This document shows, in pieces, positions 1 through 64,000 of a stretch of DNA of 64,000 bases. Numbering within the stretch: the first letter of the stretch is position 1; each line of letters begins with the position of its first letter. A program made the position numbers and the translations under genes. The notes under the pieces were generated by a model. It ran no database searches and was not told the DNA's origin. It saw only the letters and a list, made by a program, of their open reading frames with translations. The stretch covers positions 51,001 through 115,000 of the forward strand of contig JBBHKE010001715.1 of the NCBI GenBank assembly GCA_037447655.1, written 5' to 3'. This stretch comes from Zygnema cylindricum. Lineage: Eukaryota > Streptophyta > Zygnematophyceae > Zygnematales > Zygnemataceae.

Positions 1-1150
1 TTCCACTCTATTTCTGATGTAGGAAGCACAATGAAAAGCTTCCCCCCAAAATTTTGGATCCACACCTTTATTTGCCATCAAAGATCGAGCACATTCAGTC
101 AAAGTCCGATTAAGTCTCTCGGCAACACCATTTTTTTTCGGTGTGTACGGAACAGTAAATTCACGATAGATGCCAGTTTCTTTCAAAAAATCAGCAAAGG
201 CATGAGATACATACTCTCCACCATTATCCATCCGCAAAACAAGCATAGATTTGCCGTGAAGTTTCTCCGCCCAGATTTTGTAGTCTTTAAAGTGAATGAA
301 GACTTCTCTCTTCTCCTTCATGAAGTATACGCGACTGTACCGGGTGTAATCGTCTGTAAAGGTGAGAAAGAAGCGGCTGCCACCAAGAGAGGGAACTTTA
401 AAAGGGCCGAAAACATGTGAGTGAATAACACGAAGAATATCTGTGGCTCGGTGATCAGAAACTTGTGATAGGGGAAGCTTGTGAAGCTTTCCAAGAGCAC
501 AACCGTCACACACATGAGACTCTTGTTGACCAAGCTTGACTCCCTCTATCATATCATGCTTTATCATCTTAGTAAGTCTCTCATGATGCACATGACCAAG
601 CCTTTTATGCCACAAAACATTATCACATAGGACACTAGAGTACGCAAAATCTATTTTATTAGCCAGGTCCATGCGGTACAAAACATTTCGGCCTCTAGTT
701 CCTACTAGAACTACTCTTCCATTCTTGCTCACTATTTTCTTGCCATTTTTACGGAGAACCTCAAAGCCTTTGCTTTCAGCTACAGACGTAGAAAACATAT
801 TTTTCTTGAACTTTGGAACATACAAGACACCATACAAAGTTCTCTTAACAACCTTTCCATCTATAACACAATCTAGATCTATGTTTCCTTTGGCATTTGA
901 TTTAACGGCATAGCCACAAGCATAAAAGATCTGACATAAAGGAAAAGAAGACATCTCTTTAAACCAAGACATGTTCCACCACATGGGTGAAGAGCTACCG
1001 GAATCCATTATCCATCCGAGGTCGTTTTCTCCTTCCATCATGTCGAGTTTGGCAAGAGCAAAAAACTCTTTGTCATCAGTTTTTGGAAAATTGATCACAT
1101 CAGGTGTCGTTTCCTCGGTCGTTTTTTTCTTCAATTCCGTATCCTCCGCT
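1..1150 (-). pseudogene. pol: Copia A (left copy) protease-integrase, cut by window edge
   Basis: Minus-strand Ty1/copia pol. Reading leftward, a protease motif WIMDSGSSS lies near 1010, followed by the pre-integrase HHCC region (LWHKRLGHVHHERL ... CDGCALGK, about 630-480) and the integrase core. The second catalytic acid is kept in MDNGGEY and the Glu in GVAERLNRTL. The first Asp position reads His in this copy, and the Cys of the usual HMCWN after the protease site reads Trp, so both enzymes look damaged. The frame is otherwise nearly open. The element runs off the left edge, so reverse transcriptase is not visible. It shares the LTR at 1940-2780 with the remnant on its other side. Plus-strand reading frames here are antisense shadows. 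Confidence 0.85.
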
Positions 1151-1939
1151 GAAAATGCAACAGTTTTATTAGGAGGTTTTTTGGAAAAGGGAGGTTTGCG
1201 GTGTCTCCATCCTTTCCGAAAGGTACATGTTTCAAGATCTTTTATATACAAAGGACAAGCTCTAAAGGAGTGACCATCAGTATAGCAATAAACACATTTC
1301 TCAAAGTGAGGATTAAACTGATTCCCTTGATATCTACTTTCCCTCTTAAAGTGAGCCGTAAATGATACAGGTGGTTTTCCAAATCCTAAAACTGTCTGAG
1401 TAGCCTCTTCTGCCAAGATAAACTCTATGGCTGTTTGCAAATTCCAAAGTGGTTTGGACAATTTTTTCATTTCATTTGAGGCTCCTTTTTATTCATTAGG
1501 AAGCCCTTTTAGGAGAATCATGGCCTGATGATAAGGGGAGAAAGTCCCCCCAGAACATGCATTTTCTGATAGTAACATTCAAAACCGATTAGTGTATTCC
1601 ACCATGCTACCACCTGTGTACTTATACTCATAGATCTGACCAGCAGTTATAATCTTATGCTGGTCACTAGCTTTAACATAAGAAGATTTCAATGCATCCC
1701 ACAATTCTGATGCCTTTATAACATTAATATATGTCATATGCAATTCTTTTGATATCATAAGCTTTACTAAATGCAAAGCCTGGTAATTTTTTTGATCAAA
1801 GGTGGCATGAGATTCTACTAGTGATCCATTTAACACATCAATAAGTTTCACTTGCTTGAAGTAAGACTTAACTAAATCTGCCCAATACAGATATTAACGT
1901 CTATCCAAGACCGGAATTTGTGAAGGCGAGCCCGTGACC
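1151..1939 (-). pseudogene. gag: Copia A (left copy) gag
   Basis: Nucleocapsid-capsid polyprotein that packages the element RNA. The minus strand shows a UBN2-type gag (motif YWADLVKSYFKQ near 1880, then LHLVKLM, WDALKSSY and YTGGSMVEYTNRF) and a CCHC zinc knuckle CVYCYTDGHSFRAC near 1290. In-frame stops near 1890, 1580 and 1490 disable it. The N-terminus (MPAVVSEQQVTG) is encoded in the adjoining LTR and read through the primer-binding site at about 1926-1939, as in the other copia families here. Copy at 7588-8392 is a close paralogue. Confidence 0.85.
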
Positions 1940-2780
1940 TGTTGTTCAGAGACAACTGCTGGCATATAAGATGAAGAAGATGCAGCAGTAGTTATCGTAG
2001 AACAAATCAAGAGAGGAAGCTTCCACAAATACTGATGGCTGAACAACAACTTTGATAGACTGTCACGTAAAGTAAAATGCTCCAATTGTTCTGAAAATTA
2101 CCACAGTGTAGACAACATACAAAAAAACAAATATATCGAATTTCAATCAATTCCGCTCACAGATTTGTGAGATATGCAGAAATGAAATTACATGAAACTG
2201 AGTGTACAAGTTTCATATCATGTGTTCCTAAATAATCAAATTCACTAAGTCCCACTTCTATATACCGAAACTACTCTAAGGTGTACAGAGGCATTGCAGC
2301 CGTACATATATTATTGTAACACGACAAATACTGTGAGTATACCTGTGTATTGAAGGTATGTCACAAACCACATTCTCAACACTAAACAACTAATTCACTA
2401 CAGAAAAAGTTCTATTCTGCCAAATATTAATACCGAAGTTCAGACAACGGAAAGTGATAGTAATCAAGTCACTCCTCGTCAGTATTTGTTGGCGGTGGCT
2501 GTCAGCCGTCCGATTAGAGGATTTGGCACCGTAGAACTGACTTTACGAAGTCCCGTGGTCCTATTCAGTTTACGTTCGTCCACGGAGGACATACTCACGC
2601 ATTCTCTCAAGTGACGACGCGTGTCCCAAGCGGGAATGAACCGTGAACTCCCAACTTCACTGTCACACTAATTTTGGTAAGTAGTGAACCAAACTCAACC
2701 AAAAATAGCTTAAGTCATGAATAACTCTCTCTCCCTCACAGCTGAGGCATAGAGAGGACTAAAGATTTCTAAAAACAACA
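1940..2780 (-). repeat. Copia A LTR (complete, 841 bp)
   Basis: Bounded by TGTTGTTCAG on the left and AAAACAACA on the right. The left side abuts the PBS-like GTCACGGGC (minus strand) and the right side abuts the polypurine tract CTCCCCTAAAG (plus-strand view). It therefore acts as 5' LTR of the left copy and 3' LTR of the remnant to its right, that is, one LTR between two internal regions. Confidence 0.85.
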
Positions 2781-3600
2781 CTCCCCTAAAGCTTTAGACT
2801 TTGCTAGTCACTCAATCCACATGCCTCTCTACAAAACTTCAATTTGGGAGCAGGTGAGGGTTTCGTCCTCATATCAGCCACCATTTGCTCATCTGGTAAA
2901 TAACTCAACTTCAAGACTTTTCCCATCACCTTTTCTCTTACAAAATGTAGCTTAATATCAATATGCTTACTCTTAAAGTGATGATTGGGATTAGATGCAA
3001 TAGCGATTGCTGCCTGATTATCACACCACACTATTTGTGGTCCACATTGCATAAAGAGAAGCTCTTAGAGAAGAGACTTTACCCAAAGTAACTCATTAAC
3101 TGCCGAGCTGGGAGCCATGTAATCAGCCTCCATGGTAGAGTGGACTGTTACCTTTTGAAGTTTGCAGCTCCTGCAGCAAGTTCCACTTCCGATCTTCAAA
3201 ATGTATCCGGTGAAGGATCGTCGGCTAGGCATATCTCTGTAGCCCGCATCCCTCCATGTATGAATTTTGACTTCCTCTCCACCGAGAGAGAGTGTAAGAT
3301 TTCGAGTTCCTGCAAGATAACGAAGAACTCTCTTTGTTGCCTCATAGTCTTTCTTCGTTAGATTTTACAGGCTTCGGCTTAAGGCTCACAACCGCTGCTA
3401 CGATGTCAGGACGAGTAGAGTTCATGAAATAAATGAGGCTTCCGACAATATGTCTGTAAGGATTGGAGGACATAGAATCTGCCTCCCTTGAATCTAAAAA
3501 ATCATCAACCAAAATACCACCATCCGTTTCCGTGCCCTCCAATTTTTGCTTTAATTCCATAGGAGTGGCACTCCCCTTGGCTTCTGACATGCCAAACTTT
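2781..3600 (-). pseudogene. pol: Copia A remnant: RT C-terminus and RNase H
   Basis: Minus-strand fragments of the reverse transcriptase connection (KFGMSEAKGSATPMELKQ near 3590, GSLIYFMNSTRPD) and RNase H end (WCDNQAAIAIASNPNHHFKS, ending CREACGLSD at 2804). The reading frame is broken near 3340 and 3060. At 3600 the RT sequence switches abruptly into the middle of an LTR, so everything upstream (RT catalytic part, integrase, gag) is deleted. It is nearly identical to 4261-5063. Confidence 0.85.
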
Positions 3601-4237
3601 TCAATCAATTCCGCTTATAGATTTGTGAAATATGCAGAAATGAAATTACATAAAACTGAGTGTATAGTTTTCATATCATTTGTTCCTAAATAATCAAATT
3701 CACTAAGTCTTACTTCTATACACCTAAACTACACTAAGCTGTACGGAGGCATTCCAGCCGTACATCTAACATTCTAACACAATAAATACTGTGAGTATAC
3801 CTGTGTACTGAAGGTATGTCATAAACCACATTCTCAACACTTAACAACTAATTCATTGCAGACAAAGTTCTATTCTACCAAATATTTACACCGAAGTTTA
3901 GCGATGTAAAGTGATAGTGATCTAGTCACGCCTCGTCAGTATTTGTTGGCGGCGGCTGTCAGCCGTCCGGTTAGAGAATTTGGCACCGTAGAACAGACTT
4001 CACGAAGTCCCTTGGTACTGCCCAATTTCCGTACGTCGACGGAGGACATACTCACGCATTCTCTCAAGTGACGACGCGTGTCCCAAGTGGAAATGAACCA
4101 TGAACTCCCAACTTGAATGTCACACTAATTTTGGTAAGTAGTGAACCAAACTCAACCAAAAATAGCTTAAGTCATGAACAACTCTCTCTCCCTCACAGTT
4201 GAGGCATAGAGAGGACTAAAGCTTTCTAAAAACAACA
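3601..4237 (-). repeat. Copia A LTR, left part deleted
   Basis: Matches positions about 2146-2780 of the complete LTR but lacks the first ~205 bp, which were lost at the junction with RT sequence at 3600. The right end AAACAACA at 4237 abuts the polypurine tract of the next copy. It is the 3' LTR of the element whose internal part is 4238-8392. Confidence 0.8.
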
Positions 4238-4260
4238 CTCACCTAAAGCTTTAGACTCTG

Positions 4261-5063
4261 CTAGTCACTCAGTCCACATGCCTCTCTACAGAACTTCAAT
4301 TTGGGAGCAGGTGAGGGTTTCGTTATCATATCAGCCACCATTTGCTCATCCGGTAAATAACTTAACTTCAAGACTTTTCCCATCACCATTTCTCTTACAT
4401 AATGTAGCATGATATCAATGTGCTTACTCTTAAAGTGATGATTCGTATTAGATGCAATAGCGATTGCTCCCTGATTATCACACCACACTATCTCTGGTCC
4501 ACATTGTATAAAGAGAAGCTCCGGAGAAGAGACTTTACCCAAAGCAACTCCTTAAGTGCTGAGCTGGCAGCCATGTACTCAACCTCCATGGTAGAGTGGG
4601 CTGTTACCTTTTGAAGTTTGCTATTCCAGCACTAAGTTCCACTTCCGATCTTCAACATGTATCCGGTGGTGGATCGTCGGCTAGGCATATCTCCGTAGCC
4701 CGCATCGCTCCATGTATGAATTTTGACTTCCTCTCCACCGAGAGAGAGTGTAAGATTTCGAGTTCCTGCAAGATAACGAAGAACTCTCTTTGTTGCCTCA
4801 TGTTCTTTCTTCGTTAGATTTTACAGGCTTCGGCTTAAGGCTCCAACCGCTGCTACGATGTCAGGACGAGTAGAGTTCATGAAATAAATGAGGCTTCCGA
4901 CAATATGCCTGTAAGGATTGGAGGACATAGAATCTGCCTCCCTTGAATCTAAAAAATCATCAACCAAAATACCACCATCCGTTTCCGTGCCCTCCAATTT
5001 CTGCTTGAATTCCATAGGAGTGGCACTCCCCTTGGCTTCTGACATGCCAAACTTGTCTAACAT
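4261..5063 (-). pseudogene. pol: Copia A RT C-terminus and RNase H
   Basis: RNase H removes the RNA strand after cDNA synthesis. The minus strand shows KFGMSEAKGSATPMEFKQ (about 5050), GSLIYFMNSTRPDIVAAVGALSRSL, then after frameshifts the terminal RNase H block WCDNQGAIAIASN ending CREACGLSD at 4261. The middle (about 4540-4820) is out of frame. It is followed by a polypurine tract and LTR on its left, the normal order for the 3' end of a copia element. Confidence 0.85.
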
Positions 5064-5186
5064 GTTCTTGATTGCTTCTTTTTGAGTTAAATAAATATTT
5101 TTTTGTTTCTTGTCTCTTTCTACTTGAATTCCTTAAATATACTTAGCCTCACCCAAGTCTTTCATTTCAAACCGGGAATTTAGAGC

Positions 5187-5753
5187 TCATTTTATTTTAT
5201 TAATCTCATTGATGGATTTGCTGATCAATAGCAAATCATCTACATACATTGCCACATAAATCACTCCATCATCACCTTGCATTACATAGACTGAGTGATC
5301 TGAGTTGATCCTGGTAAAGCCAAGGTTGGTTAAAAACGCATCTAATTTGAGGTTCCATTGTCTCGGAGCTTGTTTCAGACCATATAGGGACTTTAACAGT
5401 TTAGAGACCATATTTTCTTTCCCTTTTTCTGCATACATCTCTAACTGTTTCATATAAATTACTTCCTCCAAATCACCATGCAAGAAAGCCGTCTTAAAAT
5501 CCATCTGATGCAATTCCATATCCTCTATTGCAGCAAGAGATAGCAAAACTCTAACTGTAGGAAAGCGAACCACAAGAGAGAAGGTCTCTTCATAATCAAT
5601 TCCCTCATTTTGGCTAAATCCCTTAGCCATCAATCTAGTTTTATATCTCTTAGTTGTCATATCTGGATTTATTTTTAATTTGAAGACCCACTTACAACCG
5701 ATAGCTTTCCGCTTCGGTGGGAGCTCTAGAAGTTCCCAAGTTTGGGCTTCCAT
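5187..5753 (-). pseudogene. pol: Copia A reverse transcriptase core
   Basis: RVT_2-type reverse transcriptase. One open segment of 188 codons carries [59 protein letters not shown] and the catalytic YVDDLLLIS near the end, so both metal-binding Asp of the YxDD box are present. It is separated by stops from the connection domain (4821-5063) and from the linker to integrase (5754-6400). Antisense reading frames on the plus strand are shadows. Confidence 0.9.
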
Positions 5754-6400
5754 AAATGATTTTATCTTTTCATTTGCAACTGAGATCCAATGATTTTTTT
5801 TACGAACAAAAAAAGCTTCATGAATAGTAAGAGTCTCCCTTGTGCTTGCAGAAAAAACACTCTCAACTCGGTCGCCTCGAAGGCGGCTGCTTTGCCTTCT
5901 TCCCTTGGAAAATCTGACGCGCGAACTGTTGGTTCCCTAGATTGCCGTACAGGGCTTGTATTGGGAGGAGCATCAACAAAAAAAGGGCGTGTATTGGGAG
6001 GAGCATCAACAAAAAGAGGGCGTGTATTGGGAGAAGCATCAACAGAAAGAGCAGCTCTAGAATGAGTATTAGACAGCCTAGAGGCTTTTGGGGAGAGGTA
6101 GAAGAAGTAGAATAGGTTGGAGTAAAAGGTACCTGCTCAAGAATGATATACTTTTGTATTTTCTCATTCCTTTCAGATACATTCATGCTTAAAACGTCAA
6201 CAGATTGACTTTCATCTATAATCGGAATATTTTTGGCTTTTACAAGGCATCCTCTCTGAGAATTATACACTCTATAACCTGAAGATTCATCATCATAGCC
6301 TAAAAAAACACTAGGTACAGATTTTGGACCTAGCTTCCAATTGGGAAGATTATCCAAGATAAAACATTTGCTACCCAAAAACTCTAAAATGACCGACATT
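5754..6400 (-). pseudogene. pol: Copia A integrase-RT linker with 11-codon repeats
   Basis: C-terminal integrase extension and low-complexity linker. It shows SKCFILDNLPNWKLGPKSVPSVFLGYDDESSGYRVYN (in pieces) near 6380-6260, then a variable region with a 33-bp repeat, then SDFPREEGKAA. The repeat reads as hydrophobic in one frame (LFLLMLLPIHA) and hydrophilic in another (DAPPNTRPLFV). The second fits the linker better because it joins the SDFP motif shared with other copia elements in this window. Confidence 0.7.
5953..6053 (-). repeat. 33-bp minisatellite, three copies
   Basis: Three head-to-tail copies of a 33-bp unit containing GTATTGGGAGGAGCATCAAC, with few differences. It sits in the integrase-RT linker of copia A and keeps the reading frame (11 codons per unit). 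Confidence 0.85.
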
Positions 6401-7587
6401 TGACTTTTCGCCTGTCCACACTTCATAAGGTGTCTTACCCTTAACAACTCCGGTTTCCACTCTATTTCTGATGTAGGAAGCACAATGAAAAGCTTCCCCC
6501 CAAAACTTTGGATCCATACTTTTATCTGCCATCAAAGATCGAGCACATTTAGTCAAAGTCCGATTAAGTCTCTCAGCAACACCATTTTGTTTCGGTGTGT
6601 ACGGAGTAGTAAATTCACGAGAGATGCCATTTTGTTTCAAAAAATCAGCAAAGGCATGAGATACATACTCTCCACCATTCTCCGGCCGCAAAGCAAGCAT
6701 AGATTTGCCGTGAAGTTTCTCCGCCCAGATTTTGTAGTCTTTAAAGTGAGTGAAGACTTCTCTCTTCTCCTTCATGAAATATACGCGACTGTACCGGGAG
6801 TAATTGTCTATAAAGGTGAGAAAGAAGCGGTTGCCACCAAGAGAAGAAACTTTAGAATGGTCGAAAATATCTGAGGGGATAATACCAAGAACATTTGTAT
6901 CTCGGTGATCAGAAACTTGTGATAGGGGAAGCTTGTGAAGCTTTCCATGAGCACAACCATCACACACATGAGACTCTTGTTGACCAAGCTTGACTCCCTC
7001 TATCATATCATGTTTTATCATCTTAGTAAGTCTCTCATGATGTACATGACGAAACCTTTTATGCCACAAAATATTATCACATAGGACACTAGAGTACGCA
7101 AAATCTATTTTATTAGCCAGGTCCATGCGGTACAAAACATTTCGGCCTCTAGTTTCTACTAGAGCTAATCTTCCATTCTTGCTCACTATTTTCTTGCCAT
7201 TTTTATAGAGAACCTCAAAGCCTTTGCTTTCAGCTACAGACGTAGAAAACATATTTTTCTTGAACTTTGGAACATACAAGACATCATACAAAGTTCTCTT
7301 AACAACCTTTCCATCTATATCACAATCTAGATCTATGTTTCCTTTGGCATTTGATTCAACAGCATAGCCACAAGCATAAAAGATCTGACATAAAGGAAAA
7401 GAAGACATCTCTTTAAACCAAGACTTATTCCAGCACATGTGTGAATAGCTGCACGATCCATTATCCATTCGAGGTCCTTTTCTCCTTCCATCATGTCGAG
7501 TTTGGCAAGAGCAAAGAACTCTTTGTCATCAGTTTTTGGAAAACTGATCTCATCAGGTGTCGTTTCCTCGGTCGTTTTCTTCTTCAA
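6371..7587 (-). pseudogene. pol: Copia A protease-integrase
   Basis: A 365-codon frame (7468-6371) holds the pre-integrase and integrase: HHCC zinc region (LWHKRFRHVHHERL...CDGCAHGK), FIDNYSRYSRV, then PENGGEY, where the second catalytic Asp has become Glu, and the final Glu in GVAERLNRTLT. The protease site is split by a frameshift near 7455: one frame reads WIMDR, the next MDNGS, and neither retains DSG. The first integrase Asp lies in a region reading PSDIFDHSK. It is enzymatically inactive but clearly the same family as the left copy. Confidence 0.88.
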
Positions 7588-8392
7588 CTCTATATCCTCT
7601 GCTGAAAATGCAACAATTTTATTCGGAGGTTTTTGGGAAAAAGGAGGTCTGCGGTGTCACCATCCTTTTCGAAAGGTACAAAAGACAAGCTCTTTTATAT
7701 ACAAAGGACAAGCTCTAAAGGAGTGACCATCAGTATAGCAATAAACACATTTCTCAAACTGAGGATTAAACTGATTCCCTTGATATCTACTTTCCCTCTT
7801 AAAGTGAGCCGTAAATGCTACAGGTGGTTTTCTAAATCCTAAAGCTGTGTGATTAGCCTCTTCTACCAAGATAAACTCTATAGCTGTTTGCAAATTCCGA
7901 AGAGGTTTAGACAATTTTTTCATTTCATCTGAGGCTCCTTTATATTCATTAGGAAGCCCTTTTAGGAGAATCATGGCCTGATGATAAGGGGAGAAAGTCC
8001 CTCTAGAACATGTATTTTCTGACAGTAACATTCGAAAACGATTAGTGTATTCTATCATGCTACCACCTGTGTACTTATCCTCATAGATCTCACCAGCAGT
8101 TATAATCTCATGCTGGTCACTAGCTTTAACATAAGAAGATTTCAATGCATCCCACAATTTTGATGCCTTTGTAACATTAATATATGGCATATGCAATTCA
8201 TTTAATATCATAAGCTTTACTAAATGCAAAGCCTGGTCATCTTTTTGATCAAAGGTGGCATAAGATTCAGCCAGTGATCCATTTAACACATCAATAAGTT
8301 TCATTTGCTTGAAGTAAGACTTAACCAAATCTACCCAATACAGATATTAACGTCAATCAAAGACTGGAATTCGTGAAGGCGAGCCCGTGACC
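7588..8392 (-). pseudogene. gag: Copia A gag
   Basis: A 223-codon frame (8328-7657) starts MVKSYFKQMKLIDVLNG and carries capsid motifs LWDALKSSY and YTGGSMIEYTNRFRMLL and one complete CCHC knuckle CVYCYTDGHSFRAC near 7735. The true start probably lay in the LTR (reading MPA...SEQQ before the primer-binding site at about 8379-8392), but stops near 8350 and 8420 break the link. The gag is better preserved than in the left copy. Confidence 0.88.
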
Positions 8393-8902
8393 TATTGTTC
8401 TGAGACAACTGCTGGCATTTAAGATGAAGAAGATGCAGCAGTAGTCATCGTAGAACAAATCAAGAGAGGAAGCTTCCACAAATACCGATGGCTGAACAAC
8501 AACTTTGACATACTATAACGTTCATTAAAATGCTCCAATCGTTCTGAAAGATTATCACAGTTTAGACAACATACAAAGAAACATACACACAAAATTTCAA
8601 TCAATTCAGCTCACAGATTTGTGAGATATGCAGAAATGAAATTACATAAAAGTTGAGTGTACAGGTTTCATATCATTTGTTCCTAAATAATCAAATTCAC
8701 TAAGTCCTACTTCTATACACCGAAACTACACTAAGTTGTACGGAGGCATTCCAGCCGTACATCTAACAATCTAACACAATAAATACTGTGAGTATACCTG
8801 TGTACTAAAAGTATGTCATAAACCACTTTCTTAACACTAAACAACTAATTCACTACAGACAAAGTTCTATTCTACCAAATATTTACACCAAAGTTCAGAC
8901 AA
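8393..8902 (-). repeat. Copia A 5' LTR, left part
   Basis: Begins TATTGTTCTG (TG mutated to TA) next to the PBS-like site and matches the LTR at 1940-2780 until 8902, where gypsy element 1 interrupts it. It continues at 15556; the two parts sum to about 842 bp, the length of the complete LTR. Confidence 0.9.
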
Positions 8903-9680
8903 TGTCATGCCGCATTGTGTCGGGACATGTATTTTGTTTATTTGTAAGAATATTACTGGTTGAGGCTACACTAATTCTGGTTGTGTTAAAATCATGCTTG
9001 AATACAGGATTTATTGTGTACTTACTTCGAAGAGACGCAAGGAATTCAGTGATACATATTTTCGTGCGCGATTTGAAGGTGCACGATTCGAATGGCGTAC
9101 GCGGATATCCTTTGGAGGTCGTACGATACAAGATGAACGAACCTCCATGATATTACATTTGTACTTTTATTTTCGCCTGTACTTTCACTTAAGTTGGAAT
9201 TTCACGATGTACGAATCGCGTGTACGCGGAGCGTTTGTTGGCGCTTCGATTTTTGGGTCACATTGAAGTCGTGAACCCATGTAGGTTCACGCATACATGT
9301 AGTTAGGAAGGGTTTTAATCCGCGGATTGTGAATTTTGTAACGTAGGCATATGGTCCTGGTCGCTTATTGGCCAGAACCCAAACTTGTCACAAATTGTAC
9401 AGTGAAATACTCTCACATGATTGGCTAGTTAGCAAATGTCAGAAAGTAGTACTTTGGTTATTTCGTTAGTACTTAGACGATTGCGTTAGGTTTGTATTCT
9501 CATAGTTTGAGAGTACAGGAATTGGTCGAATAGGATTTAGATTTTTCTGTCTTTTTCCCATGTCTTTTTCCTTAGTCAAATTATCAGTTTTTTCCCTACA
9601 AGGCTTTTTCTACCTTAGTTTTTTTCAGCGCTTAGCTTTTCTCTTTTCTTATTATACTTTCATTGTAAGACCTACAAGTT
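8903..9680 (+). repeat. Gypsy 1 terminal repeat segment A1
   Basis: Nearly the same as 14563-15364 (A2), differing by substitutions and small indels around 9045 and 9210. After 9680 it runs on into the leader, whereas A2 runs into B2. By position it corresponds to the transcribed start (R-U5-like) of the element. Confidence 0.85.
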
Positions 9681-11340
9681 AATTCACTCGGTTTCGGCCG
9701 GAGTCCGCACGGTTTCCCTTCAACAACCTCTTTTAGTGTGGATTCTGCTTGCTTTCTCAGACTGTTTTCTAAACCTTTGTGGATGCCTTTGGTGAATTAG
9801 TGTTTGACTTTTCTTGTCTGATTTTCGTTGCCTTGGTTGGAGTTTGCTGGTGGTTTGTTATAATCTGGTTATCTCGGATTCTCTACCATTTTCCATTGCT
9901 TGCTTCCCGTTATCATTTTCTACAATTGGTTATTAGTGTGTCAAAATCTGGTTTTCTCGGATTTCGTGCAGATTTTTAACGTTGTTTTCAAGTATTTTCT
10001 TGTTGCTATTTTTACTCGTTTGTTAGAATTCGGTAATCGCGAATTCTTTACGTATTTTCAGTGCTTGTTTTCTTGTTGTAATTTTCTGCAATCATCGTGC
10101 CAAGATCCGGTTATCTCGGATTCACTGCAGATTTTTATTGTTGTTTTCTTGCATTTTTCTGGTTTTGTTTTCTTTATTTAAAATCCTAGACCTAACTCCT
10201 GTAACGAATACGCCCAGACCGTGGAGCCTAGTGGCTACCCATCGGCTTAGTATTCCTGTACTCTCAAACTATCATTCTCCTTTCTCTTGTTTTGTGTTTG
10301 GAAAAATCAAAAAAATTGTAATATTTCATTTTTAGTTTTTGTTGAAAAGAAAAAAAATATTATCTTTCATTTTCAGTTTTTGTTCTTGGTTTGTCTTTTC
10401 CATTTCCAATCCAATTTACCTTTTATTTTCAGTTTTCATTCTCAGTTTGGCGTGAGAAATTTAAAAAGAAAAATATATAAATACATTATTTACCATATAA
10501 AATCCATTTCTTTCCATTTCTAAATTTTCTTGCACGTATTTTTAATATGGTTTTTTCCTTCTAATCCGGTTTTATCTTTCCATCGGTTTTAATCCTACCT
10601 CTTCTCCACTTGTAGTTTCTTTTTCAGTTTTTACTTTGAAAGAAAAATTATAAAAATTGATATATATCTAAAATTTGTACCTTGAAAAGACTTTTGTTTG
10701 TTTTTTTTTCAATTCAGTTTTTTGGTGTTTTCCCTCTATCTTATTTCTGTTGCCCACCTTGCTTGCACTCTATTTTAGGTTTTTTAGGTCTAAATTTGTG
10801 ACAGATTTTAGGGTTTAGTTGCAGATTTTAGGGTTAGTCTGCCGAATTCGGGTTTGGGATGCCGCTAACCTGATTCTAACTTGCTTTGTGACTTATAATA
10901 TCTTTTCCGATACTTTTAGTCTTCCTTTTCCGGTCCCACACCATACGGAGATACTCGTGGCTTCACATTTTGGATTCGCTTTCAGTTTTGGTTCGTAATT
11001 TGCATTGTTAAGCCGTGGTGTTTCACACGATTATTTGGAAATTGTGTGGAGGCCCACACTATCCTGAGGACATTTGGAGAAGACTTTTTTTGGAGGAAAC
11101 TTTGGGAGCGGATTGTGGAGCGGATTCACACTTTGGCGCTTTGCAAAGCCCCAGCTGCGACGACCAGCTGGTGCTCACCTTTGATAATCACCAGATTATT
11201 AAGTGTGTTCTGTAAGTATTACGATGCCATGTGGGCGCAGGAGCTTATTAAGATAGTTGGTTGACCGTTTAGAGGGTTCGTGCGTGGATTGGGTTTCGTT
11301 GGACCCAATTGTATTGAGCACTTGCATTTCCCAGCTTTCT
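9681..11340 (+). other. Gypsy 1 non-coding leader, T-rich
   Basis: No credible coding frame. Strongly T-rich with long pyrimidine tracts. A block near 10190-10255 (containing GCCTAGTGGCTACC) is shared with the end of the A2 repeat of gypsy element 3 (about 32120-32185) and with an inverted fragment at 43618-43841. It may therefore mark the true end of the long terminal repeat and the priming region. I could not identify a tRNA-matched PBS. Confidence 0.6.
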
Positions 11341-11348
11341 TTGTTTGT

Positions 11349-11596
11349 AATCTGGCCGTGAGTGGCCTTCCGTTTTTCGTGATTGCTTGGAGTGGATTTT
11401 ACAGCTTAGATCTGGCCGTTGGTGGCCTTGGATAGTTGTCTCTCTGTTTGTGTTGCTGTAGATCTGCACCTGTGGGTGTTTAGATAGCAATTTTTTTGCC
11501 TTTATAGATCCGGCCCTCCGGCCTTGCCCACTTGTTTACAGGGTAGAACGTTTCGGTAACACGGCTTTTTGGTAGATCTGGTCATCGTGGCCTTGA
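11349..11596 (+). promoter_or_regulatory. Array of five small hairpins in gypsy leader
   Basis: Five copies of a motif AGATCTG + 4-bp stem + 3-6 nt loop + stem + TTG-like tail, near 11350, 11408, 11460, 11506 and 11573. Stems read GGCC/GGCC (three copies), CACC/GGTG and GGTC/GGCC. Gypsy fragment 2 has three more (about 15902, 15945 and 16010) with ACCC/GGGT, GGTC/GGTC (wobble) and GACC/GGTC. The changes preserve pairing. It lies upstream of gag, where packaging or translation signals usually are. Confidence 0.55.
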
Positions 11597-11819
11597 TAGT
11601 GTCTTATTGGTTTGATTGTTGTGTGTGGCTTGGTTTCTCACTTGTTGCATTTTGTATAAATCGTGTTCATTATCTCGTCGTTGTTTCCCTCTTCGTTTTA
11701 TGCCCACCGATTAGAACAATTTTAATTTCAGTTCCGGGTCTACTCGTAGTGGTGTAGCTTTCCGCCCATCACCAGTAGACCAAATCGATCTAGCAAGTAT
11801 ATCTAATTTTCCTATAACT

Positions 11820-13017
11820 TTGGTTCTGGTATTGAGAACATCCTCTGTCCGTTCCGGACTCACGTCGTTCTTTTCTTTGTCCTCCGTCTCCTCTACGCTA
11901 TCTGTAGAGGAAACCAAAGACGAGAGCCTCGAGGGATTCGACTCAGGTTCCCTCTCCTTTTGGTCTTCTCCTGGTCTAATTTTTGTCCCACCTCCATACA
12001 CACCGGTCAGTGACATGGCTTCCTCTTCGGAGGGCCCCATGAGCAAAATGCAATTCTGCTTTTCAGGGATGAAGGATACAATGTCTTTATCTCATTTCCG
12101 CATGTTGTATAATACCGAAATGCGCGATTTGGCATTTCGTTATCAAGATCGATTTGATCTTCGTGTAGCATTCTCTCTCCTTGGTCGGTACCTTAGAGGT
12201 TCCGCTCTCACCCTATATTCCCGCAAGTATAATAGTATACTCGCGATGACAGAATTTTCCCCTCCTTTCGCTGGCACACCAGAGGTCATAGGACAAGTGG
12301 ATATCCTGTTTCAGGTCGCTTTTCTCGAGGTCCTAGATGCCAAAAGGTAATGTCCTACTTCCCGCTGTCCCGGAAATTCCTCGGCAATATGCTGTGGCTG
12401 CACGTGCTGCTGTCCCAGCACAATTAGGGATGACGATTCCGCTGCGAGATCCCCTTTCGATTATGTTTGATCTCCTAGAAGGGGAGTATCGAATGCAAAA
12501 TCCATATCAAGTGAAGGAACTGATGAACTTCGAACGTAAACCGGGTGAAACCGCCCCCGTTCTACGTGCCCGTATGGAGACGTTACGAGAAGCCTTACCG
12601 GACTTAATGTCCGATGCGGAAGCTGTCCAAAAATTTGTGGGACAGTTTCCTGATCACTCAAAACGATTTATCCAAAGTCATCTTACGCAGACATACGGCT
12701 TGAAATTTACCTTTGACAAGGCCGCCCAATATACGGTTGAATATGAGATGCAGTCGTGTTGGTGGGAAGCTCATGATCGATCGGAAGTTGCTTTCCCACT
12801 TCCCCCACCAAGCAACCCATGGCCCAACAATAGGCATCCGAAAGTGCCTGCCATGGGAGCTCCACCGTTTAACCCTGGAAACAGATTATGTTTTCGTTGC
12901 GGGGAAACAGGGCATGAGGCTCGTATGTGTCCAGATAAGACGGCCACATGCACTCACTGTCAGCAGATGGGACATTATGCCCATCGATGCAATATTAAAA
13001 ATCCAGAGTTCTCATAT
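11820..13017 (+). pseudogene. gag: Gypsy 1 gag with two zinc knuckles
   Basis: Gag of a Ty3/gypsy element. The first open part (11820-12350) probably initiates at the ATG near 12015 (MASSSEGPMSKM). A frameshift near 12340 moves the frame to the second part (12337-13017). That part has a capsid-like segment (FERKPGETAPVLRARMETL, about residues 66-85) and two CCHC knuckles, CFRCGETGHEARMC (about 12889-12930) and CTHCQQMGHYAHRC (about 12949-12990). It ends at a TAG (13018-13020) that is in the same frame as the protease region, so gag and pol may have been one frame separated by a stop. It is the only gag seen for this family in the window. Confidence 0.85.
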
Positions 13018-13020
13018 TAG

Positions 13021-13935
13021 AATCAAATCAAGAATGGGGGTATTCCCGCCCGTTCCGCCAAGCCGGTCGCTCCGCCTAAGGAGACCGAGAAAGAATCTCC
13101 TCCTCCCAGAATTTCCCGTAGAGAGAGAGAAAAGTTAGAGCTGCAAGCTACTATGGCGGCTATGATGAAGGAACAGTTCGCAGCCTTCATGGCGGAAATG
13201 AAGCCGGAGTTTACACGAATGGCCCGAACGGTCGTTCATATGCCAACGTTGGCCGGTCGAACCCTTCGGGATTCTACCGTCCAACAACGAGCAGCCACGT
13301 TTGACCAAGGCTCGACAGATCATAATCGAGTTGGGAAAGTTACAAATTCTCGAATTCCACTATCTTTTGAGAAAGAAACTCTCTCCCTTCTTCCGGAAAC
13401 GGCTTCGGCTATTGTAGCGGAAGCACTTACAATCTTGGATAGTACAATCCAAGATGCTCATCGCGTCAAGGAATGGTTGAGCATCATATCTTCTATGATC
13501 GAGGACGTGCCTAAGGTCTCTCCTACTTTGGGTGAGGTAACTGCAGCCGCTACTTTACGCGCGTTACAGTTGAATCGCAATCTGTCAGCAGTCCAGCCAA
13601 TTTCGGCGGACGAATGTCGTATATTGGATCCCCACATCAGTTTTCTTGATAACAACCGACACTCATTCACAATCAATGGTGTCGCACCTTCCCTCCCTCT
13701 CGTGGACACCGGAGCAAAACCCGTGATCCTAGGATCCGGATTTGCGTTGAAGCTTGGCCTCACGGCAGACAAGCTGTAACCCACAACCACACGGTTACTG
13801 ACTTCAGCTGGTACCACGGAGCCGGTCCTTGGAATCACCAAGGACCCCCTCGTGTTTCGGTTTCAAACAGAAACCGAAACTGAATTTTCTGAAATTTCTT
13901 CACGTGTATTTCGGGTTGGTGGCGGTGTAGATATG
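13021..13935 (+). pseudogene. pol: Gypsy 1 linker and aspartic protease
   Basis: Continues the gag frame after the TAG: a basic-acidic linker (about 13060-13140), an alpha-helical region, then a retropepsin-like site LVDTGAKPVILGSGF with intact DTG at about 13705. A stop at 13777-13779 and a frame change near 13850 interrupt it; the following block (GGGVDMHDQTFSYRP near 13920) is shared with copies 2 and 3. Of the three protease copies in this window only this one keeps DTG; the others read DNG and NTG. Confidence 0.8.
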
Positions 13936-14349
13936 CATGACCAGACATTCTCTTACAGACCCAATCACTTTCCTGAGCGGAAGATTTGCCTTCCACTTAT
14001 TTCGGCATGGAAGCCCTTACCTACCATGGCTCATTCAGCCACAACACTTCCTGCTTATATTGGTATCGACACATTAGATACTGACATCTCTCCATGTATC
14101 TCTTCATGTATCTCTCCATGTATCTCTCCATGTATTCCCGTGATCAACAAGAACACTTCTAATGGGACTTTGAGTTCTCAGGGTGCAGATTACATGCCTA
14201 TTAGGGAGCATGCCAAGCTTGGTGCTTCGCGTTATTTGCAGGATTTTTCACTGGATTTGGATTCCACGAGGATACTCACTTCTGAGGAGACTCTCGATGC
14301 GCGTCTTCGCGGTCTTCCGATTTTGTTTGCCAGCTCCACCGCAGGCTAA
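13936..14349 (+). pseudogene. Gypsy 1 post-protease to post-integrase fusion
   Basis: Reads LPTMAHSATTLPA (start of the segment preceding the methyltransferase) and then, at about 14060, jumps to TLDTDIS and SQGADYMPIREHAK, which match the region after integrase in gypsy element 3 (about 23605-23720). It contains a 12-bp tandem repeat (four copies of a TCTCCATGTATC-like unit, about 14089-14137, coding SPCIS-like units). It ends TAG/TAA near 14349 just before the polypurine tract. The deletion removed methyltransferase, RT, RNase H, integrase and the PHD finger. Confidence 0.75.
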
Positions 14350-14364
14350 GGAGCAGGGGGGGGA
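14350..14364 (+). promoter_or_regulatory. Gypsy 1 polypurine tract
   Basis: GGAGCA followed by eight G, directly after the last coding remnant and a few bases before repeat B1. The same arrangement (GGAGCTC plus G8) occurs in gypsy element 3 at 23972-23986. Confidence 0.75.
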
Positions 14365-14369
14365 ATAAA

Positions 14370-14562
14370 TGGATCTCTCTCTCAGCTTCCCACTCACCTT
14401 TTCACCTGTTATCTCATTTTTACATTTTCATATTCATTTTAGCTTTGTATTATTATTCATTTTGCTTCGGGATGTGCTTTGCTGTTGTCTCTTCCACGTT
14501 TTCTACTCGCCAGCTGGTTAGGTTGCATGTTTCTTGGTTTGATTAAACACATGCACGATAGC
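14370..14562 (+). repeat. Gypsy 1 repeat segment B1
   Basis: Starts TGGATCTCTC and ends ATGCACGATAGC. Repeated almost exactly at 15365-15555 (B2). Right after the polypurine tract, so by position it is the beginning of U3. Confidence 0.85.
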
Positions 14563-15364
14563 TGTCATGCCGCATTGTGTCGGGACATGTATTTTGTTTA
14601 TTTGTAAGAATATTACGGGTTGAGGCTACACTAATTCTGGTTGTGTTAAAATCATGCTTGAATACAGGATTTATTGTGTACTTACTTCGAAGAGACATTG
14701 GGAATTCTGCGGGTGACACAGAGATACATATTTTCGTGCTCGATTTGAAGGTGCACGATTCGAATGGCGTACGCGGATATCGTTTGGAGGTCGTACGATA
14801 CAAGATGAACGAACCTCCATGATATTACATTTGTACTTTTTTTTTCGCCTGTACTTTCACTTAAGTTGGAATTTCGCGATGTACGAATCGGATGTACGAA
14901 TCGCGTGTACGCGGAGCGTTTGTTGGCGCTTCGATTTTTGGTTCACATTGAAGTCGTGAACCCATGTAGGTTCACGCATACATCTAGTTAGGAAGGGTTT
15001 TAATCCGCGGATTGTGAATTTTGTAACGTAGGCATATGGTCCTAGTCGCTTATTGGCCAGAACCCAAACTTGTCACAAATTGTACAGTGAAATACTCTCA
15101 CATGATTGGCTAGTTAGCAAATGTCAGAAAGTAGTACTTTGGTTGTTTCGTTAGTACTTAGACGATTGCGTTAGGTTTGTACTCTCATAGTTTGAGAGTA
15201 CAAGAATTGGTCGAAAAGGATTTAGATTTTTCTGTCTTTTTCCCTTGTCTTTTTCCTTAGTCAAATTGTCAATTTTTTCCCTACAAGGCTTTTTCTGCCT
15301 TAGTTTTTTTCAGCGCTTAGCTTTTCTCTTTTCTTATTATACTTTCATTGTAAGACCTACAAGT
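14563..15364 (+). repeat. Gypsy 1 repeat segment A2
   Basis: Copy of A1 starting TGTCATGCCGC and ending CCTACAAGT. It is followed directly by B2 rather than by leader sequence. Relative to gypsy element 3, the last several hundred bases of the A segment are missing here. Confidence 0.85.
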
Positions 15365-15555
15365 TGGATCTCTCTCTCGGCTTCCCACTCACCTTTTCAC
15401 CTGTTATCTCATTTTTACATTTTCATATTCATTTTAGCTTTGTATTATTATTTATTTTGCTTCGGGATGTGCTTTGCTGTTGTCTATTCCACGTTTTCTA
15501 CTCGCCAGCTGGTTAGGTTGCATGTTTCTTGGTTTGATTAAACACATGCACGACA
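15365..15555 (+). repeat. Gypsy 1 repeat segment B2 (3' end of element)
   Basis: Second copy of the B segment, ending GCACGACA. The 3' flank resumes copia A LTR sequence after the ACAA duplication. Confidence 0.85.
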
Positions 15556-15887
15556 ACAATGTAAAAGTGATAGTGATCTAGTCACGCCTCGTCAGTATTT
15601 GTTAGCAGCGGCTGTCAGCCATCCGATTAGAGGATTTGGCACCGTAGAACTGACTTCACGAAGTCCCGTGGTCCTACCGAATATCCGTAGGTCTACGGAG
15701 GACATACTCACGCATTCTCTCTAGTGACGACGCGTGTCCCAAGTGTGAATGAATCGTGAACTCCCAACTTCACTGTCACACTTATTTTGGTAAGTACTGA
15801 ACCAAACTCAACCAAAAATAGTCTTGAACAGCTTTATCTCCCTCACAGCTGAGGCATAGAGAGGACTAAAGCTTTCTAAAAACATCA
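15556..15887 (-). repeat. Copia A 5' LTR, right part
   Basis: Continues the LTR interrupted at 8902 and ends AACATCA at 15887 (AACAACA in other copies). Sequence to the right is gypsy leader, so the copia copy had itself inserted in, or been joined to, gypsy fragment 2. Confidence 0.88.
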
Positions 15888-17200
15888 TGTTATTGTAAAT
15901 CTGCACCCAAGGGTTCTTGGATAGCAATTTTCCTGTTTTTATAGATTTGGTCCTTTGGTCTTGCCAACTGTTTGAAGGGTAAAGGTTTTGGTAAACCGAC
16001 TTCTTGCTAGATATGACCATCGGGTCTTTATATTGACTGAGTGTGTTGACTAGACGAGTGGATTGGTCTGACACGTGTTACATCTCGGTTAGGTCGTGCG
16101 AAACAGTTCAGTATCGTAGTCAGGGTTTTCTCCTTGGTTTATGCCCACAGACTAGGACAACCTTTCTTATTTATCCAGGTCCGCCTGAGGTGGTACACTG
16201 TATTGTCCTTCGCAGTAAAATCCTTCATATTTTCCTGAATCGTTGACCACATCCGATCCAATTGCAGATCGCATATCGCTGTCAGTGTGGTTTGGTCTCA
16301 CATCTATGTAATCATTGTCATCGGTTTCATCTAGGTCACACCTATAGGGGACCGAAGAAGACTTTTCGGAGGAAACCTTTCCAACTCCTCACACTCGTTT
16401 CCTCTGAGCGGTTCAACCAGTTACTACGGAAGAGCGTCGTAATCTCGATCCCCATATCAGTTTTTTTGATAACTCTCGAGGATCATTCGCGGTGAATGGT
16501 GTACACCCCACTTTTCCTCTCATGGACAACGGGGCCAAACCCGTGATCCTCGGATCCAGATTTGCACTCAAGCTTGGTCTGACAGCAGACAAGCTTCAAG
16601 CGACCGCTTCCCGCCTTCTTTCTTCGGCTAGGACCACGGAGCTGGTCCTCGGAATCACAAAGGACCCGCTTATCTTTCGGATTCAGACAGGAACCGAAAA
16701 TGAGTCCGTTGAAATTGCCGTCAGAGCATTGGTCACCAAATGTGACGACTATGAGTGTTTGACGGGTCAAGACGTTATATTCTGAATTGGCGGTGGTGTG
16801 GACATGCACGACCAAACATTTTTTTACCGACCGACACACTTTCAGGAGCGCAAAATCAGCCTCTCTCTCATTTTAGCTCGCCGACCTTTACCCACTATGG
16901 CTCACTCGGCTACGACTCTTCTCGCATTTTTGGGGAACTTCGTTGGGGTGGAAATTTTCCAGTCTCTTTTGGCCGAAGAAATTATACCGGATAGTTTTCC
17001 TTTACCCGAGCTCTTTGCGGAACCGGGTTTTCTTATCAATTCTCACACATTTGACAATGTTTATAAGTCCACATTATCTATTCCATTAACGACTATCCCT
17101 CCTATACCTACAGTTGCAACCGATCCTTCGGGTTTCCTTCCTATCAATTGGAAGCTCGTACAGATGAGTCCTCATACATACAGGGTCGTTATTTTGGAGC
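15888..17200 (+). pseudogene. pol: Gypsy fragment 2: leader, protease, pre-methyltransferase segment
   Basis: Leader similar to gypsy 1 positions 11450-11760 (15888-16240, with three hairpin motifs), then an internal deletion of gag, then the protease region from about 16410. Its active-site triplet reads DNG (LMDNGAKPVIL, near 16525). The downstream block (GGGVDMHDQTF, FLINSHTFDN, TVATDPSGFLPI) is about the same as 19240-19640 of gypsy element 3, and the fragment stops at RVVIL, exactly where element 3 continues into the methyltransferase motif DLFAGIG. Here the arginine codon CGA near 16880 is intact, while element 3 has TGA. Confidence 0.85.
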
Positions 17201-17465
17201 AATAGGAGTGAGGGGTGTCTCCTTCCCTTTCCCCTTTTCGGACACACTGCTGTCCCCATCATCTGCCTCCTTCGCCGAGGCAGCCGTTGTTGTAGGAAAC
17301 CTTACTCCCCCAAATCCTGGTGGAGATCCCGAAGGTGGACGTTTCACTTGTCCACTGACGATACCCAAGTATCGTTTTTCACACAAAGCTCCCATCATCA
17401 TGGCTTCCCAATAGATGAACCCAGATCCATTGAAGGTGGACACCCTAGAGGGTGGGCCCATAACC
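17201..17465 (-). pseudogene. gag: Copia B fragment, gag N-terminus
   Basis: The minus strand reads FQVMGPPSRVSTFNGSGF then a low-complexity hydrophilic tail ending near 17204, where it abuts gypsy fragment 2. It is homologous to the N-terminus of copia I gag (59877-59640). The first codons MEDTEF lie in the adjoining LTR. The rest of the element is missing. Confidence 0.8.
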
Positions 17466-18502
17466 TGAAATTCTGTGTCCTCCATTGGACCACAAAATAC
17501 AGGAAGCCTCTAGATAGTATTTAACTAGCCCACTTTAAGCCACAACCACTGCTGCCCAAGAAGGCAAACTGAGAATTTGACTGCACCTCTGTGTAGCGTG
17601 GACTCCCTTGAGTCCGTAGCAAAAAGAATCACTGAAAACGGCCAACCAGCGGATAAGTTATGAGGCAGTAAAAATGCCAATTTGTACAAACTCTCAAAGG
17701 GAGAGGTGACTACCTACCAAAATTTTTTAAGTCCTTATTCTCTCTAATAACTCCTATCTACTGAAGTACGGACCAATCAGATTACTGTATCGTACACAAA
17801 AGTACTACTGGCGATGTACCTTTTGTACGGCCTATGTACGACAAGGCTATTAAGTGGACGCATGTCCACTTTTCACTCGTCCGTACGTTCCTCGGAATTC
17901 CTATGACCGAATGTCATCTCTCTACGTGGCTCCAGGTCATGCCACGTCACAAAACACCAAAATGACCATTCCAGGATTTCGGCGATGATGTGCGCCGTTG
18001 GATTTTACGCGAAACGTAATCTTAGCCGTAATAAATACTTGCGCGACATTTGTTCCGATGTCGAAATAAAATGCGTGGTATCCGTTTTGAATTAGCGTCG
18101 TACGACGTACTTTATAAAACTGAATCTATGTACGTCGTATACAGTTCTAGTTAAATGGATTTAATTCCTCCTAACCAAATATATATCTATTACATACCAT
18201 AGCACTTAGCATTGGTCCTAGTCTTTTAGGATAAGGCTGACCGCTACCGGTCAAATTGACGAACCGTAGGTACCGGGATCAAATCTCTGGTTCGTCAAGT
18301 ATATTTTTAGTAACCTACTAAAAATAGTTGTCTGTTGAACTAAGGCAGCCATGGATCAACCTCTCTCTCTTACCTTCAGTGACTACAACAAGTATGAAGC
18401 TAGAGAGCGGAGGTGGAGGCAGGCTGTCCGTCCTTTTTCCTTTTCCTTTTATAAAAACATATTTAAACCTAAAAATACTTTAGAAATCTATAAATTTCAA
18501 TA
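17466..18502 (-). repeat. Copia B-type 5' LTR
   Basis: Starts TGAAATTCTG beside the PBS GTGGGCCCATAACC (plus-strand view, 17452-17465) and ends TTTCAATA. It is homologous to the LTRs of copia I. It contains the tRNA-like cassette at about 18210-18310 and the conserved CT-rich/AGTGACT block near 18350-18415. Gypsy element 3 starts immediately to the right. Confidence 0.85.
18210..18312 (+). promoter_or_regulatory. tRNA-like pol III cassette in LTR
   Basis: A-box-like TAGTCTTTTAGGATAAGG, an anticodon-like hairpin TGACC..GGTCA, a 10-bp outer hairpin TTGACGAACC/GGTTCGTCAA, a T-arm-like GGGATCAAATCT, then TTTTT. Antisense to the LTR. Homologous cassettes occur in the other B-type LTRs. Confidence 0.5.
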
Positions 18503-18510
18503 TTGTTCAC

Positions 18511-19335
18511 ATGTCGTCGTTGGCCAGACGATCCCTTCGAGATTTGACTGTCGAACAACGGGCGGCCACATTTGAAAAGGGCACAGCGGACCATAACCGA
18601 GTGGGCAAATTACAAAATTCTCGTGTTCCACTCTCATTTGCAAAAGAGCCCTTGGCTTCCCTACCGGAAACCGCTACTACCATCGCGGCAGAGGCACTGA
18701 CCATATTAGATAGCACTATTCATGAGGCTCATCAGGTGAAGGAGCGATTAAGTATTCTTTCAACAATGTTGGAGGATGTACCCAAAGCCCTTCCCTTCGT
18801 TGATGAGGTCGCGGCGGTAGCCGCTTTGAGGGCACTGAGGTTAAACCGCAGTCTCTCAGATGTTCAACCGGTTACTACAAAAGAGCGTCATAATCTTGAT
18901 CCCCACATCAGTTTATTTGATAACTCTTGGGGATCATTCCCAGTAAACGGTGTTCACCCCACTCTTCCTCTCATAAACACCGGCGCCAAACCTGTGATCA
19001 TTGGATCCGGATTTGCGCTCAAGCTTGGTTTGACAGCAGACAAGCTTCAGGCGACCACTACCCGCCTTCTTACTTCGGTTGGGACCACGGAGCCGGTCCT
19101 CGGAATCACAAAGGACCAGCTCATCTTTCGGTTTGAGACAGGAACCGAAAATGAGTCTGTTGAAATTGCTGTCAGAGCATTAGTCACTAAATGTGACGAC
19201 TATGAGTGTTTGGTGGGTCAAGACGTTATATTCCGAATCGGCGGTGGTGTGGACATGCACGACCAAACATTTTCTTACCGACCGACACACTTTTCGGAAA
19301 GCAAAATTTGCCTCCTTCTCATTTCAGCCCGCTGA
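18511..19335 (+). pseudogene. pol: Gypsy 3 linker and aspartic protease
   Basis: A 274-codon frame. Residues 1-130 match the helical linker of gypsy 1. The protease site reads LINTGAKPVIIGSGF with the catalytic Asp replaced by Asn (codon 156, about 18976). It continues through the GGGVDMHDQTFSYRP block and stops at TGA 19333-19335. The paralogue at about 16880 has CGA at this point, so the stop is a C-to-T change in a CpG. The next frame, the methyltransferase segment, is in the same phase. Confidence 0.85.
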
Positions 19336-19338
19336 CCT

Positions 19339-20550
19339 TTGCCCACTATGGCTCACTCGGCTATGGCTCTTCCCGCATTTTTGAGGAACTCCGTTGGGGA
19401 GGAAATTTTCCACTCTCTTTCGGTAGAAGAAATTATACCGGATAGTTCTCCCTTACCCGAGCTCTTTGCGGAACCAGGTTTTTTAATTAATTCTCACACC
19501 TTTGACAATATTTATAAGTCCACATTATCTATTCCATTAACGACTATCCCTCCTATACCGACGGTTGCAACCGATCCTTCGGGTTTCCTTCCAATCAGTT
19601 GGAAGCCCGTACAGCTGAGTCCTCATACGGACGGGGTCGTTATTCTAGACCTATTCGCTGGGATCGGAACTTCACTATTGTCATGTTTACGGAGTGGTCT
19701 CCTCATCCGTCACTACTATGCAATAGAAATTTATGCATTTGCTAGGAAAGCACAATTGCACCACTGTAATCTCCTGCATTCTCAGTATCCACAGTTGTTT
19801 CCAAAGTCAGCCTTTCTACACATGCACACAACTTTTCCACAAGACATTAACATCCTTAGTAATCATCACCTACGGGATGTCGAACCGATAGACCTTGTTT
19901 TCGGGGGGTGGGAGTGTCAAGGCATGTCTTGGGCCGGCAGAGATCTTGGTTTGGCGGATCCCCGTACTAAATTGTTTTTTGAGCTTTTGAGGATCCTTCA
20001 TTTTTTTCAAACCATGTCCAAGCCTGTCGGATACATTTTAGAGAACGTTGCAGCCTATAATGATCCTCGGCCAACAGTTCTGGCTGACTATAAGCGCATA
20101 GAACACCTCATCGGACCCCCGCTAATTGTTGATGCCGCTCGGCATGGGTCCCTTGCACATCGGGTTCGCTCCAAATGGAAAAACCTAATCGATGTTGGTC
20201 GTCTTTGTGAGCCTAATTTGTTTGTAAGACCTCCCACTACAGACATTACGAACGCTTTGCTTCCCTTTCACCGAGTCCAATCATGTGTCCAAACTGACTA
20301 CCCTCCGAATTACAACATTAATGTACGTGGCCAACCCTCGGATCCTTTCACTGAGTGTCTTCGCTTAATTCCATGCATACCTCTCATATCAGGCATGCTC
20401 CGAAATAATGGCACTGGAGGTTAGAGACCTATGGCACACAGGAGCATCTCATGCGATTTTATTCCAGCACTACTGCGGCCACCGACTTCTGGATTGACAG
20501 CGTTGCACTTTGTTGGGTAGTATCATGGATTCTCAATCTTTATCATTTGT
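19339..20550 (+). pseudogene. C5 cytosine DNA methyltransferase domain inside gypsy polyprotein
   Basis: Predicted to transfer a methyl group from S-adenosylmethionine to cytosine C5. The 361-codon frame shows, in canonical order, motif I ILDLFAGIGTSLL (residues about 102-114), motif II-like YYAIE (Glu130), motif IV DLVFGGWECQGMSWAG with the catalytic Cys193 (about 19915), motif VI YILENV (Glu235) and a motif VIII-like LAHRVRSKWKNL (272-283). Motif X (VALCWVVSWIL, about 20502-20534) lies in another frame after the TAG at 20422-20424, so a frameshift separates it. The Pro of the usual PCQ is Glu here. The N-terminal 100 residues are a linker shared with fragment 2. It lies between protease and RT. 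The copy is broken but all core motifs are recognisable. Retroelement-borne C5 methyltransferases are known from charophyte algae and dinoflagellates. Confidence 0.88.
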
Positions 20551-21048
20551 CTTAGGTTTGGGCCTTGCGGTGGTCGCTACGCGGAATCACCCCGATACAG
20601 CCGATTGAGGGGGGAAATCTGCCCATTGATTTGTTTCCTCCTATTATCCTATCTGAGAAAATCCATTTCGGTTTTTTTTTTTCCTTCTCTCACACCTGCG
20701 GTTAAGTACATCTCCATCTATGATTTCCTCAACTCCAGTCATATGTCTTGGGAAATCCTGGCCTGTACAGCCGCTCAATCCAGAATTTCATCGTTTCCTA
20801 GCTCGGCACCGAAATGGACAGCTTCATTTTCGACACATAGCTAGCACCACTGGGTGAACTGTTTGCAGCAGACTCTAGTAAAATACAAGTTAGGCCACTC
20901 ACTCATCGCCGATGAGCAAATTGCATTTGCTCAGGCCATGGAAGCTTTCACTATCAAGAGTCTTGAGACGCCCAAGTGGAAGTTCAGTTCCAGTCTCACA
21001 AAGGCGGAATAGGCACTATTAAGTGACACAGTCACTTGTCAGATAAAT
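20551..21048 (+). other. Spacer between methyltransferase and RT, decayed pol
   Basis: No recognisable domain. In the RT frame, short stretches such as HSLIADEQIAFAQAMEAF and SLETPKWKFSSSLTKAE (about 20890-21010) look like the connection that precedes gypsy RT, broken by stops at 20842-20844 and 21010-21012. A T-rich tract at 20671-20680 may be a frameshift site. Confidence 0.5.
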
Positions 21049-21860
21049 GTGTTTGCTTTCTCCATGAATGACCTTGGACGTCATTCTACTTACAAAATGT
21101 CAATCGACCTTGAAGACGATCGACCTATCTTTAAGCAAAAACACCGTCTCTCTGAAATGGAATGGGAGATGGACAAAAGATGCGCAGAAGTGGAAGAAGC
21201 CGATCTAATCTATCGGTCAGATTCCACCTTTGCCGCCTGGAAAGTCATGCCAAGGAAGAAAGATTTCGACGGAAATTTCATTGAGCGAAGAATGTGTGGG
21301 GACTACCAAGAGCTTAATGCTCAGACCGTTCAAGACCGCCACCCTATTCCTCTAGCAAAGGAAATATTTGACCATGTAGGTGGTGTAAAATTCTTAAGCA
21401 TTCTTGATTTGCGTCAAGGGTTTAACCAGATTGAAATCGAGGAAAGAGATCGGCATAAAAATGATTTTGGGGTAGTGATGGTCGGTGGGAATGGGTAGTC
21501 ATGACGTTCGGTCTTAAGAACGCACCCGCCGTGTTTCAAAAAGTCATGGATTCGGTGCTAGGTGGATGTAAATTTTCCCGGTGCTACATCGATGACTTGA
21601 TAATCGCTTCCGCCACGGTTGAGGAGCACACCCGCCATATTGAGTGGGTTCTCACCGAGTTAAAGAAAGTCGGGCTGAAGTGTCACCCTACCAAGTGTAC
21701 TTTCGGAGCGGAGGGAGTGCCCTATCTCGGCCATTTTATTTCAGCTGAGGGTATCTCTCCCTTGGAAGCTAAGGTAGAGGCTATCACTAAACTGCCGGCC
21801 CCTACAAATCTCACTAGTCTGAGGGCTTTTCTCGGATTAGCCAATTATTACCGTTAATTT
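21049..21860 (+). pseudogene. pol: Gypsy 3 reverse transcriptase
   Basis: RVT_1 of the Ty3/gypsy type. First part: YKMSIDLEDDRPIFKQKHRLS, FAAWKVMPRKKD, DYQELNAQTVQDRHPIPL, FLSILDLRQGFNQIEI. After a frameshift at about 21455: MTFGLKNAPAVFQKVMD, the catalytic CYIDDLIIAS (YIDD, about 21588), LKCHPTKCTFG and YLGHFIS. It ends at TAA after LANYYR. Both Asp of the YxDD box are present, so damage is limited to frame and stops. Confidence 0.92.
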
Positions 21861-22557
21861 GTACTGAAAATTAGTACGATTGCTTTTCCCCTTAATGACC
21901 TTCTCAAAAAAGAGGTGCATTTCGTTTGGGGACCCGCCCAAGTAGAAGCGTTTCAAAAACTGAAAACCGCCCTTTCCAGCGCTCCCATTCTACGACCTCC
22001 TAACCACAAGCTTTCCTTTTGCCAACAAACAGATTTTGTGAAGCCAGGCATTGCGGCTATTTTAACGGAAAGAGAGTTGAACGGAGAGGAATACGTAGTG
22101 GCATACGCCAGCCGGTGCAAAATCTAATTACAGTAGTTACGAGGGTGACTGTCTCACCGCGGTTTGGGGTATTGTTCATTTTCGACATTATCTTTACGGC
22201 AAGCCATTCACCCTCCTAACTGACCATCAACCCCTTCATTGGTTGATGACCAACGATAAGCTTTCAGGGAAGCTTGCCCGATGGGCTGTAATTTTACAAG
22301 AGTGCGACGTTGAGATCATCCATTGGCCCGGTTTGTTAAGCTTGAACGCCGACGGGATTTCTCGGAATCCACTACCCCGGATCACCGATAACAGTGTCCG
22401 GCAAGATTTCGACGAGGACAAGGAACCGGCCATGTCGGCTGGTTCCTATATCACTTACTGTCTCTCTTTTATTCCTCACCCTCTGCCGGCCACAGATCCG
22501 TGGCAAAATAGCCTATTAATCCTCTTCCTCTCCTCTCAAACTTTTCGGCCCCGGTAG
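21861..22557 (+). pseudogene. pol: Gypsy 3 RNase H
   Basis: The RT connection and RNase H: FVWGPAQVEAFQKLKTAL, then QTDFVKPGIAAIL (first acidic residue), YEGDCLTAVWGIVHFRHYLYG (Glu position, after a frameshift near 22125), LLTDHQPLHWL (third acidic residue) and LSLNADGISRNPLPR. The catalytic acids are visible. The reading frame is split in two and ends near 22557. Confidence 0.88.
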
Positions 22558-22630
22558 TACCGCCGAGGAGGAAGACCGAGTCAAGAAACGAGCCAAAAAT
22601 TATCAGTGGCTAGGCAGATCTTTAGTTTGA

Positions 22631-23488
22631 TTGCTGGCAGACAACAGTCATCGGCATGTCCTCCGACCAACCGAGCGCTTGTCCTTGATTGAGCAGATAC
22701 ATACCGAGCTTGGCCATTATGGGACCAAGCATACTTTGAGCCTTGTACAAGCACGCTATTGGTGGTCCGGAATGCAAGCGGATGTGGCGGCCATTCTCCA
22801 CAAATGTGCCACATGCGACCGGCTACGCACCTCTTTCTCTAATCGGCAGGTGTCTCTACAACCATTGCCTATCAGAGGAATGTTGTATCGATGGTCTGTG
22901 GATCTTGCCGGACCGTTTACCTTATCTCGAAAGGGGAAACAATACATCATGATAATGATTGAAAATTTTAGCAAGTGGGTAAAGGTGGTCGCTCTTCCCC
23001 ACAAGACCGCTAAAATGACCATCGATGCATTTAAAGAGCATGTTCTCATGCGTTATAGAGCTCCTGCGGAGATTCTCACGGACTAGGGTACGGAGTTCCA
23101 CGGGGAATTTTAAGAAATGTTGGATGAAGCTATAATTGATCATCGCCGGACGAGTCGTGATCACCCACAAGCCGATGGCTTGGCGGAACGAGCAGTCCAA
23201 ACTTTCAAGGGGGCTCTCGGAAATCATTGTTTGGAGAAACACATGTATGTCTGGGACGAATCCTTGGGCTATATCACCATGGGATACGGGATGTCCGTGC
23301 ATGCTGGTTTGGCTAATTTCAGTCCGTACTATATTCTCTTCGGTCGAGCACCCTTGCTCGGTCGGAATAATCAGAAAGCAACAAGTTTACCTTTGCCTCT
23401 AATGTCTGATACCATATTCTTCGAAGAACTAACTCGTCGTGCTTTGCTTTTCGCTCGGGAGATGCCCATGGCTTTTAATAATTTGTAG
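22631..23488 (+). pseudogene. pol: Gypsy 3 DDE integrase
   Basis: Integrase inserts the cDNA. It shows the HHCC zinc domain (LGHYGTKHTLSLVQARYWW ... CATC, about 22700-22820), the rve core with first Asp in SVDLAGPF, second Asp in EILTD just before a TAG (23084-23086) that replaces the usual Gln, and the catalytic Glu in PQADGLAERAVQTFK. Further stops are TAA 23111 and TAG 23486. All three stops can be explained by C-to-T changes of CAG, CAA and CAG. This DDE enzyme shows the family is not a tyrosine-recombinase element despite its split repeats. Confidence 0.92.
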
Positions 23489-23960
23489 ATTGCTCCACAT
23501 CGGGATACTTTGTGCTTTGCCACAACGCGAAGTGGCAGTTACAAGCATCAACAGAAATCTTATCGGGTCGGATATTACGTGTACCTCCGACGACAAACTT
23601 TTGACACTTTGGACACGGATGTTTCACCACACATTCTTCGTGTGGTGGAAATGGATGTTAATGGGATGTTGGGTTTGCAGGGTGCAGATACAAGGATAAT
23701 TTGAGAGCATTTGAAGAACTGTGCACCTTATTACATACCGGATTTGTCAAAGGATATGGATCCGATGAGGATGCCAATCATAGAGGCGACAGAATGTACC
23801 ATTTGCAGGCGAGCAGACGGCGAGACTTCCATGCTCTTGTGCGACCATTGTAACCAAGGGTTCCACATGGAGTGCTTAGTTCCTCCATTGATAGTTATGC
23901 CAGCTGGCCACTAGTTTAGCCATGGCTGTTGTGCGCTGCCAGCGGTTTTGACTAGCTCCT
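23489..23960 (+). pseudogene. pol: Gypsy 3 post-integrase region with PHD finger
   Basis: After integrase comes an SH3-like stretch (YRVGYYVYLRRQTFDTLDTD, LRVVEMDVNGMLGLQG) and, from 23789, a PHD zinc finger: ECTICRRADGETSMLLCDHC, then GFHMEC. The first six zinc ligands of the C4HC3 pattern are present (four Cys, His, Cys). The expected W before the last pair is a TAG stop (23912-23914) and the seventh ligand reads Ser. PHD fingers read histone H3 tails, so in an active copy it could guide integration or methylation to marked chromatin. It takes the place of the chromodomain found in many plant gypsy elements. Confidence 0.85.
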
Positions 23961-23971
23961 CCGCAAGCTAA

Positions 23972-23986
23972 GGAGCTCGGGGGGGG
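23972..23986 (+). promoter_or_regulatory. Gypsy 3 polypurine tract
   Basis: GGAGCTC followed by eight G, a few bases before repeat B1. It corresponds to the tract of gypsy 1 at 14350. Confidence 0.75.
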
Positions 23987-23992
23987 AATTAT

Positions 23993-24177
23993 GAGGGTCA
24001 CTTCACGCTAGGGGAGTATGCTTCCCTTTTATTCCTTTGGTCATCTTAACCTTTATTCTTTTGCATGTTGTATATACATTTTTCCCGTCTCATTCATTTT
24101 CGTTTATATATATGTTTGGAGCATGACTTTGCTGGTTAGGATGCACGTTCGGTCTTTCTAATCTCTCATGCACAACA
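23993..24177 (+). repeat. Gypsy 3 repeat segment B1
   Basis: From GAGGGTCACTTC to GCACAACA. Repeated at 32193-32376 (B2) with about 10 percent differences. Followed after one base by TGTTATG, the start of A2. Confidence 0.85.
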
Positions 24178-24178
24178 C

Positions 24179-24965
24179 TGTTATGTTGCATGGTATCGGA
24201 CACATGCGCGCACAACATTCTACATGCGTGCATGATATCCCGCACGCACGCACAATATTGTGCTCGCGCGCGTGATATTATGCATGCGTGCACAATACGG
24301 TGCACGCACGCGCAATATTCTGCATGTGTGCACAATACGGTGTACGCACGCGCGATATTGTGTCCACGCGCACAATATCGTGACCGCATGCGCGACAGTC
24401 AGCGAGCGGGCATGATTTCATTCACGCGCGCACGGTATTATTCCCACACGCACGATATTTTGGCGTGCGTGTATGATTTTCGAACGACGCACCGCAATTT
24501 ATTATGTTTGACGGTGCGCGATCGCATACCGCCGAACGGAATGTTCATTGGCGCATTTTGTTTCGCTTCGCGCCGCTGCAAGTTTGAGTATACGGAAGTA
24601 TCGCTTGGCACGCAACGCGAGCATCCGAGTAACACGAGTTTCAATGTACCGCTATATTTAAGTCATGTAAATAATGAATTCTACAGTTATGGTTTAAATT
24701 CAGACGGTGATTATGTGGAACGCCGCACAATGCTTCTTTATTGGCTAACATTCTAAGTAGTTTTATACATTTAAATTAGACTAGACATAGGCTAGTTTTT
24801 TTTAGGCCTAGCGTAGCTTCTACTTAGTCTATTTTCAGACTTTTGGACAAGAATTTTCTCTTGGCGGCGGAGCTGTTTTCTTGCTTCCTCCTTGCCACCG
24901 ATTGCCCACCATTTCTTTTTCTTCTTGTTAGCTGGCGATAGATGCTATTTAGCGTAAGATTTTTT
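24179..24965 (+). repeat. Gypsy 3 repeat segment A2, first part
   Basis: Starts TGTTATGTTGC, homologous in position to TGTCATGCCGC of gypsy 1. It contains a 20-bp CpG-rich array and, at about 24652, a TATA-like CTATATTTAAG that could be the promoter. It is interrupted at 24966 by a solo LTR and continues at 31841. Confidence 0.75.
24201..24480 (+). repeat. 20-bp-period CpG-rich tandem array, about 14 units
   Basis: Successive 20-base units each combine a GC alternation (TGCACGCACG-like) with CACAATATTG-like sequence. The period is exactly 20 over at least 12 units, with the last units more divergent. The array is absent from gypsy 1. It is alternating purine-pyrimidine and unusually CpG-dense for this window. 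Confidence 0.85.
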
Positions 24966-26050
24966 TGTTTTCCATAGCCATTTCTAGCCATGGATTCACC
25001 CTCGGAAGCACCACAGACTACCCCAAAAACAACCTACTTTCGATACACACAGAATTAAACAGAATTATCAAAACAAGATGAAACTACATTGACAAATATT
25101 ATCTAGGCTATAGAATAACCTCAAAATGTTTCAGGCAGAAATACTAAACATAGTGATCACATCATCTAGTCAAAGTTGCAGAAAAACAGTATGCCAGAAC
25201 TTTGATAAAACAGACTAACTTCACAATGAATTAAAACACAGACCAGGATAACAACAGGCCTTTAAATATGTGACAATATTAACAGTACATAGAGGAACAC
25301 ACATGCATAATTTCAGACAATTATGCCAACAGATCTGAGAGTAATCCTCAGATAAAATTACTAAAATAACCATAAACAGTTTTTGGTCGAGGAAGTTCCT
25401 ATGTCCTAAAATGACTAAGTCCTACAAATATATACAAGAGCTTACCGCTGAATGTACGGAGGCATATCAGCCGTACGCTATCTACGAGCTACCTCTTTTA
25501 ATATTGGTATACCCGAATACTTCAAGGTATGTCAAAGTGAGTAAATCTACACTAATAATTAATTCACAAAAGACAAATCAATGTTCAACCAAATATTTAC
25601 ATCGACGCTTCCTTAAAATCCGTGTACTGAGTATCAACTTGATTAGTCACTTGAGGACGAAACCACGTCATGAACCGACATCACATACGTCTGGTCCACT
25701 TGATACCACATCATCAAAATGCAATCCTTTGGAAATATCGGCGGACGCCGTCCGCCCTCCAGATGTACCACGGACCACTTGCCGAAGTTAAACCGTACCT
25801 TCAAAATCTTTTCTTTACCAAACCAGTGTCCTTTGCAATAAATACGCCTCTCGCAAATAAAGTACACTTGTCCAAAAAAGACGCTCCCTACCGGCGGCGT
25901 ACATATTCAACATTTCGTACATTTCACATCAGATCGCTTCGCGATCCGCCGTCCATTTGCAAACGTAATCCGAGCCACTCAATTACTCCCTTTAATTTCA
26001 ATTGTACAATTACTCCCCTAATCCACAAATCCATTCGAACCTCCATTTGT
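24966..26050 (-). repeat. Solo LTR (D-like family), left part
   Basis: Begins TGTTTTCCATAGCC after TTTTT (24961-24965). It resembles the LTR of element D (CAGCCATGGATT..., ...CTCCCCTAATCC). Interrupted by copia G and resumed at 31752. The ATG near 24990 on the minus strand corresponds to the LTR-encoded gag start. Confidence 0.8.
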
Positions 26051-26055
26051 ACCAC

Positions 26056-26807
26056 TGTTGTTCTACAACCACCGGTGCAGGTGGAGGAGCAGTAATAGTA
26101 GTAGAAACAGACATGATACATATCAGAAGCTATCAAGAATCCTACCAAACAGCTATTCTTAAGTGCTCACCAATTCTTATACAAGCATCCAAACCTCGAA
26201 AAACTCTATCAGAATATATGGTATCATAAACACTGATAACTCCCAAATTTTTAGCAAGATTGACGCGACAACACTCAAGATATAGTACTCAGAAGTTTCC
26301 TAAAAACTGTCTGCAGTTTTACTACTTGGAAGTCTGGATACATAATATGTTATGAATCCTAAGTCTTATACTTGTGTTGAACTGGCAACACCAGTGTACT
26401 CTAGAGGTACGTCAAACCACCAAGCTACCGCTAATCTGTCAAGCTACCAGTGAGCTATCACAACACTAAGCTATCACTAAGCTACAACTGAGTTACCCAC
26501 TAAGTTGACTAGAATCGTATCTATCGCAGTTGCTCTATCCTGTACAGAATCACATTAAGAATATCATACGATGCGTTGTCCTTACGGACCATATCAAATA
26601 TAATCGTGGTTGTGTTGTCTTGTCTGTGTTGCAGCTTACCTGCTGCGCTGCTTTGCTGCTGAGTTGCTAGGATGCTCTGTCTGTATAGCAGCTACGCTGC
26701 TCTGTCTGTATAACAGCTGCGCTGCTCTCTCTGTATAGCAGCTGCGCTACTTTGTCTGTATAGCAGCTGCGCTGCTCTGAGACCGAAAGCTTTCCAAAAA
26801 GACAACA
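26056..26807 (-). repeat. Copia G 3' LTR with 25-bp repeats
   Basis: TGTTGTTCTAC to GACAACA. Contains four 25-bp units (GCTCTGTCTGTATAGCAGC... type) at 26674-26773; the other LTR has two, which explains most of the 67-bp length difference between the two LTRs. Confidence 0.9.
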
Positions 26808-26966
26808 CTCCCCTAAAGCTTTAGACTCAGTACACGACGCACCTGCGATGATAAACTAGCGCAGCATCGCAGCATAGCAATATAGCAATTAGCAAGTCAC
26901 CCAGTCCCACTACATCTAAATGGTGGATTTATCGCAGAGTGGCAGTATAGTAGTGGAGCAATTCAA

Positions 26967-27721
26967 CTATTCACTTAATACCACTGCGTCCCTACTATAC
27001 TTCAGCTTAGGAGCAGGAAGAGCTCTAGTGACCATATCAGCAATCATTTTTGCATCTGGCAAATTACATAATTTAATCACTCTAGAGAACACTTTTTCTC
27101 TTACAAAGTGTAATTGTACATCCATGTGCTTGCTTTTGAGATGATGACTTGGGTTAGAAGCAATGGCAATGGCAGCTTGGTTATCACACCAGATCACCTG
27201 TGGACCAACTTGCATGTATCCAAGTTCTTGTAACATGGATTTTACCCATAAGAGTTCTTTGAGGGTCGAGCTTGCTGCTATATATTCTGAATCCATTGTC
27301 GACTGTGCTGTAACCTTTTGAAGTTTGCTGCTCCAGCAGCAAGTACCGTTCCCAATTTGTAGAATGAATCCCGTGGTGGATTTCCGACTTTGCATGTTGC
27401 CATAGCTTGCATCCTCCATGTTTGCAGCTTGACTTCTCCTCCGCCTAGAGTGAGTTTGAGATCTTTAGTTCCTGCCAAACACCTTAAGACTCTCCTTGCT
27501 GCATCAAGATCAGATTTTCTCGGATTTTCTAGACTCCTGCTCAGTACACCGACTGCTCCAGCATTGTCAGAACGGGTACAGTTCATGAAATATATTAAGC
27601 TTCCCAGTATCTGTCTATAAGGTATTATTATCATAGGATCATTCTCCTTTGACTCTAAATACTTGCTAAGAATGACACTTGGTTTTGTCTCTTCTCCCTC
27701 TAACTTTTGGCGAAACTCCAT
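26967..27721 (-). pseudogene. pol: Copia G RT connection and RNase H
   Basis: Two overlapping frames (27721-27278 and 27419-26967). They read MEFRQKLEGEETKPS, GSLIYFMNCTRSDNAGAVGVLSRSL and LRCLAGTKDLKLTLGGGEV, then RNase H TTGFILQIGNGTCCWSSKLQ, QSTMDSEYIAASS and WCDNQAAIAIASNPSHHLKS, ending VVLSE. One frameshift near 27410 separates them. RNase H residues appear intact. Confidence 0.9.
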
Positions 27722-27736
27722 TGGAGTTAAACATCC

Positions 27737-28536
27737 TTATGCCCCTCGCATTCCGTACTCATCTAACATGTTTCCAATAGCCTTTTTTTGAGTTAATTTT
27801 ATTATTTTCTTATTTCTGTCCCTCTCTAACTGGATACCCAAAATATATTTTGCCTCACCGAGGTCTTTCATCTCGAACCGTGAGTTTAGAGCAGTTTTGA
27901 TTTTGTTAATTTGAACCATTCATTTGCTAATTAATAGCAAATAATCTATATATACTGCTATATACACTATCCCATTTTCACCCTTTAGAACGTAGACAAA
28001 GTGATCAGAACTTATCCTTTGAAATCCTAGGCTAGTCAAGAATTCATCAAGCTTTAGATTCCACTGTCTAGGGGCCTGTTTTAGGCGTACAAAGATTTTA
28101 GCAACTTGCATACTAAGTGTTCTTTTCCTGGTTCCACATACTTTTCAGGGTGTTGCATGTAATTGATCTCTACTAGTTCTCCGTGCAAAAAGGCCGTCTT
28201 TACATCCATCTGATGAATTTCCATATCTTTTATAGCAACTATGGACATCAAAATCCTAACTGTCGGAAATTTTACAACCGGAGAAAATGTTTCTTCAAAA
28301 TCGATTCCATCCTTTTGATTTTACCCCTTTGCCAAAAGTTTGGCCTTATAGCGTTCAATGGTGTTATCGGGATTTAACTTCACCTTGAATACCCATTTGG
28401 TGCCGATCGCCTTTCGGTGTGGAGGAAGGTCCACAAGCTCCCATGTTTGAGCCCTTATGATGGACTTTATTTCATTGTTTGCTGCCTCGATCCAGTGATT
28501 CCAATCTGGTGATGAGAAGGCCTCTTGAATGGTCAA
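27737..28536 (-). pseudogene. pol: Copia G reverse transcriptase
   Basis: Fragments KAIGTKWVFKVKLNPDNT (about 28420), GIDFEETFSPVVKFP, HQMDVKTAFLHGEL, LKQAPRQWNLKLDEFL, then YIAVYIDYLLLISK near 27940. The last shows that the catalytic YVDD box has become YIDY, so the second metal-binding Asp is lost. Frameshifts at about 28320 and 28100. The damage to the active site, not only the frame, shows this copy is dead. Confidence 0.88.
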
Positions 28537-29155
28537 AGGCTCCCTTGAGGTTGCTGAGTAGGCAAAGTGAGAGCTTGCTTGAGGGCGGTTGCTTTATCTT
28601 CTCCCCCCCGGAAATTCTGAGGCTGAGATCGTCGGATGCCGTGCATTGCGCTGATTGCGTTGGTTGCGATCTGTGTGTACTGATCGATGTTGGTCTGTCT
28701 GGACCCGAAGTTGTTGAGGAACTTGGAGAGAGTCTGACTCCGGAGTCACCACCGAAGTTTGTGGAATCTGCAGGACAATTTCCTGCATGCAATCTAAAAT
28801 GACATATTCCTGTACCTTTTTGTTGCTTTTGCTGCTCTGTCATTTGAAATAAATTTATGGAGTCTAGTTCATCTTTAACAATGATGTTCTTTGCTACAAC
28901 GATTTTCTGCCTCTCAAACACAAAGACTCTATAACCTTTTGAGTGGTCATCATATCCTAACAGAATACCCGGTAATCCCTTCGGTTCCATTTTCCACCTA
29001 TCTATAGACGTATCCAATATAAAGCAATGACTTCCAAAGACCTTGAAATGGCTAACATCTGGTTTGCTTCCTGTCCAGATCTCGTAAGGAGTAGTTTCTA
29101 CCTATCTTGATCCTATCCTATGCTTAATATAAACTGCACAATTTAGAGCCTCAGC
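28537..29155 (-). pseudogene. pol: Copia G integrase C-terminus and linker
   Basis: Reads PKGLPGILLGYDDHSKGYRVF (in pieces, about 28990-28930) and then a Gln/Ser/Thr-rich linker ending SEFPGGRR near 28600, the junction motif seen before RT in the other copia elements. Stops near 29100. Confidence 0.75.
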
Positions 29156-29484
29156 CTAGAATTTCGGATCCACATTTTTATCTGCGAGCATCGACCTAGA
29201 GCTCTTTGTGAGAGTTCTATTCAATCTTTCCGACACCCCATTTTGTTCCGGTGAATATTGAACAGTCAAAAGATGACTAATGCCTTCCTCGAGTAAAAAG
29301 TTTTCAAATTCTTTCGATGTATATTCACCACCATTGTCCGATCTGAGTTGCAAAATAGGTGAATTATGAAGTTTTTCAGCCCATGCTTTATAGTGTTTGA
29401 AGTGACCAAACACTTCACTCTTGTCCTTCATGAAGTAAACTTTTGTAAACCTGGAGAAATCATCTATGAAGGTGACCATATATT
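29156..29484 (-). pseudogene. pol: Copia G integrase core
   Basis: A 110-codon frame with FIDDFSRFTKVYFMKDKSE, the second catalytic Asp in RSDNGGEY and the catalytic Glu in GVSERLNRTLT. The first Asp lies at the frameshifted join with the gag-protease frame near 29500, so the full DDE triad is not contiguous. Confidence 0.88.
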
Positions 29485-31110
29485 TCATCCCCTCGGCAGA
29501 TGGAACCTTCGCCGGACCAAAGACATCCGAATGAATTTGCTGTAAAAGTTTGTTGACCGATGCTCAGACTCTTTAGGAAATGGCAATCTGTGGATTTTGC
29601 CTAAAGCGCAACCATCACAAGTTTTGATCGGCTCATCTGTGATTGATACACCCTCTATTTTTCCAGCAAGGACCATTTTCCTCAAACTATCATAGTTTAC
29701 ATGGCCTAATCTTTTATGCCACAACTCATCTGAGTGCAAAACACCGGAGTACAGAACATCATTCTCCTTGGTATTAGCCATATCCATGCGATACATCTTG
29801 CTACTATCTCTAGTACCTGTAACCGCAACCTTGCCATTTTTGCTAACAACCTGGCGACCATTTTTCAAATTAACCTCAAAACCTTTACTCTCTACCAACG
29901 ACGTAGAAAACAGATTTTTCTTAAAGTCAGGCACAAATAAGACATTGTGAAGAGTCCTTTCAATTGCTTTTCCCTCTACATCAACTAGTAAGGACACATC
30001 ACCCACAGCAGGAGTCTGGACACTCATTCCACAAGCATAATAAATATTTTTCTCCAGCGTTGCTTTCAGATTTTTGAAGATGGCCTTGTTCCAGCACATA
30101 TGGGATGACGCTCTTGTATCCATTATCCATCCAAGGTCCTTCGCGCCCTCCATTGCAGCTGCCATAGCGAATAGATCCGTATCGTCCTCCGTAGAAACCG
30201 TCAAAGTCTCGTCTTGGAGAGACGAAGAAGCCGAGAATAGTGCATTTCCACGAGGTGTAGGCCCCGTGAAGCCTTTGTAAAACTGGCTTTGTTGCCATCT
30301 CGGCCTGTATAAACCTGTATCGTTAGATTTTTTAAGCTTAAGACAGAATTTGTATCCATGACCTCTCTCACTACAATAAAAACATGCATTGTTGGATTGT
30401 CTATTTCCATCGTGATTAAACTGTCTAAACTGATTAAACTGATTCCTTTGCTGATTAAACTGTCTTTTTCTCTCAAAGTTTGAATTAAAAGCCTCTACTT
30501 GCTCAACATTGAGAATATTAGATGTAGCTTCCTCTTTTAGTAAAATATTGATGGCTAACTGTAAAGTCCAGCTAGCTTTATTTTTTTGTTTGAGCATGTC
30601 AATTGCTCTTTTCATACTACGAGGGAGACCCCTTATGAGCAATTCTGCCTGTTGAAAAAGAGGAAACACCCCACCTGCACAAGCATGTGCATCTACAAGA
30701 ATGCCAAATTTGTTAGAATATTCAACCATTGTACCGCCAGTGTACTTATAGTCCCAAATTTTTCCAGCCAATAGAAGCTCTTCCTGGACATTAGCCTTTT
30801 CATAATCACTTTTAAGGGATTTCCAGATATCAATTGTTTTTTTCATTTTATTCGAGACATAGCTAAGTCCTCAGATATACAAAATTTTAGAATAGAACAA
30901 GCTTGCTTGTTTTCTTAGACCATGACGGATCAGATTCATCCAGCGAACCATCCAATATATCTAAAAGATTGACATTCTCAAAATGTGTCTACACCATATC
31001 CGCCCAGTATACATTTTTATCCCCGGAAAAGATAGGAATTCTCGATGACAGGCCCATAACCTGTTGTTTTACAACCACCGATGCAGGTGGAGGAGCACCA
31101 GTAGTAGTAG
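29485..31110 (-). pseudogene. gag: Copia G gag-protease-preintegrase
   Basis: A 453-codon frame (30846-29485). Capsid part: IWDYKYTGGTMVEYSNKF, FQQAELLIRGLP. A perfect CCHC knuckle CFYCSERGHGYKFC (about 30370). A protease site WIMDTRASSHMCWN, where the usual Gly after DT is Arg, which should kill it. Then the HHCC region LWHKRLGHVNYDSL ... CDGCALGK. The N-terminus extends upstream out of frame to an ATG in the LTR near 31110: MSTSTTTGAPPPASV then KQQVMG, the last residues encoded by the primer-binding site. Confidence 0.9.
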
Positions 31111-31746
31111 AAGTAGACATGATACACTCTCAAAAGTAATCAAGAATCTTACCAAACAGCTATTCTTAAGTGCTCACCAATTCTTATACAAGCATCCAAA
31201 CCTCACAAAACTCTATCAGAATATAAAGTAGCATAAACACTAATAACTCCCAAAGTTTTAGCATAATTCACTCGACAACAATCAAGATATCATACTCGGA
31301 AGTTTCCCAAAACCTGTCTGCAGTTTCACTACTTGGAAGTCTGAATACATAATATGTTATGAGTCCTAAGTCTAATTCTTGTGTTGAACTGGCAACACTA
31401 GTGTAATTCAGAGGTACGTCAAACCACCAAGCTACCACTAATCTGTCAAGCTACCACTGAGCTTTCACTAAGCTACCAGTGAGCTATCACTAAGCTACCA
31501 GTGAGTTACCCACTAAGTTGACTAGAATCATATCTATCGCAGTTGCTCTATCCTGTACAGAATCACATTAAGAATATCAGACGCTGCGTTGTCCGTACGG
31601 ACCATATCAAATATAATCGTGGTTGCGTTGTCTTGTCGGTGTTGCAGCTTCGCTGCCGCGCTACTCTTTCTGTATAGCAGTTGCGCTGCTCTGTCTGTAT
31701 AGCAGCTGCGCTGCTCTGAGACTGGAAGCTTTCCAAAAAGACAAAA
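31062..31746 (-). repeat. Copia G 5' LTR
   Basis: TGTTGTTTTAC to GACAAAA, next to ACCAC. It abuts the PBS at 31051-31061 (GGCCCATAACC in plus view). Encodes the first ~16 residues of gag. Confidence 0.9.
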
Positions 31747-31751
31747 ACCAC

Positions 31752-31840
31752 CACATAATTTCCAGTAATAATCTACGCACGAACAGTCACGTGCGCACAA
31801 AATGTGGCGTAAGTACGTAACTAACATTTCAAAAACTTCA
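31752..31840 (-). repeat. Solo LTR (D-like family), right part
   Basis: Resumes after copia G and ends AAAACTTCA at 31840, followed by TTTTT (31841-31845), which matches the left duplication at 24961-24965. Confidence 0.8.
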
Positions 31841-32192
31841 TTTTTCTCTCCTTATGTTCTGCCTTGTTTTAAATCCTCACAGCTTCGGCCAAGTTTGGAA
31901 AGTTTCCCTCCAAATTTGTCTTTTTGGCGATTGTTGGAATGTAGGCTTGAGGCGTGGCATCTTATATTGGGCTGCCCCGTTCTCCGGACAGCAGGACTGT
32001 TTGTTTAAGTGTATTTGTTTGTGTGGCATTTCGGTTGTCTTGTAAAAGTGCTTCTTTTTACCAAATCCAAATTTCTTGGTTTCGTTGAAAGTGTTTATTT
32101 GCTTCGTTGCTTTCCTATGAGATAACTCTTGTAAAAAATACGTTGAAGACCCAAGAGCATAGTGGCTACCTTGCGGCTGGGTATAAATTATC
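31841..32192 (+). repeat. Gypsy 3 repeat segment A2, second part
   Basis: Continues 24965. Its end (TAACTCTTGTAAAAAATACG ... GTGGCTACC ... GGGTATAAATTATC) is homologous to gypsy 1 leader at about 10190-10255 and, inverted, to 43618-43841. Directly followed by B2. Confidence 0.75.
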
Positions 32193-32376
32193 TGGGTCAC
32201 TTCACTCTAGGGGAGTATTCTTCCCTTTTATTCCTTTGGTCATCTTCACCTTTATTCTTTTGCATGTTGTATATAAAATTTTCCCGTCTCATTCATTTTC
32301 GTTTGTATATATATTTGGAGCATGACTTTGGTGGTTGGGATGCACGTTCGCTCTTTCTAGTCTCTCATGCACGACA
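32193..32376 (+). repeat. Gypsy 3 repeat segment B2 (3' end)
   Basis: Second copy of the B segment (compare 23993-24177), from TGGGTCACTTC to GCACGACA. Reproduces the B1-A2-B2 order of gypsy 1. Confidence 0.85.
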
Positions 32377-32894
32377 AACATCCTCTCTACATGCACACTT
32401 GCTAGATTTTTTCCAAAAGTTGCGGCTGAAAGGCTAGGTTCACGCCTTGCAAATGGAGGTTTCCAATTGAATATTGCACAGGTGTGCACAAAAAAAAAAG
32501 GATGTCAAAAGTGGTGAGAAAAACATTGACACTAATTGTGATAAACGGTGGACCTCTTAAGCCTGCAGTTGTTTAATCAAACGTATAATCGACAATTTTG
32601 AGCAATATGTTCATTTCAAAAAAAAATCTCATCTCCAACTTGTACTAACTTCAAAATAACTTGTGAACTAGTAGAATTGTTGACTTTATTAAAAAGCGCG
32701 ATGGTAAACCATCTGAGTCGATGGGAACAAAAGGAAGTAGCACGGCAAAAACTAAAAAACTACATGTCGGAGGAAGAAACAAAAAAAATAAGCAAGGCAA
32801 AAGCAACGAAAACACGAAAAGATGGCTAGATACGGAAAACACCCGAAAAGCAAAAAACAACAAACGAAACATCAAAGGAAAGAGCTAACACCTA
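32377..32894. other. Unassigned sequence
   Basis: No coding potential or recognisable repeat. A-rich runs near 32490 and 32620 on the plus strand. It may be flanking genomic sequence or the 3' untranslated part of the adjacent LINE fragment. Confidence 0.5.
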
Positions 32895-33967
32895 TCAACA
32901 AAATCCTAACATAAATAAAAATCTACGCAAAGTAACCACGTAAATCCCTGAACCTCGGAGGAGCACAAAGAGGGAGTTTTGGGACACGTCGACGATCCAT
33001 AGCCGCAATAGACGATCCAAGGAGAATAGAAGCTTGCACTCGCTGAAGGGCCACCGATAAACGTTGACGGTAAAAGGAAGTAAGTATTGAAACAGACCGG
33101 CTCCAGGTCCCCGCCACTCAAACGAACGCCGACCACAAGCACAGAGGAATTCGTCCAAAGCCACACCCAAACAACCAAATATCTCAACCGCCATCGGAGT
33201 GAAACCATCCATAACACCGAGATGGGCATAATCACGCTCCTTCCTCTTAGCCGCGTCGCGTGCGGCCACACCCACATGTCGAGCTGCCTGACTGCCAATT
33301 GAATCAGAGGTAGGGTTTCCCAATACAACTTCACCAAATGTACGACCCGCACCATCAAGTAATACAATGTCAATCCAACAGGAAGAAATAATGTTGTGAA
33401 CTTCCCGACGGAGAGAATATCCCCCCCCAAAAGTGACAGTAGCAATGGTATCTAGAATGGTGTCGTGCGCCTAAATCAACACGCATTTGTGGGAGCAACT
33501 AACAAATGAACGCCTTTTGGCTTAAGAACATCGTCACATGAACACACAAGAGAGCCAAGCAAAGGTGGGAGAGGGAGGCCAAGCCGAAACCTAAGGGCTG
33601 TGGTAAATTGAGCCAAGGTGAATCGGAGGGTATATAAGACAAGGATAGCCAATAGCCAAGCTCCGGAACCAAGTCCGCCAAAAAAAAGAAAGCGTGTACG
33701 CGAAGTATCAGAAGGAAGCGCCTCAAGAAGCTCGGACTTAAAAGAGGCAACAACCTTATAAGAAATAGATTCGTGAACACGTGGAACTGATGTCGAAACA
33801 AGAGTGGAAAGAACTGCAATATCTGCAATAGCAACAATTGATGTGCAACTAATGTCGAAACAAGAGTGGAAAGAACTGGCATATCAGCAATAGCAGCAAA
33901 AGTAAGAGAACAAGATGCATCGAGAAGGGAACGCTAGAAAGTGAGCACACTGTCCGAAACTTGGGGT
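32895..33967 (-). pseudogene. LINE-type retroelement, C-terminal fragment
   Basis: Reading through frameshifts on the minus strand gives LRFRLGLPLPPLLGSLVCSC and KPKGVHLL (about 33590-33520), then DIVLLDGAGRTFGEVVLGNP (about 33370), HVGVAARDAAKRKERDYAHL, GFTPMAVEIFGCLG and RSFEWRGPG (about 33260-33100). This series is typical of the C-terminal, Cys-rich and nuclease-like end of non-LTR reverse transcriptase polyproteins. No RT catalytic motif is in the window. A tandem duplication of about 54 bp lies near 33790-33900. The upstream end is cut by an LTR at 33968. Confidence 0.6.
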
Positions 33968-34978
33968 TGTTGATTTGAGGCAGCTGGTGCCACTGAAGAA
34001 GATGAAGAAGCACCAGCAGTTGCCATAACAATCAATTATGCAAAGAGGAAACTCTCACAAAATCCTACAAAAGACCAGCTTCACAATGAAGTCCTAAGCA
34101 AACTAGACACACACTAGGTCTACAAATTTGCCACAATGTAGAATACACACAAAAAAAAACACATGTAGAATTTCACAAGGTTCTGCCAACAGATCACAAT
34201 GATCTTACAATTCAAAACACTCAAAAAACTGCTTCGCAGTTTTCTACACAACAATCCTACTTCCTAAAATAATCTAAGTCCTACATATACAAGTGAGCCT
34301 ACAGCTGAACACGTCGTACTATAATTACCATGGTCGATCGGTACACTAATCTTCATTAACCAAAACCTCACCGTCTGCCGTACATAAAATATTTACAACG
34401 ATCCAGGATCAAACAACCGCTAAAATAAAATAGTGCGCGGTCAAAGTTTGTTTGCCGAAATGACGGCGCAAACAAGAGTTCTCTTCGAAAAATGACGGCG
34501 GACTCCGTCCGCCATCTGCGTATTTTTTCATCACTGAGATGAACCTCCACGTGTAACTTCGGTCCTCGGTCGAACTTGTACTTCTTCTTCTGGAACAACC
34601 AATCTTGACTTTCTCACGGACCGACACGTGTGCTTGAAGTACACCGAATTCGTGTACTCCCTTTGGAGTTACATACTCACCAAATTGTGTCCCCGTCAAT
34701 TCATATTAACACAAACTGACTAATATTCAGAACATCTTTCTTGCGCAGATTGCTATAGCCGCTATAACCCTGCTATGACTGCTATGACTGCTATGACTGC
34801 TATGACTGTCAGCGCAGCTGTGATATTAGAGTAGCGCAACTGCGATGTTAGATCAGCGCAGCATAGCAGTACAGCAACAAGTGTAGCGCTCAAGGTTTCC
34901 TGCTGCGATGTTACACTTAGCGCAGCATGGCAGTAGAGCAACGAGATATAGAGAGGTCTCAAGGTTTCCAAAACAACA
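33968..34978 (-). repeat. Copia F1 3' LTR
   Basis: TGTTGATTTGAGG to AAACAACA, next to CTCCCCTAAACC. Minus-strand ATG near 34024 encodes MATAGASSSSS, as in the LTR at 53158. Contains four copies of a CTGCTATGA unit (9 bp) at about 34771-34808 and several GCAGC-rich motifs. Confidence 0.85.
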
Positions 34979-35878
34979 CTCCCCTAAACCTTTAGACTTA
35001 CTCAGTCACTAAGTCCACATTCCTCTTTACAAAAATTCAACTTAGGTGCCGGTAACGGCTTAGTCATCATATCTGCTACCATCTTCTCATCTAGAAGACA
35101 ACTGAGTTTTCAAATTCTATTTATCACCTTCTCTCTTACAAAATGCAGCTTGATGTCAATGTACTTGCTTTTAAAGTGATGACTCGGGTTGGATGTAATG
35201 GCAATAGCTGCGTGGTTGTCACACCACACTGATTGAGGTCCGGATTGCATAAAATGAAGTTCTTGAAGGAGAGACTTCACCCATAGTAACTCCTTAACAA
35301 CTGAACTTGCTGCCATATATTCAACCTCCATTGTAGATTGAGCTGTTACCTTTTTAAGCTTACTGCTCCAACAACATGTTCCACTTCCAATCTTCAAAAT
35401 GAATCCGGTTGTGGAACAACGACTCGGCATGTCTCCATAGCTAGCATGGCTCCATGTCTGAATTTTGACTTCATCTCCACCGAGAGTAAGTCGAAGATTT
35501 CGTGTCCCTGTAAGGTATCGAAGAACCCTCTTTGCTGCCTCACAATCTGATTTCCACGGATTTTGTAAACTCCGACTCAACACACCAAGTGTTGCCGCAA
35601 TATCCGGCCTCGTGCAGTTCATGAAGTAGATGAGGCTCCCAACAATCTGTCGGTAACAAATGGTGGCCATAAAATCCGCCTCCCCTGAATCCAAGATGTC
35701 ATCAAAGACGACTCCCCTATTGGTCTCTATGCCTTCCACTCTTTGCTTTAATTCCATGGGAGTGGCACTTCCCTTTCTCTCTGCCATGCCAAACTTTTCA
35801 AGCACATTGCCTATTGCTTCCCGCTGCGTTAGATGGATTGTTTTCCGATATCTATCCCTTTCTACTTGAATTCCAAGA
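34979..35878 (-). pseudogene. pol: Copia F1 RT connection and RNase H
   Basis: A 231-codon frame (35805-35110): KFGMAERKGSATPMELKQR, GSLIYFMNCTRPDIAATLGV, LTLGGDEVKIQTWSHASYGD, TGFILKIGSGTCCWSSKLKK and WCDNHAAIAITSNPSHHFKS. It ends out of frame near 35000. At 35878 it stops abruptly within LERDR-like sequence and copia E sequence begins, so the rest of F1 is missing. Confidence 0.88.
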
Positions 35879-36057
35879 ATGCACTACTATTTCTCCATCA
35901 CCATTATACACCAGATTCACAATTTTGTTTTCAACTTTTTCCCTCACAAAACTCAAGCTTATATCCATATGCTTAGCCTTGAAATGGTGTTTTGGATTGG
36001 TTGCAATTGCAATTGCAGCCTGATTATTCCAAAACACTTTATGCACTCCCTTCTTCA
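35879..36057 (-). pseudogene. pol: Copia E RNase H end
   Basis: Reads KKGVHKVFWNNQAAIAIATN, KAKHMDISLSFVREKVENK and VYNGDGE. Separated from its upstream part (37304) by a solo LTR with duplication CTTCA. The usual CDNQ reads WNNQ. Confidence 0.85.
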
Positions 36058-37303
36058 TGTTAAAATTGATGTATTTTCTAGGTCTGTATTTGAAAAAAAA
36101 ATAGAGTAAGTTAGCAAAGGCAGCCTGCTTCTCGCTCAACTCTCTAAATAAATAGAGTTAGTTAGCAAAGGCAACTTGCTTCTCGCTCAAACTCTCCAGT
36201 CCCCATACTTGTTGCGGTCACTGAAGAGCGAAAAGAGAGCTAGAGCCATGGCTTTCTATAATGTCCAAGGAGACAAAGAATAGGCTAATACTTAGTTTGT
36301 ACCAAAAAGAGACTGCCGAATCAAAGATTTGATCATGAAAGACTCAGTAGCTGTTAGCTTAAGCCATTAGACTAAATCAACGTTGAGGTACACTGGGTAG
36401 AATAGGTATTTAAAAGTGTTCAAGAAAAGAATTGCGTGACAAACTGAAAAATAACTAAAAGCTGCTCTATACCAGATTTGAACCTATGTCAATGGAGAAT
36501 TCAATGATACCATCCTACCCAAATTGCATGACTTCAAACATGCCCAACACTTATGCCAATGCATACCAACTGTCGAAGAGGAAAATTTATGATCTACGCC
36601 AATTTGAACCGGGTAAAATATGTTTTGACAGATTGTAGCTCACCGGCATGGATCTTTTACGAAGACCAGATAGCATCACGGCCAAGTTATTCATTATTTG
36701 ATACCGGAGAAAATGGGAGGAGAAACCATGGCTCCCAATTTGACAGATGTCACCATGTAGACCTGGTCGTAAAATGGCCGTACAATAAGTACATCTCCCA
36801 TTGTACCTTCTTGTACTATATAGTGTTCTTATTAAATTAGGGTTTAGTAGTATGTAGTCGTGAGTAGGTAGACCAAGACTTAGTGATATTAAGCAACCTC
36901 TCTCGAAGAGAGCTTGTAACTATAAAGGTCATCATTGACCAACCATAACTTAATGTTCGGGTGAGCAAATTCAGTGATTCTTTTTGCTACAAACTCGAGG
37001 AGTCTAAGCTTCACAGGGTGTAGTCGATCAGAGTCTTTGTGTGCCAAGGTGGCACTTATTCAGTGGGAAAGTCAAAGAGGGGAATACTGTCCAAAACACA
37101 TATTCAAGCTTTGTATTCTGTGGTGGAACTGTGGTGGAACTGAGCACACAGAAAGTTTTCTCTTCACATAGGTGAATGTGTATTTGGTTATGATTTTCAA
37201 GGGATCATTCATTTGGGTTTATATCAACTTCGAGTCGGCACTATCTAGATTAGCTTCTTTTGGATCTAAAAATTATGTGGGCAATGGAGCCCATAGAATT
37301 TCA
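36058..37303 (+). repeat. Solo LTR, 1246 bp, plus orientation
   Basis: TGTTAAAATTG to GAATTTCA, flanked by CTTCA (36053-36057 and 37304-37308). It carries, on the opposite strand, the same AGTGAC...CAACAAGTATGGGG block (about 36190-36245) and a tRNA-like B box GGTTCAAATC (about 36479-36488, reverse) as the B-type LTRs. The only plus-oriented copia-type LTR in the right half. Confidence 0.9.
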
Positions 37304-38912
37304 CTTCATATACCCTAGTTCTTGCAATAAAGACTTGACCCATATCAGCTCTTTTAAAGCAAAACAAGAGGCCATGTACTCAGCCTCCATAGTGTAATGA
37401 GAAACCACCTTTTGTTGCTTGCTACTCCAACAGCAAGCACCTTCCCCCACATATAACACATACCCAAAAGTGCATCTTCTCATAGGTGCATCCCCATAAC
37501 TGGCATCACTCCAAGTAGTGATGTCAATGTGCTCCCCTCCCAAGTGCAACTATAAATCCTTCTTTCCCATCAAGTATCTCATGACTCTCTTGGTTGCCTC
37601 CCAGTCTCTCTTCCTAGGATCATTTAGACTCCTACTGAGGACTCCAAATGCTGCTGCTATGTCCGGTCTGCTAGAGTTCATAAAGTAAATCAAGCTTCCT
37701 ACAATCTATCTTTAAGGAATAGACTTCATAAACTGTCTATCTTCTGGACTCATTTAATCATCTAGTATCATCACTCCTCCTTCTGCACTCACATCACTTG
37801 CTTTCTTCAAGTCCATGGGAGTGGCACAATTGTTTGCCTTTTCCATCTAAAAAATCTCAAGCATATTTCCAAAAGCTTCTTTTTAAGTAAGTCTGATTAT
37901 CCTCTTACCCATATCTCTTTCCATTTGAATCCCAAAACTTTATTTAGCCTCCCCTAAATCCTTCATGTCAAATCTGCTCCTAAGATCTTTCTTTAACTTA
38001 TTGATCTTTTCCAAAGACTTACTTAACACTAGCAAATCATCCACATAAATTGCAATAAAAATCACATTAGTCTCATTCTCAAGCATATAAATAGAATGGT
38101 AAAAACTGATCCAAATATATCCCTGACCGGTGAGGAACTCATCTAGTTTCTTGTTCCACTGTCTGGGAGCCTGCTTTAGTCCATATAAATACTTTATGAG
38201 CCTGCAAACTTTGCTCTCCTCTCCTTCCTCTACAAAACCCGCTAGCTGCCACATGAAGATTTCTTCCTCTAGTTCATCGTTGAGGAATGCAGACTTGATA
38301 TCCATGTGGTGAATTTCCATGTCTTCCGTTGCTGCTAGACTAAGGAGAATCCTTACAGATGGGAACCGAACCACAGGAGCAAAAGTCTTCTTATAATCTA
38401 TCCCTTCTTTATGGGTGAACCCCTTTGCTACCAACCGAGATTTATATCTATCAATGGTGTTATGTGGGTTCAGCTTCAGTTTAAATACCCATTTGCACCC
38501 GATAGGTTTTTTGTCTGGAGGACAGTCCACTAGCTCCCAAGTATTTGCTTCCATGAAGGAAGCCATCTCATCATTTATGGCTCTGACCCATCGGTCTTTC
38601 TCCGGATTGTCCATTGCCTCTGAGTATGACTGAGGCTCATCTAGGTGATATAACATTGTTACATTGTGAGCAGTCTGTGTATCTTGTAGTTGTTTGTTGC
38701 TCCTTCGTCCTCCCTCGAAGTCCGAAGTTGGAATAGAGGGAAGTCTTATATTGCTCTGCACTTTCTCATCAGCTCCCCTATCCATGCAAAACAGTTTTGG
38801 CTCTTCTTCCTCTCTCTCCTCAAAGTGTGTAAAAATATGAGGAGATTCCGCATCTTGTATCTCCCCTGAATTTGCAATCATGTTTTCACTTGTGTCCTTC
38901 GTGGGAAGATCT
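37304..38912 (-). pseudogene. pol: Copia E RT and RNase H
   Basis: A long frame (to 37940) with [74 protein letters not shown] and intact YVDDLLVLS (about 38030). RNase H fragments at 37549-37301 include GACCWSSKQQKVV. The 332-codon frame begins inside the neighbouring LTR of element D (MAEIGYGQQ), a chance read-out fusion. Several stops around 37560-37930. Confidence 0.9.
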
Positions 38913-39809
38913 TGTTGTCCATAGCCTATTTCAGCCATGGATTAATCACGGAAACACCCACAGACTACCTCAAAAACAGCTGTGTTTCAGACTGCACAGA
39001 TTACTCCAAGCTAAACAGAATCACCTCAAACTGCACCAATAATCATTATACCATACACACTATAAACTCCTAAAGTTACAGCTATATCCACCAAGGAATC
39101 TAGAAGATATAGGCTCCAGCGTTTCACAAAAACAGCTGACAGCTTCACAAACTAACCATTTAGACTGCTCACATAATCTTACAGAGATACTGGAATACAA
39201 TGAAACTTCACACACATTTAGATTCTATATCATAGAATATCTCTACAAAGTTTCACATGAAAGCACCAAACAGAGTGATCACACCAACAGGTCAAAGATG
39301 CAGAAAATAGTCTGCCATTGCTTTGATAAACTTGACTACGATGCATAAAATAATCTAAGTCCTGCATGTTATATTAAGAGTACGGAGGCATGCCAGCCGT
39401 ACTATATCTACTCTAATAAACTAATTAGTCAAAAGGACAAACCTCTGTTTTACATAATATTTACACCGCACTCTTCGTATGTTAGAAACCAAGCTACCAC
39501 TAAGCAACTACTAAGCTACCACTACCGTACAATCATCATTACTCGAGATCTATCCTAGTCATCTTATCCGCAGCTGCGCTAGCTGCGTTCGCTGCGCTTG
39601 TCCGTACGGATCATATAAATAGCCGCAGCTACGTTGACTTAACTGCGTCGCAGCTCCGCCGTACCGGCGGCGCCTATTCCAACATTCCGTTTATTTTACA
39701 TCGGATCGCTCCCCCAATCCGTGAATCTATTCAAACCTCCATATTAAATCCAATTAGCAGTTACGGGCAAACTGTCTCGTACGCACGAAACTGACTTTTC
39801 AAAATAACA
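38913..39809 (-). repeat. Copia D 3' LTR (897 bp)
   Basis: Lacks about 86 bp present in the other LTR (43206-43291), with short GATCGCT/CGCTCCCC homology at the edges of the gap, so a microhomology deletion after insertion is likely. Confidence 0.92.
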
Positions 39810-40830
39810 CTCCCCGAAAATTTAATTTCGTGCACCCAGAAAAATATGCAGCGTGTAATGCTATGTTGCTACGCTGCGCTACTTTGACATCGCAGCGCAT
39901 TATGAATACAAAGTGCAGCGTGTACTGCTATGCTGCTACGCTGCGCTAGTTTGACATCGTAGTCCTAACTACTGCTCTTTTTCACCTTTAACTTCCTCCT
40001 CATAACCTCATCAACTGAGACTAAAGCTTTCAAATTCTACACTCCCCTAAAGCTTTAGACTCATTAGTCCATGGTGTACGCAAATGTTTCCACTCTAATG
40101 GATAAACAAAAGAATAAAAAAAATATTTAAATATTGAAAATTCTGTATCAACCTCCACTGTTCATCATACAATAAATTTATCAAAACACCACATCACCAG
40201 TGCTTTGCCGATGTCGCCATTGCTCCTGCTGCCCTCTGCCAATTCCCAGTCGCTTGCTGCCTTCTTGCAAAAAGTGTCTTGTAATAGCTCCCTTTACGCC
40301 ATAAATGCATAACCCCTGAATGTTTAGTTGCCTGTACCTGGAATAAAATAATCAGCGTGTAAGTGTCATACGGCACCACTCCTTTTGCTGCGCCGCTATG
40401 TTGCGTCGCTGTTCGCGACGCGAACTTCTTCTGATGATTCTCCACTGCTTTCGCTGCGCTCTGCCATGTCTCTCGAAATTTTTGTTCCTGAACAAGTCAT
40501 TGCTTCCACCACCTCCTTCGTCTTCAAAAATACATAAATAAATCTTTTTGTTTCTTTTCAACTAACTCAACAAGGAAGAATACAAATCTAAAGTCCAACC
40601 AAAAACAAATAGAATGTCAAACAAAGTTGTCTTTATAAGACATGCCTGTAAAATAAGTTTTTTCAAAACTAAGATTTCTCTAAATTCAAATTCTTCAAAA
40701 ATATCCTCCAGAAAATCATTTCTCCCGCTCTCTTTTCTTGATCATTTTGAGCATGTTTTCTTTTACCCTTGATCCTTTTAGTATTATATCTTCTTTTTGT
40801 TTTCTTCATGATCTTTTGTCTTGTTTGAAA
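39810..40830 (-). other. Copia D 3' untranslated region
   Basis: Starts with the polypurine tract (CTCCCCGAAAA, plus view). Contains a 68-bp direct duplication (39849 and 39917, GCAGCGTGT...) and, at about 40036-40060, a second PPT-like CTCCCCTAAAGCTTTAGAC as found beside other copia LTRs, a sign that this region is stitched from an older element end. No coding frame. Confidence 0.7.
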
Positions 40831-42435
40831 TTATACATTTCTGTCACAATTTTCTACTCGTTTAAAGTCACAAATACTAGTTTTCTGTTTCACCTTTATG
40901 TTTTTCTCCATAGATTTGCTACTTCGATCAACTTCTTTCATCTGAGAAATTTTAATTTTGATTCTTTCTCTTTTCAGCTGCACTCTTTTAACTTTTGCAT
41001 TTCTATTACATTTTTCATTCCCACAAACTTCTATTCTCACTCCAATTTTCTGAACAGTTTTTCTTTGATTTTCTCCTAGTTCACCAATTTTCATGGCCAC
41101 CTTACTTCTAGTTTCTGCTTCTAAGTGTCCATCTCTTCCTTCAACTCCTCTTGCTTTAGTTAACAAACTTTCATATAAGCAATTTTCACTCACAGATTTG
41201 TCATCTGATAAGGTCACAGAAATCGTGTCCTTCTCTCTTTCGTCCTTCACCACACTATCTTCGGTGACATAACTCCTTCCACCAGTTTCCACATTATACA
41301 CCTCATTCCTAATTCCAGTTTTCTTAATATCTTCGCCCGGTCTATTTAGAAAAATTGGGTTTAGTTTATTAGTCTTTATGTTTAAGTATTTTTCGGCTTC
41401 CACTTCCAAGTGACCTTCACTTCCTCTAATTTCTCTTACTTCAAACAACTCTTCCTCCTCTAACTCTTTGTTACTCACCAATCTGACGTCGGGAAAAGAG
41501 ACAGACATTAAATCCTTTTCTGTCACCTCCTCCTTTACTCCATTCCAAACACCACAGAAGGTCGATAAATACATAAATTTGTCAACACACGGTGTATGCC
41601 TTTTGTCATTTGTCGAGTCTTGTCTCTCACTCACGAAAGCACTTGATACCTTTCTTGTTGGGGTTCGAACTAGGGTGTTGTCCCATCCATCTCTAAAATT
41701 TCCTGTAACACATGCACTTTTATACGATGGACATACCCTGAAGGTATGTCTTAAATCATTACAGTAAAAATAATTCTTTGGCCGATCTCCGAACTCACTA
41801 TTACCTTTAACTTTCTGAAACTGAGACTTTGATTCATTTATACTCCTTTCACTTGATAAGACCTTTCTATTAGCCTCTTCATCTAGAATAACTCGTCTAG
41901 CTACAGTTACGCTCCAATCATTTTTATCAATTAAAGTCAATCGATCTAGTGCACTCTTATATTTTTTAGGTAGACTTCTCATTAACAAGATAGCTTGTTG
42001 AGCATTTGTAAAGTTTCCCCCTGCCAAATCATTTTCTGCAAATAATACTTGTAAGTCAATACAGTGTTTCTCCATACTACCTCCTACATACTTGTGTTCA
42101 ACTATTTTGGTAACACTACTAAGCCAATGATATAAAGACGTCTTTGCATACATACATTCTAAGCTCTTCCATAATTCAGTTGCCCTTTTAAAACTTAGGT
42201 ATGATATTACCAAATCCTCAGTCAAGGAGTTCTTGATAACCCTTAGACACTCATGATTTTTCCTTTTCCATTTATTTGATGTTTCGGCCAAGGTACCGTC
42301 CACCACATCCATTAGTTCCATCATCTTGAAGTAGCTCTCAAGCGCACACTTCCAATAGTGATATGTTGATCCATCAAATATAGGTAGCCATGGGTGTGGG
42401 CCCATAACCTGTTGTCCATAGCCTATTTCAGCCAT
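40831..42435 (-). CDS. gag: Gag-like protein with duplicated novel C-terminal domain
   Basis: An uninterrupted 534-codon frame, the longest open frame in the window. The start codon lies in the LTR (MAEIGYGQQVMGP, with QVMGP encoded by the primer-binding site). Residues 1-190 are a copia gag (YWKCALESYFKMMELMDVVDG, LWKSLECMY, YVGGSMEKH, QQAILLMRSLPKKYK). The zinc knuckle near 222-235 (YFYCNDLRHTFRVC) has lost its first Cys. Residues about 303-390 and 395-480 are two copies of one ~85-residue unit (EKD..SV, GHLE.E, KTGIRNEV/KIGVRIEV). The last 55 residues are Lys/Arg rich. I do not recognise the repeated unit. There is no protease, integrase or RT. Confidence 0.85.
   Translation of the reverse strand: MAEIGYGQQVMGPHPWLPIFDGSTYHYWKCALESYFKMMELMDVVDGTLAETSNKWKRKNHECLRVIKNSLTEDLVISYLSFKRATELWKSLECMYAKTSLYHWLSSVTKIVEHKYVGGSMEKHCIDLQVLFAENDLAGGNFTNAQQAILLMRSLPKKYKSALDRLTLIDKNDWSVTVARRVILDEEANRKVLSSERSINESKSQFQKVKGNSEFGDRPKNYFYCNDLRHTFRVCPSYKSACVTGNFRDGWDNTLVRTPTRKVSSAFVSERQDSTNDKRHTPCVDKFMYLSTFCGVWNGVKEEVTEKDLMSVSFPDVRLVSNKELEEEELFEVREIRGSEGHLEVEAEKYLNIKTNKLNPIFLNRPGEDIKKTGIRNEVYNVETGGRSYVTEDSVVKDEREKDTISVTLSDDKSVSENCLYESLLTKARGVEGRDGHLEAETRSKVAMKIGELGENQRKTVQKIGVRIEVCGNEKCNRNAKVKRVQLKRERIKIKISQMKEVDRSSKSMEKNIKVKQKTSICDFKRVENCDRNV
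42393..42409 (-). promoter_or_regulatory. Copia D primer-binding site
   Basis: Minus strand GGTTATGGGCCCAC directly after the LTR end AACA. It is complementary to the anticodon stem-loop of eukaryotic initiator tRNA-Met, the half-tRNA priming known from Drosophila copia. Confidence 0.8.
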
Positions 42436-43392
42436 GGATTACTCACGGAAACACCCACAGACTACCTCAAAAACAGCTGTGTTTCAGACAGCACAGATTA
42501 CTCCAAACTGAACAGAATCACCTCAAACTGCACCAATAATCAGTATACCATACACACTATAAACTCCCAAAGTAACAGCTAAATCCACCAAGGAATCTAG
42601 AAGATATAGGCTCCAGAGTTTCACAAAAACAGCTGACAACTTCACAAACTAACCATTTAGACTGCTCACATAATCTTACAGAGATACTGGAATACAATGA
42701 AACTTCACACACATTTAGATTCTATATCATAGAATATCTCCACAAAGTTTCACATGAAAGCACCAAACAGAGTGATCACACCAACAGGTCAAAGATGCAG
42801 AAAATAGTCTGCCATTGCTTTGATAAACTTGACTGCGATGCATAAAATAATCTAAGTCCTGCAAGTTATATTAAGAGTACGGAGGCATGCCAGCCGTACT
42901 ATATCTACTCTAATAATCTAATTAGTCAAAAGGACAAACCTCTGTTTTACATAATATTTACACCGCACTCTTCGTATGTTAGAAACCAAGCTACCACTAA
43001 GCAACTACTAAGCTACCACTACCGTACAATCATCATTACTCGAGATCTATCCTAGTCATCTTATCCGCAGCTGCGCTAGCTGCGCTCGTTGCGCTTGTCC
43101 GTACGGATCATACAAATAGCCGCAGCTATGTTGACTTAACTGCGTCGCAGCTCCGCCGTACCGACGGCGCCTATTCCAACATTCCGTTTATTTTACATCG
43201 GATCGCTTCGCGATCCGCCGCCCATTTGTCTGAGCTTGTTCACACCACTCAATGAGTCTTTTACGTCACTTTAATTATATCAATCCGTTCGCTCCCCTAA
43301 TCCGTGAATCTATTCAAACCTCCATATTAAATCCAATTAGCAGTTACGGGCAAACTGTCTCGTACGCACGAAACTGACTTTTCAAAACAACA
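42410..43392 (-). repeat. Copia D 5' LTR (983 bp)
   Basis: TGTTGTCCATAGCC to AACAACA. Contains the gag start codon (42435) and GCAGCTGCGCTAGC-rich U3 motifs near 43065-43090. Confidence 0.92.
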
Positions 43393-43616
43393 GATCTAAG
43401 TCATCCTCGCTCTCTGACTCAAAACTGATTTTGATTTTCTTACTGTATTTGAAGGGATCAAATGATTTCCCATCATCCATGACAACTAGGTGTTTTACCA
43501 GAATGATATCTTGTTTACCTAAGTCATAGACTCTATATCCCTTAACATCCTCATCATATCCCACAAAGCATCCCGGTTTGCCTTTAGTATCTAGTTTTTT
43601 GTTTTTCTTACCTGTG
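43393..43616 (-). pseudogene. pol: Copia E integrase C-terminus
   Basis: Reads LDTKGKPGCFVGYDEDVKG, YRVYDLGKQDIILVKHLVV and SFESESEDDLDL, and resumes the frame interrupted by element D. It ends at about 43616, where gypsy sequence in opposite orientation begins, so integrase core and gag of E are lost. Confidence 0.85.
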
Positions 43617-43617
43617 T

Positions 43618-43841
43618 GAAGACTGTAATACTGAGCCACGAGGTAGCCACTAGGCTCTCGGGTCTTCCACATATTCTCTACAAGAGTTATCTCAAAGGAA
43701 AACAACGATGCAAAATAATCACTTCAAACCAAAACGAAGAAAATTGGAACCAAAATGACACTTTCCTAAGAAAACCGAAATGCCACACACAAAAATACAC
43801 TGAAACAAATCGTTAAGCTGTCCCGAGAACAGCGCATAAAC
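43618..43841 (-). repeat. Gypsy terminal-repeat fragment, inverted
   Basis: The reverse complement reads GTGTGGCATTTCGGTTTTC, GAGATAACTCTTGTA and GAGCCTAGTGGCTACC, clearly homologous to the end of gypsy 3 repeat A2 (31990-32185) and to gypsy 1 leader near 10190. It is an isolated 224-bp piece, fused to copia E on one side and to LTR sequence on the other. Confidence 0.8.
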
Positions 43842-44839
43842 TGCAATTTTGTTTCCCCCGTGTAGACTACAAAATTCAGGAAGCCTCTAGGTAGTTTTCC
43901 ACTAACCCACTTTCAACTAGAATAGCTGCTACCCAAGCAGGCAAATAGGCAATCTGACTGCACCCTTGTGCTGTTTAGACTCCCTTTAGTCCACAGCCAA
44001 AAGAATCACTGAAAACGCTTAACAAAGCAATTAGTTTTTAAGTGGCAAAGATGCCAATATTCATACATGCTTGTTGGGAGAGAGGCGGCTACTTCCTCAA
44101 TCCTCTAAGTCTTAAAACCCTCTCACAACCCTTATCTACTGATGTACGAACCAATTAGAAGACTGTACAGTACACAAAGGTACTAAGGTTGATGTAGTTT
44201 CTGTACGGCCTGTGTACGACAAGGCCATGGAGTGGACTTCTTTCTCCTTCAGACTTGTCCTCGACCTCCTCGGGATTCCTCCTTCATAATGATATCTTGC
44301 CACGTGTCGACATGTCGCGTCACGTACAAAAACCGCAAAGGCGGCTCTTCTTGGATCTCGGTGATTATGAGAGCCGTCCGATCCAAATTGGATTTTAATG
44401 CTATCTGTTCAAAAAAACAAATGTCTTGTAAATTTGTTTCGTGCGTATTAAAACTCAACTAGTTTGTATGTCCTCTATTTGTTATTCCGTAAATCGAATT
44501 AATTATCTAGCTAATATTTAAATAGCTATCAAACCCTATGTATCCCAACGGACTACTACGACAAACCGATAAGAGCTCAGAGCTACGCCATGCTCTGCCG
44601 GTCGGAGGTTCGAGTCTGCCGGACTCAACCTTTTTTTTGAAAGTGACTTAGGTCACTCTTTAGTCCCACCTATGGAGCTGAGGCAGCCATGGCTCCACCT
44701 CCCTCTCTCTCTTTCAGTGACTTCAACAAGTATGGGGGCTAGCAAGAGAAGTGAAGGCAGGCTTCCTGTGCTTTTCCTTTTAGTTGTTTTCCTAATTGAA
44801 GACCTAGAAAACACCTTCCCTAAATCACTGATTTCAACA
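43842..44839 (-). repeat. Solo B-type LTR
   Basis: TGCAATTTTG to TTTCAACA, flanked by the 6-bp direct repeat ATAAAC (43836-43841 and 44840-44845). Inserted at the join between the gypsy fragment and a partial LTR. Confidence 0.85.
44555..44637 (+). promoter_or_regulatory. tRNA-like pol III cassette in LTR
   Basis: A-box-like GACAAACCGATAAGAGC, B box GGTTCGAGTC (44607-44616), then T8 at about 44630. Antisense to the LTR. Confidence 0.55.
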
Positions 44840-45568
44840 ATAAACCCCTTTCACAACCCTATCTATTGATGTACGAACGAATTGAAGGACTATAAAGTAC
44901 ACAAATGTACTACGGTTCATATACTTTCAGTACGGCTCGTGTACAATAAGGCCATGGAGGGGACGACTCTCTCCTTCGGAATTGTCCTCATGCTTCTGGG
45001 GATTCCGGCTTCCCATTGATATCTTACCACGTGTTGATAGTTCATGTCACGTCCGAAAATCGCCAAGGCGGCTATTCCGAGATCTCGGCAATGATGCGGA
45101 CCGTTAGATCCAAACCGGCTTTTGATGTTAGCCGTTCAAAATAACAAATGTCCGGTATATTTTTTTCATGCGCACTAAAACTCAACTAGTTTCTATGTTC
45201 TTAATTTACTATTCCGTTGAACAAATTAATGATCTTGCTAATGTTAAAATAACTATTAAACCCTATGTATCCTAACGGACTACCACGACAAATCGGTAAG
45301 AGCTGACGGCTACTCCTCGCTCTGCAGGTCGGAGGTTTGAGTCCTGCCAAACTCATTTTTTTTGTTGAGAGTGACTTAGGTCACTCTTTAGTCTTGCCTA
45401 TGGAGCAGAGGCAGCCATGGCTCCACCGCCCTCTCTCTCCTTCAGTGACTACAACAAGTGTGGGGGCTAGAGAGAGAAGGTTTAGGCATGCTGCCTGTGC
45501 TTTTTCTTTTAGTTATTTTACCTAATTAAGACCTAGAAAATACCTTCCCTGAATCAATGATTTCAACA
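44840..45568 (-). repeat. Partial B-type LTR
   Basis: Lacks the first ~270 bp; ends TTTCAACA at 45568. Contains a tRNA-like cassette (B box GGTTTGAGTCC at 45334, T8 at about 45356) and the conserved AGTGACTACAACAAG block near 45445. Confidence 0.8.
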
Positions 45569-45806
45569 TGTAGAGTACAAAAAGGTACTACGGTTGATTT
45601 GCTTTCTGTACGACCTGTGTACGGCAAGGACATTGGATGGACGCTTGTCTTTGTCTCACTCGTCCTTATGCTCCCCGGATTCCTTCCTCTCAATAATATC
45701 TCACCACGTGGCGCCAGGTCACCTCACGCGGGATAACCGCTTAAGCGGCCATTTCGAGATCTTGGGGATGTTACGCGCCGTCGATCTAAACCGACTTTCA
45801 TTATTA
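45569..45806 (-). repeat. Partial B-type LTR hosting copia H, left part
   Basis: Begins mid-LTR (GTACAAAAAGGTACTACGG) and is interrupted by copia H; continues at 52863. Confidence 0.75.
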
Positions 45807-46806
45807 TCCAATTTTGTGTCCCCAATTGGATCACTGAATTTAGGAAGCCTCTAGATAGCTTTTGGGTAGCCCTCTTTCAATTTGGATCACTGCTACCCAA
45901 GCAGGAAAATAGACAATCTCATTGTACCCATGTGCAGTTTGGAATCCCCTTAGTCCACAAAAAAAAGAATCAATTAAAGTGCCCAACCATGCAATTAATT
46001 ATCAAATGGCAAAGATGCCAATATTTATACAAGCTTGTTGGGAAAGAAACGTCTACCTCCTCAATCCTCTAAGTCCTAAACCGCTCTCACAACCCCTATC
46101 TACTGCTATACGAACCAATCGGAAGATTGTATAATACAGAAATATACTACGGCCGATGTACTTTCTGTACGGCTCGTGTACGACAAGGCCATGGTGGAGA
46201 CGACTGTCTCCTTCGGAATTGTCCTCGTGCTTCTTGGGATTCTCGCTTCCCATTGATATATTGCCACGTGTTGATGGTTCATGTCACGTCCAAAAATCGC
46301 CAAGGCGGTTATTCCGAGATCTTTGCAATGATGCGGAACGTCGGATCCAAACAGGCTTTTAATGTTAGCCGTTCAAAATAACAAATGTCCGGTATATTAG
46401 ATTTATGCGCACTAAAACTCAACTAGTTTCTACGTTCTTAATTTATTATTCCGTTGAACGAATTAATGATCTTGCTAATGTTAAAATAACTATCAAACCC
46501 TATGTATCCTAACGGACTACCACGACAAATCGGTAAGAGCTGACGGCTACGCCTTGCTCTGCCTGTCGGAGATTCGAGTCCTGCCGGACTCAATTTTTTT
46601 GTTGAGAGTGACTTAGGTCACTCTTTAGTCTTGCCTATGGAGCAGAGGCAGCCATGGCTCCACCCTTCTCTCTCTCCTTTAGTGACTACAACAAGTATTG
46701 GGGCTAGAGAGAGAAGGTTTAGGCATGCTGCCTGTGATTTTTCTTTTAGTTATTTTACCTAATTAAGACTTAGAAACTGCCTCCCCTAAAGCTAGTGATT
46801 TCAACA
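45807..46806 (-). repeat. Copia H 3' LTR
   Basis: TCCAATTTTGTG (TG mutated) to TTTCAACA, next to CTCCCCTTATTTTC. Contains a tRNA-like cassette: ATCGGTAAGAGC near 46530, B box GATTCGAGTCC at 46571, T7 near 46592. Confidence 0.85.
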
Positions 46807-47470
46807 CTCCCCTTATTTTCTAGTCTTATTTTAATTTCTCTTTTAAGCCATACTTTTCTCTAAAGTATTAGAAATTGGGAGAGGGCACAATTTTGGTCAT
46901 CATATCAGCCACCATTTCCGCATCACCTGTATACACCAAATTGATAATTTGTTTTCAACCATTTTCCTTGCAAAACTCAATCTTATATCCATATACTTAG
47001 CCTTGAAATGAAATTTTGGATTGGCTGCAATGCAGCCTGATTATCACAAAACACTTCATGCAATCCCTTTTTCATATACCCCAGTTCTTGTAATAAAGAC
47101 TTGACCCACAATAGCTCTTTTACAGCAGAACAATAGGCCATGTACTTAGCCTCCATAGTGGACTGAGCAACCACCTTTTGTTGCTTGCTACTCCAACAGC
47201 AAGCACCTTCTCCCACATATAACACATACCTAGAAGTGCATCTTTTCATAGGTGCATCCCCATAACTGGCATCACTCCAAGTAGTGATGTCAGTGTGCTC
47301 CCCTCCCAAATGCAACCTTGAATTCCTAGTTCCCACCAGGGATCTTATAACTCTCTTCGCTGCCTCCCAATCTCTCTTCCTACGATCATTAAGACTCCTA
47401 CTGAGTACTCCAACTGTTGCTCAACCTGTTTGTAATGAATAGACTTTATTAACTATCTTTCTTCTAGTAT
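46807..47470 (-). pseudogene. pol: Copia H RNase H
   Basis: A 117-codon frame (47336-46983): LHLGGEHTDITTWSDASYGD, GACCWSSKQQKVVAQSTMEA, LLWVKSLLQELGYMKKG and EVFCDNQAA, then a frameshift before the KHMDI-like region. At about 47420 the connection GVLSRSL is followed by a deletion that joins it near YVDD. Confidence 0.85.
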
Positions 47471-48543
47471 CATCTGATCATACCAGCAAATCATCCACAT
47501 AAACTGCAATAAAAATCACACCATTCTCATCTTTAAACATATAAATAGAATGGTCAGAACTTATCCGAATATATCCCTAATCGGTGAGAAACTCATCTAG
47601 TTTCTTGTTCCATTGTCTGGAGCCTGCTTCAGTCCATATAAGGACTTTATGAGCCTGCAGAATTTGCTCTCTTCTCCTTCCTCTTTAAATCCCCCTGGTT
47701 ATCGCATGAAGATTTCTTACTCTAGTTCACCATTGAGGAAAGTTGTCTGGATATCCATCTGGTGGATTTCCATGTCTTTCGCTGCTGCTAGACTAAGGAG
47801 AATCCTTATGTATGGGATATGAACCACGGAGCAAAGGTCTTCTTATAATCTATCCTCTCTTTCTGGGTGAACCTCTTTGCTACCAATCGAGCCTTATATC
47901 TCTCAATGGAATTATTTGGGTTCAGTTTCAGTTTAAATATACATTTGCACCCGATAGGTTTTCTGTTTGGAGGACACTCCACCAGCTCCCAAGTATTTGC
48001 TTCCATGATGGAAGCCATCTCATCATTTATGGCTCTGACTGATCGCTCTTTTTGCGGATTGTCCATTGCCTCCGAGTATGACTCAGGCTCATTTGGGTGA
48101 CATGTCTTTGTTAGCTTGTGAGCAGTTTGCTTTTCCTGTAGCCTTTTGCAGCTCCACCGTCCTCCCTCAAAGTCTAAAGCTAGAATGGAGGGAAGTCTCG
48201 GGTTCCCCCTTACTGTCTCATTGACTTCCCTATCCATAAAATCCGGTTCTGGCTCCTTTTCCTCTCTCTCATCACATTGTGTAGAAATGTGATGAGATTC
48301 CGGTATATCTCCCCCTTCGTGGATCTCCTCTGAATGTGGAATCATGGTTTCACTTGTGTCCCTTATGGGAAGATCTAAGTCTTCCTCACTCTCGGACTCA
48401 AAGATGATTCTGATTTTCTTAGTGTATTCAAAGGGATCAAATGACTTTCCGTCATCCATGACAACTAAATGTTTTACTTGAATGATATCTTGTTTAGCCA
48501 AGTCATAGACTCTATATCCCTTGACATCCTCATCATATCCCAC
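47471..48543 (-). pseudogene. pol: Copia H reverse transcriptase and linker
   Basis: A 245-codon frame (48543-47806): GYDEDVKGYRVYDLAKQDII, linker LPSILALDFEGGRW, RT start NDEMASIMEANTWELVECPP and KPIGCKCIFKLKLNPNNS, then after frameshifts [16 protein letters not shown] and VYVDDLLV (about 47490). YVDD is kept, but the following thumb region is deleted. Confidence 0.85.
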
Positions 48544-49500
48544 TAAATACCTCAGTTTCCCTTTAGCATCTAGTTTTCAGTTTTTCTTATCTGTGTCAAG
48601 ACTCTAAACTTGACTACCGAATACTTTCAAGTGAGAGATATCTTGTTTCCTTCAAATCCATCTCTCATAAGGTGTCGTTCCTTTAACGGCTGTAGTGAGG
48701 ACTCTATTCTTAATGTAATTGGCACAGTTCATGGCTTCTGCCCAAAATCTTCTTCATATTTCCTTATCTGCCAACATACTACACACACTATCTCCCAAAG
48801 TACGTTTCAACCTTTCAGCTACACCATTTTGATATGGAATATTCGGTACAATTTTTTGATGCTGAACTTTCCCATCTCTCAATTATTCCTGAAATTTGTT
48901 AGAGGTGTACTCTCCCCATTATCACTCCTTATTCGCTTAATGGGGCTTCCGTGCAACTTCTCACTCCAGGCTTGGTATTCTTTGAAAAACTTTGGTGTTT
49001 CAAACTTTGTTTTTAGGAAGTATTCTCTAGAATATCTAGACTAATCATCAGTCATTGTCAGCATATACCTCTTCCCCCAAATCGAAGGTACTCTTGCTGG
49101 ACCCCAGATATCTGTGTGACCAGATTTAGTACTTCATCACCTCTATACGTGGTAGTTTTGGGAAAGGGGAGTTTGTGAGCCTTACCTTGGGCACAGCCAC
49201 TACAATCATCCATCATTTCATTATCCCCAAACTGAATGCCTTCGACTACACCCAGCTTCTTCATTTCCCTAAGCTTATCAAAATGCACATGCCCCAACCG
49301 CTTATGCTAGATCATCAAGCTCGTGACACCACCATAGTAAGCACTCTTCTCTTCATTACTCACGTTAAGCCTAAACATTCCTTAGCTACCCTTATGTGCT
49401 GTGAAGTAGACTTCATCTCCGTATCTAGCCGTAAAGACTCCCTTTCTAGTGAAGGTATCAAAATCCTTGTCGTCTAATACAGAAGTAGAATCAAGATTTT
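48544..49500 (-). pseudogene. pol: Copia H integrase
   Basis: HHCC region GHVHFDKLREMKKLGVVEG ... CSGCAQGKAHKLPFP (49297-49150). Then, in broken frames, the core (WSRYSREYFL, NGEYTSN, GVAERLKR-like pieces between 49070 and 48790). Frequent stops. Same family as copia I. Confidence 0.8.
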
Positions 49501-49560
49501 TACTTAGCTGAGGAATGTAGAGCACATTTGAGATGGTGAGTATAGAAGTCTTACCCTCCA

Positions 49561-50189
49561 CTAAACTTCCAGATCTACCAAGGCCGCTAGATATGTGGTA
49601 ACTACTCTCCCATCCCCATTCTCTATTTCTACAGTAGAGATCTTTCTTAGCTTAGTGACGAGGTGTCTATCATGGCACATATGCATGGATGGACCTGAAT
49701 CGATGATCCATCTTTCCTCTACAGCTTCTTGAATGGCTCCAAGAGCACACTTCTGTTTGCAAGGAATCTTTTTCTCCTCCAAATTCTCGTCAAGGAGAAG
49801 CTCCCCATCCTCCTCCTCATATGACTCGTCCTCCTCGGTCTCTCCTTTCACTCGTGAGACCACAAGTGCCTTCTTCTTCCCTCCGGAAGAACCTCCTCCA
49901 CGGTTTTCTTAGAGCCTCAGGTCTGACAGCTTGATGCAATCAGCTATAAAGTATCCCTCTTTTTTGCAGAAATGGCAAAGACCCTTTGAGGCTTGGGTTC
50001 TCCATATTGATCCCCTTTGAAGTTATTGTACGGTTCCTTCGGATCCTTCCTTTACTGGACTGTTCCGGCAGCTAGAGCTTGAACGTTCTTTCTTCCTCTG
50101 CGGATCTCAATGGTGTTCTCCCGCACGAGTATCATTTGGACCACAGTGTTCCACATCCAAGAACTATGATCCACTTTTTGCACTCGGTA
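49561..50189 (-). pseudogene. gag: Copia H protease and gag C-terminus
   Basis: Protease site WIIDSGPSMHMCHD intact (about 49715). Upstream is an acidic stretch (EEDESYEEEDGELLLDENL) and a zinc knuckle CHFCKKEGYFIADC near 49965, where the usual His reads Tyr. Gag continues to 50189, where a solo LTR interrupts it. Confidence 0.82.
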
Positions 50190-50194
50190 CACTA

Positions 50195-51221
50195 TGTAAC
50201 TCTGAGACCTCCATAGGACCTCAGAGTAGGTAGCTCACACGAAGCCTCTATGATAACCCTAACACCTTTGTGTTTTAGCACGAAAAATTGTCACCCTGGA
50301 AAACAAAAACTATCCATTTTCACCCTTGTGAAGGGAAGACTCCCCTGAGTTGAATGCAAAAAGAATCTCTAAATTTGCTCCCTTGAGCAGTAAGTTTTGA
50401 AGGGTCAAAGTTGACCATATGTACATAAGCTCTCTAGGAGAGAGGATCCAATCTATCAAATTTTTCTAAGTCCTATCTCTCTCTTAAACTCTATCTACTG
50501 AAGTACAGCACGAATCATAATAGTGTATCGTACATAAAGGTACATGTGTCATTGTACTTTCTGCACGGCCATTGTACGACATGGCCAAAAAGTCGACACA
50601 TGTCATTTTTGGATTCGATCCTGTAATTCATGAAGATGCTGTAATCAAATGCGATTGTGCCACGTGTCAATTGACGTGATGACGATCGCAAACCACCGAA
50701 AACCCATTCCGCGATCTCGGCATGCTTCGTGGCCATCCGATTAAGTCGGATTACAATCGTGGTTGTCATAAATACTTGCGCACTATTTGTTTCGCCTTCG
50801 AAACAAAATGCGTGGTATTCGTTTCGGATGTCTGTTGCCGTACATTACAAACTGTATCTATGTCGAAATATCCCGTTGAATGAAAATAGCCTACGTGTTA
50901 ACATTTAAATACCTATCAATCCCTATATCATGTATATGTGGTTTAGACTTGTTGGCTAAGACTACCGGCTACAGGCTACCTTAGAGGACGGCAGGTACCA
51001 GGTTCAAACCTTCTGTCCGCCAAGTTCAATTTGGTAAAATCTACCACCCTAATACCTGTCCCCCTCGGGATAGCATACGCGGCCATGGCTCTATCTCCCT
51101 CTCCAACTTTCAGTGACTGCGACAAGTGTGGGAGCTGGAGAGAGGAGTTAGAGGCAGACTGCCTCTGCATTTTTTCTGCATTTTACAAAACCTAGAATAT
51201 ACTAAAAGAGCTTTTTCTACA
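50195..51221 (-). repeat. Solo LTR of a third family (C), 1027 bp
   Basis: TGTAACTCTGAG to TTTTCTACA, flanked by CACTA (50190-50194 and 51222-51226), inside copia H gag. Contains a tRNA-like block (hairpin GGACGG/CTGTCC around B box GGTTCAAACCT at 51001) and the conserved AGTGACTGCGACAAG block near 51110. Confidence 0.9.
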
Positions 51222-51226
51222 CACTA

Positions 51227-51864
51227 TGTTTTTATACTCCTCGGGCAGCTTCATGATGAGAGTGTTAACTTTCATCTTCATTGTGCATGTCCATCCGGCA
51301 CTCTCCATCTCCATATAAAGGCAAGAGAGATCGTTACAGTAATCTAACATTTTCCCTTCTTTGTAAGTAAAACTCCCCAACCTTTGCTCCACCAGCTGGA
51401 GCTTCTGAATGGTACCACCTCTATAGATCTCCACTAAAGTCATCCACAACTCCTCGGCCTTGAAGGTGTGAAGATGAGAGGTTGCTAAAAGCTTGAGTGA
51501 GGAGCCTCAAAATGAAATGTCTGACATTCAAATTGGTGTACTCTCACATTTGAATATCGTTTTCCTCGGTCTCCACGACCACCACTCCGGGTGCCGTGGC
51601 AATAGGAGTAAAAGTTGTCTCCTTTCCTTTCCCCTTTTCGGACACACTGCATTTCCCATTGTCTGTCTCTACCGTTGGAGCATATCTAAAGCAGAAAACC
51701 TCACTCGATCAAACCCTGGTGGGATCCCCTAAGATGGACGTTTCACTCGTCCACTAAAGATACCCCAGTATCGTTTTTCACACAATGCCCTTGTCATCAT
51801 GGCTTCCAAGTTAATGAACTCTAATCTGTTAAAGATAGGCACCCTAGACGGTGGGCCCATAACG
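51227..51864 (-). pseudogene. gag: Copia H gag N-terminal part
   Basis: Reads LVEIYRGGTIQKLQLVEQRL, YKEGKMLDYCNDLSCLYMEM and MKVNTLIMKLPEEY (51449-51231), and upstream pieces to the PBS GTGGGCCCATAACG (plus view, 51851-51864). Continues the frame split by the solo LTR. Confidence 0.85.
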
Positions 51865-52862
51865 TGCAATTATGTGTCCCCCATTCGATCACTGAATTTA
51901 GGAAGCCTCTAGATAGTTTTTGGCTAGTCCTCTTTCAATTTGGATCTCTGCTACCCAAGCAGACAAGGAGATAATTGACTAAATCCTTGAGTAGTCTAGA
52001 CTCCCTTTAGACCACGGCAAAAAGAATTATTGAAAATTCCCAACCTGGAAATTAGTTATCAAGTGGCAAAGATGCCAATAATTATACAAGCTTGTTGGGA
52101 GAGAGGCGGCTACCTTTTCAATCCTCTAAGTCCTAAACCCCTCTCACAACCCCTATCTAATGATATACGAACCAATCAAAAGACTGTATAGTATAGAACG
52201 GTACTACAGCCGATATACTTTCTATATGGCTGGTGTACGACAAGGCTATGGAGGGGACGTCTGTCTCTTTTGGACTTGTCCTCATGCTCCCCGAGATTCC
52301 CGCTTCCCAATGATATCTTTCCACGTGTCGATAGGTCATATCACATTGGAAAACCGCCAAAACAGCCATTTTGGGATCTCCACGATGATGCTGGTTGTTG
52401 GATCAAAATCAGATTTCAATGTTCGCCGTCCAAAATAACAAATGTCCTGTATATTTGTTTCGTGCACACTAAATCTCAACTAGTTCCTATGTCATTAATT
52501 TCTTATGCCATTAATCGGATTAAAGATGTAGCGAATATTTAATGGCTATCAAACCATATGTATCCTAACGGACTACTACGACAAACCGATAAGAGCAGAC
52601 GGTTACGCCTCGCTCTACCGGTCGGAGGTTTGAGTCCTGTCGGACTCAACCTTTTCTTTTGAGAGTTATCTAGGTCACTCTTTAGTCTAACCTATGGAGC
52701 TGAGGCAGCTATGGCTCCACCGCCTTCTCTCTCCTTCAGTGACTATAACAAGTATGGGGGCTAGAGAGAGAAGGTGGAGGCAGGCTGCCTGTGCTTTTCT
52801 TTTAGCTATATTAACTAATTAAGACCTAGAAAATACCTCCCCTAAATCTAGTGATTTCAACA
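51865..52862 (-). repeat. Copia H 5' LTR
   Basis: TGCAATTATGTG to TTTCAACA. Includes a tRNA-like cassette with B box GGTTTGAGTCC at 52627 and T-rich TTTTCTTTT at about 52652. Confidence 0.85.
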
Positions 52863-53157
52863 TTTTAGCGTCGAAACAAATGTCCGGTTCATTTGTTTCA
52901 TTTGTGACGTGTCTTCATTTGTTTCATTTGTGACGTGTCGTACCGTATATTTAAGGAATCTCTATGCATTATATCCCTAATTTTGTTAAACGGACTAGAT
53001 CCTCTAAACAACGTTTAAATAAATATCACACCACATATACTATAACGAACTTCTACAACACACTGTTTAGAGCTGACTGCTACGCCTCACTCTGCTGGTC
53101 GAAGGTTCGAGTCCTCCCGGACTCAACCTTTTGTAAAGAGTGACTTGTATCACTCTT
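52863..53157 (-). repeat. Partial B-type LTR hosting copia H, right part
   Basis: Continues 45806. Contains GTTTAGAGCTGACTGCTACGC and B box GGTTCGAGTCC at 53104. Ends where the copia F2 LTR starts. A short duplication of CATTTGTTTCATTTGTGACGTG-like sequence lies near 52890-52935. Confidence 0.75.
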
Positions 53158-54127
53158 TGTTGTCCTGAGGCAACTAGTACACCAGAAACAAAAGAAGAAG
53201 CACCAGCAGTTGCCATAATAACAATACGCAAAAAGGAAACTCTCACGATATCCCACAAAAGATGGACTTCGCAATGAAACCTCTAGCAAACCAGACACAC
53301 CCAAGGTCTACAAAATTTGCCACAATATAAATTATACATGAAGGAAACAACATTCAAAATTTCTCAATATTCTGCACAAAGATCAGAATGATCTTGTAAT
53401 TCAAAAACAACCAAAAACTACTTCGCATTTTACATCCAAGGCATTCCTAACTCCAAGTTATTCTATGTCCTACATATACAAGTGAACCTACAGCTACTCT
53501 ACATCGTACCACAATAATCGTGGTTGACCGGTAAACTAAGCTTTATCAAACTAAAAACCCCGTCGTCAACCGCACACAAAAATTTACACAAACCTAAAGC
53601 TAACAGCAGCTAAAATAAAATAGTACGCTGTCAAAGTTCGTCCTTTGAAATGACGGCCCAGTGAATGTTCTTCTTCCAAAATGACGGCGAACTCTGTTTG
53701 CCGTTGGCGCAATCTTTGATCACCGAAGATAATCCTCCACGTGTAAATCCGGCCCCCAAGTGAACTTGTACTTTTCTGTCCGGAACAAATAATCTTGACT
53801 TCCTCGCAGACTAACACGTGTGTCTGAAGTGTATCGAGTCTGTGTACTCCTTCTTGAGTTACGTATAACACTAAATCTTGTTTATGACATTTTATCTTTT
53901 AACCAAAAATGACTCAACACAAACTGCTATGGCTGCGGTGTTCGACTAGCGCAGCATGGCAACACATCATCTTCCTTATACAAGTTGCTATGACTGCAAT
54001 GTGACCAATATAGCATGGTAGCAAAGTATCCTTCTTACACAGGCTGTTATAGCCGCGGTCTGACTAGCGGAGCATGGTAGCATCTCAATGTGAAATAGAG
54101 TGGGCTAAAGGTTTCCAAAAACCAACA
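53158..54127 (-). repeat. Copia F2 3' LTR
   Basis: TGTTGTCCTGAGG to ACCAACA, next to CTCCCCTAAATC. Homologous to the LTR at 33968-34978. Encodes MATAGASS on the minus strand near 53214. Confidence 0.85.
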
Positions 54128-54458
54128 CTCCCCTAAATCTTTAGACTCTCTCAGCCACTGAGTCCACATTCCTCTCTAAAAAAATTCAATTTAGGTGCAG
54201 GTAAAGACTTAGTCATCATATCAGCTATCATTATCTCATCTCGTAGATAACTAAGTTTCAAAATCCTATTCATCACCTTATTTATCACAAAATGCAACTT
54301 GATATCAATGTGTTTGATTTTGGAGTGATAACTTTGGTTAGATGCAATCGCAATAGCTGCCTGGTTATCACACAAAACTATTTGAGATCGTGATTGCATG
54401 AAATGAAGATCTTGAAGGAGAGACTCACCCTCAGTAACTGCTTGACTAGTGAGCTTGC
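54128..54458 (-). pseudogene. pol: Copia F2 RNase H end
   Basis: Reads LCDNQAAIAIASNQSYHSK, KHIDIKLHFVINKVMNRIL and ADMMTKSLPAPKLNF, ending EECGLSG. Interrupted at 54458 by copia I; the upstream part is at 60903. Confidence 0.88.
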
Positions 54459-55496
54459 TGAAACTCTGTGTCCTCCATTAGACTACAGAGTACAGGAAGC
54501 CTCCAGATAGTTATTAACTAACCTACTATGGCAACTACTGCTATCCAAGCAAACAAGCACACAATCTCACTGCACCCCAATGCAACATGGAATCCCTTGA
54601 GTCCATTGGAAAAAGAATCTCTGAAAACGCCCAACTAGTCGATAAGATATAAGCTCGCAAAAAAAGGTCAGTTTATACAACCTCTCAAAGAGAGAGAAGA
54701 CCATCTACTAGATTTTTCGAAGTCCTAGCTCCCTCTCACAACCCCTATCTACTAACTTTACGAACCAATCAGAATACTTTACACTACATAAAAGTAATAC
54801 TGCCGATATACTTTTTGTACGACCTTTGTACAACAAGGCCATTAAGCGGACACGTGTCCATTTTCCACTCGTCCGTACGTTCCTCGGAATTCCAGCGACC
54901 GAATGATATTTCTCCACGTGGCACCAGGTCATGCCACGTCACTAAATGCCAAAGTAACCATTCCGAGATTTTGGCGATGATGTGCGCCGTTTGGATTTGA
55001 CTCGAAATGCAGTCTTAGCCGTTATAAACTCTTGCGCGATATTTGTTTCGCTGTCGAAACAAATATGCGAGGTATCCGTTCCAAAGTAGTATCGTACTTC
55101 GTACTTTATAAAACTGTATCTACGCATGCCGTATAGAGTTTCAGTTAAATGAATTTGTTCCCTTCTAAATACATTTACATTTATCACATACTATAGCATT
55201 TAGCATTGGTCCTAGTCTAATAGGATAAAGTTGACCGCTATCGGCCAACTTGACGAACGGCAGGTACCGGGACCAAATCCCAGGTCTGTCAAGTATATTT
55301 TTAGTAACCTACAAAAAATAACTGCATGTTGAACTAAGACAGCCATAGATCAACCACCCTCTCTATCCTTTAGAGACTACAACAAGTATGGGGGCTAGAG
55401 AGAGGAGGTGGAAGCAGGCTGTCTATCCTTTTTTTTTCCTTTTATACTAACATATTTAAACCTAGAAAATACTCTAGAAATCTATTAATTTCAACA
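54459..55496 (-). repeat. Copia I 3' LTR
   Basis: TGAAACTCTGTG to TTTCAACA. tRNA-like cassette at about 55205-55305 (TAGTCTAATAGGATAAAG, T-arm GGGACCAAATCCC, TTTTT). Conserved AGAGACTACAACAAGTATGG block near 55372. Confidence 0.9.
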
Positions 55497-56470
55497 CTCC
55501 CTTTATTTTCTAAACTAATTAAACCTTCAGTTTTAGTCCACAATTTTCTCTACAACATTTCAATTAAAGAGAGGGCACTGGTTTTGTCATCATATCAGCC
55601 ACCATTTCCTCATCAGATCTATATACTAGATTCACAATCTTATTCTCAACTTTTTCCCTCACAAAACTCAATCTTATGTCCATATGCTTAGCTTCAAAAT
55701 GATGTTTTGGATTAGCTGTAATTGCAATGGTAGCTTGATTATCACAAAACACTTCATGCACTCCCGCCTTCATATACCCTAATTCTTGCAGCAAGGATTT
55801 AACCCACTAAAAATCTTTCACAGAAGAACAAGAGGCCATGTATTCAGCCTCCATAGTAGATTGAGCAACCACCTTTTGTTGCTTTGTGCTCTAACAGCAT
55901 GCACCTTCCCCAACATACAGCACATACCCAAAAGTGTATCTTCTCGTAGGTGCGTCCCCATAACTGGCATCACTCCAAGTAGTGATGATAGTGTGCTCCC
56001 CTCCCAAATGCAACCATAACTCTCTAGTTCCCACCAGATATCTCATGACTCTCTTGGCTGCCTCCCCGTTTCTCTTCCTATTATCATTTAGACTCCTACT
56101 GAGTACTCCAACTGCTGCCGCTATGTTCGGCCTGGTAAAGTTCATAAAATAGATTAAACTTCCTACGACCTGTCAATAAGGAATACACTTCATAAACTCT
56201 CTCTCCTCTGGACTTATGTGATCATCTAAGATCATCACTCCTCCTTCTACACTCCCATCACTTATTTTTTTCAAGTCTATGGGAGTGGTACAACTGTTAG
56301 CATTTTCTATCTGGAATTTCTCAAGCATATTACCTATTGCTTCCTTTTGAGTAAGTCTAATAATCTTCTTCCCACTATCTTTCTCCATTTGAATCCTCAA
56401 AATATATCTTGCCTCCCCTAAATCGTTCATATCAAATCTGCTTCTAAGATCGTTCTTTAACTAATTGATT
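55497..56470 (-). pseudogene. pol: Copia I RT connection and RNase H
   Basis: Frames at 56430-56173 (DLGEARYILRIQMEKDSGKK, LEKFQIENANSCTTPIDLKK), 56145-55891 (GVLSRSLNDNRKRNGEAAKR, WLHLGGEHTIITTWSDASYG) and 55794-55564 (EVFCDNQATIAITANPKHHF, DEEMVADMMTKPVPSL). Three frameshifts or stops. RNase H residues visible. Confidence 0.9.
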
Positions 56471-57790
56471 TTTTCCAATGATTTACTCAACACAAGCAGA
56501 TCATCCACATAAATTGCAATAAAAAAAGACACCATTTTCATCTTCAAACATATAGATAGAATGGTCAGAGCTGATACGGATATATCCCAGACCGGTAAAA
56601 AACTCATGTAGTTTCTTATTCCACTATCGGGTAGCCTGCTTCAATCCATATAAGGACATTATAAGCCTGCAGACTTTGCTCTCTTCTCCTTTTTCCACGA
56701 ACCCCTCGGGTTGTCTCATGAAAATTTCTTCCTTTAACTCACCATTAAGAAAAGCAGTCTTAATGTCCATCTGGTGTATTTCCATGTCTTTCGCTGCTAT
56801 CAGACTGAGGAGAATCTTTACTGGTGGGAACCAAACAACTGGAGCAAAGGTCTCCTCATAGTCAATCCCCTCCTTTTGGGTGAACCCCTTCGCTATCATT
56901 CGAGCCTTATATCTCTCAATGGTATTTTCTGGGTTCAGTTTTAGTTTAAACACCCATTTACACCCAATAGGTTTTTTGTCTGGGGGACAATCCGCTAGTT
57001 CCCAAGTTTTTGCTTCCATGATAGAAACCATCTCATCATTTATGGCTCTAAACCATCTTTTTTTTTCTGGACTATTCACTGCCTCCGAGTAACGTTGAGG
57101 CTCATCTGAGTGAGATAGCTTATTTACCTTATGAGCGGCTCGTTTTTCCTGTATCCTTTTGTTGCTCCTCCTTCCTCCCTTAAACTCCGAAGCTGGAATG
57201 GATGGAAGTCTTGGATTTCTTCTCACTGTCTCATCGACTCCCCTGTCTCTAGAAGCCATTTCTTGTCTCGCTTCTTCTATCTCCTCAAAGTCCATAGGAG
57301 TATGTGAGGTTTCCGGTGAGTCTCTTGTATCTTGGATCTCCCCTAAATCTGCAATCACGGTTTCACTCATGTCCCTTTCGGGAAGGACCGAGTTCTCGTA
57401 ATTTTTGGACTCAAATCTGATTCTTATCTTCTTTCTACATTTGAAGAAGTCAAATGACTTCCCTTCATCCATGAAAACTAAGTGTTTGACCAGAATGATA
57501 TCTTTCTTTGCTAAGTCATAGACTCTATATCCCTTAACATCCTCATCATATCTCACAAAGTATACAGGTTTTCCCTTAGCATCTAGTTTCCAGTTTTTCC
57601 TATCCGTGTCAAGAGTGTAAACTTGGCTACCGAATACTTTAAGGTGTGAGATATTTGGTTTCCTTCCAACCCATCTCTCATAAGGTGTCACTCCCTTTAC
57701 TGCTGAGGTAAGGACTCTATTCTTAATGTAGTTGGCAAAGTTCATTGCTTCTACCCAAAATCTCTTTCCTATTTTCTTGTCCGCCAACAT
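56471..57790 (-). pseudogene. pol: Copia I integrase C-terminus, linker and RT
   Basis: A 388-codon frame (57790-56624), the longest pol frame in the window: MLADKKIGKRFWVEAMNF, TPYERWVGRKPNISHLKVFG, YDEDVKGYRVYDLAKKDIIL, linker RNPRLPSIPASEFKGGRRS, RT KKPIGCKWVFKLKLNPENT, KGFTQKEGIDYEETFAPVV and MDIKTAFLNGELKEE. A TAG cuts it at [10 protein letters not shown]. Beyond it, YVDDLLVLS near 56500 is intact, but a run of seven A shifts the frame just upstream. Confidence 0.92.
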
Positions 57791-58500
57791 ACTGCATGCA
57801 CTATCTCCTAGTGTTCAATTCAATCTCTCAGCTACCCCATTTTGTTCCGGGTTATATGGTACAGTTTTTTGGTGCTGCACTCCCTCATCTCTCAGATATT
57901 CCTCAAACTAGTTAGAGGTATATTCCCCCCGATTATCACTCCTTATCCTCTTAATGGGGGTTTCATGCAACTTCTCACTCCAGGCTTTATATTATTTGAA
58001 GTTAGTTGATGCTTTAGACTTTGTTTTCAGAAAGTAGACTTAGAGTATCTAGACCAATCATCAGTTATTGTCATCATAAACCTCTTTCCTCCAACCGAAG
58101 GTACTTTTGCAGGTCCCCAAATGTCTGTGTGGACCAAATCTAACACTTTCTCACCTCTATATGTGGCGGCTTTGGGAAAGGGAAGTCTGTGAGCCTTACC
58201 TTGAGCACAACCACTACAATCATCCATCATTTCATTATCCCAAACTGAATGCCATCTACTACCCCAAGCTTTTTCATTTCCATTAACCTATCAAAATGCA
58301 CATGCCCCAACCGCTTATGCCAAATCATCACCTTAGGAACACCAACATAGTAAGCATTCTTCTTTTCATTACTCAAGTTAAGCCTAAACATTTCTTGGCT
58401 ACCCTTATCTGCCGTGAAGTAAATTTCATCCATATACTTACCTGTAAAGACTCCCTTTCAGGTGAAGGTATCAAACTCTTTGTCATCTAACACAGACGTA
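57791..58500 (-). pseudogene. pol: Copia I integrase
   Basis: HHCC region IWHKRLGHVHFDRLMEMKKL ... CSGCAQGKAHRLPFP (58433-58150, one frameshift near 58235). Core: first Asp in VHTDIWGPAKVPSVGG, WSRYSKSTF, then in another frame RSDNRGEYTSN and QNGVAERLN (about 57940-57810). All three DDE residues are readable. Confidence 0.88.
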
Positions 58501-59877
58501 GAGACAAGATTTAAACTCAGCTGAGGAATGTAGAGTACATCAAAGAATGTAAGTATAGAAGTCTCACCCTCCACTAAGACTTTCAAATCTACTAATCCCA
58601 CAAGATCTGTGGTAAACACTCTCCCATCCTCATACTTTATCTCTTCAGTAGGGATCTTTCTTAGCTTAGTGAAGAGTTATTTATCACGACACATATGCAT
58701 GGATGCACTTGAGTCGATAATCCATCCTTTCTGTGGAGCTTCCCAAATTGGTCCAAAGGCACACTTCTATCTCGGAGGGATCTTGTTCTCCTCCAGACTC
58801 TCGTGAAGAAGAAGCTCCCCATTCTCCTCAGAGGACTCATCCTCTGTTTCTCCTGTCACTTTTGTAACCACAAGTGCCTTTTTCTTCCATCCGGAAGAAC
58901 CCCCTCCACGGTTCTCTTGGAGCCTTAGCTTCGACAACTTGACACAATCTCCAATGAAGTGTCCCAACTTTTTGAAAAAATGATAAAGACCCTTTGGGGG
59001 CCTCAATCCCCCAAAACGATCTCTTTCCCCTATATAAGGTTTCTTCTGGTCCTTCCCCCATCGATCCCCTCTTGCTGCTAAAGCTTAAATGCTCTTTCCT
59101 CCTCTCCTTATTTCCATTGTGTTATCCTGCACAAGTATCATCCTGACCACTGTGTTCCGTTTCCATGAACTATCACGCATTTCCTGTACTCGGTACACTA
59201 TGTTCTCGAACTCATCTGGTAACTTCATGATAAAGGTGTTAACTTTCATTTTCATTGTACCTGTCCACGTGGCACTTTCCATCTCCATATATAAACAAGA
59301 AAGATCATTACAGTAATCTAGCATCTTTCCTCCTTTGTAAGTGTAACTCACTAGCTTCACTTTCCATCTCCATATATAAACAAGAAAGATCATTACAGTA
59401 ATCTAGCATCTTTCCTCTTTTGTAAGTGTAACTCACTAGCTTTTGCTCAGCCAACTGGAGCTCGTGAACGATTCCGGTTCTATAAATCTCCACCAAACTT
59501 ACCCACAACTCCTCAGCCTTGTAAATGTGAAGATGAGGGGTGGCCAAAGCTTGAGTGAGATGCCTCAGAATGAATTTCTTGGCAGCCTTGTTTACATCCT
59601 CCCACATCTGAGTATCGTTCTCCGCGGTCTTCACGGTCGCTGTTTTCGGTATTGTGGCAATAAGAGTGAGTGGTGTCTTTTTCCCTTTCCCCTTTTCGGA
59701 CACAGTGTTGTCCCCATCATCTACCTCCTCCGTTGAGGCAGCCGTTGCTATATTTCACTTGTCCACTGAAGATACCACCTGTATTGTTTTTTGCACAAAG
59801 CTCCCATCATCATGGCTTCCCAATAGATGAACCCAGATCCATTGAAGGTGGGCAACCTAGAGGGTGGGCCCATAACC
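58501..59877 (-). pseudogene. gag: Copia I gag and protease
   Basis: Gag starts in the LTR (MEDTKFQVMGPPSRLPTFNG, the QVMGP part being the PBS). Frame 59703-59308 holds MSEKGKGKKTPLTL, FILRHLTQALATPHLHIYKA and LAEQKLVSYTYKRGKMLDYC. An 85-bp tandem duplication (59273-59442) shifts the frame. The knuckle region near 58990 reads HFFKKLGHFIGDC, missing Cys residues. The protease site WIIDSSASMHMC (about 58715) has DSS instead of DSG. Confidence 0.87.
59273..59442 (-). repeat. 85-bp tandem duplication in copia I gag
   Basis: Two nearly identical copies starting CACTTTCCATCTCC at 59273 and 59358. 85 is not a multiple of three, so it breaks the reading frame. Absent from copia H gag. Confidence 0.92.
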
Positions 59878-60902
59878 TGAAACTTTGTGTCCTCCATTGG
59901 ACTACAGAGTTCCAGAAGCCTCTAGATAGTTATTAACTAACCCACTTTCAATGGCAACCATTGCTACCCAAGCAGAAAAACAGACAATCTGACTAAACCC
60001 CTATGCAGCCTGGACTCATTTGAGATCGTAAGAAAAAAAAACTCTGAAAACGCTGAACCAGCAATAAGATATAAGCCGGCAAAAAAATGCCAATTTATAC
60101 AACCTCTCAAAGAGAGAGAAAACCATCTACCAGATTTTTCTAAGTCCTAGCTCCCTCTCACAACCCCTATCTACTAACTGTACAAACCAATCAGACTACT
60201 CTACAGTACATAAAAGTATTACTGCCAATGTACTTTTTGTACGACATTTGTACAACAAGGCCATTAAGCGGACGCGTGTCCATTTTTTACTCGTCCGTAC
60301 GTTCCTTGGAATTCCCGCGACCGAATGTTATTTCTCCACGTGGCGCCAGGTCATGCCACGTCACTAAATGCCAAAGTGACCATTCCAGAATTTCGGCGAT
60401 GATGTGCGCCGTTTGGATTTGACTCGAAATGCAGTCTCAGCCAATATAAATTCTTGCGCGATATTTGTTTCGCTGTCGAAACAAATATGCGGGGTATCCG
60501 TTTCAAAGTAGTATCGTACTTCATCTTTATAAAACTGAATCTATGCATGCCGTATAGAGTTTCAGTTAAATGAATTTTTTCCTTTCTAAATACATGTACA
60601 TTTATCACATACTATAACATTTAGCATTGGTCCTAGTCTAATAGGATAAAGCTGACCGCTATCGGCCAACTTGACGAACGGCGGGTACCGGGACTTAATC
60701 CCGGGTCCGTCAGGTATATTTTTAGTAACCTACTAAAAATAACTCCATGTTGAACTAAGACAGCCATGGATCAACCACCCTCTCTATCCGTCAGAGACTG
60801 AAATGGGATAGAGAGAGGAGGTGGAGGCGTTGCCGTTCTTTCTTTTCCTTTATACTAACATATTTAAACCGAAAATACTCTAGAAATCTATTAATTTTAA
60901 CA
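59878..60902 (-). repeat. Copia I 5' LTR
   Basis: TGAAACTTTGTG to TTTTAACA. tRNA-like cassette at about 60615-60726: TAGTCTAATAGGATAAAGC, perfect T-arm-like stem CCGGG/CCCGG with 7-nt loop (about 60685-60701), TTTTT near 60718. Confidence 0.9.
60615..60726 (+). promoter_or_regulatory. tRNA-like pol III cassette in LTR (best T-arm)
   Basis: A-box-like TAGTCTAATAGGATAAAG, anticodon-arm-like TGACC..GGCCA, T-arm CCGGGACTTAATCCCGG, T5 terminator. Antisense to the LTR; resembles a tRNA-Glu-like core without matching acceptor ends. Confidence 0.55.
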
Positions 60903-62160
60903 TCTGCCGCATTTTTCACCAAAGTAATGAGTTGTTCGCTTTTCAAGCTTGCTGCTTCAGCAACATGTTCCACTTCCAATTTTCAAGATAAATCTAGTGG
61001 TGGAACAACGGCTAGGCATGTCTTTGTAACTACCATCACTCTTAGTCTGAATTTTTAATTCGTCTCCACCAAGAGCATGTCAAAGGTTCCGTGTTCGCGC
61101 AAGGTACCAAAGAACCCTCTTTCTTGCCTCCTAATCTGTTTTCCTCGGATTCTGCAAACTCCAGCTTGGAGCACCGACTGCTGCCGCAATGTTCAGCCTA
61201 GTGTAGTTCATGAAGTAGATTATGCTTCCAACAATCTGCCAGTATGGAATGGTGGCCATAAAATCTGCCTCCCTTGACTCCAAGGTGTCCTCAATAATGA
61301 CTCTTCCGTCGATCTCTGTGCCTTCCACTTTTTGCTTAAATTCCATGGGAGTGGCACTTCCCTTTGCCTCTGGCATGCCGAATTTTTCAAGCACATTCCC
61401 TATTGCTTCCCATTGCGTAAGATAGTTTTCTCTCCTGTCTCTATCCTTTTCTAATTGAATTCCAAGAATATTCTTTGCCTCAAATGTTAAGTTCAAGGCT
61501 GCCTTTATTTTGTTGATCTCATTTAATGACTTACTCAGTAGCAGCAAATCATCTACATACACAGCAATGTAAATAATCCCATCTTCCTCTTCCATAACGT
61601 AAACTGAGTGATCTGAGCTAATCTATACAAAGCTTAGACCGGTTAGAAACTCATCTAGTTTCATATTCCACTCACGGGGAGCCTGTTTTAGACCATACAG
61701 GGATTTCAACAGCTTACAGACCTAATTTTCATTTCCGGTCTCTACATACATTTCAGGCTGCTTCATATAGATCACCTCCTCTAAATCTCCATGCAAAAAA
61801 GTTGTCTTAACATTCATTTGATGGAATTCCATATTCTCAATGGCTCCTAAAGACAACAAAATTCTAATAGTTGGAAATCGACAACCAAAGAGAAATTCTC
61901 CTTATAGTCAATTCCCTCATTTTGACAGTAGCCTTTTGCAACAAGTCTAGTTTTATATCTTTCAATGGAATTATTCGGATTCAGCTTAACTTTGAAGACC
62001 CACTTAGAATCGATTGCCTTTCGGTCCGGCGGAAGTTCTACAAGCTCCCAAGTGTGAGCCTCCATTATCGATCGCATTTCATCATTCACCGTTGAGATCC
62101 ATTAAAAATTTTTTGAAGCTGAAAAAGCCTCTTGTATGGTGGTTTGTTCAATCATGCTAG
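60903..62160 (-). pseudogene. pol: Copia F2 reverse transcriptase to RNase H
   Basis: RT start VNDEMRSIMEAHTWELVELP and KAIDSKWVFKVKLNPNNS (62089-61960), GYCQNEGIDYKENFS, then broken frames with [13 protein letters not shown] 154-codon frame (61595-61131) follows, with intact YVDDLLLLS, KFGMPEAKGSATPMEFKQ and GSIIYFMNYTRLN. RNase H from 61100 leftward is frameshifted until interrupted at 60903. Stops near 61730 and 61620. Confidence 0.88.
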
Positions 62161-62189
62161 CAGAAAACAGAGCATGCTCTACCGGTGCA

Positions 62190-62420
62190 CTTCGTAGCAT
62201 CGCATTTTCGCAGCTTTGCAGCCTCTCAGCTTCGCAGTTTCCCAGCATCTCAGCTTCGCATTTTCCCAGCATCGCATCTTCGCAGCTTCGCAGCCTCGCA
62301 GCTTCATAGTTTAGGAGCGCAACTTCGCAGCCACAATTTAGCAGCGCAGGTTCGCACAGTCGTAGTTTTGCAGATTTGATGCTTAGTAGCCCAGCTTCGC
62401 CGCCTCGCAGCTTGCTGCTT
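62190..62420 (-). repeat. GCAGCTTCG-type minisatellite in integrase-RT linker
   Basis: Many degenerate copies of an 8-10 bp CAGCTTCG / CAGCATCG unit over about 230 bp. Same position in the element as the 33-bp repeat of copia A (5953-6053). Confidence 0.8.
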
Positions 62421-62639
62421 TTCCTTGTTCTCCGGGAAAATCTGAGGCTGGAACAGTAGGATCCGTAGGTTGTCGCCGAGGAGGAGGAGGTGGAGGTGGA
62501 GGTGAATGATGAGTATCTTAGACAAGTAGAGTGGCCAAAGGAGAAATAGGAGAAGATGAGGCGGAAAATGTAAAATGGACATTTTCAAAAATTACATATT
62601 CTTAGATTTTGGCATTTTTCTCAATATTTGTCATGCCAA

Positions 62640-63915
62640 ATATATCAATTGATTAACTTTCCTCTTTAACCAAAATATTCCTAGCAAATTGAAGAGTTTT
62701 CCTATATGTATTATATACTCTATAGCCGAGTGACTCATCATCATATCCCATAAAAATCCCAGGGACCGATTTGGGACTAAGCTTAGAAATAAATAGATTA
62801 TCTAAAATAAAACATTTGCTCCCAAAAACCTGAAAATGACTAACATTAGGTTTTTTCATTCTCCACATGTCATATGGTGTTTTTCCTTTCACTGCTTTAG
62901 TTTCCACTCTGTTTCTTATATAAGAAGCACAAGAGAAAGCCTCACCCCAAAACTTAAAATCTATCCCTTTGTCTAACATCATAGATTTTGCACTTTTCGT
63001 TAAAGTTCGGTTAAGTCTTTGTGATACTCTGTTTTGCTCTGGAGTATACGGAACTGTAAATTGCCGGGAAATTCCATTTTCTTTCAGATAGTTTGAAATT
63101 GCATAGGAAATATATTCACCTCCGTTGTCTGACCGAAGGTAGAGGAACTTCTTCCCATGAAGCTTTTCCGCCCATACCCGAAAAAGCTTGAAGTGAGTGA
63201 GTACTTCACTTTTCTCCTTCATAAAATAAACCTTGTTGCATTGGGAGAAATCATCTGTAAAGGTGACCAAAAAGTCGGCTGCCACTGGGGGAAGGAACTT
63301 TTGATGGTAACAACACATTAGAATGAATACTTTGTAGCAGATCGTAGCAAGGTTATCCGCGGCCTGGGGTAGGGGTAATATATAAAGGTTTCCCAATGCA
63401 CACCCATCACATATATGGTATTCATTTTGGCCTAATTTAACACTATCTATCATATTTTTGTTTACCATATAATCAAGTCTCTCATGATGAACGTGACCGA
63501 GCCTCTTATGCCACAAATTATTTTGCGGGAGAACACTGGAGAATTCAAAATCAATTTCATCAGCCAAGTCCATCCGATACAACAAATTTTTGCCTCTAGT
63601 TCCTACCAAGGCTACCCTCCCATCTTTGCTTACTACTTTTTTTCCATTCTTTTGTAAAATTTCAAATCCTTTCATTTCAGCCACCGAAGTGGAATTTTTT
63701 TTTTTCTTAGACTTTGGAATATAGAGATCATCATGCAATGTTCTTTTCACAACTTGACCATTGATGTCACAAGCTAACTCCACGCTTCCTTTAGGTGTTG
63801 CTTCCACACCTCTGTCATCCGCATAATAAATTTGGCGAGTGGGAAACGGAGTGAGTGTTTTGAAATAAGCTCGGTTGCCGCACATGTGGGAAGAGCACCG
63901 GAGTCCATAATCCAC
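62640..63915 (-). pseudogene. pol: Copia F2 integrase (420-codon frame)
   Basis: A long open frame with the HHCC region LWHKRLGHVHHERL ... CDGCALGNLYILPL, FTDDFSQCNKVYFMKEKSE, the second catalytic Asp in RSDNGGEY, then RVSQRLNRTLT, where the catalytic Glu position reads Gln. It ends with VPGIFMGYDDESLGYRVYN. At its start the protease site reads MDYGLRCSSHMC instead of DSGA. So although open, it lacks an active protease and the third DDE residue. Confidence 0.9.
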
Positions 63916-64000
63916 CCTTTTTCTTGAGGCCCCTCCATGAGATCCTATGCGAGAGCAAAGAACTCATCATCATCCGATTGCGGAAATCTGACCACATCAT
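63860..64000 (-). pseudogene. gag: Copia F2 gag-protease junction, cut by window edge
   Basis: In broken frames it reads DDEFFALA, a frame stop, LMEGPQEKGWIMD, homologous to the segment just before the protease in copia A (about 1040 and 7490). The element continues beyond the window. Confidence 0.75.

What the first reader, a model, noticed from the sequence alone, without database searches (positions are those of the whole stretch)
19339..20550. Cytosine DNA methyltransferase captured inside a Ty3/gypsy polyprotein, between protease and RT
Seen: C5-methyltransferase motifs I, IV (with catalytic Cys), VI, VIII-like and X in order, in the same frame as the upstream protease and downstream RT. 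Known: retrotransposon-borne cytosine methyltransferases have been described in charophyte algae and dinoflagellates. Inference: the element methylates its own or host DNA, perhaps to pass as silent chromatin or to protect its cDNA. The placement before RT, not at the C-terminus, is notable.
Basis: partly seen in the sequence, partly recalled or inferred. Interest (0 to 1): 0.9.

Follow-up and report, generated by a model that had tools for sequence, protein, structure and literature searches.

The report
DNA methyltransferase inside a plant-type retrotransposon
A decayed copy of a plant-type jumping gene carries a DNA-methylating enzyme between its protease and its reverse transcriptase; related elements, some from green algae, point to one old and lasting capture, a further case of something first described in 2018.

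Summary
Window 19639-20421 encodes a C5 cytosine methyltransferase (DNMT) domain: Pfam 7.3e-11; 248 bits to a profile built without the window, next window stretch 5.6 bits. It lies between protease and reverse transcriptase (RT) of a broken Ty3/gypsy copy. Corrections: stops separate the blocks and motif X is out of frame, so this copy cannot make a complete enzyme.

Of 56 database RT proteins that could show it, 16 carry DNMT sequence before RT in the same frame; 8 of these are named Closterium. On an RT tree all 19 DNMT-positive rows fall in one 100/100 clade without any of 22 clear negatives. DNMT and RT divergence run parallel (r 0.85). This suggests one old capture, then co-inheritance. 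Klebsormidium and Calypogeia RTs in that clade could not be judged.

The kind is known: KnitGypsy-Dnmt3 (PMC5890265). Not mentioned in the text I read: a PHD finger after integrase and Glu instead of Pro before the catalytic Cys in 10 of 15 sequences. Most likely role, inferred: methylating the element's own cDNA before integration. The source genome could not be searched.

The parts
18511..19335 (+). Element C: spacer and aspartic protease (TGAKPVIIGSGFALKLG), ends at an in-frame stop 19336-19338
   Evidence: ORF; Asp_protease_2 8.8e-4, below Pfam's cut-off; 37-39% identical to PR of relatives P0001, P0002, P0007, P0009
19339..19638 (+). PR-DNMT linker, same frame as PR and DNMT
   Evidence: also in copy B (about 16888-17193), within a 792-nt match of 89.0%
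19639..20421 (+). DNMT catalytic domain, motifs I, IV (WECQ), VI, VIII
20424..20605 (+). out-of-frame remnants of DNMT motif X and tail (frame 2 about 20439-20485; frame 1 20498-20605)
   Evidence: frames read, compared by eye with P0004, P0012, P0013; profile match only 2.2 bits
21049..21857 (+). reverse transcriptase in two frames (21049-21495, 21501-21857)
   Evidence: RVT_1 2.6e-4 (below cut-off) and 2.5e-16
21861..22554 (+). RNase H in two frames
   Evidence: RT_RNaseH_2 4.3e-14 and RT_RNaseH 7.3e-18
22631..23485 (+). integrase: H2C2 zinc domain and core, interrupted near 23084-23116
   Evidence: Integrase_H2C2 9.3e-16, rve 1.1e-5 (below cut-off), no Pfam match for 23117-23485, which is 53% identical to P0043's integrase over 123 aa
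23795..23932 (+). PHD finger C-terminal to integrase; a stop inside and one Cys of the last pair lost
   Evidence: PF00628 3.7e-10 over 33 of 47 profile positions; aligned with the PHDs of P0043 and P0044
23970..24177 (+). polypurine tract (to about 23988), then putative 3' LTR (TG at 23992)
   Evidence: sequence; 23987-24177 is 92.7% identical to 32186-32376; LTR assignment inferred
11451..14369 (+). copy A: Gag with two CCHC knuckles (12337-13017), PR (about 13153-13900), then a deletion past DNMT, RT and IN to the 3' tail
   Evidence: zf-CCHC 3e-8, two stretches; 13234-13899 is 71% identical to 18505-19170; 14160-14273 and 14332-14366 match 23659-23772 and 23954-23989
15888..17193 (+). copy B: 5' leader fragment, PR and linker; ends at DNMT motif I
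   Evidence: 16402-17193 is 89.0% identical to 18853-19644; 15888-16160 is 69.8% identical to 11451-11719

Best explanation
Element C is a dead copy of a Ty3/gypsy LTR retrotransposon lineage, probably of streptophytes (green algae and land plants), with the order Gag-PR-DNMT-RT-RNaseH-IN-PHD. An ancestor took up a DNMT3-like cytosine methyltransferase once, in Pol between PR and RT, and the lineage kept it (supported by comparison). Working relatives would make the DNMT as part of Pol, so it is packed with RT in the particle; whether PR frees it is unknown. Most likely it methylates cytosines of the new double-stranded cDNA before or at integration, so that the new copy already bears the host's mark of settled, silent DNA, is less likely to be met as foreign, and is tolerated for longer. 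The PHD finger on integrase would bind a histone H3 tail and steer insertion. The methylation and targeting steps are inferred, not shown.
Against: No activity shown. The published KnitGypsy DNMT gave no detected methylation in yeast (authors: inconclusive). Glu replaces the usual Pro before the catalytic Cys in the window's subclade; effect unknown. The gypsy copies are less CpG-depleted (o/e 0.85-0.94) than the Copia-rich regions (0.53-0.58), so no sign of stronger self-methylation. A DNMT3 origin is not settled: five phage MTases score 73-95 bits against 59 for the DNMT3A piece, and a small tree puts that piece on the phage side. Ten RT relatives of the clade show 101-132 aa before RT without DNMT; I count them as unjudged, but some may truly lack it.
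Confidence: 0.55

Rival explanations
1. The domain is non-catalytic or weakly catalytic and binds DNA or recruits host DNMTs (as animal DNMT3L does, recalled), at least in the WECQ subclade; host enzymes then methylate the element.
For: Glu for Pro in motif IV in 10 of 15; motif VI departs from ENV in 5 of 16 rows that show it (P0011, P0018, P0020, P0040, P0111); no detected yeast activity of the K. nitens enzyme.
Against: Catalytic Cys present in the 15 rows that show motif IV (rows were picked by a pattern that includes the Cys, so this is weak); ENV in 11 of 16; published Ka/Ks under 0.2 for KnitGypsy DNMTs.
Confidence: 0.2
2. The enzyme methylates RNA, such as the element's own RNA or its tRNA primer, rather than DNA.
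For: It sits in Pol next to RT, which handles both; the authors raise RNA methylation for SymbioLINE-Dnmt.
Against: The profile ranks DNMT3 first and the tRNA MTase DNMT2 far below (70 against 17 bits).
Confidence: 0.08
3. The DNMT marks host chromatin at the target, or silences rival elements, rather than the element's own cDNA.
For: PHD finger after integrase in the window and in P0043 and P0044 suggests work on chromatin.
Against: Nothing tests it here; fusion with RT favours cDNA as the nearest substrate (inference).
Confidence: 0.12
4. Chance side-by-side of a host DNMT fragment and a gypsy fragment, or an assembly artefact.
For: The copy is broken and lies among many other repeats.
Against: DNMT sequence before RT in the same frame in 16 database proteins; PR, linker, DNMT block and first RT half in one frame in the window; copy B holds PR and linker too.
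Confidence: 0.02

Closest known systems
KnitGypsy-Dnmt3 of Klebsormidium nitens (de Mendoza et al. 2018, PMC5890265)
   Same: LTR Gypsy element with a Dnmt3-type, unrearranged, intronless DNMT in the Pol ORF; K. nitens RTs P0054 and P0064 fall in the same 100/100 RT clade as the window.
   Different: Its sequences were not at hand and figures and supplements could not be read, so domain order, motif IV and PHD were not compared; the main text holds no 'PHD'. Whether P0054 and P0064 belong to KnitGypsy-Dnmt3 is not known. DIRS-like repeats are reported for it, not resolved here.
SymbioDIRS-Dnmt3 of Symbiodinium (PMC5890265)
   Same: Dnmt3-type DNMT sharing a Pol frame with RT.
   Different: DIRS element with tyrosine recombinase, in dinoflagellates, by the authors an independent acquisition. 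The window element has an rve-type integrase.
Chromoviruses (Ty3/gypsy with integrase chromodomain; recalled)
   Same: A histone-reader type domain at the C-terminus of integrase.
   Different: PHD finger instead of chromodomain; no DNMT in the usual form (recalled).
CR1-like LINEs with a PHD (Kapitonov and Jurka 2003; only the title seen, in a reference list)
   Same: PHD in a retroelement.
   Different: Non-LTR element, so no integrase-borne PHD.

Membership tests
C5 cytosine DNA methyltransferase (PF00145) | Pfam DNA_methylase above its cut-off; motifs I, IV with catalytic Cys, VI, VIII in order | tested here: met
   42.5 bits, cut-off 22; motifs. The usual (recalled) Pro before the Cys is Glu here
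C5 cytosine DNA methyltransferase (PF00145) | Motif X completing the fold | tested here: inconclusive
   Out of frame in this copy; in frame in relatives such as P0004, P0018, P0020, P0036
DNMT3 class | Closer to DNMT3 than to other classes | tested here: inconclusive
   PDB profile and fold rank DNMT3A/B first; phage MTases score as well or better and a small tree does not join the family with the DNMT3A piece
DRM (plant rearranged DNMT3) | Motifs VI-X placed before I-V (recalled) | tested here: not met
   Motif I precedes IV, VI, VIII in the window
Ty3/gypsy LTR retrotransposon | Order PR-RT-RNaseH-IN with H2C2/rve integrase | tested here: met
   (PR, first RT half and rve below Pfam cut-offs in this decayed copy)
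Ty3/gypsy LTR retrotransposon | Paired LTRs and target-site duplication | tested here: inconclusive
   PPT and one putative 3' LTR; the 5' side is taken up by another repeat
DNMT-bearing streptophyte Gypsy (KnitGypsy-Dnmt3 kind) | DNMT inside the Pol reading frame of a gypsy element | tested here: met
   One frame in the window, cut by stops; in one open frame with RT in relatives
DNMT-bearing streptophyte Gypsy (KnitGypsy-Dnmt3 kind) | RT in one clade with K. nitens gypsy RTs | tested here: met
   30-row clade, 100/100; not known whether these K. nitens RTs are KnitGypsy-Dnmt3
DNMT-bearing streptophyte Gypsy (KnitGypsy-Dnmt3 kind) | Purifying selection on DNMT (Ka/Ks) | not testable with these tools
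   One DNMT copy in the window; relatives at hand as protein only; source genome did not complete
DNMT-bearing streptophyte Gypsy (KnitGypsy-Dnmt3 kind) | DIRS-like repeat arrangement reported for K. nitens | tested here: inconclusive
   A 189-nt direct repeat follows the PPT of copy A, its second copy 806 nt further on; not resolved

The most novel reading that the evidence does not exclude
One old streptophyte gypsy lineage carries a writer and a reader of chromatin at once: a cytosine methyltransferase fused ahead of RT, in one subclade with a kept Pro-to-Glu change next to the catalytic Cys, and a PHD finger on integrase. It writes methylation on its own cDNA and inserts it into chromatin chosen by its histone H3 state, a self-silencing, low-harm way of life kept across green algae and possibly liverworts. 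The Glu would retune the enzyme (substrate, context or rate) rather than kill it.
Probability: 0.2. Interest if true: 0.78.

Novelty: new member of a known kind. Interest (0 to 1): 0.5.

Why it matters
Host DNA methylation usually silences transposons, so a transposon lineage that has kept its own methyltransferase for a long time is a direct test of what methylation can do for the transposon. The comparison here adds to a report from one alga a wider lineage with a single inferred capture, another named host genus (Closterium), a testable enzyme variant (WECQ) and a PHD finger on the integrase as a second chromatin-directed part. For this window alone the value is modest: it is a broken copy.

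Tried and rejected

RT tree labels. With 100 aa before RT taken as enough to call an absence, the tree needs 3 changes; with 140, 170 or 200 aa, 1. The ten rows of the clade that turn from 'none' to 'unjudged' show 101-132 aa before RT; the gap between the end of the DNMT match and RT is 64-140 aa in the 14 of 16 positives where the match reaches the DNMT end, so these ten cannot be called either way. Dropped before the counts: P0004 and P0012 (positive, RT match under 170 aa); P0093 and P0101 (negative, long branches). The tree sample is the 120 listed of 1,107 hits.

CpG depletion as a sign of self-methylation: not seen. LTR pair and target-site duplication: not resolved. Literature: searches listed 2, 5 and 5 papers, none by title or abstract start on a PHD of a gypsy integrase; only PMC4120745 was opened, in passages. 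Searches (DNMT3 with Closterium; cytosine methyltransferase with liverwort) listed 0; one search listed 3, of which PMC11540031 was not opened. Searches gave nothing beyond papers named here, except PMC11244446, not opened. The library holds open-licence papers only.

Full report
What is there. The stretch 19339-20550 lies in a Ty3/gypsy copy on the + strand (element C). Its parts, in order: spacer and protease 18511-19335, linker 19339-19638, DNMT 19639-20421, RT 21049-21857 in two frames, RNase H 21861-22554, integrase 22631-23485, a PHD finger 23795-23932, a polypurine tract and a putative LTR start at 23992. Pfam finds DNA_methylase at 7.3e-11. A profile of 13 relatives built without the window gives 247.8 bits; the next best of 1,544 open stretches in the window is 5.6 bits and the best of 500 codon shuffles 1.1 bits. 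So the domain is not chance.

Protease, DNMT motifs I to VIII and the first half of RT share a frame, but stops at 19336-19338 and 20422-20424 separate them. Motif X is not in that frame: remnants that resemble the relatives' motif X and tail stand in frame 2 (about 20439-20485) and frame 1 (20498-20605). This is by eye; the profile gives the latter only 2.2 bits. RT, RNase H, integrase and PHD are broken too. This copy cannot be active as it stands.

Neighbours. Copy A (11451-14369) has Gag with two CCHC knuckles and PR, then a deletion to the element's 3' end. Copy B (15888-17193) has PR and linker, 89.0% identical to C over 792 nt, and ends at DNMT motif I, where an LTR-like repeat (17186-18503) begins. 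Neither tells whether an intact copy has the domain. Many minus-strand Copia fragments lie in the rest of the window.

Relatives. A first protein search gave 1 hit; the pair as a profile gave 13; a search with P0013 (DNMT C-terminus plus RT) gave 1,107 hits, of which the best 120 were listed and examined. Candidate lists were capped at about 8,000. A family profile hits 24 of the 130 proteins held (9 of the 24 were in that profile). Of 120 proteins with an RT match, 56 have at least 100 residues before RT, and 16 of these carry DNMT sequence there, in seven only its C-terminal part (5 of the 16 were in the profile used). P0018, P0020, P0034 and P0036 reach the Pfam cut-offs for DNA_methylase and RVT_1 in one protein; P0040 falls just below for DNA_methylase and P0071 has none. 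PR and DNMT share a frame in P0002 and P0011 by Pfam (P0011's PR below cut-off), and in P0001 and P0007 by eye. Eight of the 16 are named as Closterium strains NIES-53, NIES-54 and NIES-65; no other host name is given for the 16. RT relatives from the liverwort Calypogeia fissa and from Klebsormidium nitens start too close to RT to be judged.

One capture. On an RT tree of 118 rows with 19 positives, the DNMT label needs 3 changes if 100 residues before RT are taken as enough to call an absence, and 1 change from 140 residues up (shuffled mean 14.4, lowest 10, at 140). On a careful tree of 52 rows, the 19 positives and 11 unjudged rows form one clade at 100/100, apart from the 22 clear negatives. 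For 9 elements, DNMT and RT identities correlate (r 0.85; 0 of 5000 permutations as high). In a tree of DNMT domains the 14 rows of the retroelement set form one group at 100/98 against 10 phage or bacterial MTases and a DNMT3A piece; four of the 14 (P0005, P0006, P0008, P0010) have no RT in the same frame. One old capture followed by co-inheritance explains this best. Four labels are inferred, ten rows are unjudged (see Tried and rejected), the sample is the best 120 of 1,107, and spread between hosts is not excluded.

Two features worth a second look. First, among 15 rows that show motif IV, the residue before the Cys is Glu in 10, including the window, and Pro in 5 (two of them near-copies); it is Pro in 11 of 11 outgroups. 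The rows were picked by a pattern that includes the Cys, and P0111's match breaks off before motif IV, so Cys conservation is not proved by this count. The Pro forms whose RT could be placed (P0036, and P0011 through P0072) lie outside the 24-row clade (90/87) that holds the window and the Glu forms with a placed RT, so Glu looks derived and kept. Second, a PHD finger follows integrase in the window (3.7e-10) and in P0043 and P0044 (4.7e-11 and 1e-11), which fall in the two branches of the 10-row clade (96/91) that holds the window. That this type of PHD prefers unmodified H3K4 would be a recalled likeness, not tested.

How it likely works. DNMT is made in Pol and stays with RT in the particle; it can reach the double-stranded cDNA first. 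Methylating it before integration would make the new copy look like settled, silent DNA. Copies B and C differ by CG to TG/CA at 25 of 60 CpG sites, against C/T or G/A differences at 36 of 290 other C/G columns, as expected if copies are methylated, by whichever enzyme. The gypsy copies are not more CpG-poor than the Copia regions, so there is no sign of extra self-methylation. Function remains inferred.

What is known. In de Mendoza et al. 2018 (PMC5890265; parts 1-4 of 7 read, and passages), K. nitens has LTR Gypsy elements with a Dnmt3-type DNMT in Pol, under purifying selection; its yeast test was inconclusive, while SymbioDIRS-Dnmt3 methylated CG. PMC12344493 (section 5, and passages) repeats that some DNMT3 members sit in retrotransposons (it names Copia and DIRS). 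PMC6453930 was seen in passages only. The present element is therefore a new member of a known kind. I found no mention of the PHD or of the Glu variant in what I read, but figures and supplements could not be read.

Limits. No nucleotide data of relatives, hence no Ka/Ks.

Noticed in passing
23795-23932: PHD finger C-terminal to the integrase of element C, decayed at its end; present with complete Pfam coverage in relatives P0043 and P0044.
   Followed up: partly
14370-14558 and 15365-15553: 189-nt direct repeat, 98% identical, 806 nt apart; the first copy starts right after the polypurine tract of gypsy copy A. LTR pair, short non-autonomous element or split repeat: not resolved.
   Followed up: partly
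14563-15365 and 8903-9680: The segment between the two 189-nt repeats recurs at 8903-9680 with 94% identity.
   Followed up: no
17186-18503: LTR-like repeat between gypsy copies B and C, starting where DNMT motif I of copy B begins; relatives at 59646-60903 (79%) and 54458-55494 (81%).
   Followed up: no
24234-24395: Tandem array of GC-rich, partly self-complementary 20/40-mers just after the putative 3' LTR of element C.
   Followed up: no
5187-8328 and 26967-63915, minus strand: Many Copia-like gag-pol fragments on the minus strand; CpG o/e 0.53-0.58 in four such regions against 0.85-0.94 in the gypsy copies.
   Followed up: partly
P0005, P0006, P0008, P0010 (proteins): DNMT relatives (WPCQ or WECQ) in reading frames where no RT was seen; whether they lie in retroelements is not known.
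   Followed up: no
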